This document shows, piece after piece, positions 1-64,000 of a stretch of DNA of 64,000 bases (position 1 is its first letter; the number at the start of each line of letters is the position of its first letter). The notes under the pieces are model-generated. The model was given only the letters and a program-made list of their open reading frames with translations. It made no database searches and was not told the origin of the DNA. This stretch comes from Akkermansiaceae bacterium (GTDB taxonomy: Bacteria; Verrucomicrobiota; Verrucomicrobiia; Verrucomicrobiales; Akkermansiaceae), in assembly GCA_013041925.1 (NCBI GenBank), contig JABDRB010000029.1:124001-188000 (forward strand), written 5' to 3'. The translations under genes were made by a program, and so were the position numbers.

Positions 1-475
1 TCACTTTGACCGCAGGTCCGGTGTTGAATAGCCAGTTTTTGTAGGCATAAGTGCTCAGGAAGATCAGTCCGGTGAGCAGTAGTAACACGCCGATCCTCAC
101 CAGCCAGATACGACCAAAGTTGAGCTCCCACTCGCCTGTGTTGAGGGCCGTTTTTTTTGTGGGGATTCTTTGTGGGGGTGTGTTCTTTTCTGGGGTGACC
201 CGCAGCGCTTCTGCTGTTGTTTGTGCCGCCACAGGAGCGTTGATTGGTTCAGCCGGTAGAACGTGATTTACTTGTCTCGGTGTGGCCTTGTTGGTTGCGG
301 GATTTTCAACGATGGCTGACTGAGAAGGGAGTGGGGGTGGTTGAGTGGGTTGAGGAAGTCGGTTGAGTTCATCTCTGATGGTTTGGCATTCTTGGCCGAG
401 TTGATGGAGGTCCTCTTGGATCTCGGCTTGCTTGTGTAATACCTTGTCGAGCCGGGCGCGTAAATCCTTGTCCAT
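1..475 (-). CDS. DUF2339-type predicted membrane protein, N-terminal part (truncated by window edge)
   Basis: An open frame runs from an ATG at 475 (minus) off the left end without a stop, giving 158 residues. The N-terminus is a charged, coiled-coil-like stretch (MDKDLRARLDKVLHKQAEIQ onward) followed by a Pro/Gln/Thr-rich linker. Near residues 125-150 comes a conserved-looking block (ELNFGRIWLVRIGVLLLLTG) that is the first membrane helix. This order, a coiled coil, a low-complexity linker and then a W-x-x-R-I-G helix, matches the start of DUF2339 multi-pass membrane proteins of unknown function. The remaining helices would lie outside the window. The assignment rests on this short block only. 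Confidence 0.6.
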   Translation of the reverse strand, partial: MDKDLRARLDKVLHKQAEIQEDLHQLGQECQTIRDELNRLPQPTQPPPLPSQSAIVENPATNKATPRQVNHVLPAEPINAPVAAQTTAEALRVTPEKNTPPQRIPTKKTALNTGEWELNFGRIWLVRIGVLLLLTGLIFLSTYAYKNWLFNTGPAVKV

Positions 476-559
476 GGTGCAAGAGTATCACGCATCCTGA
501 GGGTTGGTGTATCGATTTTTCCGTAGAAATGATTGAGTGAGTCGATGTTTTTGAGCGGT

Positions 560-594
560 AAAAAAGCCCGCATACTGCTGGGCAGCGTGCGGGC
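560..594 (-). terminator. Rho-independent terminator of the PEP-CTERM gene
   Basis: The arms GCCCGCA (566-572) and TGCGGGC (588-594) form a GC-rich hairpin. Read on minus it is followed by a run of six T (560-565 as A on plus). It lies just after the stop of the minus-strand gene ending at 627. Confidence 0.75.
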
Positions 595-626
595 TTGAAT
601 TTTATTGGGGGGTTATGGGTTGGGGG

Positions 627-1349
627 TTATATCATCCGTCGACGGAGGATGAGTAAGAGTCCGACAGCTCCCAATACAGCGGTGCTGGGCTCGGGGATGC
701 CAGGTCCTTCTGGGTCGTCACCGATGCTATTAGGCACCAAGATGTGGTTGTTGACACTACCGCTTGATGCGGGATCCGTTGGGTCGACATCATTAGCCGT
801 GAAGCCGGTGTTGTAGAGGTAGACATCTGCGCCTTTGCTCTTTCCATCTTTGGCATACATGTCACCCCAGACAGGGACTCTGTTTGAGCATAATGACCAA
901 GTGATGATTTTTGTGTCGCCGGTTGTGTCTACTTTAATCCCATACATGTTGTCAGGAATGCTGGGATCGCTGCTGCCATGAAGGCCAGGACCATAAAGGT
1001 CGAGTGAGCCGTCGCTCAGAATATTTCCGGGGTCGTTGATGTCACCAAGTAGGTTCGAAGCTTCGAAGGTACTAGAGACTTCCGTTGTCGCATGGCTGAT
1101 GTCTTTTCCTAGTACTCTGAGAGTGTAGGTGTAATACCAGCTATCGCAGCCAGATTCTTCGTTTGATGCGCTCCAGGTGAAGGTAGCACCAGTTTGCCAT
1201 TCCTCGGTTCCGAACAGTGTTCCGTCTGGCGTTGTTCCGTCAAGTAACAAAGCACCAGGTGAGCCGAGTGATCCGCTGTGTATGACAGCGTGTGATGTAG
1301 TCATTGAGAGGGCGATGGCCATCAATGTGGTAATGAATGGGGATTTCAT
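627..1349 (-). CDS. PEP-CTERM sorting domain protein
   Basis: This 240-residue secreted protein begins with a signal peptide (MKSPFITTLMAIALSMTTSHA) and ends with a PEP-CTERM anchor: the PEPS motif, a hydrophobic helix (AVLGAVGLLLIL) and an RRRM basic tail. PEP-CTERM tails direct export and processing by an exosortase/archaeosortase-type transpeptidase, usually for extracellular matrix or surface proteins. The middle is Gly/Ser/Asp/Thr-rich and has no domain I recognise. A terminator follows at 560-594. No exosortase gene is in the window, so the sorting machinery must be elsewhere. The function beyond surface localisation is unknown. Confidence 0.85.
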   Translation of the reverse strand: MKSPFITTLMAIALSMTTSHAVIHSGSLGSPGALLLDGTTPDGTLFGTEEWQTGATFTWSASNEESGCDSWYYTYTLRVLGKDISHATTEVSSTFEASNLLGDINDPGNILSDGSLDLYGPGLHGSSDPSIPDNMYGIKVDTTGDTKIITWSLCSNRVPVWGDMYAKDGKSKGADVYLYNTGFTANDVDPTDPASSGSVNNHILVPNSIGDDPEGPGIPEPSTAVLGAVGLLLILRRRMI

Positions 1350-1764
1350 TTTTGGGGTTCTTTCTACGTAGTAGTTAACACTCGTAAAAATCCCGATCTG
1401 AGGTTCTTGCCGTTTGAAGGGTATTTAATTTGTAAATCTCAAATAGGGTTTTTTTGAGCATTCACATGATAGCACTATATTCGCCTTAAAGTCTATCTAT
1501 TTCCTCTGTCTCAATGAGTTATCATTGGTTTGCGCCGCGTGAAATGCAGCGGAGGTTTGTCATTTAAGCTTCTTAAGGGGATCGCGGGAAATGGAGATTT
1601 TGTAAGGATTTAATCCCATATTCAGAACGCATTATACATACGTCTCAGGGCTCAAAATTCTCGTATGAGGGGTGAGGACCTGCTGTTTTTTTTTAACAGA
1701 AAAAATTTAACACCCACTAAGTAAGTGGTGGTTCATGGGTGGTATTTATAAATCTCAATTTCGC
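1350..1764. other. AT-rich intergenic region with no gene seen
   Basis: No convincing coding frame is found. The region should hold the minus-strand promoter of the PEP-CTERM gene and the 3' end of the protease transcript. It contains long T and A tracts (about 1447-1454 and 1686-1705). No promoter could be fixed with confidence. Confidence 0.5.
1700..1730 (-). terminator. Possible terminator of the metzincin gene
   Basis: A short hairpin has arms CCACT (1714-1718) and AGTGG (1724-1728). On minus it is followed by a T-rich stretch (A/T run 1700-1710 on plus). It lies about 35 bases past the stop of the minus-strand protease gene. The stem is short and imperfect when extended. Confidence 0.4.
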
Positions 1765-3891
1765 TTACAGAGCGAGTTCGATATGAATGCGGATGAAGCG
1801 GCAGGTCCATGGCTCGGAGGGGTTTTCTGTCACCCTGAAACGACGCGTGCCTGATGGGCCTGATTCTTCGGTGACGCTACCGCTCCATTGGCCTGCCGTG
1901 TCACGGCTGGCGATGCTGGTCCAGTCTGTGCTATCAAGTGTGCAGCTGGCTTCGACGGTATAGAGGACATCGCTGGGGATGTCGGCAGGGAGGTCGATGA
2001 GGAACTCGACACCCGAGCTGCCATTGGGTGAGACGCTTGAAAAGTGGTGGGAGGTCTCTGGTGAGGCAGGGTCCGTGCCGAGGGCGTGCTCAGTCAGGTT
2101 ACTGATTCCATCACCATCGGGGTCGTCACTGGGGTTGCGTTGGTTTTCTGGGAGGGATGCCATGGTGAGCTCGAATGGGGTGGGGACTGCGGCTGCGGCG
2201 ACCTCACCGGTGACGGTGTAGGCACCGAGGCTGGCGTAGTCGGTAAAGCCAGTATTGGCGCTGCCGTATCCCGTGGATCGGACGTGGAGGAAATAAGTTC
2301 CAGCACTGACGCTGGTACTGATATTTGCATTGAGCTGGGTGGCTGGGTTGATGGATGTGACGAGGTTGCCACTGGCGTCGAAGAGGTCGGCCTGGATATC
2401 GAGGTTGCCGTAGCTGTTGGCTGGGGTGATGGCGAGGGTCAGGGTGCCGGCACCTGATTCCATTGAAAACACGTCGGTATCGTCTTGGCGTTCAATGGTG
2501 CCGCTGCTGGCGATCTGGTTCGAGCTATCGGCGGCCAGGGTGGTGGCACTGCTGTCTTGGTTATTGTGGTCATCGCTGCGGTAGCCGAAGCCATTGGTGG
2601 CGGAGGCGATGATGGAGAGGTCGTCTTGGGTATTGGTGGCACTGGAGTATTCCCCCTTACTCCACTGGGTGACGCTTTTGAAGTATCCGCTGCCCATGAT
2701 CGGGGCCCAGCTGACCGCCCCGGACCCGTGACCTGCGTAGTAGGTGGTGCCGCTTTTACCATCGTGGCTCAGCCCGAAGGTGTGTCCGGCCTCGTGGGAG
2801 CAGGCTTCGGCGATGTATTTGCTGCCGTTGGCGAGGTTGTCAGAGAAGACCCAGCATGGGGTGTCACCGGACCAAACGAATGAGTTGTATTTGGCAACGC
2901 CGCCGGCGGAATTGGATCCATACCATTCGTTGGAGGGGGTGATAATGCAGCGGATACGCCTAGTGGCGGGCGCGCTGAGGTAAACGGACTCGTCCGTGGT
3001 GACGTTTAGGTTAAAGGGTTCGAAGTCGGCGGCGACACGTTTCCAGATGTCGGTGATTTTACTGGCGCTGTAGCCGGTAGCGGCGGCGTTGATATTGCTG
3101 CCCCAAGAGGTGCCAGTGACTTGTTCACCGTCGAAGTCGAGGTAAATGCAGGCGCTGGCGGCGGGGTAGCTGTTGAGTGCGGGAACGAGAGAGGGGCCCT
3201 CGGCATGGGCGGCTTCGGAGTCGTCCACGCCGCCGGCTTCATGGGCGGGCAGTTGGGGGAGGCCGTAGCGCACCGCCCCTGTGGTGGTATCGATCTCGGC
3301 GCAGACCAGTTCGGTGATGGAGCGGCGGGTGATATGGTGGGTTCCCTGGGCATCACGGGTGATCTCGTAGGCGACGGGGTGGTTATCAAATTCGATCTGA
3401 CCGAGGAAAAAGTCGTCTTGGGAATTCCATTGCATGTGGAGTCGTCCTTGAGTTTTTCCTGCGACGGTGCCGTTGATGGCGATGGTGCCATCGTTGTGGG
3501 TGTGGCGTTGCTGGACATCGATGTGGATGCGGGTGCCGTTCTCGATGGTGATACTTTGACGGGTGTTGGGACGGTAATCCACTGGGCTGGGCATGACGCC
3601 AGTGAGTTCCATGGATGCAGGATCGGTCAAATCGGTTTCCCAGAGCAGGCCAGGTTGGGGGAGTGGGCGGCTGTGGTGCGCTGATCTGGCATCGTTATCT
3701 GGGCTGTGATGATGGCTGCATGTGTGCCCGTGGTGCGTATGGTGCGATGCAGCGGCGGTTGATTTGATAGCGTCATCATCCTTATGAGACTCAGGTTTGA
3801 GGCGATTGGATGACTGGGTGTGGATGGCCACGGCCAGCCCAAGGGCGGCGGTGGAAGCAAAGATCATGCGAATGGGGGTGTTTTTTAGCAT
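1765..3891 (-). CDS. Secreted metzincin-type zinc metalloprotease with PPC-like domain
   Basis: This is a 708-residue exported protein. I chose the ATG at 3891 because it begins a signal peptide (MLKNTPIRMIFASTAALGLA); a further in-frame ATG at 3966 would add 25 residues encoded by a palindromic DNA element and is unlikely. Residues about 49-62 are very His-rich. The catalytic domain carries HEAGHTFGLSH (about 366-376), the HExxHxxGxxH zinc motif of metzincins, and a Met-turn-like APIMGSGY near 399. A beta-rich segment after residue 470 resembles a bacterial pre-peptidase C-terminal (PPC) domain. A DPDGDGISNLTEHALGTDP calcium-loop-like segment follows near 610. The likely role is extracellular protein or glycoprotein degradation; the substrate is unknown. 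Confidence 0.8.
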   Translation of the reverse strand: MLKNTPIRMIFASTAALGLAVAIHTQSSNRLKPESHKDDDAIKSTAAASHHTHHGHTCSHHHSPDNDARSAHHSRPLPQPGLLWETDLTDPASMELTGVMPSPVDYRPNTRQSITIENGTRIHIDVQQRHTHNDGTIAINGTVAGKTQGRLHMQWNSQDDFFLGQIEFDNHPVAYEITRDAQGTHHITRRSITELVCAEIDTTTGAVRYGLPQLPAHEAGGVDDSEAAHAEGPSLVPALNSYPAASACIYLDFDGEQVTGTSWGSNINAAATGYSASKITDIWKRVAADFEPFNLNVTTDESVYLSAPATRRIRCIITPSNEWYGSNSAGGVAKYNSFVWSGDTPCWVFSDNLANGSKYIAEACSHEAGHTFGLSHDGKSGTTYYAGHGSGAVSWAPIMGSGYFKSVTQWSKGEYSSATNTQDDLSIIASATNGFGYRSDDHNNQDSSATTLAADSSNQIASSGTIERQDDTDVFSMESGAGTLTLAITPANSYGNLDIQADLFDASGNLVTSINPATQLNANISTSVSAGTYFLHVRSTGYGSANTGFTDYASLGAYTVTGEVAAAAVPTPFELTMASLPENQRNPSDDPDGDGISNLTEHALGTDPASPETSHHFSSVSPNGSSGVEFLIDLPADIPSDVLYTVEASCTLDSTDWTSIASRDTAGQWSGSVTEESGPSGTRRFRVTENPSEPWTCRFIRIHIELAL

Positions 3892-3937
3892 AGGATGTTG
3901 TGGTTGGTAGATTGATTTTCTTAAGGGATCGAGGGTG

Positions 3938-3964
3938 CCACGCCCACGGAATCGTGGGTGCGCC
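3938..3964. repeat. Palindromic element upstream of the metzincin gene
   Basis: The core arms CCCACG (3943-3948) and CGTGGG (3953-3958) flank a GAAT loop, and pairing continues outward with a few mismatches to about 3938-3964. This may be a dispersed REP-like palindrome; no second copy was noticed in this window. Confidence 0.4.
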
Positions 3965-4534
3965 ATTCAGTCAAAGACGTCGCATCCGGAGGTTGATTTC
4001 CGGGAAGCGGGGGGTGCTTTGGGGGGTAAGGATCGTGTCAAGTGATCCACGGGCTCAGTCAGGGAGAGCCGAAAAAAGGGAGGGCGGTATTAGCCCTTGT
4101 GGGAAACGTGAGAGTCCGGTTCGGCGGACTGTTTCCGGTAGAAAGAACAATCTTCTACCTTTCGGTTAAGAAGGTAGCTTTTGAATGATGGGTGTGTTGT
4201 TTTTGGGGCCATGTAGATTATACAGGTCGTTTAGGTTCAGTCGGTTACGCATTTTGATTGCGGAATTGAACTCCTAAGGTCGGGTTGGCGTGGTTGCAAA
4301 TGGATTTGCCCAATATTTGACCAACGGACGTTTGAATCAAACAGAAAATAGGTTCGGGTGTTGGGTCGTTTAGGTTATACTGGGCGAGGGAAGCATGGGC
4401 ACGAGCCCTCCCATTGAAGGAGGGGATGATGTTGTGGCTTTTCCTTTGCCAGACGTCCCAGACTACGCCGTTACCGATGTTTTTGCCTTTGTCGATGGGG
4501 GTATGCCTGATCCCCCCATTTCTTTGCACGGCGA
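3965..4534. other. Long intergenic region with structured but unassigned sequence
   Basis: About 570 bases lie between two minus-strand genes. No frame here looks like a protein, although short open frames exist on both strands near 4245-4529. Several hairpin-capable segments occur: AGTCCG/CGGACT around 4113-4130, GGTAGAA/TTCTACC around 4137-4160, and CCTCC/GGAGG near 4408-4424. The part from about 4075 to 4190 could be a structured RNA or the relic of a mobile intron, but I could not match it to a known family. Confidence 0.3.
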
Positions 4535-5689
4535 TCAGCGTGAGTGTTTATCCTTCAGGCGCTGCCAATAGTCGGCCCAATAGCTGTCGTAATAATCATT
4601 GGCAGCCTCTTTGATGAAGTCAGCTTGCACCACGACGGGTGCCACAGCCGGGTCATAGCCTATTAAGTGACCTTTGCCGGCTCTTTGGCGCGGTGAGACA
4701 AAGCGCCATGGTTCGTCTTTGAAGATCGTTTGGAGAAACGTGGCGGCGCCTGGGTCGTATGCCTTGAGCTCGTCCCGAGTATCGATGTGGTTGTGATCGT
4801 GGTCCATGGTTCGGTTGGTATTGAACCAGGCCTGCACGACCTCGGCGAAATACTCGCCACGGTTCTTGCTGGCGTAACAGGCCTTGGGTCCGCCGAAGAC
4901 GATGCGGACTTGGTCCTTTCCGGTGACCGTCACCATCGAATGTGTGGCCTTACCGTTGACGGTGATGTCGCCGGCATCGAGGCATTTCTTGAGAAGCTCG
5001 GGCGATTGTTGTGGGAAGGAATCGCTCAAAGCATCGAGAAGGATTACCGGTGTATCACCTTTCACGCGTCGAAAGCGTTGGGACGCGTAGCCATCATTCC
5101 AGAGTCCTGCGGCTTTGGCGGCTTTCCAGGTGGTCATCAATAGATCATCGAATCCATCGGGGAATCCGGGACGGTGAATCACGTGTCCAAATTCGTGGAT
5201 AAGAATGCTTTCCGATTGCATCCCACCTTCGTATTCGAGCACGTCTTCCTCGGAAAATAGGACGGTGGGGCGTTGATCGATCCGCGTGAGAAACCCGCGA
5301 TTGCGCCAATTGTAGAAGGCGAGATCCTTGCCGACTTTGTCGGTTTTAAAGGGCGGGATCTCGGAGGTGAGTTCCTTGTGGCCAACGAGGATGCAGAGCA
5401 CTTTGCCATCGCGGATTCGCTTGGCGATTTCAGGTTTTAAAGCCGACATCAGATGTCCGAACTGGTAGGCGGCTTCCAGGTGCGCGTAATCGGAGACCTG
5501 GGCTGAAGTAGCGATGAAAATACCTTCGGCCATGGTGCATTTTTTAAAGAAATCACGGTCGAGTCCGTAGGCATGGGCGAGATCCTCCGTGATCGGCTTG
5601 ACCTCATGGGCATGAGCCACCGCAACGATGGAGAGGGTGAGTGCGATGAGTGGTTTCAACATGGTGGTTCTTGCTGTTTTTTGTTTCAA
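4535..5689 (-). CDS. Secreted zinc metallopeptidase, gluzincin-like (possibly ATLF/PPEP-like)
   Basis: The protein has 384 residues from the ATG at 5689 or 375 from the ATG at 5662; both starts give a signal peptide with core LIALTLSIVAVAHA. HEFGH at residues 165-169 is the HExxH zinc motif. A downstream EYFAEVVQAWF (279-289) supplies plausible Glu ligands in the manner of gluzincins. Motif order and size recall the anthrax lethal-factor catalytic fold/Pro-Pro endopeptidase group, but this is an analogy from motif spacing only. Its substrate is unknown. It sits among other exported proteins on minus, but is separated from them by long spacers and is probably transcribed alone. Confidence 0.65.
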   Translation of the reverse strand: MKQKTARTTMLKPLIALTLSIVAVAHAHEVKPITEDLAHAYGLDRDFFKKCTMAEGIFIATSAQVSDYAHLEAAYQFGHLMSALKPEIAKRIRDGKVLCILVGHKELTSEIPPFKTDKVGKDLAFYNWRNRGFLTRIDQRPTVLFSEEDVLEYEGGMQSESILIHEFGHVIHRPGFPDGFDDLLMTTWKAAKAAGLWNDGYASQRFRRVKGDTPVILLDALSDSFPQQSPELLKKCLDAGDITVNGKATHSMVTVTGKDQVRIVFGGPKACYASKNRGEYFAEVVQAWFNTNRTMDHDHNHIDTRDELKAYDPGAATFLQTIFKDEPWRFVSPRQRAGKGHLIGYDPAVAPVVVQADFIKEAANDYYDSYWADYWQRLKDKHSR

Positions 5690-5737
5690 GGAAGGATGGG
5701 TTTCTCAATGATACAGGGCAGGGGGCGGCAGGCGCAC

Positions 5738-5778
5738 AAAAAAAGCCCGCACACTCGGAGGGGGGAGAGTGGCGGGCT
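5738..5778 (-). terminator. Rho-independent terminator of the peroxiredoxin gene
   Basis: The arms GCCCGC (5745-5750) and GCGGGC (5772-5777) are extended by AA/TT pairs. On minus they are followed by a T run (A run 5738-5744 on plus). It lies directly after the stop of the minus-strand gene ending at 5796. Confidence 0.8.
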
Positions 5779-5795
5779 TGGAAAACGGGGGCGTT

Positions 5796-6422
5796 TTATT
5801 TGGAAAGATAACCAGAGACACCTTCGTGGGTGGCGGTCATGGCATCGTCGCCTTTTTGCCAGTCCATGGGGCAGACTTCGCCGTGCTCTTCAAAGTGCTG
5901 GAGGGCATCGATGACACGCAGGCACTCCTTGATCGAGCGGCCCAGTGGCATGTCGTTAACGACCTGGTGGCGGACGAGTCCATCGCGGTCGATAAGGAAA
6001 AGTCCGCGGTAGGCGACCATTTCACCTTCAACGGAGAGGTTTCCTTCTTCGTCGTTGGTGTATTCACCGGCAAGCACGTCGTAGTCGTTGGAGATGGTTT
6101 TATTGGTATCGGCAACGAGCGGGTAGTTGACACCTTGGATGCCTCCTTTGTTTTTTGGGGTCTGGAGCCATGCCCAGTGGGAAAACTCGGTATCGGTCGA
6201 GCAGCCGACGACGGCAACGTTGCGTTTTTCAAACTCTCCGATTTCCTCTTGGAAGCGGTGCAGTTCTGTGGGGCAGACGAAGGTGAAATCCTTCGGGTAG
6301 AAAAAGAGGACAACGTATTTCTCACCGACGTATTGCTCGAGGCTGAAGTTTTCGATGATGGTTTCTCCTTTGACGGCTTTGGCGCTAAAGAACGGGGCGG
6401 GTCTTCCTACGAGTACTGACAT
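5796..6422 (-). CDS. 2-Cys peroxiredoxin (AhpC/TSA family)
   Basis: This 208-residue protein starts at ATG 6422 (MSVLVGRPAPFFSAKAVKGE); the upstream in-frame extension to 6614 is rich in His/Pro/Arg and not conserved-looking. The peroxidatic cysteine lies in FYPKDFTFVCPTE and the resolving cysteine in GEVCPMDW near the C-terminus, as in typical 2-Cys Prx1/AhpC enzymes that reduce hydrogen peroxide and alkyl hydroperoxides in the cytoplasm. No reductase partner (AhpF or thioredoxin reductase) is adjacent. A clear terminator follows, so it is probably monocistronic. Confidence 0.95.
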   Translation of the reverse strand: MSVLVGRPAPFFSAKAVKGETIIENFSLEQYVGEKYVVLFFYPKDFTFVCPTELHRFQEEIGEFEKRNVAVVGCSTDTEFSHWAWLQTPKNKGGIQGVNYPLVADTNKTISNDYDVLAGEYTNDEEGNLSVEGEMVAYRGLFLIDRDGLVRHQVVNDMPLGRSIKECLRVIDALQHFEEHGEVCPMDWQKGDDAMTATHEGVSGYLSK

Positions 6423-6748
6423 GATGATTAATGGGTTGTGAGTCTTGTGTTGTGCATGAGGACGGAATGTCCTGTGGATGCGGGTATGTAGCGCAGGTAG
6501 GCACGGGTGCAAGGGGTTTTTTTGGGGTACGTGTCTAGAGGTATGCCACAAAACGGCTCGAAGGGTAATAAAGGGACAGGCCCGGGACAGGCCCGGGACA
6601 GGCCCCAAGGGCACTTAATTAAGCGGCTCTGCGGGCTTTCTGGCGCAATGCGACACGTATGCCATCGCTTGATCGTTTTTCTCTTTCACTGGCTGTCCTG
6701 TGGGGCTACGGTCGACGCGGGGAAAGAGAACATTCCCCATCAGCCTTC
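6423..6748. other. Intergenic region between divergent peroxiredoxin and DUF6288-like genes
   Basis: No gene is seen in these 326 bases. The region must contain promoters in both directions. It holds a short perfect tandem repeat at 6573-6605, listed separately. Confidence 0.5.
6573..6605. repeat. Three perfect tandem copies of an 11-bp unit
   Basis: GGGACAGGCCC occurs three times head to tail (6573-6583, 6584-6594, 6595-6605). The repeat is GC-rich against neutral surroundings and lies between divergent genes. Confidence 0.85.
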
Positions 6749-9700
6749 ATGAAACACATCCTGCTCATCATTCTCGCGATCGGTCTATCCGCTGACCTCA
6801 CCACTGCCAAAGAAAGCTACTACACGGAGCCTCCACTTTTTCACTTTTTCCCCAATCCTGATGCATCGACCAATACGATCGGACGACTTGGGCCGATCGG
6901 GTTAGGGCTGGAATTGCGAAAGCCTGCGTTTACGATGTATATCAGCAACGTCGAAGTGGGCTCGCCTGCGGCGGCAACGGGTAAACTAAAGAAGGGTCAG
7001 ATGATTGCGTCGATCAACGGTGAGGTGCTTAAAGGTATCGACCCGCGCGTCCAACTCGGCAACTTAATCACCCAAATTGAAGCCGCCGATGGCGTGGTTC
7101 GGCTGATGATAAAAGACAAGTCAAAGTCAGAGGCCTACCCAGTAGAGTTCAAGATCCCTGTGCGCGGTGTCTACAGTGATACGTGGCCCATGAACTGCAC
7201 GAAGTCTGATGCTATAGTTAAAGAGATGTCTGCCTATCTTCGTGGGGCGGACAGCTGGGGTTGGGGTGCCGCGTTGTTCCTACTGTCGACGGGTGAGGCT
7301 GAAGATTTGGAGGCGGTGCGTCAGCGCTTTAGCGGCAAGCTGGGTGATAAGGGTCTCGGCCACCCGTGGTCAATCGGCTATACAGGTATCGCCGTCTGCG
7401 AATATTACCTGCGAACCGGAGATGAGAGCGTGCTGCCAACCATCAAGGCCAGTTGTGACTACCTGCTCGATCGGATGTATAACAGCTCATGGATGGGCCG
7501 CGGGGGAGCGAGCTTTCGTTACATGGGTGGCGGCCACCTCAACGCGGCAGGTCTGCATGCTGTCACGTTTCTCTTAATGGCCAAGGAGTGTGGCGTCGAC
7601 GTAGACGAACACCTGCTCAATGATACCTTCCGACACCTTTACCGCTACGCGGGTCGAGGCAATGTGGCGTATGGTGACCAAATGCCAGAGGGCGGAATGA
7701 CCGACAATGGTAAGGTAGGTAAACTCACGTTCTTGCTGCAAGCCGCGACCAATTTAGCCCCCAAAGGCCAAAAAGCGGTCTACGGCAAAGCCAGAGATAT
7801 CAGCGCCACCAAAGGTTTTTACTCCACCTCTTGGTTGTTCCACGGTCACACCGGCGGAGGTATCGGCGAACTCTGGCGCGGATCCGCGATGGGCTTGGTC
7901 AAAGACAAGCGCCCCAAGCAGTACCGCTCGTTTATGGATGAGCGACGTTGGATGTATGAGCTGGCCCGAACACATGAAGGGAAGTTTGGATGGGCAGATG
8001 GGCAGAATGTGGGCTACACCACGACACATGACGGGAACAAACCAGGCGGCAATTACATTCCACTGATCTACACACTTCCTCGCAAGCAGTTGCGTATCTT
8101 TGGTGCTCCTGCCACCAAGTATTCCAAGACGTATGAGCTCTCAGAGCGTGCTTGGGGGACCGCTGCCGACGACGTTTTTTACTCGCTTGAGGCGGGTGAG
8201 TATGCACCAGGAAAGCAGTTAGATATTTCCAAGGAGACCATCCGCAACGGTGCATCTCAGGCGATCTTTAATCGCATCAAGAAGTCGGACGCCTCCGAAG
8301 AAACGTTACTGGGATACGCCTTGCACATTGATCAAGGCATCCGCGCGTCAACCATGGGCCAAATCAGTAAACGTGGGTTGCACCATTTGACGATGCAGTT
8401 GCTCAAATCAAATGACCCACGCGGTCGTCATTCAGGATTGTTAGGTGTCGGGTCTCTACCCAAGCCCATGTCCGATGAAGTGGCTGGGTTGCTTGTTGGG
8501 ATGATCGAAGATGAAAACGAGTCATGGTGGGTTGTCATGGAGGCATTAAAAAACTTGGAAGGTGCTAGCGCGGACCAATTGGAGTCGCATGTAGCGGCGA
8601 TTCAAAAGTGGCTGGCGCACGACGACTGGTGGTTGCAAGCTTGCGCGATGAAGGCGGCAACGCCTCTCGTGGTGGATAAGCGTTTTTATAAACAATTGAT
8701 CCCTCATATTGCCAAGCGCATGGCGAGCAACCAAAGGCCTGGGTTGAATGGGTATTTCCAAAGTATCGCGGGGTTGACCCGCAATGCCGATGCACCCATC
8801 CAAAAATTCGCCAAAGAACAATTTGCCAATGCTTACGCAGATTACCCCGAGGTTATTTCCGCGCCGGGCGGTCAGGATATGTCCAGTGGTACGGAGTATA
8901 TGCTTCGGAGTGTCGCAGGGACTCTAGCCGAGACGCCAGGTGGATTGGATGCCCTTTACGAAGTGGCAAAAGTGCGTTTCCCTGATGTGTCGCTCCCTCA
9001 CAAAGACCTTTATCTCAAGGCTGATATGTCACGGCTTGGACCGAAACTGAAGGGCTCGATGAAGCAGATCATCGTCGAGGACCTGATCCCAGAATACATC
9101 GGCAAAGGGAATCACCCAGAATCGAACCGTGGCTATCTCATCAATGAGGCGACCAGCAGTGAGCCGCTCAAGTGGAATTATTACTATCGTGAACCGCGGA
9201 TGGCGGCACTGGTGGAATTGTATCAGCGCGCCGGTGTGGATGATTACAATTGGCATGACTTCGGGCCGAAGTGGAAGGATATGCAGTGGCAATATTTCAC
9301 TTTCAATCCGCCGGAGAAAAAATTGCCCGGAACAGGCACACGCTATCGCAAGGTGACCCTGCCTCAGGGGATGGAGGATTGGTATCAGGCTGATTTCGAT
9401 GCCCAAAAGGCTGGCTGGAAGGCTGGCAAACAACCGTTTGGACAGCTCAATGGGAAGCTTGTCGATCGGTTGCGCGGCTGCAAGCTTGATTTTTGTCGTT
9501 GTGATAATCCGATGCATACGCTGTGGGAAAACGAAGTGATGTTGATGAATGGCACGTTCAAGTTTCCTCCGTTCAAGGAAGGTCATCGCTACCGTCTACT
9601 GATTGGTGGGATGTCGCACGTCCACGGCGGCGATGGATTCCGGGTCTACGTCGGGGGCAAACAGATGCTCGAGCGCTCCACGGGTGTGGGAAAACGACAG

Positions 9701-10306
9701 GGAGCCAAGCCCCTCGTGTATTACATCGACAAGGAGTGGTGGCCCGACTTCCAGCAAGGAGAGACCACCATCGCTGCGACGAGTTTCCTTCGGATGGATG
9801 AGAAAACAACGCGCCGACACTTCTCGGTCTGGTTGCAGGAGATGAAGGTGCCGCCGATGGATCAGAGCGTCATTCTTAATTCCGCGACGAAAGTGCCGAT
9901 GCGATCGGCGGGGTGGCAGGCAATGCAGGACCCCGACCGGAATGTCGGGCCCGACGAGGGCAAGTTTGTCTGGGACGGGAAGTTTGTGGCCAATCCGAAG
10001 GTGCAAGGGTCGTGGGTGCAACTTGCTACCGTGAAAAGCATCGATGAATTCAACCCCGAAGGCAAAGGCGGTAAACAATCATCCTCTCTGAAAATCACGT
10101 TCAACGGCCAGGGGGCGACTCACGATGGTCTCATCATCTGGTCAGACAAGATGATGCTGAACCTGAGAAAGAACGAAGCGCTAAAAATGACGCCGAAGAC
10201 GATCAAAGGGAAAGAATATTTGTTTATTGAGGCCGGCGGCTTTCATTCCAAGCATGGTCCGGACTGGCAAGTGCCTCTGCATGTGATGCAGCGCAAACAA
10301 GGATAA
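6749..10306 (+). CDS. Large secreted PDZ-containing DUF6288-like protein
   Basis: The protein has 1185 residues starting at ATG 6749, which opens a signal peptide (MKHILLIILAIGLSADLTTA). Residues about 40-120 form a PDZ-like module (RLGPIGLGLELRKPAF, VGSPAAATGKLKKGQMIASI). Next comes the block DTWPMNCTKSDAIV shared with the neighbouring gene, then an alpha-helical region reminiscent of (alpha/alpha) toroids and, around 540-760, HEAT-like helical pairs. The C-terminal third is beta-rich. The arrangement matches DUF6288 proteins of Planctomycetes and Verrucomicrobia as I recall them; no enzymatic activity is established. Likely periplasmic or surface-located. It is followed after 96 bases by a shorter paralogue, probably in one operon. 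Confidence 0.7.
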   Translation: MKHILLIILAIGLSADLTTAKESYYTEPPLFHFFPNPDASTNTIGRLGPIGLGLELRKPAFTMYISNVEVGSPAAATGKLKKGQMIASINGEVLKGIDPRVQLGNLITQIEAADGVVRLMIKDKSKSEAYPVEFKIPVRGVYSDTWPMNCTKSDAIVKEMSAYLRGADSWGWGAALFLLSTGEAEDLEAVRQRFSGKLGDKGLGHPWSIGYTGIAVCEYYLRTGDESVLPTIKASCDYLLDRMYNSSWMGRGGASFRYMGGGHLNAAGLHAVTFLLMAKECGVDVDEHLLNDTFRHLYRYAGRGNVAYGDQMPEGGMTDNGKVGKLTFLLQAATNLAPKGQKAVYGKARDISATKGFYSTSWLFHGHTGGGIGELWRGSAMGLVKDKRPKQYRSFMDERRWMYELARTHEGKFGWADGQNVGYTTTHDGNKPGGNYIPLIYTLPRKQLRIFGAPATKYSKTYELSERAWGTAADDVFYSLEAGEYAPGKQLDISKETIRNGASQAIFNRIKKSDASEETLLGYALHIDQGIRASTMGQISKRGLHHLTMQLLKSNDPRGRHSGLLGVGSLPKPMSDEVAGLLVGMIEDENESWWVVMEALKNLEGASADQLESHVAAIQKWLAHDDWWLQACAMKAATPLVVDKRFYKQLIPHIAKRMASNQRPGLNGYFQSIAGLTRNADAPIQKFAKEQFANAYADYPEVISAPGGQDMSSGTEYMLRSVAGTLAETPGGLDALYEVAKVRFPDVSLPHKDLYLKADMSRLGPKLKGSMKQIIVEDLIPEYIGKGNHPESNRGYLINEATSSEPLKWNYYYREPRMAALVELYQRAGVDDYNWHDFGPKWKDMQWQYFTFNPPEKKLPGTGTRYRKVTLPQGMEDWYQADFDAQKAGWKAGKQPFGQLNGKLVDRLRGCKLDFCRCDNPMHTLWENEVMLMNGTFKFPPFKEGHRYRLLIGGMSHVHGGDGFRVYVGGKQMLERSTGVGKRQGAKPLVYYIDKEWWPDFQQGETTIAATSFLRMDEKTTRRHFSVWLQEMKVPPMDQSVILNSATKVPMRSAGWQAMQDPDRNVGPDEGKFVWDGKFVANPKVQGSWVQLATVKSIDEFNPEGKGGKQSSSLKITFNGQGATHDGLIIWSDKMMLNLRKNEALKMTPKTIKGKEYLFIEAGGFHSKHGPDWQVPLHVMQRKQG

Positions 10307-10402
10307 GGCACAAACCGTAAATGCCTAGACAGTGGGTCTGCGTGGTGGGTAAATGAACGCCCGACAACGCTGTTATCCACCACCATTCCATAGATTCCCA
10401 TC

Positions 10403-11857
10403 ATGATCATTTTAAGATCCCGCCTCGTGCTCGTCAGTATCGTTCTCAGCATGAGCGCAGCTGGGCCCGCCGCCGCCATCGTCAAGCCTGACAACCAAGG
10501 GCGATGGGTGAAACCGACGCAGATTGGACCTGACCAGGATGTCCCCGGCTTCCTTGTCAATCTCGGCCCCACTGGCGCGCGTGCCATCATCAAAGAAAAC
10601 TCATTTGTGGTGAAGCACGTGTTTGCGGAGTCTCCCGCCGATAAGAAGCTCATCCTCGACGACGAAATCATCGGCATCGACGGAAAAAAGTTTAACCAAC
10701 ATACCTTCGGGAGGTTCTACGGCATGAAATACGATGTCGGCTATGAAGGGCCCATCATGGACTTTGGACGTGCTATCGAAGAGAGCGAAGGAAGCGACGG
10801 AAACCTCAGACTCGATGTCATCCGCGGCGGGAAACCGGTCAGCGTCACGGTGAAGCTTAAGGCCATCGGCAAGTTTAGCGATACCTTCCCGCGTAACTGT
10901 GCCAAGTCGAAGCAACTCGCGGATGCCGCCATTGATTATGTGCACGAGCATCGCGATGATCACACCAGCGCAGTTCATGAAAAAGGAACCGTCGGCCTCG
11001 CACTGCTGGCCCGTGGGAAATCGAGTGAGGCGGAAAAGCTCGCGATGTCGTGGAATCAGATGCCTGACGCGAAATCCTGGACATGGTACCCCTCATACCA
11101 ATGTATTTTCCTCTGCGAGTATTACCTTCAATCGGGCGACAAGCGGGTATTAGACACGATCAAAAAGCTCACCGAGCGCCTATACCTCTCTCAGGTCATC
11201 GACCCCACTCGCTACAAAGACCACATGCACGGCGGCAGACCTCAGGCGAAAAATTTCCTCAAAGGCGGAAATGGCCATGGCGCACGGGTCGCAGGTTACG
11301 GGACGATGACCATCACCACCTTGCTGGCGATGCTTGCATGGGAATTGGCAGAAGACTGCGGAGTGGGTATCAATGATACCCACCTTGATCTTGCCTACAA
11401 CTGCATCCACACACACACACACGCGTCCGGCTACATGGGATACCGGTTTGCCACCGGCGCCTACACCCCGGTCGGTCGACAAGGGCTCTCCATCTTGGTG
11501 CATCAGCTCGCTGGTGACCGCGATGCGGTGCCGTATGTCAACCGCGTCACGCGCCACCTCGCAAAATCCAAAACGCGCCTCAATGATGGTCATGGCGACA
11601 ATGCGCAGGCTGTTTTCTGGGCTCTGCTGGGGATTCAGCAATCGGGTGACAAGGGGGCGATCCGCGAGGTTTTTGATTACAACAAAGCCTACATCAACAT
11701 GGCCCGCACGCACGATGGGGCATTTGTGATTCAGCCAGGGCGTAATGCGGCGGAAAAAGCGTATTACATGTCACCCCGTATCCACCTCACGGCAGGAATG
11801 GCATTGGTGCTCGGGATGGATCAGCCGGCGCTTCGGGTGCAGGGGGGGACGGAGTAA
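10403..11857 (+). CDS. Secreted PDZ-containing DUF6288-like protein, shorter paralogue
   Basis: This 484-residue protein has a signal peptide (MIILRSRLVLVSIVLSMSAAG). A PDZ-like domain (about 45-150) contains LVNLGPTGARAI and DDEIIGIDGKKF, followed by SDTFPRNCAKSKQLA, the same block seen in the preceding protein (SDTWPMNCTKSDAIV). The helical region with WYPSYQCIFLCEYYLQSGD parallels WSIGYTGIAVCEYYLRTGD upstream, so the two share ancestry. It lacks the C-terminal 600-700 residues of the larger protein. Co-orientation suggests joint function, possibly in handling an extracellular polymer, but this is inference. Confidence 0.7.
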   Translation: MIILRSRLVLVSIVLSMSAAGPAAAIVKPDNQGRWVKPTQIGPDQDVPGFLVNLGPTGARAIIKENSFVVKHVFAESPADKKLILDDEIIGIDGKKFNQHTFGRFYGMKYDVGYEGPIMDFGRAIEESEGSDGNLRLDVIRGGKPVSVTVKLKAIGKFSDTFPRNCAKSKQLADAAIDYVHEHRDDHTSAVHEKGTVGLALLARGKSSEAEKLAMSWNQMPDAKSWTWYPSYQCIFLCEYYLQSGDKRVLDTIKKLTERLYLSQVIDPTRYKDHMHGGRPQAKNFLKGGNGHGARVAGYGTMTITTLLAMLAWELAEDCGVGINDTHLDLAYNCIHTHTHASGYMGYRFATGAYTPVGRQGLSILVHQLAGDRDAVPYVNRVTRHLAKSKTRLNDGHGDNAQAVFWALLGIQQSGDKGAIREVFDYNKAYINMARTHDGAFVIQPGRNAAEKAYYMSPRIHLTAGMALVLGMDQPALRVQGGTE

Positions 11858-11885
11858 TTAAGGGTCCCGATTTTTTGCATCGCAA

Positions 11886-12818
11886 TCAATCCTTCCGCGT
11901 CAGTTCGACAAAAACATCCTCGAGGGTGGCGGTGTGACGATAGAGCGAGCGGATCGGCCATCCGTGTTGGCTGGCGAGCTCGGCGATACGCTCACGGGTA
12001 TCGGTGCCGGAGTCCACGAGCAAGGAGAAACGTGCCCACTCGTCCTCGGATGGTTCTTGGGTGATCTTTTTGACATGCTCGAGCCGCCCAAGAGCACCGG
12101 CGGCAGTTTCGGCATCGGCATCGAGTTCAACGGTGATTTTTCCGGCGGCGCGCATTTGGCTGACGAGCTCGGGGGGCGACCCGGTCGCCTTAATTTTCCC
12201 TTCATCGATGATGATGACATGGTCGCAGGTCATTTCCACCTCGCTGAGGATGTGTGTGGAAACCATGATGGTGTGGGTTTGGCCGAGGTGTTTGATGAGG
12301 TTTCGGATCGACCGGATTTGGTTCGGGTCGAGGCCGTTGGTGGGTTCATCGAGGATGAGGAGTTCGGGTTTGTGCACCAAGGCATCTGCGAGGCCGACAC
12401 GTTGGCGGAAACCCTTCGAGAGCGTTTTGATCATTTTCCGGCGGACATCGGACAATCCGCACAGGTCCATGGCCTCACCGATGTGCTGGCGGGCATCTTT
12501 CCCTTTTAACCCTTTGAGCTGAGCCCGGTAGCGGAGGTATTCGCGCACACGCATCTCATCGTAGAGCGGAACATTTTCGGGCATATAGCCGATGTGGCGG
12601 CGTGCTTTGATGGATTGGCGGAAGATATCGTAACCGGCAATCCGCGCGCTGCCTGAGCTGGGTGGGAGGTATCCGGTGAGCATGCGCAGGGTGGTGGTTT
12701 TACCTGCGCCATTGGGTCCGAGGAAGCCGACGATTTTTCCTGTGCCTACCTGGAAGCTGATATCGCTGACGGCGGCGTGGCGGCCGTAGCGTTTACTGAG
12801 ATTGCGGACGTCGATCAT
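11886..12818 (-). CDS. ABC transporter ATP-binding protein (GldA/CcmA-like)
   Basis: The 310-residue ATPase starts at ATG 12818 (MIDVRNLSKRYGRHAAVSDI); the upstream extension is not family-like. Walker A is GPNGAGKTTT, the signature region is LSKGFRQRVGLADAL with a degenerate C-loop, Walker B is LLILDEPTNGLDP, and the H-loop is VSTHIL. A C-terminal regulatory domain of about 80 residues resembles that of drug/Na+/gliding-type exporters, which use a separate permease. No permease lies next to it here, and the gene is divergent from sucA. The substrate cannot be inferred. Confidence 0.85.
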   Translation of the reverse strand: MIDVRNLSKRYGRHAAVSDISFQVGTGKIVGFLGPNGAGKTTTLRMLTGYLPPSSGSARIAGYDIFRQSIKARRHIGYMPENVPLYDEMRVREYLRYRAQLKGLKGKDARQHIGEAMDLCGLSDVRRKMIKTLSKGFRQRVGLADALVHKPELLILDEPTNGLDPNQIRSIRNLIKHLGQTHTIMVSTHILSEVEMTCDHVIIIDEGKIKATGSPPELVSQMRAAGKITVELDADAETAAGALGRLEHVKKITQEPSEDEWARFSLLVDSGTDTRERIAELASQHGWPIRSLYRHTATLEDVFVELTRKD

Positions 12819-12974
12819 AAATGACTGTGGGTGGTCGTTGGGTGTAAAAAACTTGTCGCAAAAGATGCTTGTGCGTTGACTCTCGGAGGGCGTGCCAGTA
12901 ATTAGCCCCAAGTTTCAGCGTGCACCAAGCAAGAAAAGCATGTCGAGCCCTTAAATAATCATTTTTTTTTATCT

Positions 12975-15818
12975 ATGAAATCATCGGTATCATCTCGTTT
13001 TAATGCAGATCTGCTTGAGCAAAAGTATGAGCAGTGGTGCGAGGATCCTCAGTCTGTCGAGTCTGACTGGTGTGCCTTCTTTGAAGGCTTTGAATTGGGG
13101 GCTACCCAGATGAAGCAGTCTGCCAACCACGCTGCCGCGGCATCACGCCCAGCAATTCCAAGCGAATCCCCTGATGGGACGACGCAGAATGTGGAAGTGC
13201 AATCGGTGGATGAACACTATCTGAACTTCCGAGGTAAGGTGGTCAGCTTGGTTTATAATTATCGTACACTTGGGCACACGCAGGCGCATCTCAATCCGCT
13301 CGATGAGTCAGGAGTGCGTAACCCACGTTTGGAGATTGGCCAGTTTGGTCTTGATGAGGGCGATCTCGACCGCGTGGTATCCACACAGTTTTTCCGGAAG
13401 GGTCAGAAGATGACCCTGCGTGATATGATCACGGCACTTGAGCAGACCTACTCGGGCCATATGGGCTTTGAGTTTATGCATGTCTTCAACACAGAGGTGC
13501 GGAACTGGATCCGCGACCGGGTCGAGCATCGGCATGAGCGATCGGCCGAGAAAGTGGACCGTGATCAGCCGCAGGTGCTGCGCTGGCTTCTCGAGTCGCA
13601 GCTCTTTGAGTCGTTCATCGCGAAGAAGTTCCTAGGTGAAAAACGATTCTCTCTCGAGGGGGGTGAGTCCACGATGGTTTTGCTCAACACGATCTTGAAA
13701 AGATGCCCAGCCAATGACGTGCGTGAAATTGAGATGGGGATGTCCCACCGCGGCCGGTTGAACGTGTTGCGCAATTTCCTGCAAAAGTCGCTGACGACGT
13801 TGCTTTATGAATTTACCCCGAATTACGTGCCCGATCTTGTTGCAGGTGATGGTGATGTGAAATACCACTTGGGATACGAAGGTGTGCGTAAGCTTCCTGA
13901 CGGGGAGGTCCGTGTCGCCCTAGCGGCCAACCCGAGTCATTTGGAAGCGGTGAATGCCGTCGTTGAGGGCAGGGCGCGCGCGCGCCAGAGGCTGGTTGAT
14001 GGTGACATCATGGAGTGCCGCCGTTTGGTGACGGAAGAGCACCGTAAAAAAGTGCTGCCGATTCTTCTGCACGGTGACGCCGCCTTTGCGGGTCAGGGGT
14101 CCGTGGCGGAGGTGTTAAATCTTTCCCAGCTTCCGGGATACCGCACGGGCGGGACAATCCACATTATCATCAACAACCAGATTGGATTCACCACCATGCC
14201 TGAGGATGCGCGATCGTCGCATTATGCAACGGATGTCGCTAAAATGATCGAGGCACCCGTGATCCATGTTAATGGTGAGCAACCCTCTGAGTTGGTGTGG
14301 GCTGCGGAGTTGGCCCTTGAATTTCGCCAGAAATTCGCACGTGACATCGTTATCGATATGTACTGCTACCGTCGTCGGGGTCACAATGAGGCGGACCAGG
14401 CGGCATTTACCCAACCGCATATTTACAAGCAGGTCGACGTCCGTCAACCGATTGGGCATACCTACAAGGAGCGTGTCGTGGATGAGGGCTTGATGAGTCA
14501 GGCTGACGCGGATGGGGTTGAAAATGAGGTGATGGCGCAATTGGATGAGGGTTATGACAGGATGGTCAAGCACATGGAGGCGGGTGACCGCACCGTGTTC
14601 AGTGGATCGACGGCCGAGCCACAGCCGAGCTACTCACATGCACCCGTGCCCACTGGGATTTCCCATGATACCCTGCAGCACATCGGAAAGATTTTAACCA
14701 CCATCCCCGAGGGCTTCAATTTACATCAAACCCTCGCCAAGCGTTTTATTCCACGCCGTCAGGATGCCCTTAAACCTGGGGGTTCCTATGACTGGGCATT
14801 CGCCGAGTCTCTGGCATGGGGCTCGCTGCTGATGGAGGGTCACCCGGTGCGCCTCTCCGGCCAGGATGTCAAGCGCGGCACATTCAGCCAGCGTCATGCC
14901 GTGTTTTATGATTCTGAAGTGCGAGACCTTCAGCATATTCCTCTGAAGGAACTATCGGATGATCAGGCGAAATTCTGTGTTTATAATAGCCTTTTATCTG
15001 AAGCTGCCGTGTTAGGTTTTGACTACGGGTATTCGCTTAGTAGTCCTAATATGCTGATCATGTGGGAGGCGCAGTTTGGCGATTTTGCCAACGGAGCGCA
15101 GGTGATCATTGATCAGTTTATTGCGTCGGCTGAGTCGAAGTGGCAGACGCCGAGCAGCTTGGTGATGCTTCTTCCTCACGGCTATGCGGGTATGGGGCCT
15201 GAGCATTCCAGTGCGCGTTTGGAAAGGTTCCTTCAGCTTTGTGCGGAGAAAAATATCCAGGTGGGGAACCTCACCACACCTGCCCAGTATTTTCATGCCT
15301 TGCGCAGGCAGAAGAAGCGTGGCTTCCGCAAGCCTCTCATCTTGATGACGCCCAAGAGTCTGTTGTCGCGACCTGAAGCCGTCTCCAAGGAAGAGGATTT
15401 CCTTGAGGGCTCCTGTTTCCAAGAAATCCTTCCCGATGTGAAGGAGTTTGAAAACCCGAACGAGGTCGAGCGTGTTGTTTTTTGTACTGGCAAGGTGTTT
15501 TATGATCTGGCTAAATTTCGTGACGAACATGCCATCAGCAACACGGCCATCATCCGTATTGAACAACTTTACCCGTTTAATGTCGAGATGCTGGAGTTGA
15601 TGATCAGCCAGTATTCCCAGGTCAACACGTGGGTTTGGGCTCAGGAGGAACCCCGAAATATGGGCGCGCGCTCCTACATCACACCACGCCTTGAGCAGGT
15701 TCTTAAAACTCGCATCCAATACGCCGGTCGTAAGTCATCCTCCAGTCCCGCCGCCGGATCCAAGGCACAGCATATCCGCGAACAAAAGTCGCTCATCGAG
15801 CAAGCATTTGAAGTTTAA
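12975..15818 (+). CDS. sucA: 2-oxoglutarate dehydrogenase E1 component
   Basis: The 947-residue thiamine-diphosphate enzyme decarboxylates 2-oxoglutarate in the TCA cycle and passes succinyl groups to E2. The N-terminus has the E1o signature (FNADLLEQKYEQWCEDPQSV and DWCAFFEGFE). GMSHRGRLNVL, NPSHLEAVNAVVEG and GDAAFAGQGSV lie in the ThDP domain, and LLPHGYAGMGPEHSSARLER plus the end of the transketolase fold complete it. Length is normal for the family (about 930-950). sucB follows after 38 bases. E3 (lipoamide dehydrogenase) is not in this cluster. No Shine-Dalgarno sequence is obvious before the start; the leader is T-rich. Confidence 0.97.
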   Translation: MKSSVSSRFNADLLEQKYEQWCEDPQSVESDWCAFFEGFELGATQMKQSANHAAAASRPAIPSESPDGTTQNVEVQSVDEHYLNFRGKVVSLVYNYRTLGHTQAHLNPLDESGVRNPRLEIGQFGLDEGDLDRVVSTQFFRKGQKMTLRDMITALEQTYSGHMGFEFMHVFNTEVRNWIRDRVEHRHERSAEKVDRDQPQVLRWLLESQLFESFIAKKFLGEKRFSLEGGESTMVLLNTILKRCPANDVREIEMGMSHRGRLNVLRNFLQKSLTTLLYEFTPNYVPDLVAGDGDVKYHLGYEGVRKLPDGEVRVALAANPSHLEAVNAVVEGRARARQRLVDGDIMECRRLVTEEHRKKVLPILLHGDAAFAGQGSVAEVLNLSQLPGYRTGGTIHIIINNQIGFTTMPEDARSSHYATDVAKMIEAPVIHVNGEQPSELVWAAELALEFRQKFARDIVIDMYCYRRRGHNEADQAAFTQPHIYKQVDVRQPIGHTYKERVVDEGLMSQADADGVENEVMAQLDEGYDRMVKHMEAGDRTVFSGSTAEPQPSYSHAPVPTGISHDTLQHIGKILTTIPEGFNLHQTLAKRFIPRRQDALKPGGSYDWAFAESLAWGSLLMEGHPVRLSGQDVKRGTFSQRHAVFYDSEVRDLQHIPLKELSDDQAKFCVYNSLLSEAAVLGFDYGYSLSSPNMLIMWEAQFGDFANGAQVIIDQFIASAESKWQTPSSLVMLLPHGYAGMGPEHSSARLERFLQLCAEKNIQVGNLTTPAQYFHALRRQKKRGFRKPLILMTPKSLLSRPEAVSKEEDFLEGSCFQEILPDVKEFENPNEVERVVFCTGKVFYDLAKFRDEHAISNTAIIRIEQLYPFNVEMLELMISQYSQVNTWVWAQEEPRNMGARSYITPRLEQVLKTRIQYAGRKSSSSPAAGSKAQHIREQKSLIEQAFEV

Positions 15819-15856
15819 TTCTTCCCCCTTTTTCAAACTAATAACTTATATTTCCT

Positions 15857-17314
15857 ATGGCTACAGAAGTCAAAATTCCCAACGTTGGAGAGTCCATCAC
15901 CTCCGCAAATGTCGCACGCTGGCACAAACAAGACGGTGAGTCTGTGGCCAAAGGTGAAACGGTGCTAACCATCGAAACAGATAAGGTTTCCAATGACCTT
16001 GAAGCGGGCGATAGCGGCACGCTGAAAATCCTTGTCCAAGAAGGTGAAGAAGTCGCCATCGGCTCGGTGGTCGGGATGATCGAAGCAGCTACTGCCGCGC
16101 CGGCGGAAATGGCGCCAGCTGGCTCGGACGCTCCGTCAGAACCGACGGCTGCGGTATCTGGCACCCATGAAGCACGGGTGATCGATATCAAGGTTCCCGC
16201 TGCAGGAGAGTCCATCACCTCGGCGAATATAGGCCGGTGGCATGTTGCCAACGGATCTGCTGTCTCCAAGGGGGACTGCCTTGTGACGCTTGAAACCGAT
16301 AAGGTTTCCAACGAGCTCGAAGCCGAAGAAAATGGAGTGATGCACATCATTGTATCCGAAGGGGAAGAGGTCCCTATCGGCACCGTGATCGCTACTCTGG
16401 CTGTCGGTGAGGCGGGTTCCGCACCGCAGAGTTCTCCGGTCGTGCCCGAGCCCGTAAAAACGCCACCCGTTGCCACGCCCGCGCCTGCTCCTCAAGTTGC
16501 GCCATCTCCCGTGGCAGCACCCGTGGTCACCACACCCGCCGTTGCGTTAAAGCCCGACCTCTCAGTTACCCCTGATGTTTCTGAGCGTTCCGGTTCGTTG
16601 CAGAGCGAGGATGGAGGTCGGACGAGCCGACGGAAGATGAGTATGCTGCGCCGCAAGATTGCCAGCCATCTCGTTGGTGCTCAGCAGACTGCCGCAATCC
16701 TGACAACCTTCAACGAGGTGGATATGTCCGCAATCATGAAGTTGCGGAAAGAGGTGCAGGAGGACTTTGTGGCGAAACACGGATGCAAACTAGGTTTCAT
16801 GTCATTTTTCGTTAAAGCCACGGTGCAGGCGCTCAAGGATGTGCCAAGTATCAATGCGCGCATCGATGGCAACGACATTGTGCAAAACCATTTCTACGAC
16901 GTGGGTGTCGCCATCGGCACGGAGAAAGGCTTAGTGGTGCCTGTTTTACGCGATTGTGAGCAAAAAGGATTTGCTGAAATTGAACAAGAGATTCTCAGCT
17001 ACGCAGTCAAGGCGAACGAAGGAAAGATAGAGCTCGCCGATCTTCAGGGGGGTGCCTTTACGATCTCGAATGGAGGTGTCTACGGATCCTTGCTCAGCAC
17101 GCCGATTCTCAATCCTCCGCAGAGCGGGATTCTCGGGATGCATACCATCCAGCAGCGTCCGATGGCCGTGAATGGTGAAGTGGTCATCTTGCCGATGATG
17201 TATCTCGCGCTGAGTTACGACCATCGCCTTGTCGATGGCAAGGAGGCGGTCACCTTCCTGATCCGTATCAAAGACGGCTTAGAAAATCCAAGTCGACTCA
17301 TGCTTGAGATGTGA
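15857..17314 (+). CDS. sucB: 2-oxoacid dehydrogenase E2 (dihydrolipoamide succinyltransferase) with two lipoyl domains
   Basis: This 485-residue E2 is the acyltransferase core of the 2-oxoglutarate dehydrogenase complex. Two lipoyl domains are visible, with lysines K43 ([10 protein letters not shown]) and K149 ([10 protein letters not shown]). A Pro/Ala/Val-rich linker (about 187-255) leads straight to the catalytic domain, which begins near [20 protein letters not shown] and ends with the active-site motif [11 protein letters not shown]. The usual peripheral subunit-binding domain (SPAxRKLAxE... GTGxxGRITKxDV pattern) between lipoyl and catalytic domains is not recognisable. SucB proteins more commonly carry one lipoyl domain. 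Coupling to sucA 38 bases upstream supports the 2-oxoglutarate assignment. Confidence 0.92.
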
Positions 17315-17386
17315 TGGCAAACGATGTAGGTTTCCGCATTCGGTCGTCGATTCATTGACGGGATGCGGGGAAACGATGAAGAAACC

Positions 17387-18298
17387 ATGGAATATTTGTT
17401 TATTTTTCTGAAAGGCTTCGCCATGGGGGCGGCGAATGTGGTCCCGGGGGTTTCCGGGGGGACGATTGCTTTTATCACCGGGATCTATGAGCGGCTGATC
17501 GATGCCTTGAAGTCGTTCGATTTCCACGCGCTGCGCTGCCTCATGAAATTTGACTTCGCGGCATTTGCCCGGCATGTGGATTTGGGTTTCCTGGTTGCCT
17601 TGGGGCTGGGTGTGCTGACCAGCATTCTGACCTTGGCGAAGCTCCTCAAACAGGCATTTGAGGTGTGCCCGGTATTTGTCGGTGCGTTTTTCTTTGGACT
17701 GATCCTCGCGTCGATTTTTTCTGTGGGAAGGATGGTGAATCGCTGGAGAAGTGTGGAAATTATCGCTCTACTGGTCGGTCTGGCTGTAGCGGTTTGGCTC
17801 GCGTTTTTGAACCCAGCCGGTGAAGACACCCGCCCGGCCTATCTGGTTGCGTGTGGCGTGGCCGGCACGTGCAGCATGATTATTCCAGGGATTTCTGGGT
17901 CCTTCATTCTGCTGCTCATGGGGAACTACAAACTGATTGTGCTGGATGCCGTCAATGACCTTCGGCAGCTGGACTTCTCTGCATCATTACCCGTCCTGAT
18001 CCCCGTAGCGATCGGAGCCGTGGTTGGTTTGGTGGCACTTTCGCATATGCTCAGCTGGTTGTTTAAACGTTATCACGATACCGCCGTGGCGTTGATTTCG
18101 GGTTTTGTGGTGGGTTCGCTGGCCATCATTTGGCCATGGAAGCACGCGGTGTATTCCACCGTGATCAAGGACAAGGTAGTTTCTTGGAGATGCATTTGCC
18201 CCGATTTTCAGCTGAGTGACACCTGGTTGGCGATCGCATGGCTTGTGGCTGGGGTGGCCATCATCGGCGTGATGGAAAAACTCGCGGCCAAGCGATAG
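17387..18298 (+). CDS. DUF368 family membrane protein
   Basis: A polytopic inner-membrane protein of about 303 residues. The hallmark GFAMGAANVVPGVSGGTIAF occurs at the N-terminus and a related GTCSMIIPGISGSFILLLMG in the second half, the two inverted-repeat-like signatures of DUF368 proteins (related to DedA/undecaprenyl-phosphate flippase-type folds). Members have been linked to undecaprenyl phosphate recycling; this protein's role is inferred from family only. I chose ATG 17387; ATG 17363 would add eight polar residues. The stop codon lies one base from the stop of the convergent cotransporter gene. Confidence 0.85.
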   Translation: MEYLFIFLKGFAMGAANVVPGVSGGTIAFITGIYERLIDALKSFDFHALRCLMKFDFAAFARHVDLGFLVALGLGVLTSILTLAKLLKQAFEVCPVFVGAFFFGLILASIFSVGRMVNRWRSVEIIALLVGLAVAVWLAFLNPAGEDTRPAYLVACGVAGTCSMIIPGISGSFILLLMGNYKLIVLDAVNDLRQLDFSASLPVLIPVAIGAVVGLVALSHMLSWLFKRYHDTAVALISGFVVGSLAIIWPWKHAVYSTVIKDKVVSWRCICPDFQLSDTWLAIAWLVAGVAIIGVMEKLAAKR

Positions 18299-18299
18299 C

Positions 18300-20045
18300 T
18301 TAGGCGGTTTCCAGTGGGTCGTCGCTCGTTGGCACCCGCATCTCCTGAGGCGACGGGTTCTCTTTCACGATTTTGGCAATGCGTTTAGCAAAGTAATACA
18401 TGCGCTTTAAGTATTCGATCAGTTCGGATTCAAGGTGGAAGGCGATCATTCGTTGGGGTTCGTCGGCGACAAGTCGCTGGGAGAGATGTTTTTCCGCCGC
18501 GCTAGCGAGTTCCGAAATACGTGGTTTCGCGGTGATCACCTCATCGGCTGCACCGTGGTCATTGGCCACCAGCGCGTCGACCGCCTGGGCGACCTGTCGG
18601 CTGACTTCCTGATGGAAGTGGCTGAGGACTTTACGGGTGGATTCGCTGATGACGAGGCTGGCATTGAGTCGCCCGCGGCCCGACTCTACCAGGTTGGTTT
18701 CCACCATGTCGGCAATGTTTTCCAAGTAGTTGGCGACCGCGAGGTAGCGATGCATGAGGTCCGATTGTTTTTCATCAAGGTTTTCACGTGATAACGCACC
18801 GAGATACCGCAAGATGGCCGTGTGGATTTCATCGATATGAGAGTCCATTTTCCAGAGTTGACGGAGATCTTCCGTGTTTCCATCGATGACGGTTTCAAGC
18901 GCGCCGTCTGTGATCTGAATGACGGCCTTACCCATTCGGTTGAGTTCGAGTCGGGTGGCGTTCAGCGCGAGTGCAGGGGTGCTGAGTAAGACGGAATCGA
19001 GGTACTTGGGGCGTGACTTTTCGGCCTCGGTGAAGGGCCGGTCAGGGATGAGTTTGACCACCCATTTTCCGATCGGGCCGACCAGCCAGATGAAAATCAG
19101 GGTATTGGTGACATTGAAAACCGTGTGGGCGTTGGCGATCTGACGGGGAGTTTCTGAGGCGAGTCGCTGAGCGCCATCGAGGCCAGCAGCCTGCGGTGAG
19201 ATGATTTTTACCCATTCTGCAAGCTGGGGGATGAAGAAAAACCAGAGGATGACCCCGGCCATATTAAACAGGACATGCACGGTGACGGCACGTTTGGCTT
19301 CCAGCGATTTCCCTAACGAGGCGAGCCAAGCGGTAAAGCATGTGCCAATGTTAGCACCAAAGATGAGTGCAATGCCAGCGGGGAGGGGGAGGAAACCTTG
19401 GCTGGCGAGAACAATGACAATGCCCGTGGTTGCCGAGGAACTCTGCACCAGTGCCGTGAATAACGCACCAAAGGCAATCCCTAACAAGGGGGAGTTCATG
19501 TTTCTCATGAACTCAATAAATGGCGCATACGATTGCAGGGGCTTGGTGCCATCGCTCATCAGTTGCATCCCGTAAAAAACAAGTCCCAGACCCATGATCA
19601 TTTTCCCATAATGACGGATGTGTTCGTTTTTGAGAAAAAAGGAGAGTGAGAACCCTGTGCCAATGAGAAGCAGCGCATACTGGGTGACTTTGAAGGCGAT
19701 GATTTGTGCCGTCATCGTGGTGCCGATGTTGGCTCCCATGATGATTCCGATTGATTGGGAGAGGTTCATCAGGCCTGCCGAGATGAACCCGACGACGAGC
19801 ACCGTCGTGACGGAAGACGACTGAATGATGGAGGTGATCACCGCGCCTGCTATCGCGCCAGTGAATCGGTTGGTGGTGAGTTTGGAGAGGATTTTTCTCA
19901 GACCATCACCGGCAATCAGTTTCAGCGCGGCGGCCATCTGGTCCATGCCAAAAAGAAACAGCGCGAGCCCGCCTATCAGACCCATCAGGATGGCCCCCCA
20001 TTCGAGACCAGAGTGGGTGAGGATGTCGGTGGCAAAAACGATCAC
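18300..20045 (-). CDS. Na+/phosphate cotransporter with PhoU-like C-terminal domain
   Basis: The 581-residue protein matches the NptA/PNaS family. Two inverted repeats carry the QSSS signatures (ITSIIQSSSVTTVLVVGF and ALVQSSSATTGIVIVLAS) that line the transport site, with about 8-9 membrane helices in the first 340 residues. The last 230 residues are alpha-helical and PhoU-like (HLESELIEYLKRMYYFAKRI near the end), a cytoplasmic regulatory domain common in this family. It should import inorganic phosphate with sodium. It is transcribed away from the region at 20 kb and converges on the DUF368 gene. Confidence 0.92.
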   Translation of the reverse strand: MIVFATDILTHSGLEWGAILMGLIGGLALFLFGMDQMAAALKLIAGDGLRKILSKLTTNRFTGAIAGAVITSIIQSSSVTTVLVVGFISAGLMNLSQSIGIIMGANIGTTMTAQIIAFKVTQYALLLIGTGFSLSFFLKNEHIRHYGKMIMGLGLVFYGMQLMSDGTKPLQSYAPFIEFMRNMNSPLLGIAFGALFTALVQSSSATTGIVIVLASQGFLPLPAGIALIFGANIGTCFTAWLASLGKSLEAKRAVTVHVLFNMAGVILWFFFIPQLAEWVKIISPQAAGLDGAQRLASETPRQIANAHTVFNVTNTLIFIWLVGPIGKWVVKLIPDRPFTEAEKSRPKYLDSVLLSTPALALNATRLELNRMGKAVIQITDGALETVIDGNTEDLRQLWKMDSHIDEIHTAILRYLGALSRENLDEKQSDLMHRYLAVANYLENIADMVETNLVESGRGRLNASLVISESTRKVLSHFHQEVSRQVAQAVDALVANDHGAADEVITAKPRISELASAAEKHLSQRLVADEPQRMIAFHLESELIEYLKRMYYFAKRIAKIVKENPSPQEMRVPTSDDPLETA

Positions 20046-20336
20046 GCCCCCGTTATTACAGATTTTTTCTGCGAGGGCAATGCGTCATCAGATGAATCCG
20101 TCTTGGCTATCGATGGCGTCACCGGCGGACGATGATGTAAGTTCTTTTGGCGGGCCCCTGCTTTGATGCAGTTACAAGGGAAGGTGTATAAGGATAACCA
20201 GAGAAAAATTCTCCGCTGCAATACCCTGCCCCCACCAAAAGATGTGTGTGTGTTGGCAAATTTATCGGATCAGAACGTTGGGGCAACGCCCCTCTGTTGG
20301 ATGAATTGATTTTTGTTAGTCTAGATGGTCTGGGGT

Positions 20337-20519
20337 TCAATCGCCGCTGTTATCGACGAGTTCTTCTAACATTCGAGCTACTGTCTCGGAGGGGGGACAG
20401 CCCCATTTCTCCGTCTTGGCAATAATGAGGGCCTGGACTTTGGGCGTGTAGAGTCTTGGATCGAAGGCAATGACTTGCTCGATATCTTCTCGATTCGCTT
20501 TCTTTTCGTCCCTTCCCAT
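20337..20519 (-). CDS. Small hypothetical protein divergent from HTH gene
   Basis: A 60-residue, charged, mostly helical protein (starts MGRDEKKANREDIEQVIAFD, ends MLEELVDNSGD). No known family is recognised. Support comes from its placement: its start lies 15 bases from a perfect AGGTAA/TTACCT palindrome and it is divergent from an HTH gene, as in repressor-controlled pairs. It could be an antitoxin-like or DNA-associated small protein; the function is not known. Confidence 0.5.
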   Translation of the reverse strand: MGRDEKKANREDIEQVIAFDPRLYTPKVQALIIAKTEKWGCPPSETVARMLEELVDNSGD

Positions 20520-20534
20520 GACGGGGTCAACATC

Positions 20535-20550
20535 TTACCTAAACAGGTAA
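20535..20550. promoter_or_regulatory. Operator-like palindrome TTACCTAAACAGGTAA
   Basis: Perfect 6-bp arms (20535-20540 and 20545-20550) are separated by AAAC. It sits 15 bp upstream of the 60-residue gene's start and in the region divergent from the HTH gene at 20644. It is a likely binding site for that HTH protein, by position only. Confidence 0.55.
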
Positions 20551-20565
20551 TCGTCAACACGAAAA

Positions 20566-20633
20566 AGGTATTTATTTATTTTTTTTAACGAAGAGGACAT
20601 TTTTCATCTTTCTTTCTCTAGCAAAAAAGGTAA
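20566..20633. promoter_or_regulatory. Additional AGGTA half-sites in the divergent region
   Basis: AAAAAGGTAT (AGGTA at 20566) and AAAAAAGGTAA (AGGTAA at 20628-20633) repeat the palindrome half-site in the same orientation. Starts are 21 and 62 bp apart, near whole helical turns. The last site ends 10 bp before the ATG at 20644. Confidence 0.4.
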
Positions 20634-20643
20634 TGATATCGTC

Positions 20644-21111
20644 ATGGAGAAGAGCTTTTCAGCATTATTCTTTGGCTGGATGGAATCCAATGGTTTCAGC
20701 GCGAGGGATGTGGCCAAGTTGCTTAACAAAGAAGCGCAAACGGTATTCAACTGGAGAACCAAGGGGGTTCCCAAGAGTCAGGTTTTTGCCTGCCAGTCGC
20801 TGATGGATCAAAAAGAGCAGGAAAGAAGGATCGAGAGTGCCAAGAATACTCTCGTGCTGCACCCGACCTATGCGCAGTTTAGTCGATGGAATAAAGCGGC
20901 GCTTGAGTCGGGCATGACGATTGAAGATTGGGCCTTTAGTGGTATGGAAATGATGGCAGATCGTTATTTTGCTGCGATGGATGGCAAGGGCGCGCACGGT
21001 TCATCCCCTCGCTACACCCCCGGTCGCGAAACATCACATATTCCTCGAGTTGCCAAAAATCGGACACCATCTGACAGCCCGAGCGATTTACAATCGGGTG
21101 ATTGTGAATGA
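20644..21111 (+). CDS. Small HTH protein, probable transcriptional regulator
   Basis: This 155-residue protein has a Cro/Xre-like helix-turn-helix at residues about 14-50 (FSARDVAKLLNKEAQTVFNW, then the recognition-helix region RTKGVPKSQVFACQS). The C-terminal 60 residues are low in predicted structure and Ser/Pro/Arg-rich. AGGTAA repeats upstream suggest autoregulation and control of the divergent 60-residue gene. No phage genes surround it. The exact family was not recognised beyond HTH. Confidence 0.65.
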   Translation: MEKSFSALFFGWMESNGFSARDVAKLLNKEAQTVFNWRTKGVPKSQVFACQSLMDQKEQERRIESAKNTLVLHPTYAQFSRWNKAALESGMTIEDWAFSGMEMMADRYFAAMDGKGAHGSSPRYTPGRETSHIPRVAKNRTPSDSPSDLQSGDCE

Positions 21112-21388
21112 TGAGGCGGATCGCTTGAATGGAAGGTGCCTCGTCCGCCGGGTAGATCGCCCATGACGATGCGGGCGGGTCTTGATGCAGGGCTGCTGCC
21201 GGCTGATGCTGGATCGCTGTGATTTTTCAGCTTGATCTCTTTTTGTCGCTGGATGGTTCTTCAGGCTCAAGGGTTAGGGCGCCGATTTCAAAATAAACAC
21301 TCGTTTTAATAAAATAGATATTTCTACTGGATTTATTTTTCACCGATCTTAGCCTAACGGGGCTTTAGGTGTGTTTTTTTGAAATCCA

Positions 21389-22891
21389 GTGAATCAGCGT
21401 AAAAATATAAAAGCGACAATCATGTTAAGCATGATCGTCTGTTTGCTGTCGGCAGGCCTAGCGCTGGGAGCCCGGCTCGATGTCTGGGCTGGCACGCTTG
21501 GTACAAGTACATTCACAACAGGCCAAGGCGGTGCCAGTAGTGTTGAGTTTCAAAATTCTGGGCTGGGTGTTACAACAACAGGAGGTAAAGATTTTCTTGT
21601 TCTGAGCAGTTTTACGACGGCGAATACGGATGCGGAGAAGGATAGGAACCGCGCTGGGCGGTGGCAGATTGCCACCGATTATACGGGAGGTAACTACACA
21701 TACAGCACGGCCATGAGCAGTGTGAGTGGGTCAGCGATTTACGAACGTTGGATGCAGGGGAAACAGGTAGTCGGAAGCAGTGATTACGGCTCCGTCAATA
21801 TGAATGGGATCTACAATTTCGGCTCGTCCGGAAGTCATTCCTTTGACCTTTATCACCGCACCAATGGTGGGTCCGATGTCGTCACACGCAACGGCTCCAT
21901 GCTGGTCGTGAGTCTGAATGTTGCCGGAACGACATTGAGGCATGGCACCGCCCAGCAGGACTCCTCCATCACCGCCAACGGGCCTACGCCGTATATGTCG
22001 ACAACGACCAGCGACTCGTGGTCAAAGGTAAAGCAATCATCAGGCGGGTCAGATCTTGCAGCCACCATTGACGTCAGTGAGTATGGTGGCGAGGTTTTTG
22101 TCGCCGCATCGATGAACTGTAATAAATTGGGTTCAGGAGGAGACGCTGTAAAAGGTGATTGGCAATTGGTGCTTTATGACTCGGGAGGCACCGAGGTCGA
22201 GCGCTTAGGAACCTCAATCCAACGTGTGGTGGTTGATGCAAATAAAGACGACGGTGCCGCGATGCTCTACGCCACCACGAGCGACCTAGACGCAGGAACC
22301 TACACCGTGAAGCTGGAGCAGAAAGTGGATGCCGCATCCGCTACCGCTGGGCTCGGTGTCGAAACATTCAACGCATCCATCAATGCGGTCGCACTAACCT
22401 TGCAGGATGGTGATGAGGCGGGGCAACGGTTTGAAAGTTTTTCCGTGGGTAATACCGATACGGAGGATAACGCTACGGGGACGCCTCAAAGAGCCGTTGA
22501 GGATAATTTTATCACGATCCCAGAAGATCAGGGGCTCATTCTCGCCTCTCATTACACAACATCGGGGGATGGCGTTCAGACCGGCGATTCATCCATCAGT
22601 CTCTATAACCTGGGTGATACGGAATCCGTCTATGATTCAGTGAATACCCTTCGATCAGTTGGGAGTAACGGGCCGTCTGGCGCAGGTGGGGTGATTGGTT
22701 ACGCTGATTCTCTTACTGCAGGAGACTATGAAGCTGCGCTGAACTTCCTGAGTGATGCCAATACCTTTTCGCTCACCGACGCGAATCTGGTTGGTTTCGC
22801 CACAGTGAGCGTGCCTGAGCCTAGCATGGTCTCTCTTTTAGCGCTTTTTGCCACGGCATGCATGTTTAATCGCCGTCGATTTTCGCGTTAG
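21389..22891 (+). CDS. PEP-CTERM sorting domain protein
   Basis: The 500-residue secreted protein has a signal peptide with core IMLSMIVCLLSAGLALG (an alternative start at ATG 21422 fits equally well). It ends with VPEPSMVSLLALFATACMF and NRRRFSR, the PEP motif, hydrophobic helix and basic tail of a PEP-CTERM anchor. The body is Gly/Ser/Thr/Asp-rich and beta-like with no catalytic motif visible, as is usual for PEP-CTERM matrix or surface proteins. It is unrelated in sequence to the first PEP-CTERM protein outside the sorting signal. Confidence 0.85.
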   Translation: MNQRKNIKATIMLSMIVCLLSAGLALGARLDVWAGTLGTSTFTTGQGGASSVEFQNSGLGVTTTGGKDFLVLSSFTTANTDAEKDRNRAGRWQIATDYTGGNYTYSTAMSSVSGSAIYERWMQGKQVVGSSDYGSVNMNGIYNFGSSGSHSFDLYHRTNGGSDVVTRNGSMLVVSLNVAGTTLRHGTAQQDSSITANGPTPYMSTTTSDSWSKVKQSSGGSDLAATIDVSEYGGEVFVAASMNCNKLGSGGDAVKGDWQLVLYDSGGTEVERLGTSIQRVVVDANKDDGAAMLYATTSDLDAGTYTVKLEQKVDAASATAGLGVETFNASINAVALTLQDGDEAGQRFESFSVGNTDTEDNATGTPQRAVEDNFITIPEDQGLILASHYTTSGDGVQTGDSSISLYNLGDTESVYDSVNTLRSVGSNGPSGAGGVIGYADSLTAGDYEAALNFLSDANTFSLTDANLVGFATVSVPEPSMVSLLALFATACMFNRRRFSR

Positions 22892-23026
22892 CGGGCCAAT
22901 CTCTGAGCGTTCCGTTCAGCCTTGCCATGCCTCCGAGCGTGGACTGCGGTTTCTTAATGGTTAAGACATCTTGATCATCGTCATTTCTTTATTGAGCACC
23001 CTGAAGGCAAGGAAATCGAGCCGTGG

Positions 23027-23063
23027 GTCAAAAAAAATCGAATTAGGAGAGATTTTTTTTGAC
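23027..23063. repeat. Perfect 13-bp A/T-tract inverted repeat overlapping a -35 box
   Basis: GTCAAAAAAAATC (23027-23039) and GATTTTTTTTGAC (23051-23063) are exact reverse complements around an 11-base loop. The right arm ends in the TTGAC of the candidate -35 element. Confidence 0.85.
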
Positions 23064-23086
23064 AGACGTCCACTCTCTGCTAGCTT
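23059..23086 (+). promoter_or_regulatory. Candidate sigma70-type promoter for tRNA-Thr/tuf
   Basis: TTGACA (23059-23064) is a perfect -35; 16 bp later TAGCTT (23081-23086) is a weak -10. The T8 tract just upstream could act as an UP element. It lies about 115 bp before the mature tRNA. Confidence 0.5.
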
Positions 23087-23200
23087 GCCGCCCGCTTTCC
23101 CTCGGTAACTCAAGTGGACGAGCTGCTTCTGAACCTGATTTTTTGACGGCTTGGAACGGCGAATTCCTTTGGAAACTAAGGGAATGCTCATGGGCAAATC

Positions 23201-23275
<75 letters not shown>

Positions 23276-23343
23276 GCCTAGAGCAATCAACTAATAAGAA
23301 AAACCAGCAGCCCCTCAAAAGGGCAACCAACAAAACAAACATC

Positions 23344-24528
23344 ATGGCTAAAGAAGCATTTGAAAGGAACAAGCCACACGTAAACGTCGGCACAATCGGT
23401 CACGTTGACCACGGCAAGACAACGCTCACCGCAGCAATCACCAACATCCTTGCAGAAGCAGGCGGTGGTGAAGCTATGGCATACGCTGATATTGACGCCG
23501 CTCCCGAGGAGCGTGAGCGCGGTATCACCATCTCCACAGCACACGTTGAGTATGAAACAGAAAACCGTCACTACGCTCACGTTGACTGCCCAGGTCACGC
23601 TGACTACGTAAAGAACATGATCACCGGTGCCGCCCAGATGGACGGTGGTATCCTCGTTGTATCTGCAGCAGACGGCCCCATGCCTCAGACCCGTGAGCAC
23701 ATCCTGCTTGCTCGTCAGGTTGGTGTCCCCGCACTTGTGGTATTCATGAACAAGACCGACCAGGTCGACGACGACGAACTCCTCGAGCTCGTTGAAATGG
23801 AAATCCGCGAACTTCTCAGCATGTATGAATTTCCTGGTGATGACATTCCCGTCATCAGCGGCTCCGCTCTCAAGGCTCTCGAAGGAGATGCCGATCAGAA
23901 GGCAAACATCCTTAAGCTCATGGAAGCTGTTGACAGCTACATCCCTGAGCCTGAGCGCCCTGTTGATCAAGACTTCCTCATGCCTATCGAGGACGTGTTC
24001 TCGATTGAAGGTCGTGGCACCGTTGCTACCGGTCGTATCGAGCGTGGTATTGTTAAGAAGATGGAAGAAGTTGAGGTTGTCGGTATTCGCGACACCCAAG
24101 TTACAACCGTTACCGACATCGAGATGTTCCGTAAGCTTCTCGACGAAGGTCGTGCAGGCGACAACGTCGGCCTCCTCATGCGTGGTCTTAAGAAAGACGA
24201 TCTCGAGCGTGGTCAGGTTATCGCCAAAAAAGGCAGCGTGACTCCTCACACCGTCTTCAAAGGTGAGATCTACGTTCTCAGTAAGGATGAAGGTGGTCGT
24301 CATACACCCTTCTTCAGCAACTACCGTCCTCAGTTCTACTTCCGTACAACAGACGTAACCGGCAGCATCAAACTTCCCGACGGCGTCGAGATGGTGATGC
24401 CTGGCGACAATGTGGAACTCGAAGTTACTCTTATCACCCCTATCGCCATGGAGAAGACCATGCGTTTCGCAATCCGCGAAGGTGGCCGTACCGTAGGTGC
24501 AGGCCGTGTGGGTGAAATCATCGACTGA
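23344..24528 (+). CDS. tuf: Elongation factor Tu
   Basis: The 394-residue GTPase delivers aminoacyl-tRNA to the ribosome. The start at ATG 23344 ([20 protein letters not shown]) is fixed by family identity; an open frame continues upstream through the tRNA but is not translated. Motifs: G1 [10 protein letters not shown]2 region RERGITI, G3 DCPGHADY, G4 NKTD (in place of the more common NKCD), G5 GSALKALEG. Length is standard. Flanking by tRNA-Thr upstream and tRNA-Trp/secE downstream matches the tufB-type cluster. Confidence 0.98.
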
Positions 24529-24582
24529 TTTTGACTTAAGTCTGGCGGCCTCCTCCCCGGAGCTGCCAATAGGCTGGTTTTG

Positions 24583-24613
24583 GGGGCACTTCGGTCATTT
24601 GACGGGAGTGCCC
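24583..24613 (+). terminator. Hairpin between tuf and tRNA-Trp
   Basis: The arms GGGGCACT (24583-24590) and AGTGCCCC (24606-24613) form an 8-bp perfect stem. No T run follows, so it may be a processing or attenuation site rather than a full terminator. Confidence 0.45.
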
Positions 24614-24690
24614 CTCAGTCGCCTAAAGAAATCATCACCATCCCGTGGGAACAATACGTCTTCACGGTGATAAAAAATAAAAGACAGCAC

Positions 24691-24766
24691 AGGGAAGTAG
24701 TTCAATTGGTAGAGCGTCGGTTTCCAAAACCGAAAGTTGCAGGTTCGAGTCCTGTCTTCCCTGCCA
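24691..24766 (+). tRNA. tRNA-Trp (anticodon CCA)
   Basis: Acceptor AGGGAAG (24691-24697) pairs with CTTCCCT (24756-24762). The anticodon loop TTCCAAA in GTCGG-TTTCCAAAA-CCGA context gives CCA, the T arm has GGTTCGAGTCC, and CCA is encoded at 24764-24766. It precedes secE as in many bacteria. Confidence 0.97.
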
Positions 24767-24842
24767 TCTTTTTCAGTCAGTCAGCCCATCACTCGAAATA
24801 AGCCAATCAGCTCGCCAAGCGCAAGCTACCCCAACAAAAAGC

Positions 24843-25070
24843 ATGTTCAGGAAAATCGCCACCTTTATCCACGAAGTCAAAGCCGAACTCCGCAAGGCTT
24901 CATGGCCGTGGGAGAATGATCCTAAGATCAAAGGCTTCCAAAAATACAAAGAATTGGTCGACTCGACCCTCGTGGTGCTCGTTGCCATGATCCTGCTCGC
25001 CGGCTTTGTTTCCCTCTTCGACGTGCTTGCTACCAAGGTCCTCGCGATGTTGACCAGTCTTGCCATCTAG
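24843..25070 (+). CDS. secE: Preprotein translocase subunit SecE
   Basis: A 75-residue single-span protein with FIHEVKAELRKASWPWEND, the conserved amphipathic helix of SecE (V-x-x-E-L-x-K-x-x-W-P), followed by one membrane helix (LVVLVAMILLAGFVSLFDVL). It stabilises SecY in the SecYEG channel. It lies directly after tRNA-Trp and before nusG, the universal arrangement. rpmG (L33), often found just upstream in other bacteria, is not here. Confidence 0.95.
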   Translation: MFRKIATFIHEVKAELRKASWPWENDPKIKGFQKYKELVDSTLVVLVAMILLAGFVSLFDVLATKVLAMLTSLAI

Positions 25071-25175
25071 GCACCACACTCTTTCTATTGCCTCCCGTCG
25101 CCGCTGATTCCAGCCATCGGGGAACAAGGCAAGCCACCACCCGATCCACCACCTTCCCAACCACCACCTCATTCT

Positions 25176-25745
25176 ATGCCAGCCATCCCAGAAGCACGCA
25201 AGCAATGGTTCGTCGTTCACGTCCTCTCCGGCCAGGAGCAGAAAGTGCGTGACCGAATCAAACGCCTCGTAGAATCCGAGGAAATGGGCGACTACGTCTT
25301 TGATGTGCTCGTCCCTCAGGAGCGTGTTGAGGAAAATCGCAAAGGAAAAAAGATCGAAACCAAACGTAAGTTTTTCCCCGGATACGTCATCGTCAATATG
25401 AAACTCTTTGATGCCAACAATGACCTCGTCGATAAGACATGGTATTTCATCAAGGAAATGGATGGCGTGATCGGCTTTGCGGGAACAAAACACAAACCCA
25501 TCCCGATGCGCCAGCGTGAGGTGGATGGAATGCTCGGCCAGATCAAGGAACGTGAAGAAAACGTTCGTCCCGCCATCAGCTTCGAAACAGGCGACTCCGT
25601 CAAGGTCGGCGACGGCCCCTTCGAAGGCCAAACCGGCATCATCGAAGAAATCGACCACGAAACCGGCAAACTACTTGTTTCCGTTACCATTTTTGGACGC
25701 GCCACACCCGTCGAGCTCGAAGCTTGGCAGGTAGGAACTGAATAG
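25176..25745 (+). CDS. nusG: Transcription termination/antitermination factor NusG
   Basis: The 189-residue protein has an NGN domain (KQWFVVHVLSGQEQKVRDRI; FPGYVIVNM) and a C-terminal KOW domain (SVKVGDGPFEGQTGIIEEID). NusG binds RNA polymerase clamp helices and links it to Rho or the ribosome. Length is typical. It sits 105 bp after secE and before rplK in the conserved operon. Confidence 0.97.
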   Translation: MPAIPEARKQWFVVHVLSGQEQKVRDRIKRLVESEEMGDYVFDVLVPQERVEENRKGKKIETKRKFFPGYVIVNMKLFDANNDLVDKTWYFIKEMDGVIGFAGTKHKPIPMRQREVDGMLGQIKEREENVRPAISFETGDSVKVGDGPFEGQTGIIEEIDHETGKLLVSVTIFGRATPVELEAWQVGTE

Positions 25746-25821
25746 TTCTCACCTCTCTCTTAATGTCGCCGTGAATAGCGGAATCATTTAACCATAACAA
25801 ATACCAACAACTACCACCACC

Positions 25822-26250
25822 ATGGCCAAGGAAGTCAAATCCGTTCTCAAGCTGCAAATCCTTGCAGGTCAAGCCAATCCATCTCCACCCGTTGGCCCCG
25901 CCCTCGGACAAGCTGGAGTCAACATCATGCAGTTCTGTAAGGACTTCAACGCAGCTACCCAGAAGCAAGCTGGCGATCTCCTCCCTACAGTCATCACTGT
26001 TTACAAAGACGCGTCCTTCACTTTCATCACCAAACAACCACCGGCAGCCGTCCTTCTCAAGAAGGCCGCAAAAATCGCCTCCGGTTCCGGTGAGCCTAAC
26101 AAGGAATCATGCGGCAGTATCACCAAAGACCAGCTTATGGAAGTTGTAGCCGCAAAAATCGCTGACCTCAACACAGACGATCCTGAGCAAGCCGCCAAGA
26201 TCCTCGCCGGCACCGCGCGCCAGATGGGTCTCGAGATCAAAGGAATGTAA
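25822..26250 (+). CDS. rplK: 50S ribosomal protein L11
   Basis: The 142-residue protein has [20 protein letters not shown] at the N-terminus and [14 protein letters not shown], the canonical L11 N-terminal domain that contacts the GTPase-associated centre. The C-terminal rRNA-binding domain includes [10 protein letters not shown]. The start context is ACCACCACCATGG without a clear Shine-Dalgarno sequence. Confidence 0.98.
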
Positions 26251-26343
26251 TTAATTTCGTGGGTGAGGCTTCTGTCTCACCGACACAAACCCGCAGGAGG
26301 ACACGGCACACCGCCACGCTCCGCCCGCACTGCAACCAAAACA

Positions 26344-27042
26344 ATGAGCAAAAGAAGCAAACGCTACCAACAGGCGGCCGAACTTGTCGATGTCGACAAG
26401 CAATACGGTCTCGATGACGCCGTAGGGATTATTAAGCAATTCCCTGCACCCAAGTTTGACCCCACCGTCACACTTTCTTTTAAACTGGGTATCGACCCCC
26501 GCAAGAGCGAGCAAATGGTGCGCGGATCCGTTGCCCTGCCTCACGGCACTGGCAAAAACGTCCGCGTCGTCGTATTCGCTAGCGGTGATGCCGCCAAGGC
26601 CGCCGAAGCCGCAGGCGCTGAAGAGGTTGGCATGGAGGAACTCATCAAGAAAGTCCAAGGTGGCTTCACTGATTTTGATGCCGCCATCGCCACTCCAGAC
26701 GCCATGCTTGAGGTGCGCAAGATCGCCCGTGTCCTCGGACCACGTGGCCTCATGCCTAACCCCAAAACAGGCACCGTCACCGATGACACCGCCAGCGCCG
26801 TGAATGCGGTGAAAGCCGGACGGATCGACTACAAACTTGATAAGAACGGTAACGTTTCCGCCGCCATCGGCAAAGCGTCCTTCACCGCCGACAAACTTTC
26901 TGAGAATACTACCGCGCTGATTGAAAGCGTTATTAAGGCCAAGCCCGCAACGGCGAAAGGCAACTATATCCAGAATGTCACCATCGCAGCCAGTATGTGC
27001 CCAGGTGTCGCTCTTGAAGCGTCGCTTTACACCGTTAACTAA
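26344..27042 (+). CDS. rplA: 50S ribosomal protein L1
   Basis: The 232-residue protein starts at ATG 26344 (MSKRSKRYQQAAELVDVDKQ); an in-frame extension to 26263 is not family-like. Conserved blocks include RGSVALPHGTGKNVRVVVFA and LGPRGLMPNPKTGTVT, the L1 signature. It binds 23S rRNA at the stalk and often autoregulates the rplK-rplA mRNA. rplJ follows after 21 bp with a strong Shine-Dalgarno sequence. Confidence 0.98.
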   Translation: MSKRSKRYQQAAELVDVDKQYGLDDAVGIIKQFPAPKFDPTVTLSFKLGIDPRKSEQMVRGSVALPHGTGKNVRVVVFASGDAAKAAEAAGAEEVGMEELIKKVQGGFTDFDAAIATPDAMLEVRKIARVLGPRGLMPNPKTGTVTDDTASAVNAVKAGRIDYKLDKNGNVSAAIGKASFTADKLSENTTALIESVIKAKPATAKGNYIQNVTIAASMCPGVALEASLYTVN

Positions 27043-27063
27043 TCAACCCAAGGAGAAAAGACC

Positions 27064-27570
27064 ATGAATCCTGATAAGAAATACATCATCGACGAGCTCT
27101 TCGAGCGCGTCAACTCATCCCCCTTCGTCTTGGTGGTTGATTACACCGGTATGACGGTGCCTGAGTTCGACGAACTCCGCAATCGCCTCACCCAAAACGG
27201 ATCCGAGTGCCACGTCGCCAAGAACTCTTACATGCGTAAGGCTCTTGAAAACGCGAACCTTCCCGACATCAGCGAGCACCTGCTCGGGCAAACCGCCTTT
27301 GTCACCGGTGAATCCGATGTCTGCGGCGCTGCCAAAACGATCAAGAGCTTCGTCAAGGAGTTCAAGAAACCTGAAGTCAAAACGGGTATCCTCGATGGGG
27401 ATGTGCTCGACAAAGCACAAATCACCGCACTTGCCGATCTGCCGTCTCGCGATGTCCTGCTCTCGCAGCTTCTCGCCGTCATCAACGCACCTGCTACCCA
27501 GTTGGCCCGCACCCTCAACGAGCCTGCAGCATCGCTGGCCCGTGTGATCAAGGCCAAGCACGAAGGTTAA
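27064..27570 (+). CDS. rplJ: 50S ribosomal protein L10
   Basis: This 168-residue protein has the L10 N-terminal RNA-binding domain (VLVVDYTGMTVPEFDELRNR, AKNSYMRKALE) and a C-terminal helix (LARTLNEPAASLARVIKAKH) that holds L7/L12 dimers. AAGGAGAAAAGACC precedes the ATG, a strong ribosome binding site that contrasts with many other genes here. Confidence 0.97.
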   Translation: MNPDKKYIIDELFERVNSSPFVLVVDYTGMTVPEFDELRNRLTQNGSECHVAKNSYMRKALENANLPDISEHLLGQTAFVTGESDVCGAAKTIKSFVKEFKKPEVKTGILDGDVLDKAQITALADLPSRDVLLSQLLAVINAPATQLARTLNEPAASLARVIKAKHEG

Positions 27571-27709
27571 ACAACAATCTGAACGGATGGCGTATTCCCC
27601 TCCAGGGATGCGCCTGATACACAATAAGGTTAATTCGTCGGATCTTAGGCATAAGAGCTGAAATGTCCGGAAGCTCCGGGCGCGACGACACCAAAAGGAG
27701 AAAAACAAT

Positions 27710-28084
27710 ATGTCTGACATTAAAAAAATAGCTGAAGAACTAGGTAAACTCACCGTGCTTGAAGCCGCTGAGCTCGTTAAATCCCTCGAAGAAGAGTGGG
27801 GCGTTTCCGCCGCCGCTCCTGCCGCCGCCGCCGCTGCCCCTGCAGCCGCTGCTGAAGCCGTTGAGGAAAAAACTGAATTCGACGTCGTCATCGCCGAAGC
27901 CGGAGGTAACAAGATCGCTGTCATTAAGGCAGTGCGTGGTGTTGCTAGCGGACTCGGACTTGCCGATGCCAAAAAACTTGTCGAGAGCGCTCCCGTTGCT
28001 GTCCTTGAAGGTGCCTCCAAAGAGGACGCCGAGGCAGCCAAGAAGGCACTCGAAGAAGCAGGTGCCAAGATTGAACTCAAGTAG
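27710..28084 (+). CDS. rplL: 50S ribosomal protein L7/L12
   Basis: The 124-residue protein has an N-terminal dimerisation domain, an Ala-rich hinge ([18 protein letters not shown]) and a C-terminal factor-binding domain ([40 protein letters not shown]). AAAAGGAGAAAAACAAT gives a strong ribosome binding site, fitting its need for excess synthesis over L10. A 139-bp spacer separates it from rplJ. Confidence 0.98.
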
Positions 28085-28109
28085 TTCTTCACCACCCATT
28101 AGGCTTTCT

Positions 28110-28143
28110 TTGTGTGTGGTGTCGTCACCGGCGCCACACACAA
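28110..28143 (+). promoter_or_regulatory. Strong hairpin in the rplL-rpoB spacer
   Basis: TTGTGTGTGG (28110-28119) pairs perfectly with CCACACACAA (28134-28143), with two more possible pairs inward. No T run follows. Its position matches the attenuator/RNase III-type element known between rplL and rpoB in enterobacteria. Confidence 0.6.
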
Positions 28144-28478
28144 GTCAGTCATGGGTCACCTCCCATTGCAAAACAACCCGCATCCACGGATGGCATTCAG
28201 ACATAACTTTTCCTAGGCCACCAATGAGTCGACCATGTGCCGATAAAGCCTGAGAAAAGATATCTTTGAACCCCGCCCGTGAATTACCAGGAAAGACGTT
28301 TCCTGAACATTTACATCCATCACAACTTGAAACACCACGTGTGACCCGAATAGCCCGGACTGGAAACAGTGCGGGCAAATCTGCCTCCGGTAGATTGTTC
28401 GGGGTAAAACCGTTTCTCGTTGCATAAACCGCCTACCCAGCATCCAGCTAACCCACAGCTCACTACCCACTACTTATT
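28144..28478 (+). other. rpoB leader region
   Basis: No gene is seen. A second small palindrome, CAGGAAA-GACG-TTTCCTG (28288-28305), lies here. The length of the whole rplL-rpoB spacer (394 bp) suggests attenuation or an internal promoter, but no convincing -10/-35 pair was identified. Confidence 0.4.
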
Positions 28479-32411
<3,933 letters not shown>

Positions 32412-32482
32412 CTCGCAGTCAATAACAACCCGCCGCGTCAGCGGCGCCATTACCTAATTCCTAATAACCAATTCCTATCACT

Positions 32483-35400
32483 ATGAGCGTTGAAACAAAC
32501 CTGCGTGAACTCTTCGGAGTCAATGACAAGCCAGAGCAGTTCGATCATGTCGCCATTACCGTGGCCTCAGCTGAAATCATTCGTTCTTGGTCCAGCGGCG
32601 AAGTGCTGAACCCCGAGACCATTAACTACCGGACATTTAAACCCGAAAAAGGCGGTCTCTTCTGTGAGCGCATCTTCGGACCTACCCGCGACTGGGAATG
32701 TGCTTGCGGAAAATACAAGCGCATCAAGCACAAGGGAGTCGTCTGTGACCGTTGTGGCGTTGAGGTGACCCTCTCCCGTGTCCGCCGCGAGCGCATGGGC
32801 CACATCGAACTTGCCGTTCCTGTTTCCCATATCTGGTTCTACAAGTGTATGCCAAGCCGGATCGGTCTCGTTCTCGACCTCGCCGCACGCCAGCTTGAGC
32901 GGATCATCTATTATGAGGACTACGTCGTCACCGACGTCGGAAACTCCGAACTCCAACACGGTCAACTCCTCAGTGAGATCGAGTTTTTTGATGCCGAGGA
33001 CGCCTATGGCGAAGGAAGCTTCAAGGCCGAGATGGGTGCCGAGGCGCTCCAATCATTGCTCAGCCAAGTGAAGCTCGACGAGCTCACCGTGCAGCTGGAG
33101 GAGGAAATGCTCAACACCCGCTCGAAGCAGACGAAAAAGAAACTCGCCAAGCGCATCAAGCTCGCCCGTGGATTTGCCCAGTCGAAGACACGCCCCGAGT
33201 GGATGGTTATGAATGTGCTGCCTGTGATTCCTCCGGACCTCCGTCCGCTGGTTCCATTGGAAGGTGGCCGCTTTGCAACCTCTGACTTGAACGACCTCTA
33301 CCGTCGTGTGATCAACCGTAACAACCGACTGAAGAACCTGCTCAAACTCAAAACTCCCGATGTTATCATCCGGAACGAGAAGCGCATGCTCCAGGAGGCT
33401 GTGGATGCTCTCTTTGATAATGGTCGTCACGGCCGCGCCGTCACTGGTGCTGGTAACCGTGCGCTCAAATCACTCTCCGACATGCTCAAGGGTAAAGGCG
33501 GACGTTTCCGTCAGAACCTTCTCGGTAAGCGAGTCGACTACTCCGGTCGTTCCGTGATCGTGGTGGGACCTGATCTGAAGCTCGGCCAGTGTGGTCTTCC
33601 CAAGAAGATGGCTCTGACCCTGTTTGAACCGTTTATCATCCGCCGTCTTAAAGACCTTGGCTACTGCCACACCGTGCGTAGTGCGAAGAAGATGATCGAC
33701 CGCAAGACGACCGAAGTCTGGGATATCCTCGAAGAGGTAACCAAGGGCCACCCCGTCATGCTGAACCGTGCACCTACCCTGCACCGACTTTCCATTCAGG
33801 CATTTGAGCCTGTGTTGATTGAAGGATCTGCCATCCGTGTGCACCCGCTCGTTTGTACCGCGTATAACGCCGACTTTGATGGTGACCAGATGGCCGTGCA
33901 CGTGCCTCTTTCCATTGAGGCTCAGATGGAGGCGCGTCAGCTGATGCTTGCGCCCAACAACATCTTCTCACCCGCCAGTGGTAAGCCGATCACCGTTCCT
34001 TCTCAGGATATCATTCTCGGTTCCTACTACCTCACCTACGCCCGCACCCCGACGGCGAAAGAGCTTGAGGCACAGAAGGAAATCCACTTGCCCTTGTTCG
34101 AGAACACCACCGAGATCGAGTTCGCCATTGCAAACCGCAAGGTGAATTATCACGACTGGATTCGCCTGCGTAACCCGGATTACCAATCAGAAGGCAAACC
34201 CTATGGTGACCCCGAGCAGAAGATTATCACCACCACCCCGGGCCGTGTCCGCTTCAACGAGATCTGGCCATCAGGTCTTGGTTTTGTGAACTTTAACGTG
34301 GGCAAAGGCCAGATTGGCGACATCATCTGGCGTTGTTACCAGGTTGCAGGTCAGGCAGATACCGTCTTGGTGCTGGATGATCTTAAGTTACTCGGCTTCA
34401 AAGAGGCAACCCGATCTGGTATCTCCATCGGTATCGTCGATATGGTTGTTCCTGAGGAAAAACCTGCCGAACTGAAAAAAGCCTACGAGGCTGTCGAGAA
34501 AGTCACCAAGCAGTATCGCAATGGTGTTATTACCGACAACGAGCGCTACCAGCAGGTGATCGATATTTGGACGCACGCGTCGGATAACATTGCCGACGCC
34601 CTTTACCGTAAACTTGAGCACAACGAAGGCGACAAGATCGTCAACCCGCTGTTCTTGATGGTCGACTCCGGTGCTCGTGGTAACAAGCAGCAGATTAAGC
34701 AGCTTTCTGGTATGCGTGGTCTGATGGCGAAACCATCCGGCGACATTATCGAACGCCCGATTACCTCGAACTTCCGTGAAGGTCTTTCCGTGTTGGAATA
34801 CTTTATTTCCACCCACGGTGCCCGTAAGGGACTGGCCGACACCGCATTGAAGACGGCGGACTCAGGATACATGACCCGTAAACTTGTCGATGTTTCTCAG
34901 GATGTCATCATCTTTGAAGCAGACTGCGGCACCGTCAATGGGATCACCGTCGAGCCCATCATCGAGAACGATGAGGAAGCCGCATCACTCTCGACCCGTA
35001 TCTACGGTCGTGTTTCCGGTGAAAAAGTTGTCGATCCCGTCACCAACAAAGTCATCCTCAAGGTGGGTCAGCTCATCGGTGAGGAGGAAGCCAATAAGAT
35101 CGAGGATCTCGGATTCGAGCGCCTCAAGATCCGTTCTACTCTCACATGTGAAGCCGATCGCGGTTGCTGTCAGAAGTGTTACGGACTCAACCTTGCTTCC
35201 GGTAAGGTGGCCAAACTCGGTGAAGCGGTCGGTATCATCGCCGCCCAATCGATTGGTGAGCCAGGAACCCAGCTGACCATGCGGACCTTCCACGTCGGTG
35301 GTGTTGCATCGTCGTCCTTCAAACAGCCGATCATCAAAGCCAAACACAGCGGTGTGGTCGCCTACAAGGACGTGCGTGCCGTTAAGGATGCCGATGGTAA

Positions 35401-36703
35401 TTTTGTGGCCCTGAATAAAAAAGGATCTATTGCCATCCGCGATAAGGACGGCCTCGAGCTTGAGTCCTATAACCTCGTGATGGGATCCGCCATCTCCATC
35501 CCCGATGGTGAAAAGGTTAAGAAGGGATCAACCTTCGTAACGTGGGACCCCTACAACGTGCCGATTCTCACAGAGAAAGCCGGTAAGGTGGAGTTCCGTG
35601 ATATGATCAAGGGCATTACCGTGCAGTCGGAGACCGACAAAGACACCGGTAAAAAAGGCATGGTGGTCACCGAACACAAAGAGGACCTGCACCCGCAAGT
35701 CGTCATTGTCGATGCCAAGACTCAGGAGGTTCTCGCTAGCTACTCGATTCCCGTTGGCGCTCACCTTTCCGTCAAGGAAGGTCAGAAAGTCAAAGGTGGT
35801 GCGCAGCTTGCTCGAACTCCACGTAAGATCGCTAAAACCGGTGACATCACCGGTGGTCTGCCACGGATCGCCGAGCTCTTTGAAGCTCGCCGACCCAAGG
35901 ATGCTTGCACCATCGCTAAAATCGACGGTGAAGTATCCTTCGGTCCGAACGTCCGCGGGAAGAAAAAGGTCATCGTTACCGACATGGATACCGGCGAACA
36001 TGCCGATCACTTGGTGCCCATGGGTAAACACATCATCGTGGGTGAAGGCGATTTCCTCCACCGTGGTGACCAAATCACCGAGGGTCCCATCTCTCCAGAC
36101 GACCTGCTCGAAGCCTGTGGATCACAAGCCCTTCAGGAGCACCTCACCAATGAGGTTCAGCGCGTTTACCGCCTCCAAGGTGTCGAGATCAATGACAAGC
36201 ACATCGAAATCGTCATCCGTCAGATGCTGCGTAAACTCAAGATCACCGAGCCAGGCGACACCGAATTCCTCTGGGGCGACCAGATCGACCGCACGACCTT
36301 TAAGAAGGCCAACGAGGAAGTGGTGAAAAATGGAGGTAAAGCGGCTGAGTCTGAGCCGGTTCTTTTGGGTATCACCAAGGCATCACTCGAAACGGAGTCG
36401 TTTATCTCCGCCGCATCCTTCCAGGACACCACCCGTGTTCTGACCGATGCCTCCACGGTGGGTCGTGTGGATTACCTCCGCGGCTTTAAGGAGAATGTGA
36501 TCATGGGTCACCTGATCCCCGCTGGAACCGGATTCCACCAGCACCGCGACACGGATATTGAATTCACCGTCGAGGAGCCAGAACCCGTTCAGGAAGAGCC
36601 CGAAGAGGAAATTGATGATTCTGAGGCCGGCGTCACCGCCGCAGCCGAAGGTGATATCACACCGACATCGGATGACACGCCTACCGAGGAAGTCAGCGCT
36701 TAA
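32483..36703 (+). CDS. rpoC: DNA-directed RNA polymerase subunit beta'
   Basis: The 1406-residue subunit has the N-terminal zinc finger ([20 protein letters not shown]), the catalytic Mg-binding [12 protein letters not shown], the bridge helix/trigger-loop region, and the second zinc site ([13 protein letters not shown]). The C-terminus carries an acidic Glu/Asp/Pro/Thr tail of about 45 residues ([20 protein letters not shown] and on), longer than in E. coli. It ends the cluster and is followed by a terminator. Confidence 0.98.
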
Positions 36704-36727
36704 TTCAATAAGCTTAAACATCATCAA

Positions 36728-36764
36728 GCCCGGCCTCGTCTCTGACGGTGCCGGGCTTTTTTGT
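36728..36764 (+). terminator. Rho-independent terminator after rpoC
   Basis: AAGCCCGGC (36728-36736) and GCCGGGCTT (36752-36760) form a 9-bp stem, with the T run continuing to 36764. It lies 25 bp after the rpoC stop. Confidence 0.92.
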
Positions 36765-36866
36765 TGGGGGGAGGTCGATCGCTTGGAAATGATAGGGCGT
36801 GTGCCGCCCGATAACCGCTGGCTTGCTTCTGCCTCGGTATTTGATAGAATGGCGGACCCCTCACTG

Positions 36867-39227
36867 ATGAATTACGAAATAGGATTTGTTTTGACGCTTC
36901 TGGCGATGGCACTCGTGCTTTTTGTCAGTGAAAAGCTGCGGATGGATCTCGTGGCTTTGTTGGTGTTGTCTGTGTTGGCATGGGCGGGATTGGTGACGAC
37001 GGATCAAGCATTGGCTGGGTTTAGTAATCCAGCGGTGGTGACGGTGTGGGCGATGTTTATTCTGAGTGCTGGGTTGAGCGCCACTGGAGTGGCCGATGTG
37101 ATTGGTCGGCAGGTGTTCCGCATCGCTGGGAACAATGAACCCCGCATGATTCTCACCATCATGCTGGCAACCGGCGGCATGTCTGCGGTGATGAATAATA
37201 TCGGCGTGGCGGCACTGATGTTGCCTGTGGTGATGGATATGGCTCGGCGGACGTGCACGTCCCCCTCTCGATTGCTCATGCCCATGGCTTATGGGTCGTT
37301 GTTGGGAGGTTTGACGACGATGATTGGGACACCACCCAATCTGGTAGCGGCCACGGCCTTGGAGCAGGCTGGGTATGAGCCATTCACGTTATTCTCTTTT
37401 GCTCCCATCGGGGTTCCTGCTTTGGTGATTGGTTCCCTTTTTGTCGCCTTTATTGGCAGGCATTTACTGCCCAAAAAGATGCCCCAAAAGTTTCTTGATG
37501 GAGTGGATGCGGCGGGACCGATGTTCGAGTTCGATTATGAGATTGAAAACCGGAGGTTTCAGTTGCGAGTGACGTCAGATTCGCCGCTGATCGGAGGCAC
37601 CCTTGAGGATACGAGGTTGGGCGCCGTGCTAGGTATCAATGTGTATGCGGTGCGGCGTGGTGAAGTGACCCACACACACCTAGTGAGTGATTTTGTGATC
37701 GAAGGCGGGGATGTCTTGTTTCTCCAAGGTAGCATCGAGGAGTTTCGGGATTTCCTCCACTGGCAAGCCTTCGAGATGGCACGTGGACGTGAGATCGCGG
37801 AGTTGCTGGCATTGCAGAAGATTGTGTTTCTCTCTGTCTACCTGGATCAAGATTCTGATTTGGTGGGCAAGAAGATATCGGAAACAGGTTTTGCCGCTCG
37901 GTTTTCCAGTCACATTCTGGCGGTGCGCCGTGGTGACGAGACGCTGCGCGAGTGCCTCCCTGATCGGGAGCTTGCCTCGGGGGATGGTTTGTTGATTGAG
38001 ACGAGACACGATCATGTGGAGGCGTTTACACATGGGCAAGGTTTCTCGAATGTGGAACGGATCGGCGAGGGGCAGATCGATGAAGTCTATCCACCAACGG
38101 AAACGTTGTTCGAATTGATCATTCCTCAGGAATCCTACCTCACCGGTCTAAGTTTGGCGGAGAGTGGTCTGGCTGAAACCTTGCATCTGCGTGTTGTTGG
38201 AATTGCCCATACATCGGGGTCAACCTATTTCCCGACTGGGGGGCATCACTTTCAGTCAGGAGACAAATTGCTGGTTCACGGAAGTCGCGATACAGCGATG
38301 TGGCTCCGCGGATTACAAAGCCTTCAAGTGAGTGAGCAAGGTGAACGCGACCCGCTCGACCGCAATGAGCTGGGGCATACTGAGGTGACCTTATCCCCAG
38401 GGAGCCATTTGGTGGGGAAATCGGTGAAAGACCTCGATTTTAGACGGCGTTATGGACTGCAGATTTTGGCTGTCTGGCGCAGAGGAAATGCACTGACAGA
38501 TCATTTGTGGCGGGTGAAGCTGGAGTTTGGTGATGCGCTGTTGCTTTCCGGGCCAAGGGAGCGCATCGAGACGTTGACATCGGATCCTGACTTCCTTGTG
38601 CTCACACGCACGGCAGCGGATGTTGCCGGCGTAAAGTCGAAACCTAAAGCGATCTTTGCATCCATGGTGATGTTGGCGGTGGTGACGTGTGTTTTATTCG
38701 GGGTTTTACCCATTGCGGTGGCCGCGATTGGTGGCGTGGTGGCCATGGTGGCTGCGCGTTGTTTAACGATGGACGAGGCTTATCAATCGATCGATTGGCA
38801 GTCGGTCTTTTTGATTGCCTGCATGATCCCCCTCGGGACCGCCATGCAAGAGACGGGGGCGGCGCAGTGGATTGCGCAAGGCGTAGAAGCCGCCGCCCGA
38901 CCGTTTGGCGCGTGGGGCGTGGTGATCGGGCTCTATATCATCACAGCATTGGCGACCACCATTGTTCCGACAACGGCCTTGGTGTTGATCATGGCGCCCA
39001 TCGCCATCGATGCCGCTTCACGGTTCGGGATTCACCCCCACATGATCATCATGGCCGTGGCGATGGCGGCCTCCGCCAGTTTTACCAGCCCCATTTCACA
39101 CCCAGCCAATGTTTTGGTGATGGGGCCTGGCGGATATCGCTTTATCGATTATATCAAAATGGGCCTCCTGTTGGCTGTCGTCGTGATGATCACGGTGCTG
39201 CCCATCATCGCCCTGCGTAACGGGTAG
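36867..39227 (+). CDS. SLC13/DASS-type permease with four RCK_C-like domains
   Basis: The 786-residue protein starts at ATG 36867 (MNYEIGFVLTLLAMALVLFV); ATG 36849 would add six residues. Membrane helices cover residues 1-200 and 595-786, with the substrate-loop signatures VMNNIGVAALMLPVV and MIGTPPNLVAATA in the first half and TTIVPTTALVLIMAPIAI in the second. Between them four RCK_C/TrkA_C-like regulatory modules can be seen at about 230-295, 320-380, 415-475 and 503-565, each with an L-x-G-x-x-(I/L/V) start. Relatives usually have two. The substrate may be a divalent anion such as sulfate or a dicarboxylate. It is transcribed independently of rpoC. Confidence 0.85.
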   Translation: MNYEIGFVLTLLAMALVLFVSEKLRMDLVALLVLSVLAWAGLVTTDQALAGFSNPAVVTVWAMFILSAGLSATGVADVIGRQVFRIAGNNEPRMILTIMLATGGMSAVMNNIGVAALMLPVVMDMARRTCTSPSRLLMPMAYGSLLGGLTTMIGTPPNLVAATALEQAGYEPFTLFSFAPIGVPALVIGSLFVAFIGRHLLPKKMPQKFLDGVDAAGPMFEFDYEIENRRFQLRVTSDSPLIGGTLEDTRLGAVLGINVYAVRRGEVTHTHLVSDFVIEGGDVLFLQGSIEEFRDFLHWQAFEMARGREIAELLALQKIVFLSVYLDQDSDLVGKKISETGFAARFSSHILAVRRGDETLRECLPDRELASGDGLLIETRHDHVEAFTHGQGFSNVERIGEGQIDEVYPPTETLFELIIPQESYLTGLSLAESGLAETLHLRVVGIAHTSGSTYFPTGGHHFQSGDKLLVHGSRDTAMWLRGLQSLQVSEQGERDPLDRNELGHTEVTLSPGSHLVGKSVKDLDFRRRYGLQILAVWRRGNALTDHLWRVKLEFGDALLLSGPRERIETLTSDPDFLVLTRTAADVAGVKSKPKAIFASMVMLAVVTCVLFGVLPIAVAAIGGVVAMVAARCLTMDEAYQSIDWQSVFLIACMIPLGTAMQETGAAQWIAQGVEAAARPFGAWGVVIGLYIITALATTIVPTTALVLIMAPIAIDAASRFGIHPHMIIMAVAMAASASFTSPISHPANVLVMGPGGYRFIDYIKMGLLLAVVVMITVLPIIALRNG

Positions 39228-39356
39228 AGAGCAGAAAATAGTTAATTCTTGCCTTTTGATTACGATTTTCCCGCCTAGCATGATCGGCAATGCGTCATCG
39301 CTACTATGGTGAAAACGCGTAACCAACAAACGAATCAATAACCTAATAGACGAACT

Positions 39357-39830
39357 ATGAAAACAATCGTAACCAAACTATCTGTGGTGGCAGCCACAGC
39401 CATTGCCCTGATGATCACCTCCTGTGGAGATAATAATTCAGCCTCATCCGCGCCCGATACCCCCGATACCCCCGATTCCCTGACCGATGAACTGCTGGTT
39501 AAAATGGATCAACTCGTCGAGGCCATTGCCAGCGCTAAAGACAAAGAGAGCGCAGAGAAGGCTGCGGAAACCATCGACGCCATCGGTGACGATTTTTCCG
39601 CCATCGCGCAACGACTCGGTGCCCTCGATGAGCCATCCGAGGACGTCAAAAAACAGCTTGATGAGAAAATGAATAAAGCGATGGAGGCCAATCAGGACAA
39701 AATGATGGCCGCCATGCAAGCAATCAGCTCCAATCAAGATGGTATGGCGATTATTGGTCAAGCGATGCAGGCATTTGGTGATAAGATGAAGGATTCCGAG
39801 GCCATCTTCAAAAAATTCGGGGCAAAGTAA
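39357..39830 (+). CDS. Small hypothetical lipoprotein
   Basis: The 157-residue precursor has a lipobox: MKTIVTKLSVVAATAIALMI then TSC, cleaved before Cys 23. A short Pro-Asp-Thr repeat (PDTPDTPDS) follows, encoded by tandem CCCGATACC-type units. The rest is a charged alpha-helical, Met- and Lys-rich domain that probably forms a helical bundle or coiled coil. No family is recognised. It probably sits on the periplasmic face of a membrane. Confidence 0.75.
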   Translation: MKTIVTKLSVVAATAIALMITSCGDNNSASSAPDTPDTPDSLTDELLVKMDQLVEAIASAKDKESAEKAAETIDAIGDDFSAIAQRLGALDEPSEDVKKQLDEKMNKAMEANQDKMMAAMQAISSNQDGMAIIGQAMQAFGDKMKDSEAIFKKFGAK

Positions 39831-39915
39831 TCAGCCGCCGACCGCTTAGGCTTCGATGTCGTTCGCTCGGACGGGTTCAACGGCGTCAAGCTCGAGTGGG
39901 TTTGCTAAGGATGTG

Positions 39916-39935
39916 CCGCAGTCATATGACTGCGG
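39916..39935. repeat. Perfect 20-bp palindrome
   Basis: CCGCAGTCATATGACTGCGG reads identically on both strands. It lies in the 271-bp spacer between the lipoprotein gene and ppdK. It resembles REP/BIME-type palindromes or a protein-binding site; no second copy was noticed in this window. Confidence 0.8.
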
Positions 39936-40101
39936 TTACAACCAAGCACCGAGGAAACGCGGGTAATGGACCCTAAAAAAAGAGCACAACGGTGGCTTGA
40001 CCCTGTGTCGTTCCTTGCTATGTTGCGCCTTCTCTTTCCAGGAGGATGCGGCGATTTTGTCTCATCCCCCAACCTAACAAAACAAAACTACCTGCATCAC
40101 G

Positions 40102-42918
40102 ATGGCCACTGCTAAACGCAAAACCGCAAAGAAAGCTGCCCGTAAGACGACTAAAAAAGTCGCTCGCAAGGCACCCGCCCCCAAGACCCAAAAGAATGTC
40201 TACTTCTTCGGAGGATCCACCGCCGACGGTGATGGTTCTCAGAAAAACCTTCTCGGAGGAAAAGGCGCCAACCTCGCTGAGATGGCCCGCATCAAGCTTC
40301 CTGTTCCTGCTGGTCTGACCATCACGACCGAAGTCTGCACCTACTACTACGACAACGGCAAGAAATACCCTAAAACGCTCGACGCAGAGATCCGCGCCAA
40401 CATTGCCAAGATTGAAAAAGTCATGGGCAAGAAATTCGGCGATCTCAACAACCCACTTCTCCTCTCTGTCCGATCCGGTGCGCGTGAATCCATGCCCGGT
40501 ATGATGGACACCATCCTTAACCTAGGGATCAACGACCAGGTTGTCGAAGCCCTCGCCAAAAAGACCGGCAACGGAAAGTTCGCTTGGGATTCCTATCGCC
40601 GCTTCCTCCAGATGTATGGTTCCGTCGTCATGGGCGTCGAAGCTGAAGCTGGTGAGCACCACGACCCGTATGAAGTCATTCTCGATAAAGCCAAGGCCAA
40701 GGCCAAGGTGAAGGACGACTCCGGTCTCTCCGTCAAAGACCTCCAGTGGGTTGTTGCTGAGTTCAAAGCCCTCATCAAAAAACGTTCAGGCAAGAGCTTC
40801 CCTGAAGACCCCTACGCCCAGCTTACTGGTTCTGTAAATGCTGTGTTTGACTCCTGGAACAACGACCGCGCTAAGGTCTACCGCCAGAAGTATGGTATCC
40901 CCGCCGCATGGGGCACCGCAGTGAACGTGCAGGCCATGGTCTTCGGAAACACCGGAAAAGGATCAGGAACAGGTGTTGCCTTCACTCGTGACCCCGCCAC
41001 TGGCGCCAATGTGTTCTACGGTGAATACCTCATCGACGCCCAAGGCGAAGACGTGGTTGCTGGTGTCCGCACACCTAAGCCGATTGCTAAGCTGGCTAAA
41101 GACCTTCCCAAGCCGAACAAGGAACTCCTTAAAATCCGCAAGGTTCTCGAGAAGCACTTCCGCGATGTCCAGGACGTTGAGTTCACCATCGAAGAAGGAA
41201 AACTCTGGATGCTCCAGACCCGTAACGGCAAGCGCACTGGTTTCGCCGCTGTGAACATCGCCCTCGACATGGTCAAGGAGAAGCTCATCACCAAAAACGA
41301 GGCGGTGCTCCGTATCCCAGCCGAAGACTTGAGCCACCTGCTGGCTCCTATTTTCGACTCCGTTGGTGAAAAGAAAGCGACCAAAGTTGGTAACGGTCTT
41401 CCCGCCGGTCCTGGTGCTGCTTGTGGCCAGATCTACTTCACCGCTGAGGCCGCTGTGGCCGCTGCTGCGAAGGGACAGAAAGTCATCCTCACCCGTCAGG
41501 AAACTTCTCCGGAAGACCTTCGCGGAATGATCGCAGCCGAAGGAATTCTCACCACACGTGGTGGTGCCTCCTCACACGCCGCCCTCGTTGCCCGCCAGAT
41601 GGGTAAGGTCTGCGTCTGTGGTGCCCACGGCATGGACATCGATTACTCGAAGAAAACGCTCAGTGGAGCCGGCGTCACCCTGAAAGAAGGTGATTTCCTC
41701 TCCCTGAACGGATTCGTTGGTAACGTCTACGCCGGTGAGATCAAGTCGTCACCATCCCAGGTGATTCAAGGGTTGATCGAAAACAAGGCAGCCGCCAAGC
41801 GCAGCGACACATACAAGAAGTTCGTTGAGCTCATGAGCTGGGCTGACAAGCTCCGTAAGCTGGACGTTCGCACCAACTCCGACACACCCGATCAAGTGAA
41901 GACCGCGATCAAGTTTGGCGCTCAAGGCATCGGACTTACCCGCACAGAGCACATGTTCTTTGAAGGGAACCGCATCGACGCCGTCCGTGAGATGATCCTC
42001 GCCGACTCCGAAGCCGGTAAAGCCAAGGCACTCAAAAAGCTTCTTCCTTACCAGAAGAAAGACTTCGTCGGTATCTTTGCAGCTCTCGATGGCCGTCCTG
42101 CTACCATCCGCTTGCTGGATCCACCATTGCACGAATTCATCGGCACCATGGACAACAAGCAGATCAGCGAATTGGCCAAGAAGCTCAAGGTGAAGCCAGC
42201 CTTCATCAAAGGCCGTATCAACGCGCTCCACGAAGAGAACCCGATGCTGGGTCACCGTGGTTGCCGCCTCGGAATCGTTTACCCTGAAATCACCAAGATG
42301 CAGGCGACCGCGATCCTCGAAGCCGCTGTGGAAGTGCAGAAGAAAAAGATCAAGGTCGTTCCTGAGATCATGGTTCCTCTCGTGTCCTACGCGAAAGAGC
42401 TTGAACTCCAGAAAGCCGTGATCGATGAAGCTGCCGCTGAAGTGCGTAAGAAGCACGGTCTGAAGAAGTCCCAGCTGAAGTATAGCGTAGGAACCATGAT
42501 GGAAATCCCACGTGCGTGTCTGACCGCTGCTGATGTGGCTGAACACGCTGCCTTCTTCTCCTTCGGCACCAACGACCTGACTCAGACTTGCCTCGGCCTT
42601 AGCCGTGACGACTCCAGCTCGTTCCTTCCTGCTTACCAGGAAGCTGAAGTGGTGAACAACAACCCGTTCGCTAGCCTCGACCAAACTGGCGTAGGCCAGC
42701 TCGTCGAACTCGGTGTCAAGGGTGGTCGTCAGACCAAGGCCAAACTCAAGATCGGTATCTGTGGCGAACACGGTGGCGAGACTGAGTCGGTTAAGTTCTG
42801 TCACCGCGCAGGTCTCAACTACGTGTCCTGCTCACCCTTCCGCATCCCGGTTGCGAAACTCGCAGCCGCCCAAGCCGCTCTCGAAGAGAAAGGCATGGCC
42901 CGCGGTGAGGTCAGCTAA
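40102..42918 (+). CDS. ppdK: Pyruvate, phosphate dikinase with basic N-terminal tail
   Basis: The 938-residue enzyme interconverts pyruvate + ATP + Pi with PEP + AMP + PPi. The ATP-grasp domain begins [15 protein letters not shown], the swivelling domain has the phospho-His motif [18 protein letters not shown], and the PEP/pyruvate TIM barrel ends with [15 protein letters not shown]. The first 32 residues ([20 protein letters not shown] and on) contain 13 Lys/Arg and no acidic residue, like histone H1 tails; no other ATG lies before the catalytic core, so the tail is part of the gene. Core length is typical. A hairpin (42927-42946) and a terminator follow. Confidence 0.96.
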
Positions 42919-42965
42919 CTGACCCACGAAGGCGGCAAAGCCTTCGCTACGAAACACAAATCACA

Positions 42966-42999
42966 AGCCCCCGGCGGAGAAATCCACCGGGGGCTTTTT
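42966..42999 (+). terminator. Rho-independent terminator after ppdK
   Basis: AGCCCCCGG and CCGGGGGCT flank a short loop and are followed by TTTTT (to 42999). A separate hairpin CGAAGGC/GCCTTCG at 42927-42946 precedes it. Confidence 0.9.
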
Positions 43000-43058
43000 G
43001 GGTTATGAGGATCTCCTTCAGAGAACGTCGTACTGAGTGATGTGCCTACTGGCTGATA

Positions 43059-44855
43059 TTAGGCTTGGGCTTCGCCAATGTGTTTCCTGTGAGCCAGGAA
43101 GCCGTAGAGGGCGATGGCGATAAAGCAGACCAGAGGAAGCACAAAGGATGCGCGGGTGCTGGTGAGGGTCATCGAGCCAAGCTGGAAGGCGTCTTTATCC
43201 ATGATGGCAGCTTGCAGGGGGGGCATGAGGCACCCACCACCGATGGCCATGATGAGCCCTGCGGCACCGAGCTTGGCATCGTCGCCGAGGCCGTCCAGTG
43301 CAATGCCGTAGATGGTGGGGAACATCAGTGACATACAGGCGGAGACGCCGATCAGGCAGTAGAGGCCTAGCATGCCTTGGATGAAGATGACGCCGAGGAC
43401 CAATGCACCACCGCCGACGGCGAGTGCAGAGAGCAGTCCGCCTGGGCTGACATACTTAAGCAGGAAGGTGCAGACAAAACGGCTGCTGACAAAGATAAAC
43501 ATGGCAATGATGTTATACCCCTGCGCTGTGGATGCCCTCATGCCGAGCTCGTTGCCAGCGTATTGGATGATAAACGTCCAGATCATGATCTGTGCTCCGA
43601 CGTAGAATGCCTGAGCGATGACGCCGCCGACGTAGTTGGAGTTTTTGGAGAGGCGTTGGAAGGTGGCGCCGAGATGGAGTGACTTATCGTCTTCGCCCTG
43701 ACCTTCAGGGAGTTTTTTGATGAGGAAAACAAAGAAGAAGATGGCGACCACAATACCGATGGCGAAGTAGGGGCCTTGGAGCACATTGAGGTCGGCTTTT
43801 TGGATGCCGATCCACTTGTCCGTGTCGGTTTGTGCGATGAGTGAGCGCGCCTGTTCCTCATCGGGTGATCCGTCGAGGATCGGGCTCTGCTCCCAGTTAA
43901 CCTCTTTGCCCTTGCTGATTTTGCGGGTGATTTTTGTTTTATCCTTGTCGGTGAGTGCGGCGTCGAGCGACTGGGCTTGTAGGAGTTCCCACTTTTGGGC
44001 ATCTGAGGTTTCAGTATTGGATGTGATGGCCAGCGACTTGGCGAGGCGTTGGTGGTCGGCCTGGATGAGTGTGAGTGCCTCACCCCAGTTGACGTCTTTG
44101 TTTTCATTGAGGGAGGTTTCGATGTGGCCCTTGGCCTTGCCTCCTACCCAACTTGCGAGTCCGAGTTCTTGGATTTTTTCCCACTTCACGGCATCAAGTG
44201 ACATCGACTCAGGGTTGAGTTTTTTGTTGGAGATCGTGATATCGCTTTTTTGACCCGTTTGGGTGACCTCAGTGATGAGGTCATGGGCTTCGGTAGCGAG
44301 GACAGGTGCGAGCTCGGGGTCATGTTTGACGGATGTCAAGTTGGCGAGAATGAAGATCATTGCGACAAACATGCCACAAATAGATCCCATCGGGTTAAAC
44401 GACTGGGAGAGGTTGAGCCGGCGTGTGGCGGTTTCCTGTGATCCCATCGACAGAATGTATGGGTTGGCGGTTGTTTCTAAGAAGGAAAGTCCGCAGGTCA
44501 TGGTAAAGTAAGCTAACAGGAAGGCCCAGAATGCCATCATCTGTCCGGCAATGGGGAAGAAGAGTGCCGATCCCGCATAAAGCGCGAGGCCGACGAGGAT
44601 TCCTTTTTTATAGGAGTATTTTTTAATGAAAAGAGCTGCCGGAATCGCCATGAAACAGTAACCGCCGTAGAACGCGGCTTGAACCAGTGAGCTTTCAAAG
44701 TTGCTAATGAGTAGGATCTTTTTGAAGGCCGCCACCATCGGGTTCGTGATGTCGTTGGCAAAGCCCCAGAGCGGAAAAAGGAGGGTCACCAATATGAAGG
44801 TGACGAGGTGCTTTTTGGCAACGACGGGTGGTTGTGAGTTGGTGTTCGTGGTCAT
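43059..44855 (-). CDS. Fucose permease-like MFS transporter with large periplasmic insertion
   Basis: The 598-residue member of the FHS/FucP sugar:H+ symporter family is about 160 residues longer than E. coli FucP. The first five helices (LVTFILVTLLFPLWGFANDI; LSFLETTANPYILSMGSQET; LNLSQSFNPMGSICGMFV) and the last seven are canonical. Residues about 176-355, between helices 5 and 6 and therefore predicted periplasmic, are hydrophilic and contain an imperfect 64-residue tandem repeat (DAVKWEKIQ at 221, DAQKWELLQ at 285, DKWIGIQ at 346; KDVNW at 253, KEVNW at 317). It is the last gene of the BMC operon, set off by a hairpin. The likely substrate is L-fucose or a related deoxysugar. Confidence 0.85.
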   Translation of the reverse strand: MTTNTNSQPPVVAKKHLVTFILVTLLFPLWGFANDITNPMVAAFKKILLISNFESSLVQAAFYGGYCFMAIPAALFIKKYSYKKGILVGLALYAGSALFFPIAGQMMAFWAFLLAYFTMTCGLSFLETTANPYILSMGSQETATRRLNLSQSFNPMGSICGMFVAMIFILANLTSVKHDPELAPVLATEAHDLITEVTQTGQKSDITISNKKLNPESMSLDAVKWEKIQELGLASWVGGKAKGHIETSLNENKDVNWGEALTLIQADHQRLAKSLAITSNTETSDAQKWELLQAQSLDAALTDKDKTKITRKISKGKEVNWEQSPILDGSPDEEQARSLIAQTDTDKWIGIQKADLNVLQGPYFAIGIVVAIFFFVFLIKKLPEGQGEDDKSLHLGATFQRLSKNSNYVGGVIAQAFYVGAQIMIWTFIIQYAGNELGMRASTAQGYNIIAMFIFVSSRFVCTFLLKYVSPGGLLSALAVGGGALVLGVIFIQGMLGLYCLIGVSACMSLMFPTIYGIALDGLGDDAKLGAAGLIMAIGGGCLMPPLQAAIMDKDAFQLGSMTLTSTRASFVLPLVCFIAIALYGFLAHRKHIGEAQA

Positions 44856-44896
44856 GGTAGTGATAGTTGCAGTAATGGATTTTTAGAGATAGAGAA

Positions 44897-44930
44897 ACGC
44901 CCCGTCAATCATGGAAGATTAACGGGGCGT
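44897..44930 (-). promoter_or_regulatory. Intercistronic hairpin between the dehydrogenase and permease genes
   Basis: ACGCCCCGT (44897-44905) and ACGGGGCGT (44922-44930) form a 9-bp perfect stem with a 16-base loop. On minus no continuous T tract follows (TTTCTCTATC), so partial termination or mRNA stabilisation is more likely than full termination. Confidence 0.6.
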
Positions 44931-44965
44931 AGTAAGGGAATGATGAGGACCGATGAAATGACGCC

Positions 44966-45895
44966 CTAGGCGTTGGCCACGTTTTTTAGCATCTCCTTGA
45001 GGGCGCGGGCGGATGCTTGCAGGCCTTGTTTTTCCTTCGGCCAGAGGTCGATCTCGATGTGCTTTTCAGCACCACCTCGGCCGACGATGGTGGGCACGCT
45101 GAGGCAGACGTCCTTGAGTCCGTAGCAACCGTTTTGCAAGCTGGAGACTGGGAGGAGTTGTTTTTTATCGAGTGCGATGGCGTGGACGGTTTCGGCGATG
45201 GTGGCACCGACGGCCCACCCGGCACCCCCTTTGCGTGAGATGACTTCGGATCCGCTCTTTTTGGTGCGATCGAAGATCTGGCGCTGGTAGTTTGAGTCAC
45301 ACCCTTTGACGCCGGTGAGCGGGAGGCCACCGACGGTGGCGGATGACCAGACAGGTAACATGGTGTCGCCGTGTTCGCCAAGAATCAGGGCCTTGACCTG
45401 AGTCGGTGCGAGGTCGAGGTCGTTGGCAATGAGCGATCGGAAGCGTGCGGTATCGAGCATGGTGCCGAGACCGATCACCTGGTTCGGTGGCAGCCCGAGG
45501 AAGCTCACCGCGAGGTGGGTGAGGATATCGACCGGATTAGAAACGACGACCACGATGGCATCTTGTTTCATGCCAGCGGATTTGATGCTGTTGAGGATCT
45601 GAGAAAACAGTCCGACGTTGCGGTTGATGAGATCGAGTCGGCTTTCATCAGGTTTGCGGCGCAGGCCGGCGGTGATGATAAAGATGTCGGAGTCCGCAGC
45701 ACGGGCGTAATCACCCGAGTAGATACGTTGGTCGGCGAGGGATGACGCACCGTGAAGGAGGTCGAGGGCTTCGCCGTCGGCGAGCTCTTGGTTGTTATCG
45801 AGGATCTGGATTTCAGAAACGACGCCTGCGCACTGGAGGCAGAAGGCGGCATTGGATCCAACGCGGCCACCGCCGCCGATGATAGTTGTTTTCAT
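44966..45895 (-). CDS. Lactate/malate dehydrogenase family protein of the BMC operon
   Basis: This 309-residue NAD-dependent 2-hydroxyacid dehydrogenase has an N-terminal Rossmann motif (TTIIGGGGRVGSNAAF), ILDNNQELADGEALDL, NPVDILTHLA, and the catalytic His in ILGEHGDTMLPVWS. In the substrate loop (AGLRRKPDESR, 76-86) the residue before Lys-Pro is Arg80, where lactate dehydrogenases have Gln and malate dehydrogenases have Arg; other loop positions are LDH-like. It belongs to the BMC operon and probably either oxidises lactate from lactaldehyde to pyruvate or recycles NAD+/NADH. No encapsulation peptide is obvious, so it may be cytosolic. Confidence 0.85.
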   Translation of the reverse strand: MKTTIIGGGGRVGSNAAFCLQCAGVVSEIQILDNNQELADGEALDLLHGASSLADQRIYSGDYARAADSDIFIITAGLRRKPDESRLDLINRNVGLFSQILNSIKSAGMKQDAIVVVVSNPVDILTHLAVSFLGLPPNQVIGLGTMLDTARFRSLIANDLDLAPTQVKALILGEHGDTMLPVWSSATVGGLPLTGVKGCDSNYQRQIFDRTKKSGSEVISRKGGAGWAVGATIAETVHAIALDKKQLLPVSSLQNGCYGLKDVCLSVPTIVGRGGAEKHIEIDLWPKEKQGLQASARALKEMLKNVANA

Positions 45896-45934
45896 GAGAT
45901 TAAGTTTGGGTAAATCAGCAATGATCGGGGCGTC

Positions 45935-46921
45935 TTACAAGGAGACACCAGGTTTGAAGGCGTCGTTGTCACAAACTTGGCATTCGTCGAGTCCGTCGCG
46001 GTGATCGTCCATGCCCAGGCTCTTACGAATATCGATCAGGTCCTGTCCTTGTTTTCCGGTCATGGTGAGCATTTTACCGCGGTTGATTTGAGCTGCTACC
46101 GAAACGGTGTGGCAGAGTGCCTCTGCATTTTCCATCCGCCAGTAGGCGTCCTCAACATGGCTTCCCCAGGTGATGACACCGTGGTTGAGCATGAGCACAC
46201 ACATGTGGTCGACACCTGTTTCACCGACGATGCGGGCGACTTCTGGGGTGCCAGGCGTATCGTAGGGCGCCATACCAATTTCGCCGAGGAAGACGTCGGC
46301 TTCAGGAATCATGCAGAGAGGCGGGCGGACGCCGGCGACGGCAAAGGCCGTGGCGTGAGTCGGGTGGGCGTGACAGACCGCCTTGCACTTCGGCTGGCGC
46401 TTCATGATGGCGAGGTGGGTCATGCACTCGCTGGTGCGGGGCCGCTTGCCGGCGAGCTGATTGGCATCGAGGTCGACGAGGCACATGTCCTCGGGTTTCA
46501 TAAATCCTTTGGAGATGAGGGTGGGGGTGCAGAGCACGAGGTTGTCACCCACGCGGATGGTGAAGTTGCCACCATTACCATCGGTGTAGTCGCGCTCCCA
46601 CATGCGTCGTCCTAGGTCGCAGATCCGCTCTTTGAGCACGTGGATTTCAGGCGAGTAAAAGAAGTCGAGGATTTCGCCGGGGGTGCTTGGGTCAGCGCCG
46701 GGGGTCCATTTATACTCGTAGTCGGGTAATACCGGTTCTTCGTAGCTTGTGGGTCGGGTCGGTGCCGCAGATGAGTTGGTGTTTCCACCTCCGTTATTTT
46801 CGAGGTCCTTGAGGAAGTCCTTGGCGGAGGGGGTCAAGATGGCGCCGGCGGGGAGTGAGTTCGGGCTTTGGCCGGAGAGGATGAGGTCCTCGATTTGTTT
46901 GGCGGTGTAGACAGGTTTCAT
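45935..46921 (-). CDS. BMC-associated class II aldolase, paralogue 1
   Basis: The 328-residue protein starts at ATG 46921 (MKPVYTAKQIEDLILSG), matching the start of the neighbouring paralogue; a TTG nine bases earlier is less likely. Residues 4-16 form an amphipathic, encapsulation-peptide-like helix, followed by AGAILTPSAKD and a low-complexity linker to about 65. The class II aldolase/FucA domain has GNGGN (phosphate site), Glu165, the zinc ligands His184 and His186 (CHAHPTHATAF) and His247 (NHGVITWG). The C-terminus carries ECQVCDNDAFKP. It probably cleaves L-fuculose-1-phosphate or L-rhamnulose-1-phosphate to lactaldehyde and DHAP. Confidence 0.88.
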   Translation of the reverse strand: MKPVYTAKQIEDLILSGQSPNSLPAGAILTPSAKDFLKDLENNGGGNTNSSAAPTRPTSYEEPVLPDYEYKWTPGADPSTPGEILDFFYSPEIHVLKERICDLGRRMWERDYTDGNGGNFTIRVGDNLVLCTPTLISKGFMKPEDMCLVDLDANQLAGKRPRTSECMTHLAIMKRQPKCKAVCHAHPTHATAFAVAGVRPPLCMIPEADVFLGEIGMAPYDTPGTPEVARIVGETGVDHMCVLMLNHGVITWGSHVEDAYWRMENAEALCHTVSVAAQINRGKMLTMTGKQGQDLIDIRKSLGMDDHRDGLDECQVCDNDAFKPGVSL

Positions 46922-46980
46922 AGTGGTCAAATAGTGGTCAATGGTGGGATCTGATCAGGTGGATACGGTTTGGAGGATGA

Positions 46981-48123
46981 TTAGCTCATTTTGGCGACGA
47001 TTTCATCGGTGAGGGCTTTGACAATTGCCTCGGCATCCAGATTGAGAGGTGTTTCTTGCTGGATGGGGCTGGGCGTGATTTCACAGACGGTGCCAGGGCG
47101 GAAGTCGTCGTTATCGCAGAGTTCACATTCCTTCATGCCTTCACGTGGATCATCCATGCCGATGGATTGACGGATTTTAAAGATCTCCTGCATTTTGTCA
47201 CTGGGGATGGTTTTCATCTTGCCGCCATTGAGTTGGCTGGCGACCCAGATGGTTTGGCAGGCGGTCTCCATGTTTTCCATTTTCCAGTAGCTGTCCTCGG
47301 CATCGGTGCCCCATGTCATCACGCCGTGATTGGCGAGGAGGATGGCGGGGTTGTCTTTGGCGACTTTGGACACGGCATCACAGATTTCTTTGCTTCCTGG
47401 GGTGTGGTAATCGACGAGGCGGATCGCTCCGGTGAAAACCTCCGCTTCGGAGCAGAGGCAGGTGGGAGGTTCGATGCCAGCCACGGCAAAGGCGGTCGAG
47501 TAGGGCGGGTGGCCGTGGATCACGCTTTTCGCCTTCGGTTGCACCTTCATAATGGCGAGGTGGGTATTGGCTTCGCTGGTGCGTTTGCGCCATCCAGCTT
47601 TTTGGTTGCCATCGAGGTCGACGAGTGCGATTTCGTCGGGTTTGAGTTCGCCTTTCGAGCGCATGGTGGGTGTGCAGAGGACGAGGTTATCACCGACGCG
47701 CACGGTGATGTTGCCGCCGTTGCCGTCGACCATATTGCGGTTCCACATTTTGTGGGCGATATGGGCCATTTGCTCTTTGAGGGTTTGGATCTCAGGCGAG
47801 TAGAAAAAACGTTGGATGTCCTCGGGAGTCGAGGCGTCAGCACCGGGTGTCCACTTGTATTCGAGGCTGGGGACGATGGGTGTGGGTGGCACGGTGGGAA
47901 CACCGGCGGGAAGGTCTGGCAAGCGTTGGGTTTCGCTGGTGGCCGGGGCGGCAGGGCTCGCTACAGTTGGCGGATTGACGCCGTAGCCAGTATTGCCTTT
48001 TTTGTGTTCGCGGATCTCGTCTTTTGCCGATGGGGTGAGAACGGACCCTGCGGCAATGGTATCGAGACAAGTGCCTTGTTGGATCATGTCCTGGATGTCT
48101 TTTCCCGTGTAAACTTTCTTCAT
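46981..48123 (-). CDS. BMC-associated class II aldolase, paralogue 2, with helices at both ends
   Basis: The 380-residue paralogue of the next gene starts MKKVYTGKDIQDMIQQG, an encapsulation-peptide-like helix, then AGSVLTPSAKD and a Pro-rich linker (about 40-87). Catalytic Glu184, zinc ligands His203/His205 (HGHPPYSTAF) and His266 (NHGVMTWG), and GNGGN are all present. The C-terminus contains ECELCDNDDFRPG (CxxC 333-336) and then, unlike paralogue 1, a 40-residue extension ending in a second amphipathic helix (LDAEAIVKALTDEIVAKMS). Both ends could therefore dock to the shell. The two aldolases may differ in substrate (fuculose- versus rhamnulose-1-phosphate) or form a mixed assembly. Confidence 0.88.
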   Translation of the reverse strand: MKKVYTGKDIQDMIQQGTCLDTIAAGSVLTPSAKDEIREHKKGNTGYGVNPPTVASPAAPATSETQRLPDLPAGVPTVPPTPIVPSLEYKWTPGADASTPEDIQRFFYSPEIQTLKEQMAHIAHKMWNRNMVDGNGGNITVRVGDNLVLCTPTMRSKGELKPDEIALVDLDGNQKAGWRKRTSEANTHLAIMKVQPKAKSVIHGHPPYSTAFAVAGIEPPTCLCSEAEVFTGAIRLVDYHTPGSKEICDAVSKVAKDNPAILLANHGVMTWGTDAEDSYWKMENMETACQTIWVASQLNGGKMKTIPSDKMQEIFKIRQSIGMDDPREGMKECELCDNDDFRPGTVCEITPSPIQQETPLNLDAEAIVKALTDEIVAKMS

Positions 48124-48156
48124 GGTGCGTGGAGTGGAAATAGGTGGTGGCAGTGA

Positions 48157-48462
48157 TTAGTCGGTGGGTGCCACGTAATGGAGGGTATCGAAAATGGCGA
48201 GGCTGATGGCGTCAATGGGTGTTGGGTTGTCAAACGGGGCCGTGGCTTCGGCTCCTTCGACAAATCCGATAACGTCTCCCGCTCCGGCGCCGATGTTGTC
48301 GTAGACAACCAGTGAGGGTTGTGAGGTGAGGGTCGGGGGGGATTCAATGCAGTGGTTGAGCTGATCGGTATCCACTGGGTTGACCATCAGCCAGCGGCCA
48401 CCATGGAGGGCGTCCTCCTGGGTGTGCATGGTGATTTTTCCGATGACGTGGCCGATGCGCAT
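48157..48462 (-). CDS. BMC-P pentameric shell vertex protein
   Basis: This 101-residue EutN/CcmL-family protein starts at ATG 48462 (MRIGHVIGKITMHTQEDALH); the longer in-frame extension is noncoding. The family core R-x-G-x-V-I-G, VYDNIGAGAGDVIGFVEG (the pore-side D-x-x-G-A-G-x-G-D motif) and the terminal DAISLAIFDTL are clear. BMC-P pentamers cap the vertices of the icosahedral shell. It is one of three BMC-P genes in the operon. Confidence 0.93.
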   Translation of the reverse strand: MRIGHVIGKITMHTQEDALHGGRWLMVNPVDTDQLNHCIESPPTLTSQPSLVVYDNIGAGAGDVIGFVEGAEATAPFDNPTPIDAISLAIFDTLHYVAPTD

Positions 48463-48482
48463 GAGTGATGAGGGAGTGGGAA

Positions 48483-48737
48483 TTAGTCGATGATGCCCTG
48501 AATGAACATGCGGATCGGTGAGTGGTAGTCGTGCACGATGTCGCGCGCGCTGATGCCGTCTGTGCTGACAAAGACCTTCTGGTGCATGCCTGCGCCAAAG
48601 AGGTCGATGGCGATGAAGGGCGTTCCTGATGGACCACCTTCGGCGTCGAGCTGTTGGCAGAGAAGCATTTTGAAGCCATCGAGCGAAGCGTGTTTCGCGG
48701 TGGCAACGGCATTTCCGACAACTTGACAGTGGAGCAT
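48483..48737 (-). CDS. BMC-P pentameric shell vertex protein, short
   Basis: An 84-residue EutN/CcmL homologue from ATG 48737 (MLHCQVVGNAVATAKHASLD). It has GFKMLLCQQLD and IDLFGAGMHQKVFVSTDG in place of the usual GAG-x-GD loop, then DIVHDYHSPIRMFIQGIID. This is a divergent, short version, close to the size of EutN-type pentamers. It overlaps no neighbour and lies 20 bp from the next BMC-P. Confidence 0.88.
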   Translation of the reverse strand: MLHCQVVGNAVATAKHASLDGFKMLLCQQLDAEGGPSGTPFIAIDLFGAGMHQKVFVSTDGISARDIVHDYHSPIRMFIQGIID

Positions 48738-48801
48738 GGGGGAAGGGCAATAGGGATGGGGTATCAGGAGGGGGAGTGATGTGGCCCGCTGGGGCGGCGA
48801 T

Positions 48802-50313
48802 TTAGATGATGCGTAGGTTTTCAACCATGACACAGCGGCGGATGCGGGTGAATGTCTTAGGCGTCGTGATGCCTTCGCCCGTGGTGGTGGCGATGGAATA
48901 ACTGAGGTATCCCTCACCTCCGAGACCGAGGCCAGCGGTGGATGAACCGTTTTTGACAAAGATGGTGGTGTCCATGGTTTTGGCCATGTGCGTCATGTGA
49001 TCGACGTTCATCGAGTGGATGACGGCAGAGTGGCGGTATCCATGTTCGGCTTCCTTAGCGAGTGCCACGCCTGTTTTAAAATCAAGCACGCGCACGATGG
49101 GGAGCATCGGCATCATTTGCTCTTTCTGCACGTAGGGGTGGTCGGCATCCGTTTCACCAAACACGAGGTCGGTATTAGCTGGGACGCGGATTCCGGCATG
49201 GCCGGCGAGGACGGAGGCATCGACCCCGATGAGGTCGCGGTTCAGCGCAGCTTGGGCGCAGCCACCTGCTCCATTTTCGATGTTGAATGCGACGGTGGTG
49301 AGTTGTTCGACCTGACTGGAGTTGAGTCGGACGGCTCCGGCCTTTTCCATGGACTGCATGAAGGGCTCAAAAACGGAATCGACGACAAAGACGGCTTTTT
49401 CGCCGATGCAGAGCAGGTTGTTATCGAAGGAGGCCCCTTCGATGATGCAGTTGGCGGCTTTATCGAGGTTGGCGGTTTCATCGACTACGACCACGGGGTT
49501 GCCTGGGCCGGCGCAGATTGAGCGTTTTCCTGACTGCATGGCGGCCTCGACCACGGCGGGACCGCCGGTGATGGCCATGATGGCAATGTGTTTGTTTTTA
49601 CAAATTTTCTCGAAGGTTTCGATGGTGGGTGACTCGATGGTGCAGATCAGGTTATCGATCCCGAGTTCGCGTTCGATCGCTTGGTTGAATGCGCGGGTGG
49701 CGAGTGCGGCACTTTGGGCTCCACCTGGGTGTGGGTTGAACACGATGGCATTACCGGCGGCCACCATGCTGATGACGTTGCCTGCGAGCGTAGGGATCGA
49801 GTGGGTGACGGGAAGGATGGCACCGACAACACCAAAGGGGGCGTATTCTTCGAGCGTGATCCCGTCGTCGCCACTCATGGCTTCAGGGCGGAGCCACTCG
49901 ACACCTGGGACAAACTTGACGATTTCAAGCTTGCCGATTTTGTGGTCGAGTCGACCGATCTTTGTTTCCGCGAATTCGAACTCACCCCATGCCTGTGCGT
50001 TGGTGGTGCAAAGTTCTTTGACGATTTCGATGACGCGGGTGCGACCTGCCACGCCGAGTTGTTGAAGTTGGAGAAACGCCTGATGGGCGGCTTCGGATGC
50101 CTGGCAGACGTGGGCGAAAACACCGTGTTTGCCACCTATGCCAGGTGCTTTTTCGCAATGGGAGGAACTGTCCTCTGTGGGCGTGGTAGGTGCTGCCGTG
50201 GCTGCCGGAGCAGGAGGTGTGGCCGGAGCCGTCGCTGCGGGTGCGCCAGCATTAAGTTTCTGAAGCACGTTTTCTACGACGTTACGCAGTGTATCTTGAT
50301 CGATGGTATTCAC
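48802..50313 (-). CDS. CoA-acylating aldehyde dehydrogenase (PduP/EutE-like) with encapsulation peptide
   Basis: The 503-residue enzyme oxidises an aldehyde (here probably L-lactaldehyde) to its acyl-CoA with NAD+ inside the shell. Residues 3-20 (TIDQDTLRNVVENVLQKL) form an amphipathic encapsulation-peptide helix joined by an Ala/Pro/Thr linker (22-50) to the catalytic domain. The catalytic Cys302 lies in ASFDNNLLCIGEKAVF, and GPGNPVVVVDE belongs to the nucleotide-binding part. Length and linker are typical for BMC AldDHs. Its position among three BMC-P and PduL genes fixes its role. Confidence 0.94.
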   Translation of the reverse strand: MNTIDQDTLRNVVENVLQKLNAGAPAATAPATPPAPAATAAPTTPTEDSSSHCEKAPGIGGKHGVFAHVCQASEAAHQAFLQLQQLGVAGRTRVIEIVKELCTTNAQAWGEFEFAETKIGRLDHKIGKLEIVKFVPGVEWLRPEAMSGDDGITLEEYAPFGVVGAILPVTHSIPTLAGNVISMVAAGNAIVFNPHPGGAQSAALATRAFNQAIERELGIDNLICTIESPTIETFEKICKNKHIAIMAITGGPAVVEAAMQSGKRSICAGPGNPVVVVDETANLDKAANCIIEGASFDNNLLCIGEKAVFVVDSVFEPFMQSMEKAGAVRLNSSQVEQLTTVAFNIENGAGGCAQAALNRDLIGVDASVLAGHAGIRVPANTDLVFGETDADHPYVQKEQMMPMLPIVRVLDFKTGVALAKEAEHGYRHSAVIHSMNVDHMTHMAKTMDTTIFVKNGSSTAGLGLGGEGYLSYSIATTTGEGITTPKTFTRIRRCVMVENLRII

Positions 50314-50329
50314 GGGTTAAAATGAGATT

Positions 50330-50638
50330 CTAGCTACTTTGATAGATTTTTTGGCCGAGCACATCGACGGTATCGACGATGGCGATGATGGCGGCGTCTA
50401 CGGGCAGGGGTTTGAGTCCTGCGGCTTGGCGGGCTGAGCTGCCTTGGCAGAACATCACGAGGTCACCCTCGCCGGCACCGATGTTATCGACGGCGACGAT
50501 GGTATTGACGCCGTTGCGGAATTGTGTGGGGTTTGTTTCGTCCACAAGTTGTGGGCGCAGCAGGAGGAGTTTTTTCCCCTGCATACTGTCGTCTTTTTTA
50601 GTGGCGACGACATGACCGATGACATCTGCGAGAAACAT
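50330..50638 (-). CDS. BMC-P pentameric shell vertex protein
   Basis: The 102-residue EutN/CcmL protein starts at ATG 50638 (MFLADVIGHVVATKKDDSMQ). Core motifs: GKKLLLLRPQLVDE, VDNIGAGEGDLVMFCQGSSA and DAAIIAIVDTVDV, the most canonical of the three BMC-P proteins here. It lies 16 bp upstream (in transcription) of the aldehyde dehydrogenase. Confidence 0.95.
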   Translation of the reverse strand: MFLADVIGHVVATKKDDSMQGKKLLLLRPQLVDETNPTQFRNGVNTIVAVDNIGAGEGDLVMFCQGSSARQAAGLKPLPVDAAIIAIVDTVDVLGQKIYQSS

Positions 50639-50739
50639 GGTGCTTGTGAGTGGGTTGGGTGCGGACGGGTTAACGATGCGAGTGACGCCCGTGGGGTGCA
50701 CATGGGCACCCAACGGGTCATCAGAAAGCCTGGTCGGGC

Positions 50740-51036
50740 TTACTTCTTAGCGGCTTTGGCTGCCTTGGGAAGCATCTCACCGAGGGCATTGTCAGGGCGC
50801 GCGATGACGTGGGCGCTGATGACTTCACCGACTTGTGAGGCAGCGGCGGCACCGCTATCAATGGCGGCTTTGACGGCTGCGATGTCACCTTCGACAACGA
50901 CGTTGCACATGGCGCTGCCGATCTGACTCATGGGGCCAGAGAGTGTGACGTTAGCGGATTTCAGCATCGCGTCGGTGCCGTTGACAAGGCCGATGAGGCC
51001 GCGGGTTTCGAGTATTCCTATTGCTTGTTTAGCCAT
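50740..51036 (-). CDS. BMC-H hexameric shell protein (third of three)
   Basis: A 98-residue Pfam BMC-domain protein (MAKQAIGILETRGLIGLVNG; VEGDIAAVKAAIDSGAAAAS). The pore-loop region reads SQIGSAMCNVVV, unlike the other two. It ends with a Lys/Ala-rich tail (KAAKAAKK). Hexamers of this fold tile the facets of the shell. It lies between the acetate kinase gene and a BMC-P. Confidence 0.95.
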   Translation of the reverse strand: MAKQAIGILETRGLIGLVNGTDAMLKSANVTLSGPMSQIGSAMCNVVVEGDIAAVKAAIDSGAAAASQVGEVISAHVIARPDNALGEMLPKAAKAAKK

Positions 51037-51101
51037 GGTATTCGTGGGTTGGTAGTGGGTTGGTTAGTAAGTTGAGTTATCGAGAGAGAGATTAAAAGGG
51101 G

Positions 51102-52280
51102 TCAGGCGAGGATCTTGCGCTGCACCTCACGGGCGAGCACGAGTTCCTCGTTGGCCGGGATGACAAGGATTTTAACCTTGGAGTCGGAAGCACTGATTTC
51201 GGCTTCCTCGGCGATGCATGCGGCATTTTTTTCGGGGTCGATGTGGATGCCAAATTCTTCGAGCCCTTGGCAGATGGCGGCGCGTAGCCACGGGTGGTTT
51301 TCGCCGATGCCAGCGGTGAAAACCAGGGCGTCGACGCCACCGAGTTCGAAGAGGTAGCTGGCAGCCCATTTTCGTGCCGAGTGGACGAGCATATCGAGTG
51401 CGAGTTGGGCGTCGGTATGGCCATCGGCGGCGGCCTCGCGGATATCGCGCAGGTCGTTGCTGATTGTGGAAACACCTTGGAGACCGGATTCCTTGGTCAG
51501 TTGGCGTTCGGCCTCCTCGAGGGAGATCCCCAGCGTTTTTACAGCGTAGGGGATGGCACCTGAGTCGAGGTCACCGACGCGGTTGTTCTGCGGCAGACCG
51601 CTCTGGGGTGAGAACCCCATGCTGGTGCCGGTGGCGACACCATTGCGGATGCCAGTCACCGAGCTACTGCCACCGAGGTGGAAGGAAATGACGCGCACGG
51701 GGGCGTCTGAGATGTTCTGTGGGCCATCGACGTAGAGTCGGCGGACGGTTTCGGCCACGTCATCCCGCCCCATGAGCTCGGCTGAGCGTTCTGCGACGTA
51801 TTTGTGGCTGGCTCCGTGGAAGCCATAGCGGCGGATGCCCGCGTCGTGCCATGCCTGAGGCAGCGCGTAACGTGAGGCTTCCTCCGGGACCCACTGGTAA
51901 AAGGCGGTCTCGAAGAGGGCAACGAGGCGGGCCTTGGGAAGGATCTGAGCAAATTGTCTGATCCCTTCGGCGTAGGGTGGGTTGTGGGCTGGGGCCACCT
52001 CGCGGAAGCCTTCCAGCGCGTCAATGACGGCGGCGTCGGCATCCACGCAGCCACTCAGATTTTTGCCGAGCACGGTCTTGAATCCCACGGCATCAATATC
52101 GCTGATGACGTTGAGATGACCTTGGTCGACGAGGTCGGAGAGGGCTTTGTGGATGACATCCGCGTAGTCGGTCACACGTTCGAAACCGCCTGATGCGACC
52201 ACACGCTCATCGTTACCGTCAATTTGATAGAGACGGTATTTGAATGAGGTGGACCCCAGGTTGGCGATTAGGATACGCAT
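51102..52280 (-). CDS. Acetate kinase-family enzyme of the BMC operon, with divergent active site
   Basis: The 392-residue ASKHA-family kinase starts MRILIANLGSTSFKYRL. The overall AckA pattern is kept (RRYGFHGASHKYVAERSAEL, TSMGFSPQSGLP, FTAGIGENHPWLR), but canonical positions differ: the usual HRVVHGG is FKTVLGK here (the Arg equivalent to Arg91 becomes Lys), FDTAFHQ is FETAFYQ (the Asp equivalent to Asp148 becomes Glu), and HLGNGAS is HLGGSSS. In this operon it should convert an acyl-phosphate made by PduL, probably lactyl-phosphate, to lactate with ATP formation. Substrate preference for a bulkier acyl group is inference. Confidence 0.85.
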   Translation of the reverse strand: MRILIANLGSTSFKYRLYQIDGNDERVVASGGFERVTDYADVIHKALSDLVDQGHLNVISDIDAVGFKTVLGKNLSGCVDADAAVIDALEGFREVAPAHNPPYAEGIRQFAQILPKARLVALFETAFYQWVPEEASRYALPQAWHDAGIRRYGFHGASHKYVAERSAELMGRDDVAETVRRLYVDGPQNISDAPVRVISFHLGGSSSVTGIRNGVATGTSMGFSPQSGLPQNNRVGDLDSGAIPYAVKTLGISLEEAERQLTKESGLQGVSTISNDLRDIREAAADGHTDAQLALDMLVHSARKWAASYLFELGGVDALVFTAGIGENHPWLRAAICQGLEEFGIHIDPEKNAACIAEEAEISASDSKVKILVIPANEELVLAREVQRKILA

Positions 52281-52309
52281 TTTTTTAGAGATGTCGGGTG
52301 GTGCTTGGA

Positions 52310-52588
52310 TTAGGAAATCCAGCTGCCGAGTTGGCCGAGATCTTCGTGAGGGCGGGGGATGACGAGAACGGAGTTCACTTCACCGATCTGTGCTGCTGCT
52401 TCTGCGCCGGCGTCAACGCCTGCTTTCACTGCTGCGACATCGCCAGTGAAGAATCCGCAGACGAGACCTGAGCCGATTTTATCCCAGCCTGTCATGGTGA
52501 TGTCAGCGGCCTTGATGGCGGCATCTGATGCTTCGATCAGGGCGGGGAGGCCTTTTGTTTCAATCATTCCAAGTGCTTGCTTTGCCAT
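52310..52588 (-). CDS. BMC-H hexameric shell protein (second of three)
   Basis: The 92-residue BMC-domain protein starts MAKQALGMIETKGLPALIEA. The pore loop reads WDKIGSGLVCGFF, the conserved helix TGDVAAVKAGVDAGAEAAAQ follows, and the end reads PRPHEDLGQLGSWIS. It lies 29 bp before the acetate kinase gene. Confidence 0.95.
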   Translation of the reverse strand: MAKQALGMIETKGLPALIEASDAAIKAADITMTGWDKIGSGLVCGFFTGDVAAVKAGVDAGAEAAAQIGEVNSVLVIPRPHEDLGQLGSWIS

Positions 52589-52632
52589 AATAGTATGTAG
52601 TTAGTGGTTGGTGTGGATGGTGGTATCCGACA

Positions 52633-52902
52633 TTAGAGGTCGAATTGCTTTAAGAGTTCAGGGGCGGGGCGTGCGATGACGTGGGCACCGGTGAGTTCAC
52701 CGACGCGGCCGGCTGCTTCTGCGCCGGCGTCAACGGCTGCTTTGACGCTACCTACATCTCCTTGGACGAGGATCGCGAGCAGTCCTGCACCGACTTGTAC
52801 TTGTTTGACGATATCTACGTCTGCGGCTTTGGCCATTGCATCTGCGGCCTCCACGCTACCGACGTAGCCTTTAGTTTCTATCATTCCCAGGGCTTTGTTC
52901 AT
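52633..52902 (-). CDS. BMC-H hexameric shell protein (first of three)
   Basis: The 89-residue BMC-domain protein starts MNKALGMIETKGYVGSVEAA. The pore loop reads VQVGAGLLAILV, and QGDVGSVKAAVDAGAEAAGR and AHVIARPAPELL complete the fold. It is the canonical-looking major shell component and the first shell gene after pduL. Confidence 0.96.
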   Translation of the reverse strand: MNKALGMIETKGYVGSVEAADAMAKAADVDIVKQVQVGAGLLAILVQGDVGSVKAAVDAGAEAAGRVGELTGAHVIARPAPELLKQFDL

Positions 52903-52947
52903 GGTTTTGTTTGTTTTGGTTGTGGTTAGTGTTTTTTAGGTGGGCCT

Positions 52948-53628
52948 TTACTTGATGAGCTCACAGAAAGTATCGGGTTTGAGTCCGCAGGCATTGCCTT
53001 CATCGGTATCGATGTGGGCTTCGAGGTTGAAGCTTTTATCGACGCGGACGACGATGTTGTCGAAGGTTACCGAGCATGCGCTGTGGACTTTCATTTTCAT
53101 CGTATCGAGGTGCTCGACGCCGTAGTAGGCGGCGTCATCGGGGTGCATGTGCACGTGGGGTTGGGCGCGGATCACGCCTTCGTCCATTTTGAAATACCCG
53201 TTGGGTCCCATCAGCATGCAGCCGGGGGTGCCGGCGACATCGCCTGACATCTTGATCGGAATATCGAATCCGAGCGCGATGGCATCGGTGAAGGCGAGTT
53301 CGACCTGATTGAGGTCGCGGCATGGGCCGAGGATGCGCAGGTTGGAGATGACGCGGCTCCGTGGTCCGATCAGGGTGACGGACTCCTTGGCGGCGTAGGC
53401 TCCTTCTTGGTAGAGCCACTTGTTGGGGGTGAGCTGGTGGCCGGGGCCGAATAAGGCTTCAACGGCTTCCTGAGTCAGGTGACAGTGGCGTGCGCTGATG
53501 TTGACGACAAATCCGTTTGGTGCCTTGGCTTGCTGGGGCAGAGGCAGGCCCATGTTGCTGTATACCTGCTCGCGCACCATGTGTTCGATCACTGCGCGGG
53601 GTGGGCTGGTCTGTTGAGAGGATGACAT
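52948..53628 (-). CDS. pduL: PduL-type phosphotransacylase
   Basis: The 226-residue protein starts at ATG 53628; the extra upstream residues are not family-like. PduL exchanges CoA for phosphate on acyl-CoA, regenerating CoA in the shell. The zinc-site motifs VVNISARHCHLTQEAVEALF and QPHVHMHPDDAAYYG are present, as are IGPRSRVISNLRILGPCRD. An N-terminal amphipathic stretch (AVIEHMVREQVYSNMG) may serve as an encapsulation peptide. It is the first gene of the BMC operon, 101 bp from the divergent regulator. Confidence 0.94.
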   Translation of the reverse strand: MSSSQQTSPPRAVIEHMVREQVYSNMGLPLPQQAKAPNGFVVNISARHCHLTQEAVEALFGPGHQLTPNKWLYQEGAYAAKESVTLIGPRSRVISNLRILGPCRDLNQVELAFTDAIALGFDIPIKMSGDVAGTPGCMLMGPNGYFKMDEGVIRAQPHVHMHPDDAAYYGVEHLDTMKMKVHSACSVTFDNIVVRVDKSFNLEAHIDTDEGNACGLKPDTFCELIK

Positions 53629-53667
53629 GAATTTTCTGGCTGACGGGTGGCATTTCTCATGTTTTGA

Positions 53668-53679
53668 TTGACAAGTCAA
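53668..53679. promoter_or_regulatory. Inverted repeat TTGACAAGTCAA in the BMC divergent promoter region
   Basis: TTGAC and GTCAA arms are separated by AA, placing a -35-like TTGAC on both strands between pduL (start 53628) and the DeoR gene (start 53730). It may be a DeoR operator or paired promoter elements; no convincing -10 boxes were fixed. Confidence 0.45.
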
Positions 53680-53729
53680 CGAAAAACAAAGAAAAAACGA
53701 ATTAAAGCCAACGATACAAAGAATTAACC

Positions 53730-54488
53730 ATGCTTGCAGCAGAAAGACATCACAGGATTATCCAAGCGCTTACCGAGCGCGGCTCGGTGCGGACGAAGGG
53801 GCTGGCGGGGGAGTTGGATGTAACGGACGAAACGATCCGCAAGGATTTTGAATACCTGGAGCAGCAGGGGTTGCTGGTGCGATCGCACGGTGGGGCGATT
53901 CCGCCGAAGCGCGTGATCAGGGAGTTATCGCTGACTGAGCGGCAGTTGATTAACCGCGAGGCCAAAAATGCGATTGCCAAGGCGGCAGCGAAGCGGATTC
54001 AGCCCGACGAGACGATTTTTATTGATGCGAGTTCTACGGCGCTGACCATTACCCAGTATTTGCCGGATTTTCATTTTACGGTGATCAGCAATGCGCATGA
54101 TGTGATTTCAGCCTTGGCGGGGGTTGAGCATATCGATGTGATCAGCACGGGGGGGCTTTTTGAGCAACGGTCACGGTCGTTCATCGGCCTCGCCGCAGAG
54201 AAAACCCTCCATCGTTACAATATCCACCGGATGTTTTTTTCAGGTAATGGGCTCGATCTTGAGAGAGGGGTGAGCGAGAGTAATTCTCGGCAGGCCGCCT
54301 TTAAGGAGCACGTCATCGAGGCCGCAGAAGATGTGTGTTTGCTGGCGGACGAATCCAAAATTGGTCAGCGATCCTCCTTCTTTTTTGCCCAATGTGGCGA
54401 CCTGAAGAGTCTGGTGACGAGCAAAAAAGCCAATCCGGCGATTCTCGAGTCGTTACGTAATCTCGGGATAGAAATTATACTCGCTTGA
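53730..54488 (+). CDS. DeoR family transcriptional regulator of the BMC/fucose locus
   Basis: The 252-residue regulator has an N-terminal winged HTH (RHHRIIQALTERGSVRTKGL; TDETIRKDFEYLEQQGLLVR; SHGGA) and a C-terminal DeoRC sugar-phosphate sensor domain (ETIFIDASSTALTITQYL; LADESKIGQRS). Such regulators usually repress sugar operons until a phosphorylated intermediate binds. Divergent placement between the BMC operon and adjacent fucI makes control of both likely. The inverted repeat at 53668-53679 is a candidate site. Confidence 0.93.
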   Translation: MLAAERHHRIIQALTERGSVRTKGLAGELDVTDETIRKDFEYLEQQGLLVRSHGGAIPPKRVIRELSLTERQLINREAKNAIAKAAAKRIQPDETIFIDASSTALTITQYLPDFHFTVISNAHDVISALAGVEHIDVISTGGLFEQRSRSFIGLAAEKTLHRYNIHRMFFSGNGLDLERGVSESNSRQAAFKEHVIEAAEDVCLLADESKIGQRSSFFFAQCGDLKSLVTSKKANPAILESLRNLGIEIILA

Positions 54489-54552
54489 CTAGAAACACAG
54501 AAAAACACAGCTTCACACAAGAATGAGCAGAAATGCTTGAACCATCAAATCT

Positions 54553-56337
54553 ATGAAAACCGTATTTAAATCAGACAACCTTCCTAAAATTGGAATCCGC
54601 CCAACCATCGACGGTCGACTCGGAGGAGTTCGCGAGTCGCTCGAAGACCAGACGATGAATCAGGCGAAGGCAACGGCCGCCTTACTTGCCCAAAACCTAC
54701 GCTACCCTGACGGGTCAGCGGTCGAGTGTGTCATCGCGGACACCTGTATTGGTGGCGTGGCTGAGGCGGCGGCCTGTGCTGATAAGTTTAAACGTGAGAA
54801 TGTAGGAGTATCGCTCACGGTTACCCCATGCTGGTGTTATGGTTCTGAGACCATGGACATGGATCCTCATACACCGAAGGCGGTTTGGGGGTTTAATGGC
54901 ACCGAGCGCCCTGGGGCGGTTTACTTGGCGGCCGCGCTCGCGGGTCATAGCCAGAAGGGGTTGCCTGCTTTTGGTATTTATGGCCGTGATGTGATGGAGT
55001 CGGATGACACCTCCATCCCAGAGGACGTCGCACACAAAATTCTATCGTTTTGCCGCGCTGGATTGTCGGTTGCGTTGATGCGCGGGAAGTCCTACCTCTC
55101 GCTCGGTGGCACCTCGATGGGGATTGCCGGCTCGGTGGTGGATCCTGATTTTTTCCAAGACTACCTCGGGATCCGCGTTGAAGCGGTGGATATGACGGAG
55201 GTCGCCCGCCGTATCGATCACGGGATCTACGATCCCGTAGAATACGAAAAAGCGCTGGCATGGGTGAAGAAAAATTGCCCTGAGGGGAAAGACTACAATA
55301 GCCAGGAGACCCAGCGGCCACGCGAGGTGCTTGATGCCGAGTGGGAGACATCCGTCAAGATGGCACTCATTGCCCGTGACCTCATGGTAGGAAACGACCG
55401 GCTCGCCGAGCTCGGCTACGGGGAAGAAGCCCACGGGCGAAATGCGATTTGTGGCGGCTTCCAAGGGCAGCGCCAGTGGACGGATCACTACCCGAATGGC
55501 GACTTTATGGAGGCGATCCTGACAAGCTCCTTCGACTGGAATGGCAAGCGTGCCCCGTATCAATTTGCCACTGAGAACGATGCGCTGAATGCCGTGACGA
55601 TGATGTTTGGTCACCTGCTGACCAACACCGCGCAGATCTTTGCTGACCTTCGCACCTATTGGTCGCCTGACGCGGTCAAGCGGGTTGCTGGGCATGAGCT
55701 TACTGGGGCGGCATCGGATGGTTTACTTCATTTGATTAACTCGGGTCCCGCGACGCTTGATGGCACGGGTCAGATGATCGAGGGCGGCAAGCCTGTGATG
55801 AAGCCCTTCTGGGATATCACCGATGAGGAGGTGGAGGCCTGCCTCGATGCCACCACCTGGCACCCGTCGATTACGGAGTATTTCCCTGGGGGAGGAATGA
55901 GCACCCGCTATGCCACCCAAGGTGGTATGCCGGCAACGATCGCTCGGCTCAATCTGGTAAAAGGGATCGGGCCGGTTCTGCAAATTGCCGAGGGGGTCAC
56001 CGTTGAGCTTCCTGAGGACGTGCATGATGCGCTTGACGAGCGCACCAATCCATCCTGGCCAACGACCTGGTTCTGTCCGAAGATTACCGGCGATGGAGCA
56101 TTCCGCGACACCTACTCGGTGATGAATAACTGGGGGGCGAACCACTGTGTCATGAGCTACGGGCACGTGGGTGCCGATCTGATTACGCTGGCCTCGATGC
56201 TGCGTATCCCCGTTTACATGCACAACGTCAGTGAAGACCGCATCTACCGACCCTCGTCATGGGCTGCTCATGGAACATCCGATTCTGAAGGTGGCGACTT
56301 CCGAGCCTGTGATAACTATGGTCCGTTGTATGGTTAG
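54553..56337 (+). CDS. fucI: L-fucose isomerase
   Basis: The 594-residue enzyme is close in length to E. coli FucI (591). It converts L-fucose to L-fuculose with Mn2+. The N-terminus [20 protein letters not shown] is the family signature; [35 protein letters not shown] and the C-terminal [20 protein letters not shown] are also conserved-looking. It lies 64 bp after the DeoR gene. A kinase for L-fuculose was not found in the window. Confidence 0.95.
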
Positions 56338-56475
56338 GCGTTGGCGTCCCTCACATTGACCCGATCAAGTGGGGGGGGCATGCGACGGAATCTCATTGTT
56401 GATCCTGTGATTTGGGGCTTGATGTTTTGATCGTTTTAGGAAATAAAGCTCCCACAACATTACCCATCTTATAAT

Positions 56476-56709
56476 ATGGCCGATAAAGAAGATATTAACG
56501 CTGAAAATGTAAAGGGCGCTTTCTATGTGGATAGTCAGTGCATCGATTGTGACCTCTGCCGCGAGACGGCTCCTAACAACTTTTCCCGCGAGGAAGACGA
56601 GGGGTATTCCTACGTGCACAAGCAGCCAGAAAACGACGAAGAGCGCGAGCAGTGTATTGAGGCCATGGAAGGCTGTCCGGTCGAGGCGATTGGCGACGAT
56701 GGGGAGTAA
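56476..56709 (+). CDS. Single-cluster [4Fe-4S] ferredoxin
   Basis: A 77-residue acidic protein. CIDCDLC (22-28 region) plus a distant C-P in EGCPVEAIG supply four cysteine ligands of one [4Fe-4S] cluster, as in small monocluster ferredoxins; the second cluster motif is absent. It is a soluble electron carrier with unknown partner. Its stop overlaps the start of the next gene (ATG 56699), suggesting translational coupling. Confidence 0.9.
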   Translation: MADKEDINAENVKGAFYVDSQCIDCDLCRETAPNNFSREEDEGYSYVHKQPENDEEREQCIEAMEGCPVEAIGDDGE

Positions 56710-57148
56710 TCCCAACTCGGCGACCCCTGCCAGATTCGGTGGGGGGGCGAAGAAGTCGAAGTCACCAAGGTCCCGGACCACGGTGCCTGCTGGAGTGAGA
56801 AAAGCTCGCGCTCGTATTCTATCCGAGTGGCGAGGCGGGCTGGATCCACCGAACCCTGAGAGGAATATTCACCAACCGGGTGAGTATCTCGATGACCTGC
56901 TCAAGACGATTGGGCTATCAGATGGTGTTGATGAACAACGCCTGAAGGACGTTTGGTCGCTTGTGGCTGGTCCCTTTGTGGCTCAACACACCGTGCCGGA
57001 ATCCATTCGTGGCGGGGTGCTTGTGTTGCGTGTTTTGCAGCCGACGATGAAGTTTCATCTTCAGCAGATGAGTGGAAAGTTGTTGGAAAACCTCCACCGC
57101 GAGCTTGGTGAGGGGATTGTGAAGCAGGTTGTTTTTAAAATTGGATAA
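56699..57148 (+). CDS. DUF721 (DciA-like) domain protein
   Basis: The protein has 149 residues from ATG 56699, overlapping the ferredoxin stop by 11 bases. A basic, Ser/Pro-rich N-terminus (GGAKKSKSPRSRTTVPAGVR) leads to a C-terminal domain with VWSLVAGPFVAQHTVPESIR and LVLRVLQPTMKFHLQQM, the W-x-x-(V/L)-(V/A)-G...H pattern of DUF721. DciA of this family loads replicative helicase in bacteria lacking DnaC; this function is inferred from the family only. Confidence 0.75.
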   Translation: MGSNPNSATPARFGGGAKKSKSPRSRTTVPAGVRKARARILSEWRGGLDPPNPERNIHQPGEYLDDLLKTIGLSDGVDEQRLKDVWSLVAGPFVAQHTVPESIRGGVLVLRVLQPTMKFHLQQMSGKLLENLHRELGEGIVKQVVFKIG

Positions 57149-57159
57149 CGTATAAGACG

Positions 57160-57846
57160 ATGGTCACCGCACGAATTCATCAATGTGAAAACTGGATCTT
57201 CGATTGGTCCGGCACCTTGGTCGATGATCTTGCCATGGTTTTGGATGCCACCAACCATGTCCTGCGCCATTATGGAAAAGGTGAGATGGGACGTGACGAT
57301 TTCCGGATGCGATTTCGCCTTCCCTACGCTGGGTTTTACGAGGAGATGCTCCCTGGTGTGCCGTTGCCTGAGCTCGAGGACCACTTTCGGGTAGGGTTTG
57401 CTGATTCTGAAGCGGCTGGGGTGACATCGCCCTTGCTTCCGTATGCGGTGGAGTTTCTCAAGTGCCTACATGCGCGGAACAAGCGGATGTTTATTCTGAG
57501 TTCGATGGATGCTCTCGCGTTTGACCGGCATGCTCGGCAACTGGGGGTGGATCATTTTTTTGAGGCTTCTTATGCCGGGGTGTTGGATAAGCGCGATCAA
57601 ATTCACCGGATGATCGCCAGCCATCAGCTTGATATTGAGCGGACGGTTTTTCTGGGTGATATGTGCCACGATGTCGAGACGGCTAGGCATGGTGGGGTGA
57701 GCTCGATTGCCCTGCTCACGGGTTATCAAGATGCCGCACAGTTATCGAGGTCGAACCCAGACCTCGTGGCAGACGATCTCTCCGAAATCTTACGGCTGCT
57801 GGAAAGTGGTCGGGTCCATGAAACGGAGACAACGGCACGTCAATGA
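57160..57846 (+). CDS. HAD-superfamily hydrolase with DxSGT motif
   Basis: The 228-residue HAD fold protein has motif I FDWSGTLVDD (nucleophile Asp15), motif II LSSMD, a conserved lysine (DKRD) and motif IV FLGDMCHDVETA. The residue two after the nucleophile is Ser17 instead of the usual Asp that acts as acid/base in phosphatases; phosphonatases have Ala there. Substrate unknown; possibly a phosphoglycolate phosphatase relative. It overlaps an in-frame start of the folB frame by 4 bases. Confidence 0.85.
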   Translation: MVTARIHQCENWIFDWSGTLVDDLAMVLDATNHVLRHYGKGEMGRDDFRMRFRLPYAGFYEEMLPGVPLPELEDHFRVGFADSEAAGVTSPLLPYAVEFLKCLHARNKRMFILSSMDALAFDRHARQLGVDHFFEASYAGVLDKRDQIHRMIASHQLDIERTVFLGDMCHDVETARHGGVSSIALLTGYQDAAQLSRSNPDLVADDLSEILRLLESGRVHETETTARQ

Positions 57847-57902
57847 CCCGAGCTTATCGCGTCAACTCCCTCCCTCTCAAAAAAAAGCATTCCCGAAGCA
57901 AC

Positions 57903-58265
57903 ATGAAACGTTCCGATCAAATATTTATCCGTGGTCTGCGCGTGAGCAGTTACGTCGGAGTGCCCGACGAGGAACGAGCCGAGGCTCAAGAGCTCGTCAT
58001 CAATGCCACGTTCTCGCCGATGAGTTCGCCGGGGCCGCTCGAGGATGATCTTGCTCGCACGATTGATTACCATGCGGTGGCGGTCCGACTGGATGAGGTT
58101 GCCGGATCGCGTCCTCGAAAACTGATTGAGACCTTGGCCGAGGACCTCGCCGCCATGGTGCTGGATGAGTTTCCTGTGACCGTGGTTCATCTAGAAATTG
58201 AAAAATTCATTTTGCCGAATACGCGATGCGTGGGTGTTTCCATCACGCGTCATGCGGCTGACTGA
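57903..58265 (+). CDS. folB: Dihydroneopterin aldolase
   Basis: The 120-residue protein starts at ATG 57903 (MKRSDQIFIRGLRVSSYVGV); ATG 57843 would add 20 Lys/Ser-rich residues and overlap the HAD gene. IFIRGLRVSSYVGVPDEERA, TIDYHAVAVRL (active-site Tyr), KLIETLAEDLA and KFILPNT are FolB motifs. It acts in folate biosynthesis, cleaving dihydroneopterin to hydroxymethyl-dihydropterin. No other folate gene is adjacent. Confidence 0.9.
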   Translation: MKRSDQIFIRGLRVSSYVGVPDEERAEAQELVINATFSPMSSPGPLEDDLARTIDYHAVAVRLDEVAGSRPRKLIETLAEDLAAMVLDEFPVTVVHLEIEKFILPNTRCVGVSITRHAAD

Positions 58266-58365
58266 GATGGGTGGGGTGGATGTTGCATTCCGTCGGCCGT
58301 GGAGATTTGACTTGAATTCGGTCTGGGTGTTGGTGATGATACTAGCAATGACCCCCCGCATTTTT

Positions 58366-59271
58366 ATGAATAAAAAGACACGATTCTCGACTGTAAGTTT
58401 GGCTGTCCTGACCCTTCTTGGTGCTCTGCATTTCTCGATTTCTGCGCTTCAGGCCCAGAGCGTAAATTTTGCTGCGCTTGGATCGAAAGGTGGTAAGGCA
58501 TCCGCCTCGTCCTGCGTGCTTATCGATGACAAGGGGACGCTTGCCACGGTGGTTGAACTTGGATCCGATCTGCAAAATGCCACGCTGGTTGCGGGCGGCA
58601 AAAACGTGCCCCTGAAGTATGTGGTCAGTGATGCCGATAGTCGAGTTGCCCTTTACCAGATTCCTGTAGCCTCCATCGGTCTCATTCAAAACCCGATCGT
58701 GCTGGGGTCATCGTTGTCACTCAAGCCATCTCAGGCGGTTTATACTTCGGCCACTGATCGATCGGTCACGGCGCGGGTGGTGAGTCGAGAGCATCGTTTT
58801 CAAGGGAAGACGCTGCCTCTGGCGGTTCTCCGTGTGAATCACGCACAAGATGCGCCCCTGCCTGGCAGTGGGATCTATGATGACGAGGGCAAACTCGTAG
58901 GTCTTGTTCGCCAGGCGGTGCATCACGCGCCGAGCAGCAGTTACTGCCTGCCCGCTGAGGTGGTGAGCCGGATTCGGAGCGACCACGAGCGTAACGGGAA
59001 GGTGAGTCGGTGTTGGATAGGGATCATTATGGATGAATGGGTGGCGGCACCTATGGTAGAAAGCGTCAGGCCTGGCTCTCCCGCGCAACGGGCAGGCTTG
59101 AAAAAAGGGGACGTGATACTTAGCATCGGAGATCGGTCGGTGCGGAACTACACCGAGGTGGTGGATGCCTTTTACTACCTTGTTGCAGGAGAATCGGCCA
59201 AGTTTAGGGTGCTCCGAGGCACCGAGATGAAGGCGTTCGATGTCAAGCCTGAGGTCAGCCCGAGGTCATGA
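58366..59271 (+). CDS. Secreted PDZ protein with degenerate trypsin-like domain (HtrA-like pseudoprotease)
   Basis: The 301-residue protein starts at ATG 58366 with a signal peptide (STVSLAVLTLLGALHFSISA). Residues about 35-210 follow the Deg/HtrA trypsin-like layout, but where active proteases have GYxLTNxHV this one reads GTLATVVELGSD, without the catalytic His. The Asp region (SDADSRVALYQI) and a GSG near the Ser position (PLPGSGIYDDEGKLVGLV) remain. A C-terminal PDZ domain (SVRPGSPAQRAGLKKGDVIL) is well conserved. It probably works as a periplasmic binding protein, not a protease. Confidence 0.75.
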   Translation: MNKKTRFSTVSLAVLTLLGALHFSISALQAQSVNFAALGSKGGKASASSCVLIDDKGTLATVVELGSDLQNATLVAGGKNVPLKYVVSDADSRVALYQIPVASIGLIQNPIVLGSSLSLKPSQAVYTSATDRSVTARVVSREHRFQGKTLPLAVLRVNHAQDAPLPGSGIYDDEGKLVGLVRQAVHHAPSSSYCLPAEVVSRIRSDHERNGKVSRCWIGIIMDEWVAAPMVESVRPGSPAQRAGLKKGDVILSIGDRSVRNYTEVVDAFYYLVAGESAKFRVLRGTEMKAFDVKPEVSPRS

Positions 59272-59355
59272 CGGCACAGGGCATCAGGTGTGTCGTATTT
59301 TTGGGAGTTTAGGGTTTGAATGTTCGGGCTTACCGACTATCTCTCCGGCCGCATC

Positions 59356-61338
59356 ATGGCATTCAAATTTTCAAGTCTCAACCCAGCCCAGTCGGAAGCC
59401 GTCAATGCGCTCGATGGCCCCGTGCTGATCCTTGCGGGTGCCGGGACGGGAAAAACGAGGACGGTGACCTGCCGGATTTCTCATATGGTCGACAGTGGTA
59501 TCGCGCCCGAGAATATCCTTGCGGTGACATTCACCAACAAGGCGGCGAGCGAGATGCGCGAGCGTGTCGGCGACATGGTGAGCAAGAAGGCGGGCAAGGA
59601 GATCACGGTTTGCACCTTTCACTCGCTCTGTGTTCGGATTTTACGCACCGGTATCGATCGGCTTGGATACAAACACAACTTCACGATTTACACGGGCAAT
59701 GATCAGACTGGCCTGATCAAGCAGATCATTGTCCGCAAGGGCGGCGCACAGGAAAAAATCGAGCCCGGCTTGGTGCTGTCGACAATTTCAAAAGCAAAAA
59801 ATGAACCTGGAGGATTGGCATCGATCGTCGACCCGTTTATCGCCGATATTGCTCAGGCCTATGCCAATGAGCTGCGTGCGCAGAATGCCGTTGATTTTGA
59901 TGACTTGCTGTTGCTGGGTGAGCGTCTTCTAAGGGAGTTTCCTGATGTCAGAGACATTTGTCGGAAACGCTGGACTCGGATCACGGTGGATGAGTTTCAG
60001 GATACCAACAGCCTGCAGATGCGCCTGCTCCAGCAGCTTGTCGGTGAGCCCTACCACGTTTGTGTGGTGGGCGATGACGACCAGAGTATCTACGGCTGGC
60101 GTGGTGCCGAGGTGGCTAATATCCTCCAGTTTGAAAAGTTTTTTCCGAACCCTCAGGTGGTGCGTCTTGAATACAACTACCGCAGTTCGGATGCGATCAT
60201 TCACACGGCGAACTCGTTGATTGTGCACAATGTCGGACGCCGGGAAAAGCAATTGAGGTCGGTGAAACCAGGTGGCGACTCGATCCGCATTATCGCGATG
60301 CCGGGCGATGAGGAAGAAGCCCAGTTTATTGCCCACGAGATCACTGACATCCATCGAGTGGAGAAGAAACCGCTCGAAGACATTGCGATTCTGTTTCGGA
60401 CGAACTCGCAGTGCCGCCATCTTGAGCAGGCGCTGCGCGAAGAAGATATCCCATACCGCATGATCGGTGCGCAAAGTTTTTATGATAAGCGGGAAGTGCG
60501 TGACCTGCTGGCCTATCTTCAGGTGCTGGCCAACCCAGATGCCGACGTGCCATTACTGCGGATTATGAATGCCCCACCGCGTGGGATTGGTCAGTCAGCT
60601 GCTATTTTGCTTACCGACACGTCACGCGAACGTGGCGGCAGCGTCTGGGAAGCCATGGGTGTGCCGTCCGATCACTTGTCGACACGTGCGCGTAATGCGA
60701 TTGGGCAGTTTACGGAATTGATGCTCACTTACCGTGAGCGTATGCATGCCGGCGGTGAAAACATGGGTCAGGTCATGCTGAGCCTGCTGGAGGAAACGGG
60801 ATACATCGAGTGGGTGATTCGGAATAGTAAAAATGAAAAGGAGTCGGATATGCGCCGCAGCAGCATCGATGATGTGGTGCAGCAGCTTACCGATGCATCA
60901 AAAAAAGGTCTGACGTTGCAAAAATTTCTCGATAAATCCGCACTCGCCCGTGACCGCGAGGACGATAACGATATTGAGAAACAGCGTGGCGTCACCCTGA
61001 TCACCCTGCACGCATCCAAGGGGTTGGAATACCCGATCGTTTATCTCGTGGGTCTTGAGGAAGGGATTCTGCCTCACAAACGCAGTATTGAAGAAGGTAC
61101 CCGCGACGAGGAGCGGCGCTTACTTTATGTGGGGATCACCCGTGCCCAAGACCGGTGCACATTGACCTGGTGTGCTGTGCGCACGAAGTGGGGACAGCAG
61201 CATGCGGGAGAAATCAGTGCCTTCATCCCAGAACTTGATGAAAAACACATTGAGCACCTCGACTACGATGACATCATGGGCGCTGAAGCGACCGAGGAAG
61301 ATCTGGCCAATTTTTTTGCAGATCTGCGCAGTGATTAG
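59356..61338 (+). CDS. UvrD/Rep/PcrA-type superfamily 1 DNA helicase
   Basis: The 660-residue helicase starts at ATG 59356 (MAFKFSSLNPAQSEAVNALD); ATG 59320 would add 12 residues. Motifs in order: Q motif LNPAQSEAV, Walker A AGAGTGKTRT, Ia TFTNKAASEM, II VDEFQDTN, III DDDQSIYGWRGA, IV YNYRSS, V TLHASKGLEYPIVYLVGLEE, VI RRLLYVGITRAQ. The length is closer to Rep than to UvrD (no long C-terminal tail). It unwinds DNA 3' to 5' in replication restart or repair. Confidence 0.94.
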   Translation: MAFKFSSLNPAQSEAVNALDGPVLILAGAGTGKTRTVTCRISHMVDSGIAPENILAVTFTNKAASEMRERVGDMVSKKAGKEITVCTFHSLCVRILRTGIDRLGYKHNFTIYTGNDQTGLIKQIIVRKGGAQEKIEPGLVLSTISKAKNEPGGLASIVDPFIADIAQAYANELRAQNAVDFDDLLLLGERLLREFPDVRDICRKRWTRITVDEFQDTNSLQMRLLQQLVGEPYHVCVVGDDDQSIYGWRGAEVANILQFEKFFPNPQVVRLEYNYRSSDAIIHTANSLIVHNVGRREKQLRSVKPGGDSIRIIAMPGDEEEAQFIAHEITDIHRVEKKPLEDIAILFRTNSQCRHLEQALREEDIPYRMIGAQSFYDKREVRDLLAYLQVLANPDADVPLLRIMNAPPRGIGQSAAILLTDTSRERGGSVWEAMGVPSDHLSTRARNAIGQFTELMLTYRERMHAGGENMGQVMLSLLEETGYIEWVIRNSKNEKESDMRRSSIDDVVQQLTDASKKGLTLQKFLDKSALARDREDDNDIEKQRGVTLITLHASKGLEYPIVYLVGLEEGILPHKRSIEEGTRDEERRLLYVGITRAQDRCTLTWCAVRTKWGQQHAGEISAFIPELDEKHIEHLDYDDIMGAEATEEDLANFFADLRSD

Positions 61339-61345
61339 TAACCCG

Positions 61346-61420
61346 GTGGCGGTTTGGCAGGGAGGTCACCGCTTTTCAGGGGATGGTATTTACCGTCGGA
61401 TTCAAATCCCGTCTTCCCAC
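61346..61420 (+). pseudogene. Possible degenerate tRNA-like relic
   Basis: GTGGCGG (61346-61352) can pair with TTCCCAC (61414-61420) at six of seven positions (two G-U). A T-arm-like GGATTCAAATCCCG lies just before the 3' arm, and a CTTTTCAG segment in the middle recalls a tRNA-Glu anticodon loop. D and anticodon stems do not fold properly and no CCA is encoded, so it is not a functional tRNA if it ever was one. Confidence 0.25.
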
Positions 61421-61630
61421 GTGCGAGGAATGTCAACTCGAGTCGTTGAGTGCAATGAGGCTCGATCTCCATGACTGGGTGAGTTCTGTTTGAGATTGAC
61501 CCGTATTGAATTATGGAGGGTTTTCAGCTATATTACTCGGCAGAATTCATTTATGGTTCAATTCAACAAGGACCATGGGGGATGGATCAAACGGATCAAT
61601 CTGCATGGGCTGATTCACTAAAAAAAGACG

Positions 61631-62476
61631 ATGATTATTGGATGTTTTGCACTGATCGAGCCATTTACCCCGATGGAGAGACAATTTGAGGCGATCAAGG
61701 AGCTTGGGATTGATTATGCTGATTTAACCGATAGCCATGATGGTGCCACTCTGGGAACCGAGTATGGTTTTTCGGCCTCCATCAGTCTGGATTCCCACCC
61801 CGGAAAAATCCGTGATATGGTGGCCAAGCACGGACTCACTTTGACCAGTGTGTGTGCCCATGCCAATTTGCTCGATCCGGTGAGCCCGGATTCCTATGGA
61901 ACACACCAGATAATCAAGGCGATCCGGCTGGCGAATTTGTTGGGAGTGAAGCAGGTGATCACGACCGAGGGCGACCCGAAGACGGATTTCGGTCATAATT
62001 TAAGCGAAGAACAACGGTTGCTGATGATTGCATCAAAACTTCATGCCCCGATCGAATGGGCACGTGAACTCGGTATTGAGCTGCTGCTTGAACCTCACGG
62101 CATCATGACGGATACGGTGGATGGTATGAAAAAAATCCTCGATACCTTGGGCAATGAAGATGTGGTCGGTGTCAATCTCGATACCGGCAACTCCTGGCTC
62201 GGTGGTGGTGACCCGCTGCAGTTTGTGCAAGAGTTGGGCAACCGGATCAAGCACGTACACTGGAAGGATATGGGGGCCGAGTGGGTCGACAAACGCGGCA
62301 CGATGTATGGCTGCGGCATGGGTCTCATCCCTGTGGGCGACGGTGTGGTCGGCATCAAGGAAATCGTCGAAGCACTCGATCAAATTGGCTTCGTCGGGCC
62401 AACCACTCTGGAGATCGCCGGCAAAGAAGCCGTCCAGGAATCGGTTAAACGATTGCATGATTGGAGTCAGGGGTAG
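61631..62476 (+). CDS. Sugar phosphate isomerase/epimerase family protein (AP endonuclease 2-like TIM barrel)
   Basis: The 281-residue xylose isomerase-like TIM barrel starts MIIGCFALIEPFTPMERQFE. Metal-ligand-type motifs are LLLEPHGIM, VGVNLDTGNSWLGG, KHVHWKDMG and the C-terminal PTTLEIAGKE. Family members epimerise or isomerise ketoses or act in inositol catabolism; this substrate cannot be named. A 292-bp spacer separates it from the helicase, so it probably has its own promoter. Confidence 0.85.
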   Translation: MIIGCFALIEPFTPMERQFEAIKELGIDYADLTDSHDGATLGTEYGFSASISLDSHPGKIRDMVAKHGLTLTSVCAHANLLDPVSPDSYGTHQIIKAIRLANLLGVKQVITTEGDPKTDFGHNLSEEQRLLMIASKLHAPIEWARELGIELLLEPHGIMTDTVDGMKKILDTLGNEDVVGVNLDTGNSWLGGGDPLQFVQELGNRIKHVHWKDMGAEWVDKRGTMYGCGMGLIPVGDGVVGIKEIVEALDQIGFVGPTTLEIAGKEAVQESVKRLHDWSQG

Positions 62477-62539
62477 GACTGGCAGGCGCTAGGTAAATTT
62501 TTGCGTGTGTTCTTCATTTTTCGTGGTTAAACCTGCGTT

Positions 62540-63049
62540 ATGAGTTCCTACATCATCAAGGTATTCCTCTACGAAGTTGACCCGTTGATTTGGAGGCGGT
62601 TTTCTATTCTGGACACGGCGACCTTTGCCGACCTGCATCAGGTGATTCAGAAAGTCATGGGGTGGAATGACGAGCAGGCACATCAGTTCCGCCATGGAAA
62701 AGGAAAAAGCCTGACCAGCGTCATCGCTGATACCCAGGAGCAGGTGGCGCCGGGGGATACGTTTCAGGATGAAACGGAGGTCACGCTCGCCAGCATGGTC
62801 GGTCGGCGCCGGTTGCCGCTGCGACTTCTCTACCGGTATGACTTTTTTGACGACTGGACCCATGAACTGGTCATTGAGAAAAAAGATGATTCCGCTGATG
62901 GATTAAAGGTGTTAGGTGGTGAGCGGGCATGTCCACCTGAGGATTGCGGCGGCTCGTTTGGCTATAAAGAATGTATGGAAGGGTTTGCCGAGTGGATGGA
63001 TGACGATTACGACCCCGAGGCCTTTGATCCGGAAAACGTCGAGTTATGA
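62540..63049 (+). CDS. pRiA4b ORF-3-like protein
   Basis: This 169-residue acidic protein starts MSSYIIKVFLYEVDPLIWRR; the V-x-x-x-L-x-x-x-x-P-x-I-W-R-R entry followed by TFADLHQVIQKVMGWNDEQA and FDDWTHELVIEK is the signature of the plasmid pRiA4b ORF-3 family (IS1096 TnpR passenger-like). The biochemical role is unknown. The stop overlaps the next gene start by 4 bases (ATGA), so the two are translationally coupled. Confidence 0.85.
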   Translation: MSSYIIKVFLYEVDPLIWRRFSILDTATFADLHQVIQKVMGWNDEQAHQFRHGKGKSLTSVIADTQEQVAPGDTFQDETEVTLASMVGRRRLPLRLLYRYDFFDDWTHELVIEKKDDSADGLKVLGGERACPPEDCGGSFGYKECMEGFAEWMDDDYDPEAFDPENVEL

Positions 63050-63396
63050 CGCTTTCGGATGTGATCGATTACTGCCTTACCAAGAAGGCGTCGGAGGAAA
63101 GCCTGCCATTTGGGCCGGACGTGCTTGTTTACAAAGTTTGCGGAAAGATGTTTGCGTTGGCCGTGCCGGATGACGTGCCGCCTCGGGTGAATCTGAAATG
63201 CGACCCAGACCGCGCCCTTGAGCTTCGGGATGCATACGACGCGATCATCCCAGGGTATCACATGAACAAGCGGCACTGGAATACGCTGTGTCTTGACGAA
63301 ACCGTGCCGGATGATCTTGTGCGCGATCTGATTGATCATTCCTACAACCTCGTGGTCAGAGGATTGAAAAAGGCGGACCGAGACGCCTTGGCGTAG
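63046..63396 (+). CDS. MmcQ/YjbR family protein
   Basis: The 116-residue protein shows the family pattern: LSDVIDYCLTKKASEESLPF near the start, VYKVCGKMFAL, and MNKRHWNTLCLDETVPDDLV with the conserved K-R-H-W-N. The fold is CyaY-like and has been called DNA-binding on weak evidence. It overlaps the pRiA4b-like gene by 4 bases and converges on leuS with three bases between the stops. Confidence 0.9.
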   Translation: MTLSDVIDYCLTKKASEESLPFGPDVLVYKVCGKMFALAVPDDVPPRVNLKCDPDRALELRDAYDAIIPGYHMNKRHWNTLCLDETVPDDLVRDLIDHSYNLVVRGLKKADRDALA

Positions 63397-63399
63397 CTA

Positions 63400-64000
63400 T
63401 TAGTTGGCCACGATGTTAACCAGTCGGCCGGGGACGACGATGATTTTGCGGATCGTTTTTCCCTCGGTGTGTTGCAGGACGTTGGTGTCTTGCTGGGCGA
63501 GGGATTCGATTTCATCCTTCGGAGCATCCTTGGCAACGGTGATCTTGCCTCGCAGCTTGCCATTGACCTGAACGACGATTTCGACCTCGTCCTCGACGAG
63601 AAAGGCTTCGTTGAAGCTCGGCCATGTGCGGTCGGCGAGGATCCGGCTCTTGCTACACTGGGCACTGGGGAAGGCGTCGCCCACTTGCTGGTGGATTTCC
63701 TCGGTGATGTGCGGCGCAAACGGATTCAGGCATTTCAGTAAATCACGCAGCAGGAGCGCAGGCAATTTTTCCGCCTGGGTGAAGGCATTGGTGCAGACCA
63801 TCATTTGTGAGATCGCGGTGTTGAATGACATTTTCTCGATGTCATCAGAGACCTTTTTGATGGTTTCGTGAAGGACTTTTAACAGCGCCTTATCGGTCGG
63901 TTTATCGTCGGTGAGTTTGCTGGACAGCACCCACTCGCCTTCCTGATTTTGCTCGAAGGCGAGTCGCCAGACGCGGGCGAGGAAACGGGAAACTCCCTCG
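63400..64000 (-). CDS. leuS: Leucyl-tRNA synthetase, C-terminal part (truncated by window edge)
   Basis: The frame enters from the right edge; 199 residues plus stop are visible, beginning EGVSRFLARVWRLAFEQNQE. This is the anticodon-binding domain: MSFNTAISQMMVCTNAF, FAPHITEEIHQQVG, TWPSFNEAFLVEDEVEIVVQ and VNGKLRGKITV, followed by the C-terminal IRKIIVVPGRLVNIVAN, all typical of bacterial LeuRS. The catalytic and editing domains lie outside the window. Confidence 0.95.
   Translation of the reverse strand, partial: EGVSRFLARVWRLAFEQNQEGEWVLSSKLTDDKPTDKALLKVLHETIKKVSDDIEKMSFNTAISQMMVCTNAFTQAEKLPALLLRDLLKCLNPFAPHITEEIHQQVGDAFPSAQCSKSRILADRTWPSFNEAFLVEDEVEIVVQVNGKLRGKITVAKDAPKDEIESLAQQDTNVLQHTEGKTIRKIIVVPGRLVNIVAN

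Follow-up and report, generated by a model that had tools for sequence, protein, structure and literature searches.

The L-fucose:H+ symporter FucP of Escherichia coli (PDB 3o7q and 3o7p; TIGR00885) is among the described systems closest to the transporter analysed here, and both have the core of 12 transmembrane helices (TM) of the major facilitator superfamily (MFS) in common. Between the two blocks in which the proteins can be aligned, E. coli FucP has 20 residues, whereas 179 residues are present in the FucP described here. Like the latter, the mammalian PepT1 and PepT2 are MFS importers that carry an inserted folded domain on their outer face; this extracellular domain binds trypsin, but it consists of two immunoglobulin-like folds and belongs to another transporter family (PMC4597091). 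A literature search, carried out mostly at the abstract level and with limited subscription coverage, returned no paper on the TM5-TM6 loop of FucP. The FucP transporter family is known; the repeat-bearing long loop is new.

The window, i.e., the stretch of 64,000 nucleotides of Akkermansiaceae DNA analysed here, contains a gene whose product is, judging by its sequence, a FucP-family L-fucose:H+ symporter. In agreement with the original prediction, it scores 499.8 bits with the FucP equivalog model TIGR00885 (curated cut-off 280.4) and matches E. coli FucP (PDB 3o7q) with an E-value of 2.8e-57, and it is the sole FucP match of its genome at E 0.001. The full-length AF2 model (pLDDT 88.5) has the MFS fold, as determined by VIA-align against 6kkl (Z 40.7, rmsd 2.5, 367 aligned residues). 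In E. coli FucP, the acidic residues D46 and E135 are of functional relevance. E135 aligns to E127 of the window FucP, which is invariant in 43 rows. At the position of D46 the window FucP has N38, with D35 three residues earlier, and both are nearly invariant in these rows.

The gene set of a PVM-type microcompartment (BMC) for fucose or rhamnose comprises shell proteins, a class II aldolase, an aldehyde dehydrogenase, a PduL-type transferase and an acetate kinase. This set is complete in the window, where a gene for a DeoR-type regulator is found as well (Table 1). The linkage of fucP with fucI and the aldolase/BMC locus bears out the fucose context that had been proposed for the transporter. 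Both aldolases carry similar short N-terminal peptides (VYTAKQIEDLI and VYTGKDIQDMI) ahead of the catalytic domain, which perhaps serve in targeting to the microcompartment.

Table 1. Features of the fucP gene and its locus; positions refer to the window.
Feature	Position	Strand	Basis
FucP-type L-fucose:H+ symporter, 598 aa, with enlarged TM5-TM6 loop (predicted periplasmic)	43059..44855	-	TIGR00885, PDB 3o7q, AF2, MFS fold
Last TM5 helix, residues 154-172	44340..44396	-	AF2 secondary structure, E. coli alignment
Inserted segment, residues 175-328	43872..44333	-	mostly missing from L031; helix predicted
Repeat unit 1, residues 221-284	44004..44195	-	self-alignment offset 64, hhalign probability 93.5
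Repeat unit 2, residues 285-346	43818..44003	-	self-alignment, hhalign
Native pre-TM6 helix window, residues 343-361	43773..43829	-	short-loop HMM and PSSM
Helix 345-379, native loop helix continuing into TM6	43719..43823	-	AF2
Lactate/malate dehydrogenase (ldh) of the BMC locus, flanking the FucP slot	44966..45895	-	Pfam, synteny
Two class II aldolases of the BMC locus	45935..48123	-	Pfam
BMC shell proteins	50740-51036, 52310-52588, 52633-52902	-	PF00936
Acetate kinase, within the block 50740..52902	51102-52280	-	Pfam
L-fucose isomerase FucI	54553..56337	+	1064 bits to NF008220

Residues 14-179 and 359-581 of the window FucP have counterparts in E. coli FucP, and in the AF2 model the stretch between these blocks sits between TM5 and TM6 and is mainly helical. 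Both results support the proposed placement; judging from the E. coli homologue of known structure, the stretch would be periplasmic. With 179 residues between the aligned blocks as opposed to 20 in E. coli, the net insertion is about 160 residues. The statement that FucP has only a short loop at this site applies to E. coli, whereas it fails for many PVC relatives. Short-loop PVC FucPs (e.g., L031, L066 and L111, of which L031 is the closest short-loop relative) have a core that is 70-72% identical to that of the window FucP and share its pre-TM6 helix, whereas their loop segment comprises 45-53 aa as compared to 201 aa. Folded alone, the insert is predicted to be helical, with mean pLDDT values of 83.8, 78.7, 78.0, 66.4 and 39.2 in the five models. 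No Pfam family was found above the cut-off, the best match among the PDB sequences has an E-value of 0.21, Foldseek found no solved fold at E 0.001 or better for the insert model, and the best Z in a VIA-align comparison with solved folds is 4.3. None of these four lists contains a convincing known family or fold for the insert.

All motifs reported for the loop could be located at their predicted positions: DAVKWEKIQ at residue 221, DAQKWELLQ at 285, KDVNW at 253, KEVNW at 317 and KW-x-x-IQ at 347. The predicted period of 64 is exact: when the loop is aligned to itself without gaps, the best match is obtained at an offset of 64 (residues 221-282, score 83), and none of 1000 shuffles of the loop reached this score (mean best-offset score 28.3, sd 4.5). 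In the congener L002 the same offset gives a score of 79, and again 0 of 1000 shuffles are as good. The two units are identical at 19 of 62 positions in the window FucP and at 15 of 62 in L002, with 13 positions identical across all four copies. The two proteins are closely related, and thus the evidence obtained from them is not independent. A comparison of unit 1 and unit 2 by hhalign, using three-sequence profiles, resulted in a probability of 93.5 (E 2e-7, 41 columns). In the Planctomycetaceae protein L062 the repeat halves have diverged and are not significant on their own (fractions of 0.186 and 0.217 of the shuffles are as good). The stretch 175-220 was rejected as an additional copy (hhalign probability 0.2 against unit 2).

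There are strong indications at the sequence level that the repeat unit originated as a copy of the native pre-TM6 helix together with a spacer. Short-loop FucPs have a common stretch immediately before TM6, and an HMM built from 75 short loops matches residues 332-366 of the window FucP with an E-value of 1.9e-9 (search size set to 1). KW-x-x-IQ at 347, originally described as a third partial copy, is present but is therefore part of the native stretch. This HMM gave no significant match to the inner repeat copies (iE 0.08 or worse). A PSSM of the 19-residue native helix was derived from the same 75 short-loop homologues, excluding the three long-loop proteins. Averaged over these three proteins, it scores 23.4 at its own site, 8.9 at position 284 and 5.9 at position 220, which are the repeat positions, and -2.7 or less in all remaining windows; the background of the windows starting before residue 330 has a mean of -17.7 (sd 6.6). 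At the two repeat sites, the individual scores are 9.5 and 10.1 in the window FucP, 12.6 and 9.4 in L002, and 4.6 and -1.6 in L062. Since the PSSM ranks the two repeat positions highest within the insert, the latter probably expanded through copying of the native helix and a spacer, which would have been duplicated in tandem to give the enlarged TM5-TM6 loop.

As far as searched, the distribution of the insert is narrow. It is carried by two of the 260 genomes of the family and, among 392 genomes of the phylum of L062, only by that of L062 itself. A profile also covering the native stretch matched two of the 387 genomes searched from the phylum of the window, namely the window genome and G318, the latter with the native part only. 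The carriers found are the window genome, one congener (L002) and one metagenome-assembled genome (MAG) of the Planctomycetaceae (L062). In the genomes searched, the insert occurs only in FucP and in no unrelated permease. L062, which belongs to another phylum, has a core that is 73% identical to the window FucP, and its aligned loop segment comprises 200 residues. A core tree was calculated from 128 FucP-like rows after removal of the loop and of the partial row L019, using a quick search with SH-aLRT support only. In this tree, the window FucP, L002 and L062 form a clade (SH-aLRT 98), whose sister is a FucP with a 53-aa loop (97), indicating that the long loop is derived.

Furthermore, it is strongly indicated that the long-loop gene replaced the resident FucP gene within the genus. 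Genome G006 of the same genus has an identical gene order from fucI to ldh and ppdk, with locus genes that are 65-94% identical by best match (ldh 94%, ppdk 83%). In its slot between ldh and ppdk, however, a distant FucP is encoded on the opposite strand, which is 46-59% identical over the aligned parts and has a 106-residue loop unrelated to the insert. G005 shows the same arrangement as G006 across the shorter stretch covered by its contig. In G010, the long-loop gene is located immediately after ldh on the same strand, as in the window. Forcing the seven FucPs of the genus together (query, L002, L004, L005, L006, L011 and L012; the same-genus row L013 stood among the others and L018 was absent) is rejected with a p-AU of 7e-50. 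Due to this rejection and the distant FucP in the conserved slot, a replacement of the resident gene is the most likely explanation. The 106-residue-loop and the repeat-loop FucPs thus occupy one genomic slot in related genomes, so that the effect of the domain is directly testable.

The insert is under purifying selection. Between G000 and G010, a single genome pair, its dN/dS is 0.194 (bootstrap 0.11-0.33) as compared to 0.051 for the core, i.e., about four times higher, and the alignment of the insert is gap-free. By hand count, 11 of 16 residues in 175-190, seven of eight in 218-225 and 13 of 14 in 324-337 are invariant in all three carriers, while the fraction is lower in 237-284 (11 of 48) and in 285-323 (11 of 39). 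The best-kept parts therefore include both ends of the insert.

Large insertions are also present in other FucPs at the same site. Across the 128 rows the loop segment varies between 24 and 254 aa: 82 rows have at most 53 aa, 16 have 66-72 aa, 19 have 100-121 aa, two have 154-174 aa, three have 200-201 aa and six have 234-254 aa. The last class consists of L009, L040, L064, L074 and L076 (Verrucomicrobiota and Kiritimatiellota), which share a different TM5-TM6 loop of 245-254 residues, and L063 (Planctomycetota) with a loop of 234 residues, the start of which resembles that group (hhalign probability 71). These loops are unrelated in sequence to the window insert (hhalign probability 0.5 and 0.1) and lack the 64-residue repeat; against all four other long-loop groups compared the probability is 0.5 or less. 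A reduced tree, likewise from a quick search with SH-aLRT support only, comprised 88 rows, after removal of L018, L020, L021, L022 and of four fifths of the rows with a 42-aa loop; on this tree, loops of at least 150 aa require five changes. A single origin of the nine rows with loops of at least 200 aa is marginally rejected (lnL 53 lower, p-AU 0.047), whereas a single origin of the six 234-254 aa loops is not rejected (p-AU 0.39); the groups were defined after the first tree had been viewed, and these tests, like that of the genus FucPs, lose weight accordingly. For this reason, several origins but no exact number are claimed, and the remaining long loops appear to have evolved on their own at the TM5-TM6 site. 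A scan for internal repeats in 31 rows with loops of at least 100 aa (60 shuffles each) highlighted only the window FucP, L002, L063 (z 4.7, offset 51) and L016, a FucP from another genus of the family (z 6.2, offset 13), while L062 has a z of 0.8. A duplication suspected by eye in the loop of L008 found no support (z 0.7).

Regarding the role of the insert, our preferred reading is an accessory module that acts as a vestibule or in docking and aids fucose uptake, with tolerated growth of the loop as a close rival. The product of the duplication would be a small, helical domain that sits on the N-terminal half at its periplasmic face, and since it is tethered to TM5 at one end and to TM6 at the other, both in this half, it would be expected to move rigidly with it. 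Exported fucosidases would release fucose outside the inner membrane, and the domain could help the importer to take it up. The genome encodes three GH29 fucosidases with signal- or lipoprotein-like N-termini, as judged by eye. For this chain from helix duplication to a helper of uptake, we see about an even chance. According to the rival, the loop grew nearly neutrally and the domain is functionless, kept merely folded and out of the way. The wide range of loop lengths with repeated changes on the tree, the dissimilarity of the insert to the other long loops and its elevated dN/dS relative to the core all agree with such growth. The dN/dS value itself and the gap-free alignment argue against it, as do the nearly constant length and the retention of the invariant blocks in L062, and the long-loop version seems to have displaced the resident FucP. 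Growth without function is, in our judgement, quite possible but less likely than the favoured role.

In a narrower form of the favoured role, a periplasmic fucosidase or binding protein would dock on the domain and pass the released fucose to the symporter. This has a precedent in the trypsin-binding domains of PepT1 and PepT2 (PMC4597091) and would suit the exported-looking fucosidases. The genes of these enzymes are located on other contigs than fucP, however, and conservation is poor in the middle of the repeats. A Pfam search of the 30 larger proteins of the window (three without a match) revealed no glycoside hydrolase or TonB receptor as partner gene near fucP. The gene neighbours of the L062 fucP differ from those in the window, and no partner could be recognised there either, except a large malectin-domain protein encoded downstream. 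Each of the four genomes searched has TonB receptor matches, among them G318, which lacks the insert, and thus the TonB-type partner of the original prediction has no specific support. Docking in this strict sense is considered unlikely. Direct binding of fucose or fuco-oligosaccharides by a substrate-capture domain is very improbable: only the predicted periplasmic location speaks for it, whereas the domain is predicted to be helical and no carbohydrate-binding family or clear fold was matched in the lists searched. That the insert is part of the microcompartment system is scarcely credible. Shell genes are present in all three carriers, and a BMC was found in 19 of 28 genomes with 66-121 aa loops versus seven of 29 with loops of at most 53 aa (uncorrected for kinship), but the fucP of L062 lies outside the BMC locus, none of six genomes with 234-254 aa loops has a BMC, and the segment is predicted to be across the membrane from the cytoplasmic compartment.

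The BMC survey covered 69 genomes, 30 of them positive. By loop class, the positives are 7/29 (at most 53 aa), 8/11 (66-72 aa), 11/17 (100-121 aa), 1/2 (154-174 aa), 3/3 (200 aa) and 0/6 (234-254 aa); the window genome was entered by hand as positive, and two rows are omitted because neither had a separate loop row, namely L084 and L083 (the latter apparently from the same genome as L005). Due to this mixed pattern, with middle classes richer in BMCs than the short one and none in the longest (uncorrected for kinship), a simple link between loop growth and BMCs is doubtful rather than refuted. The longest loops occur without a BMC, and loop growth therefore does not need one.

In a wider and speculative reading, the TM5-TM6 loop is a hotspot at which periplasmic domains are built independently; here the domain would have been made from the transporter's own helix, moved across phyla and displaced the resident FucP through an advantage in uptake, for instance by fucosidase docking. 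Taken as a whole, we would give this scenario only a small chance. The data also point to a route by which a transporter may extend itself by an outer domain made of its own components.

For L062, the contig with fucP is not the one that carries the BMC genes. Directly downstream of its long-loop fucP, a protein of 2458 residues with malectin and Ig-like domains is encoded (10088-17464, forward strand). In the window, two neighbouring DUF6288 proteins with PDZ-like stretches are encoded on the forward strand at positions 6659-10306 and 10403-11857.
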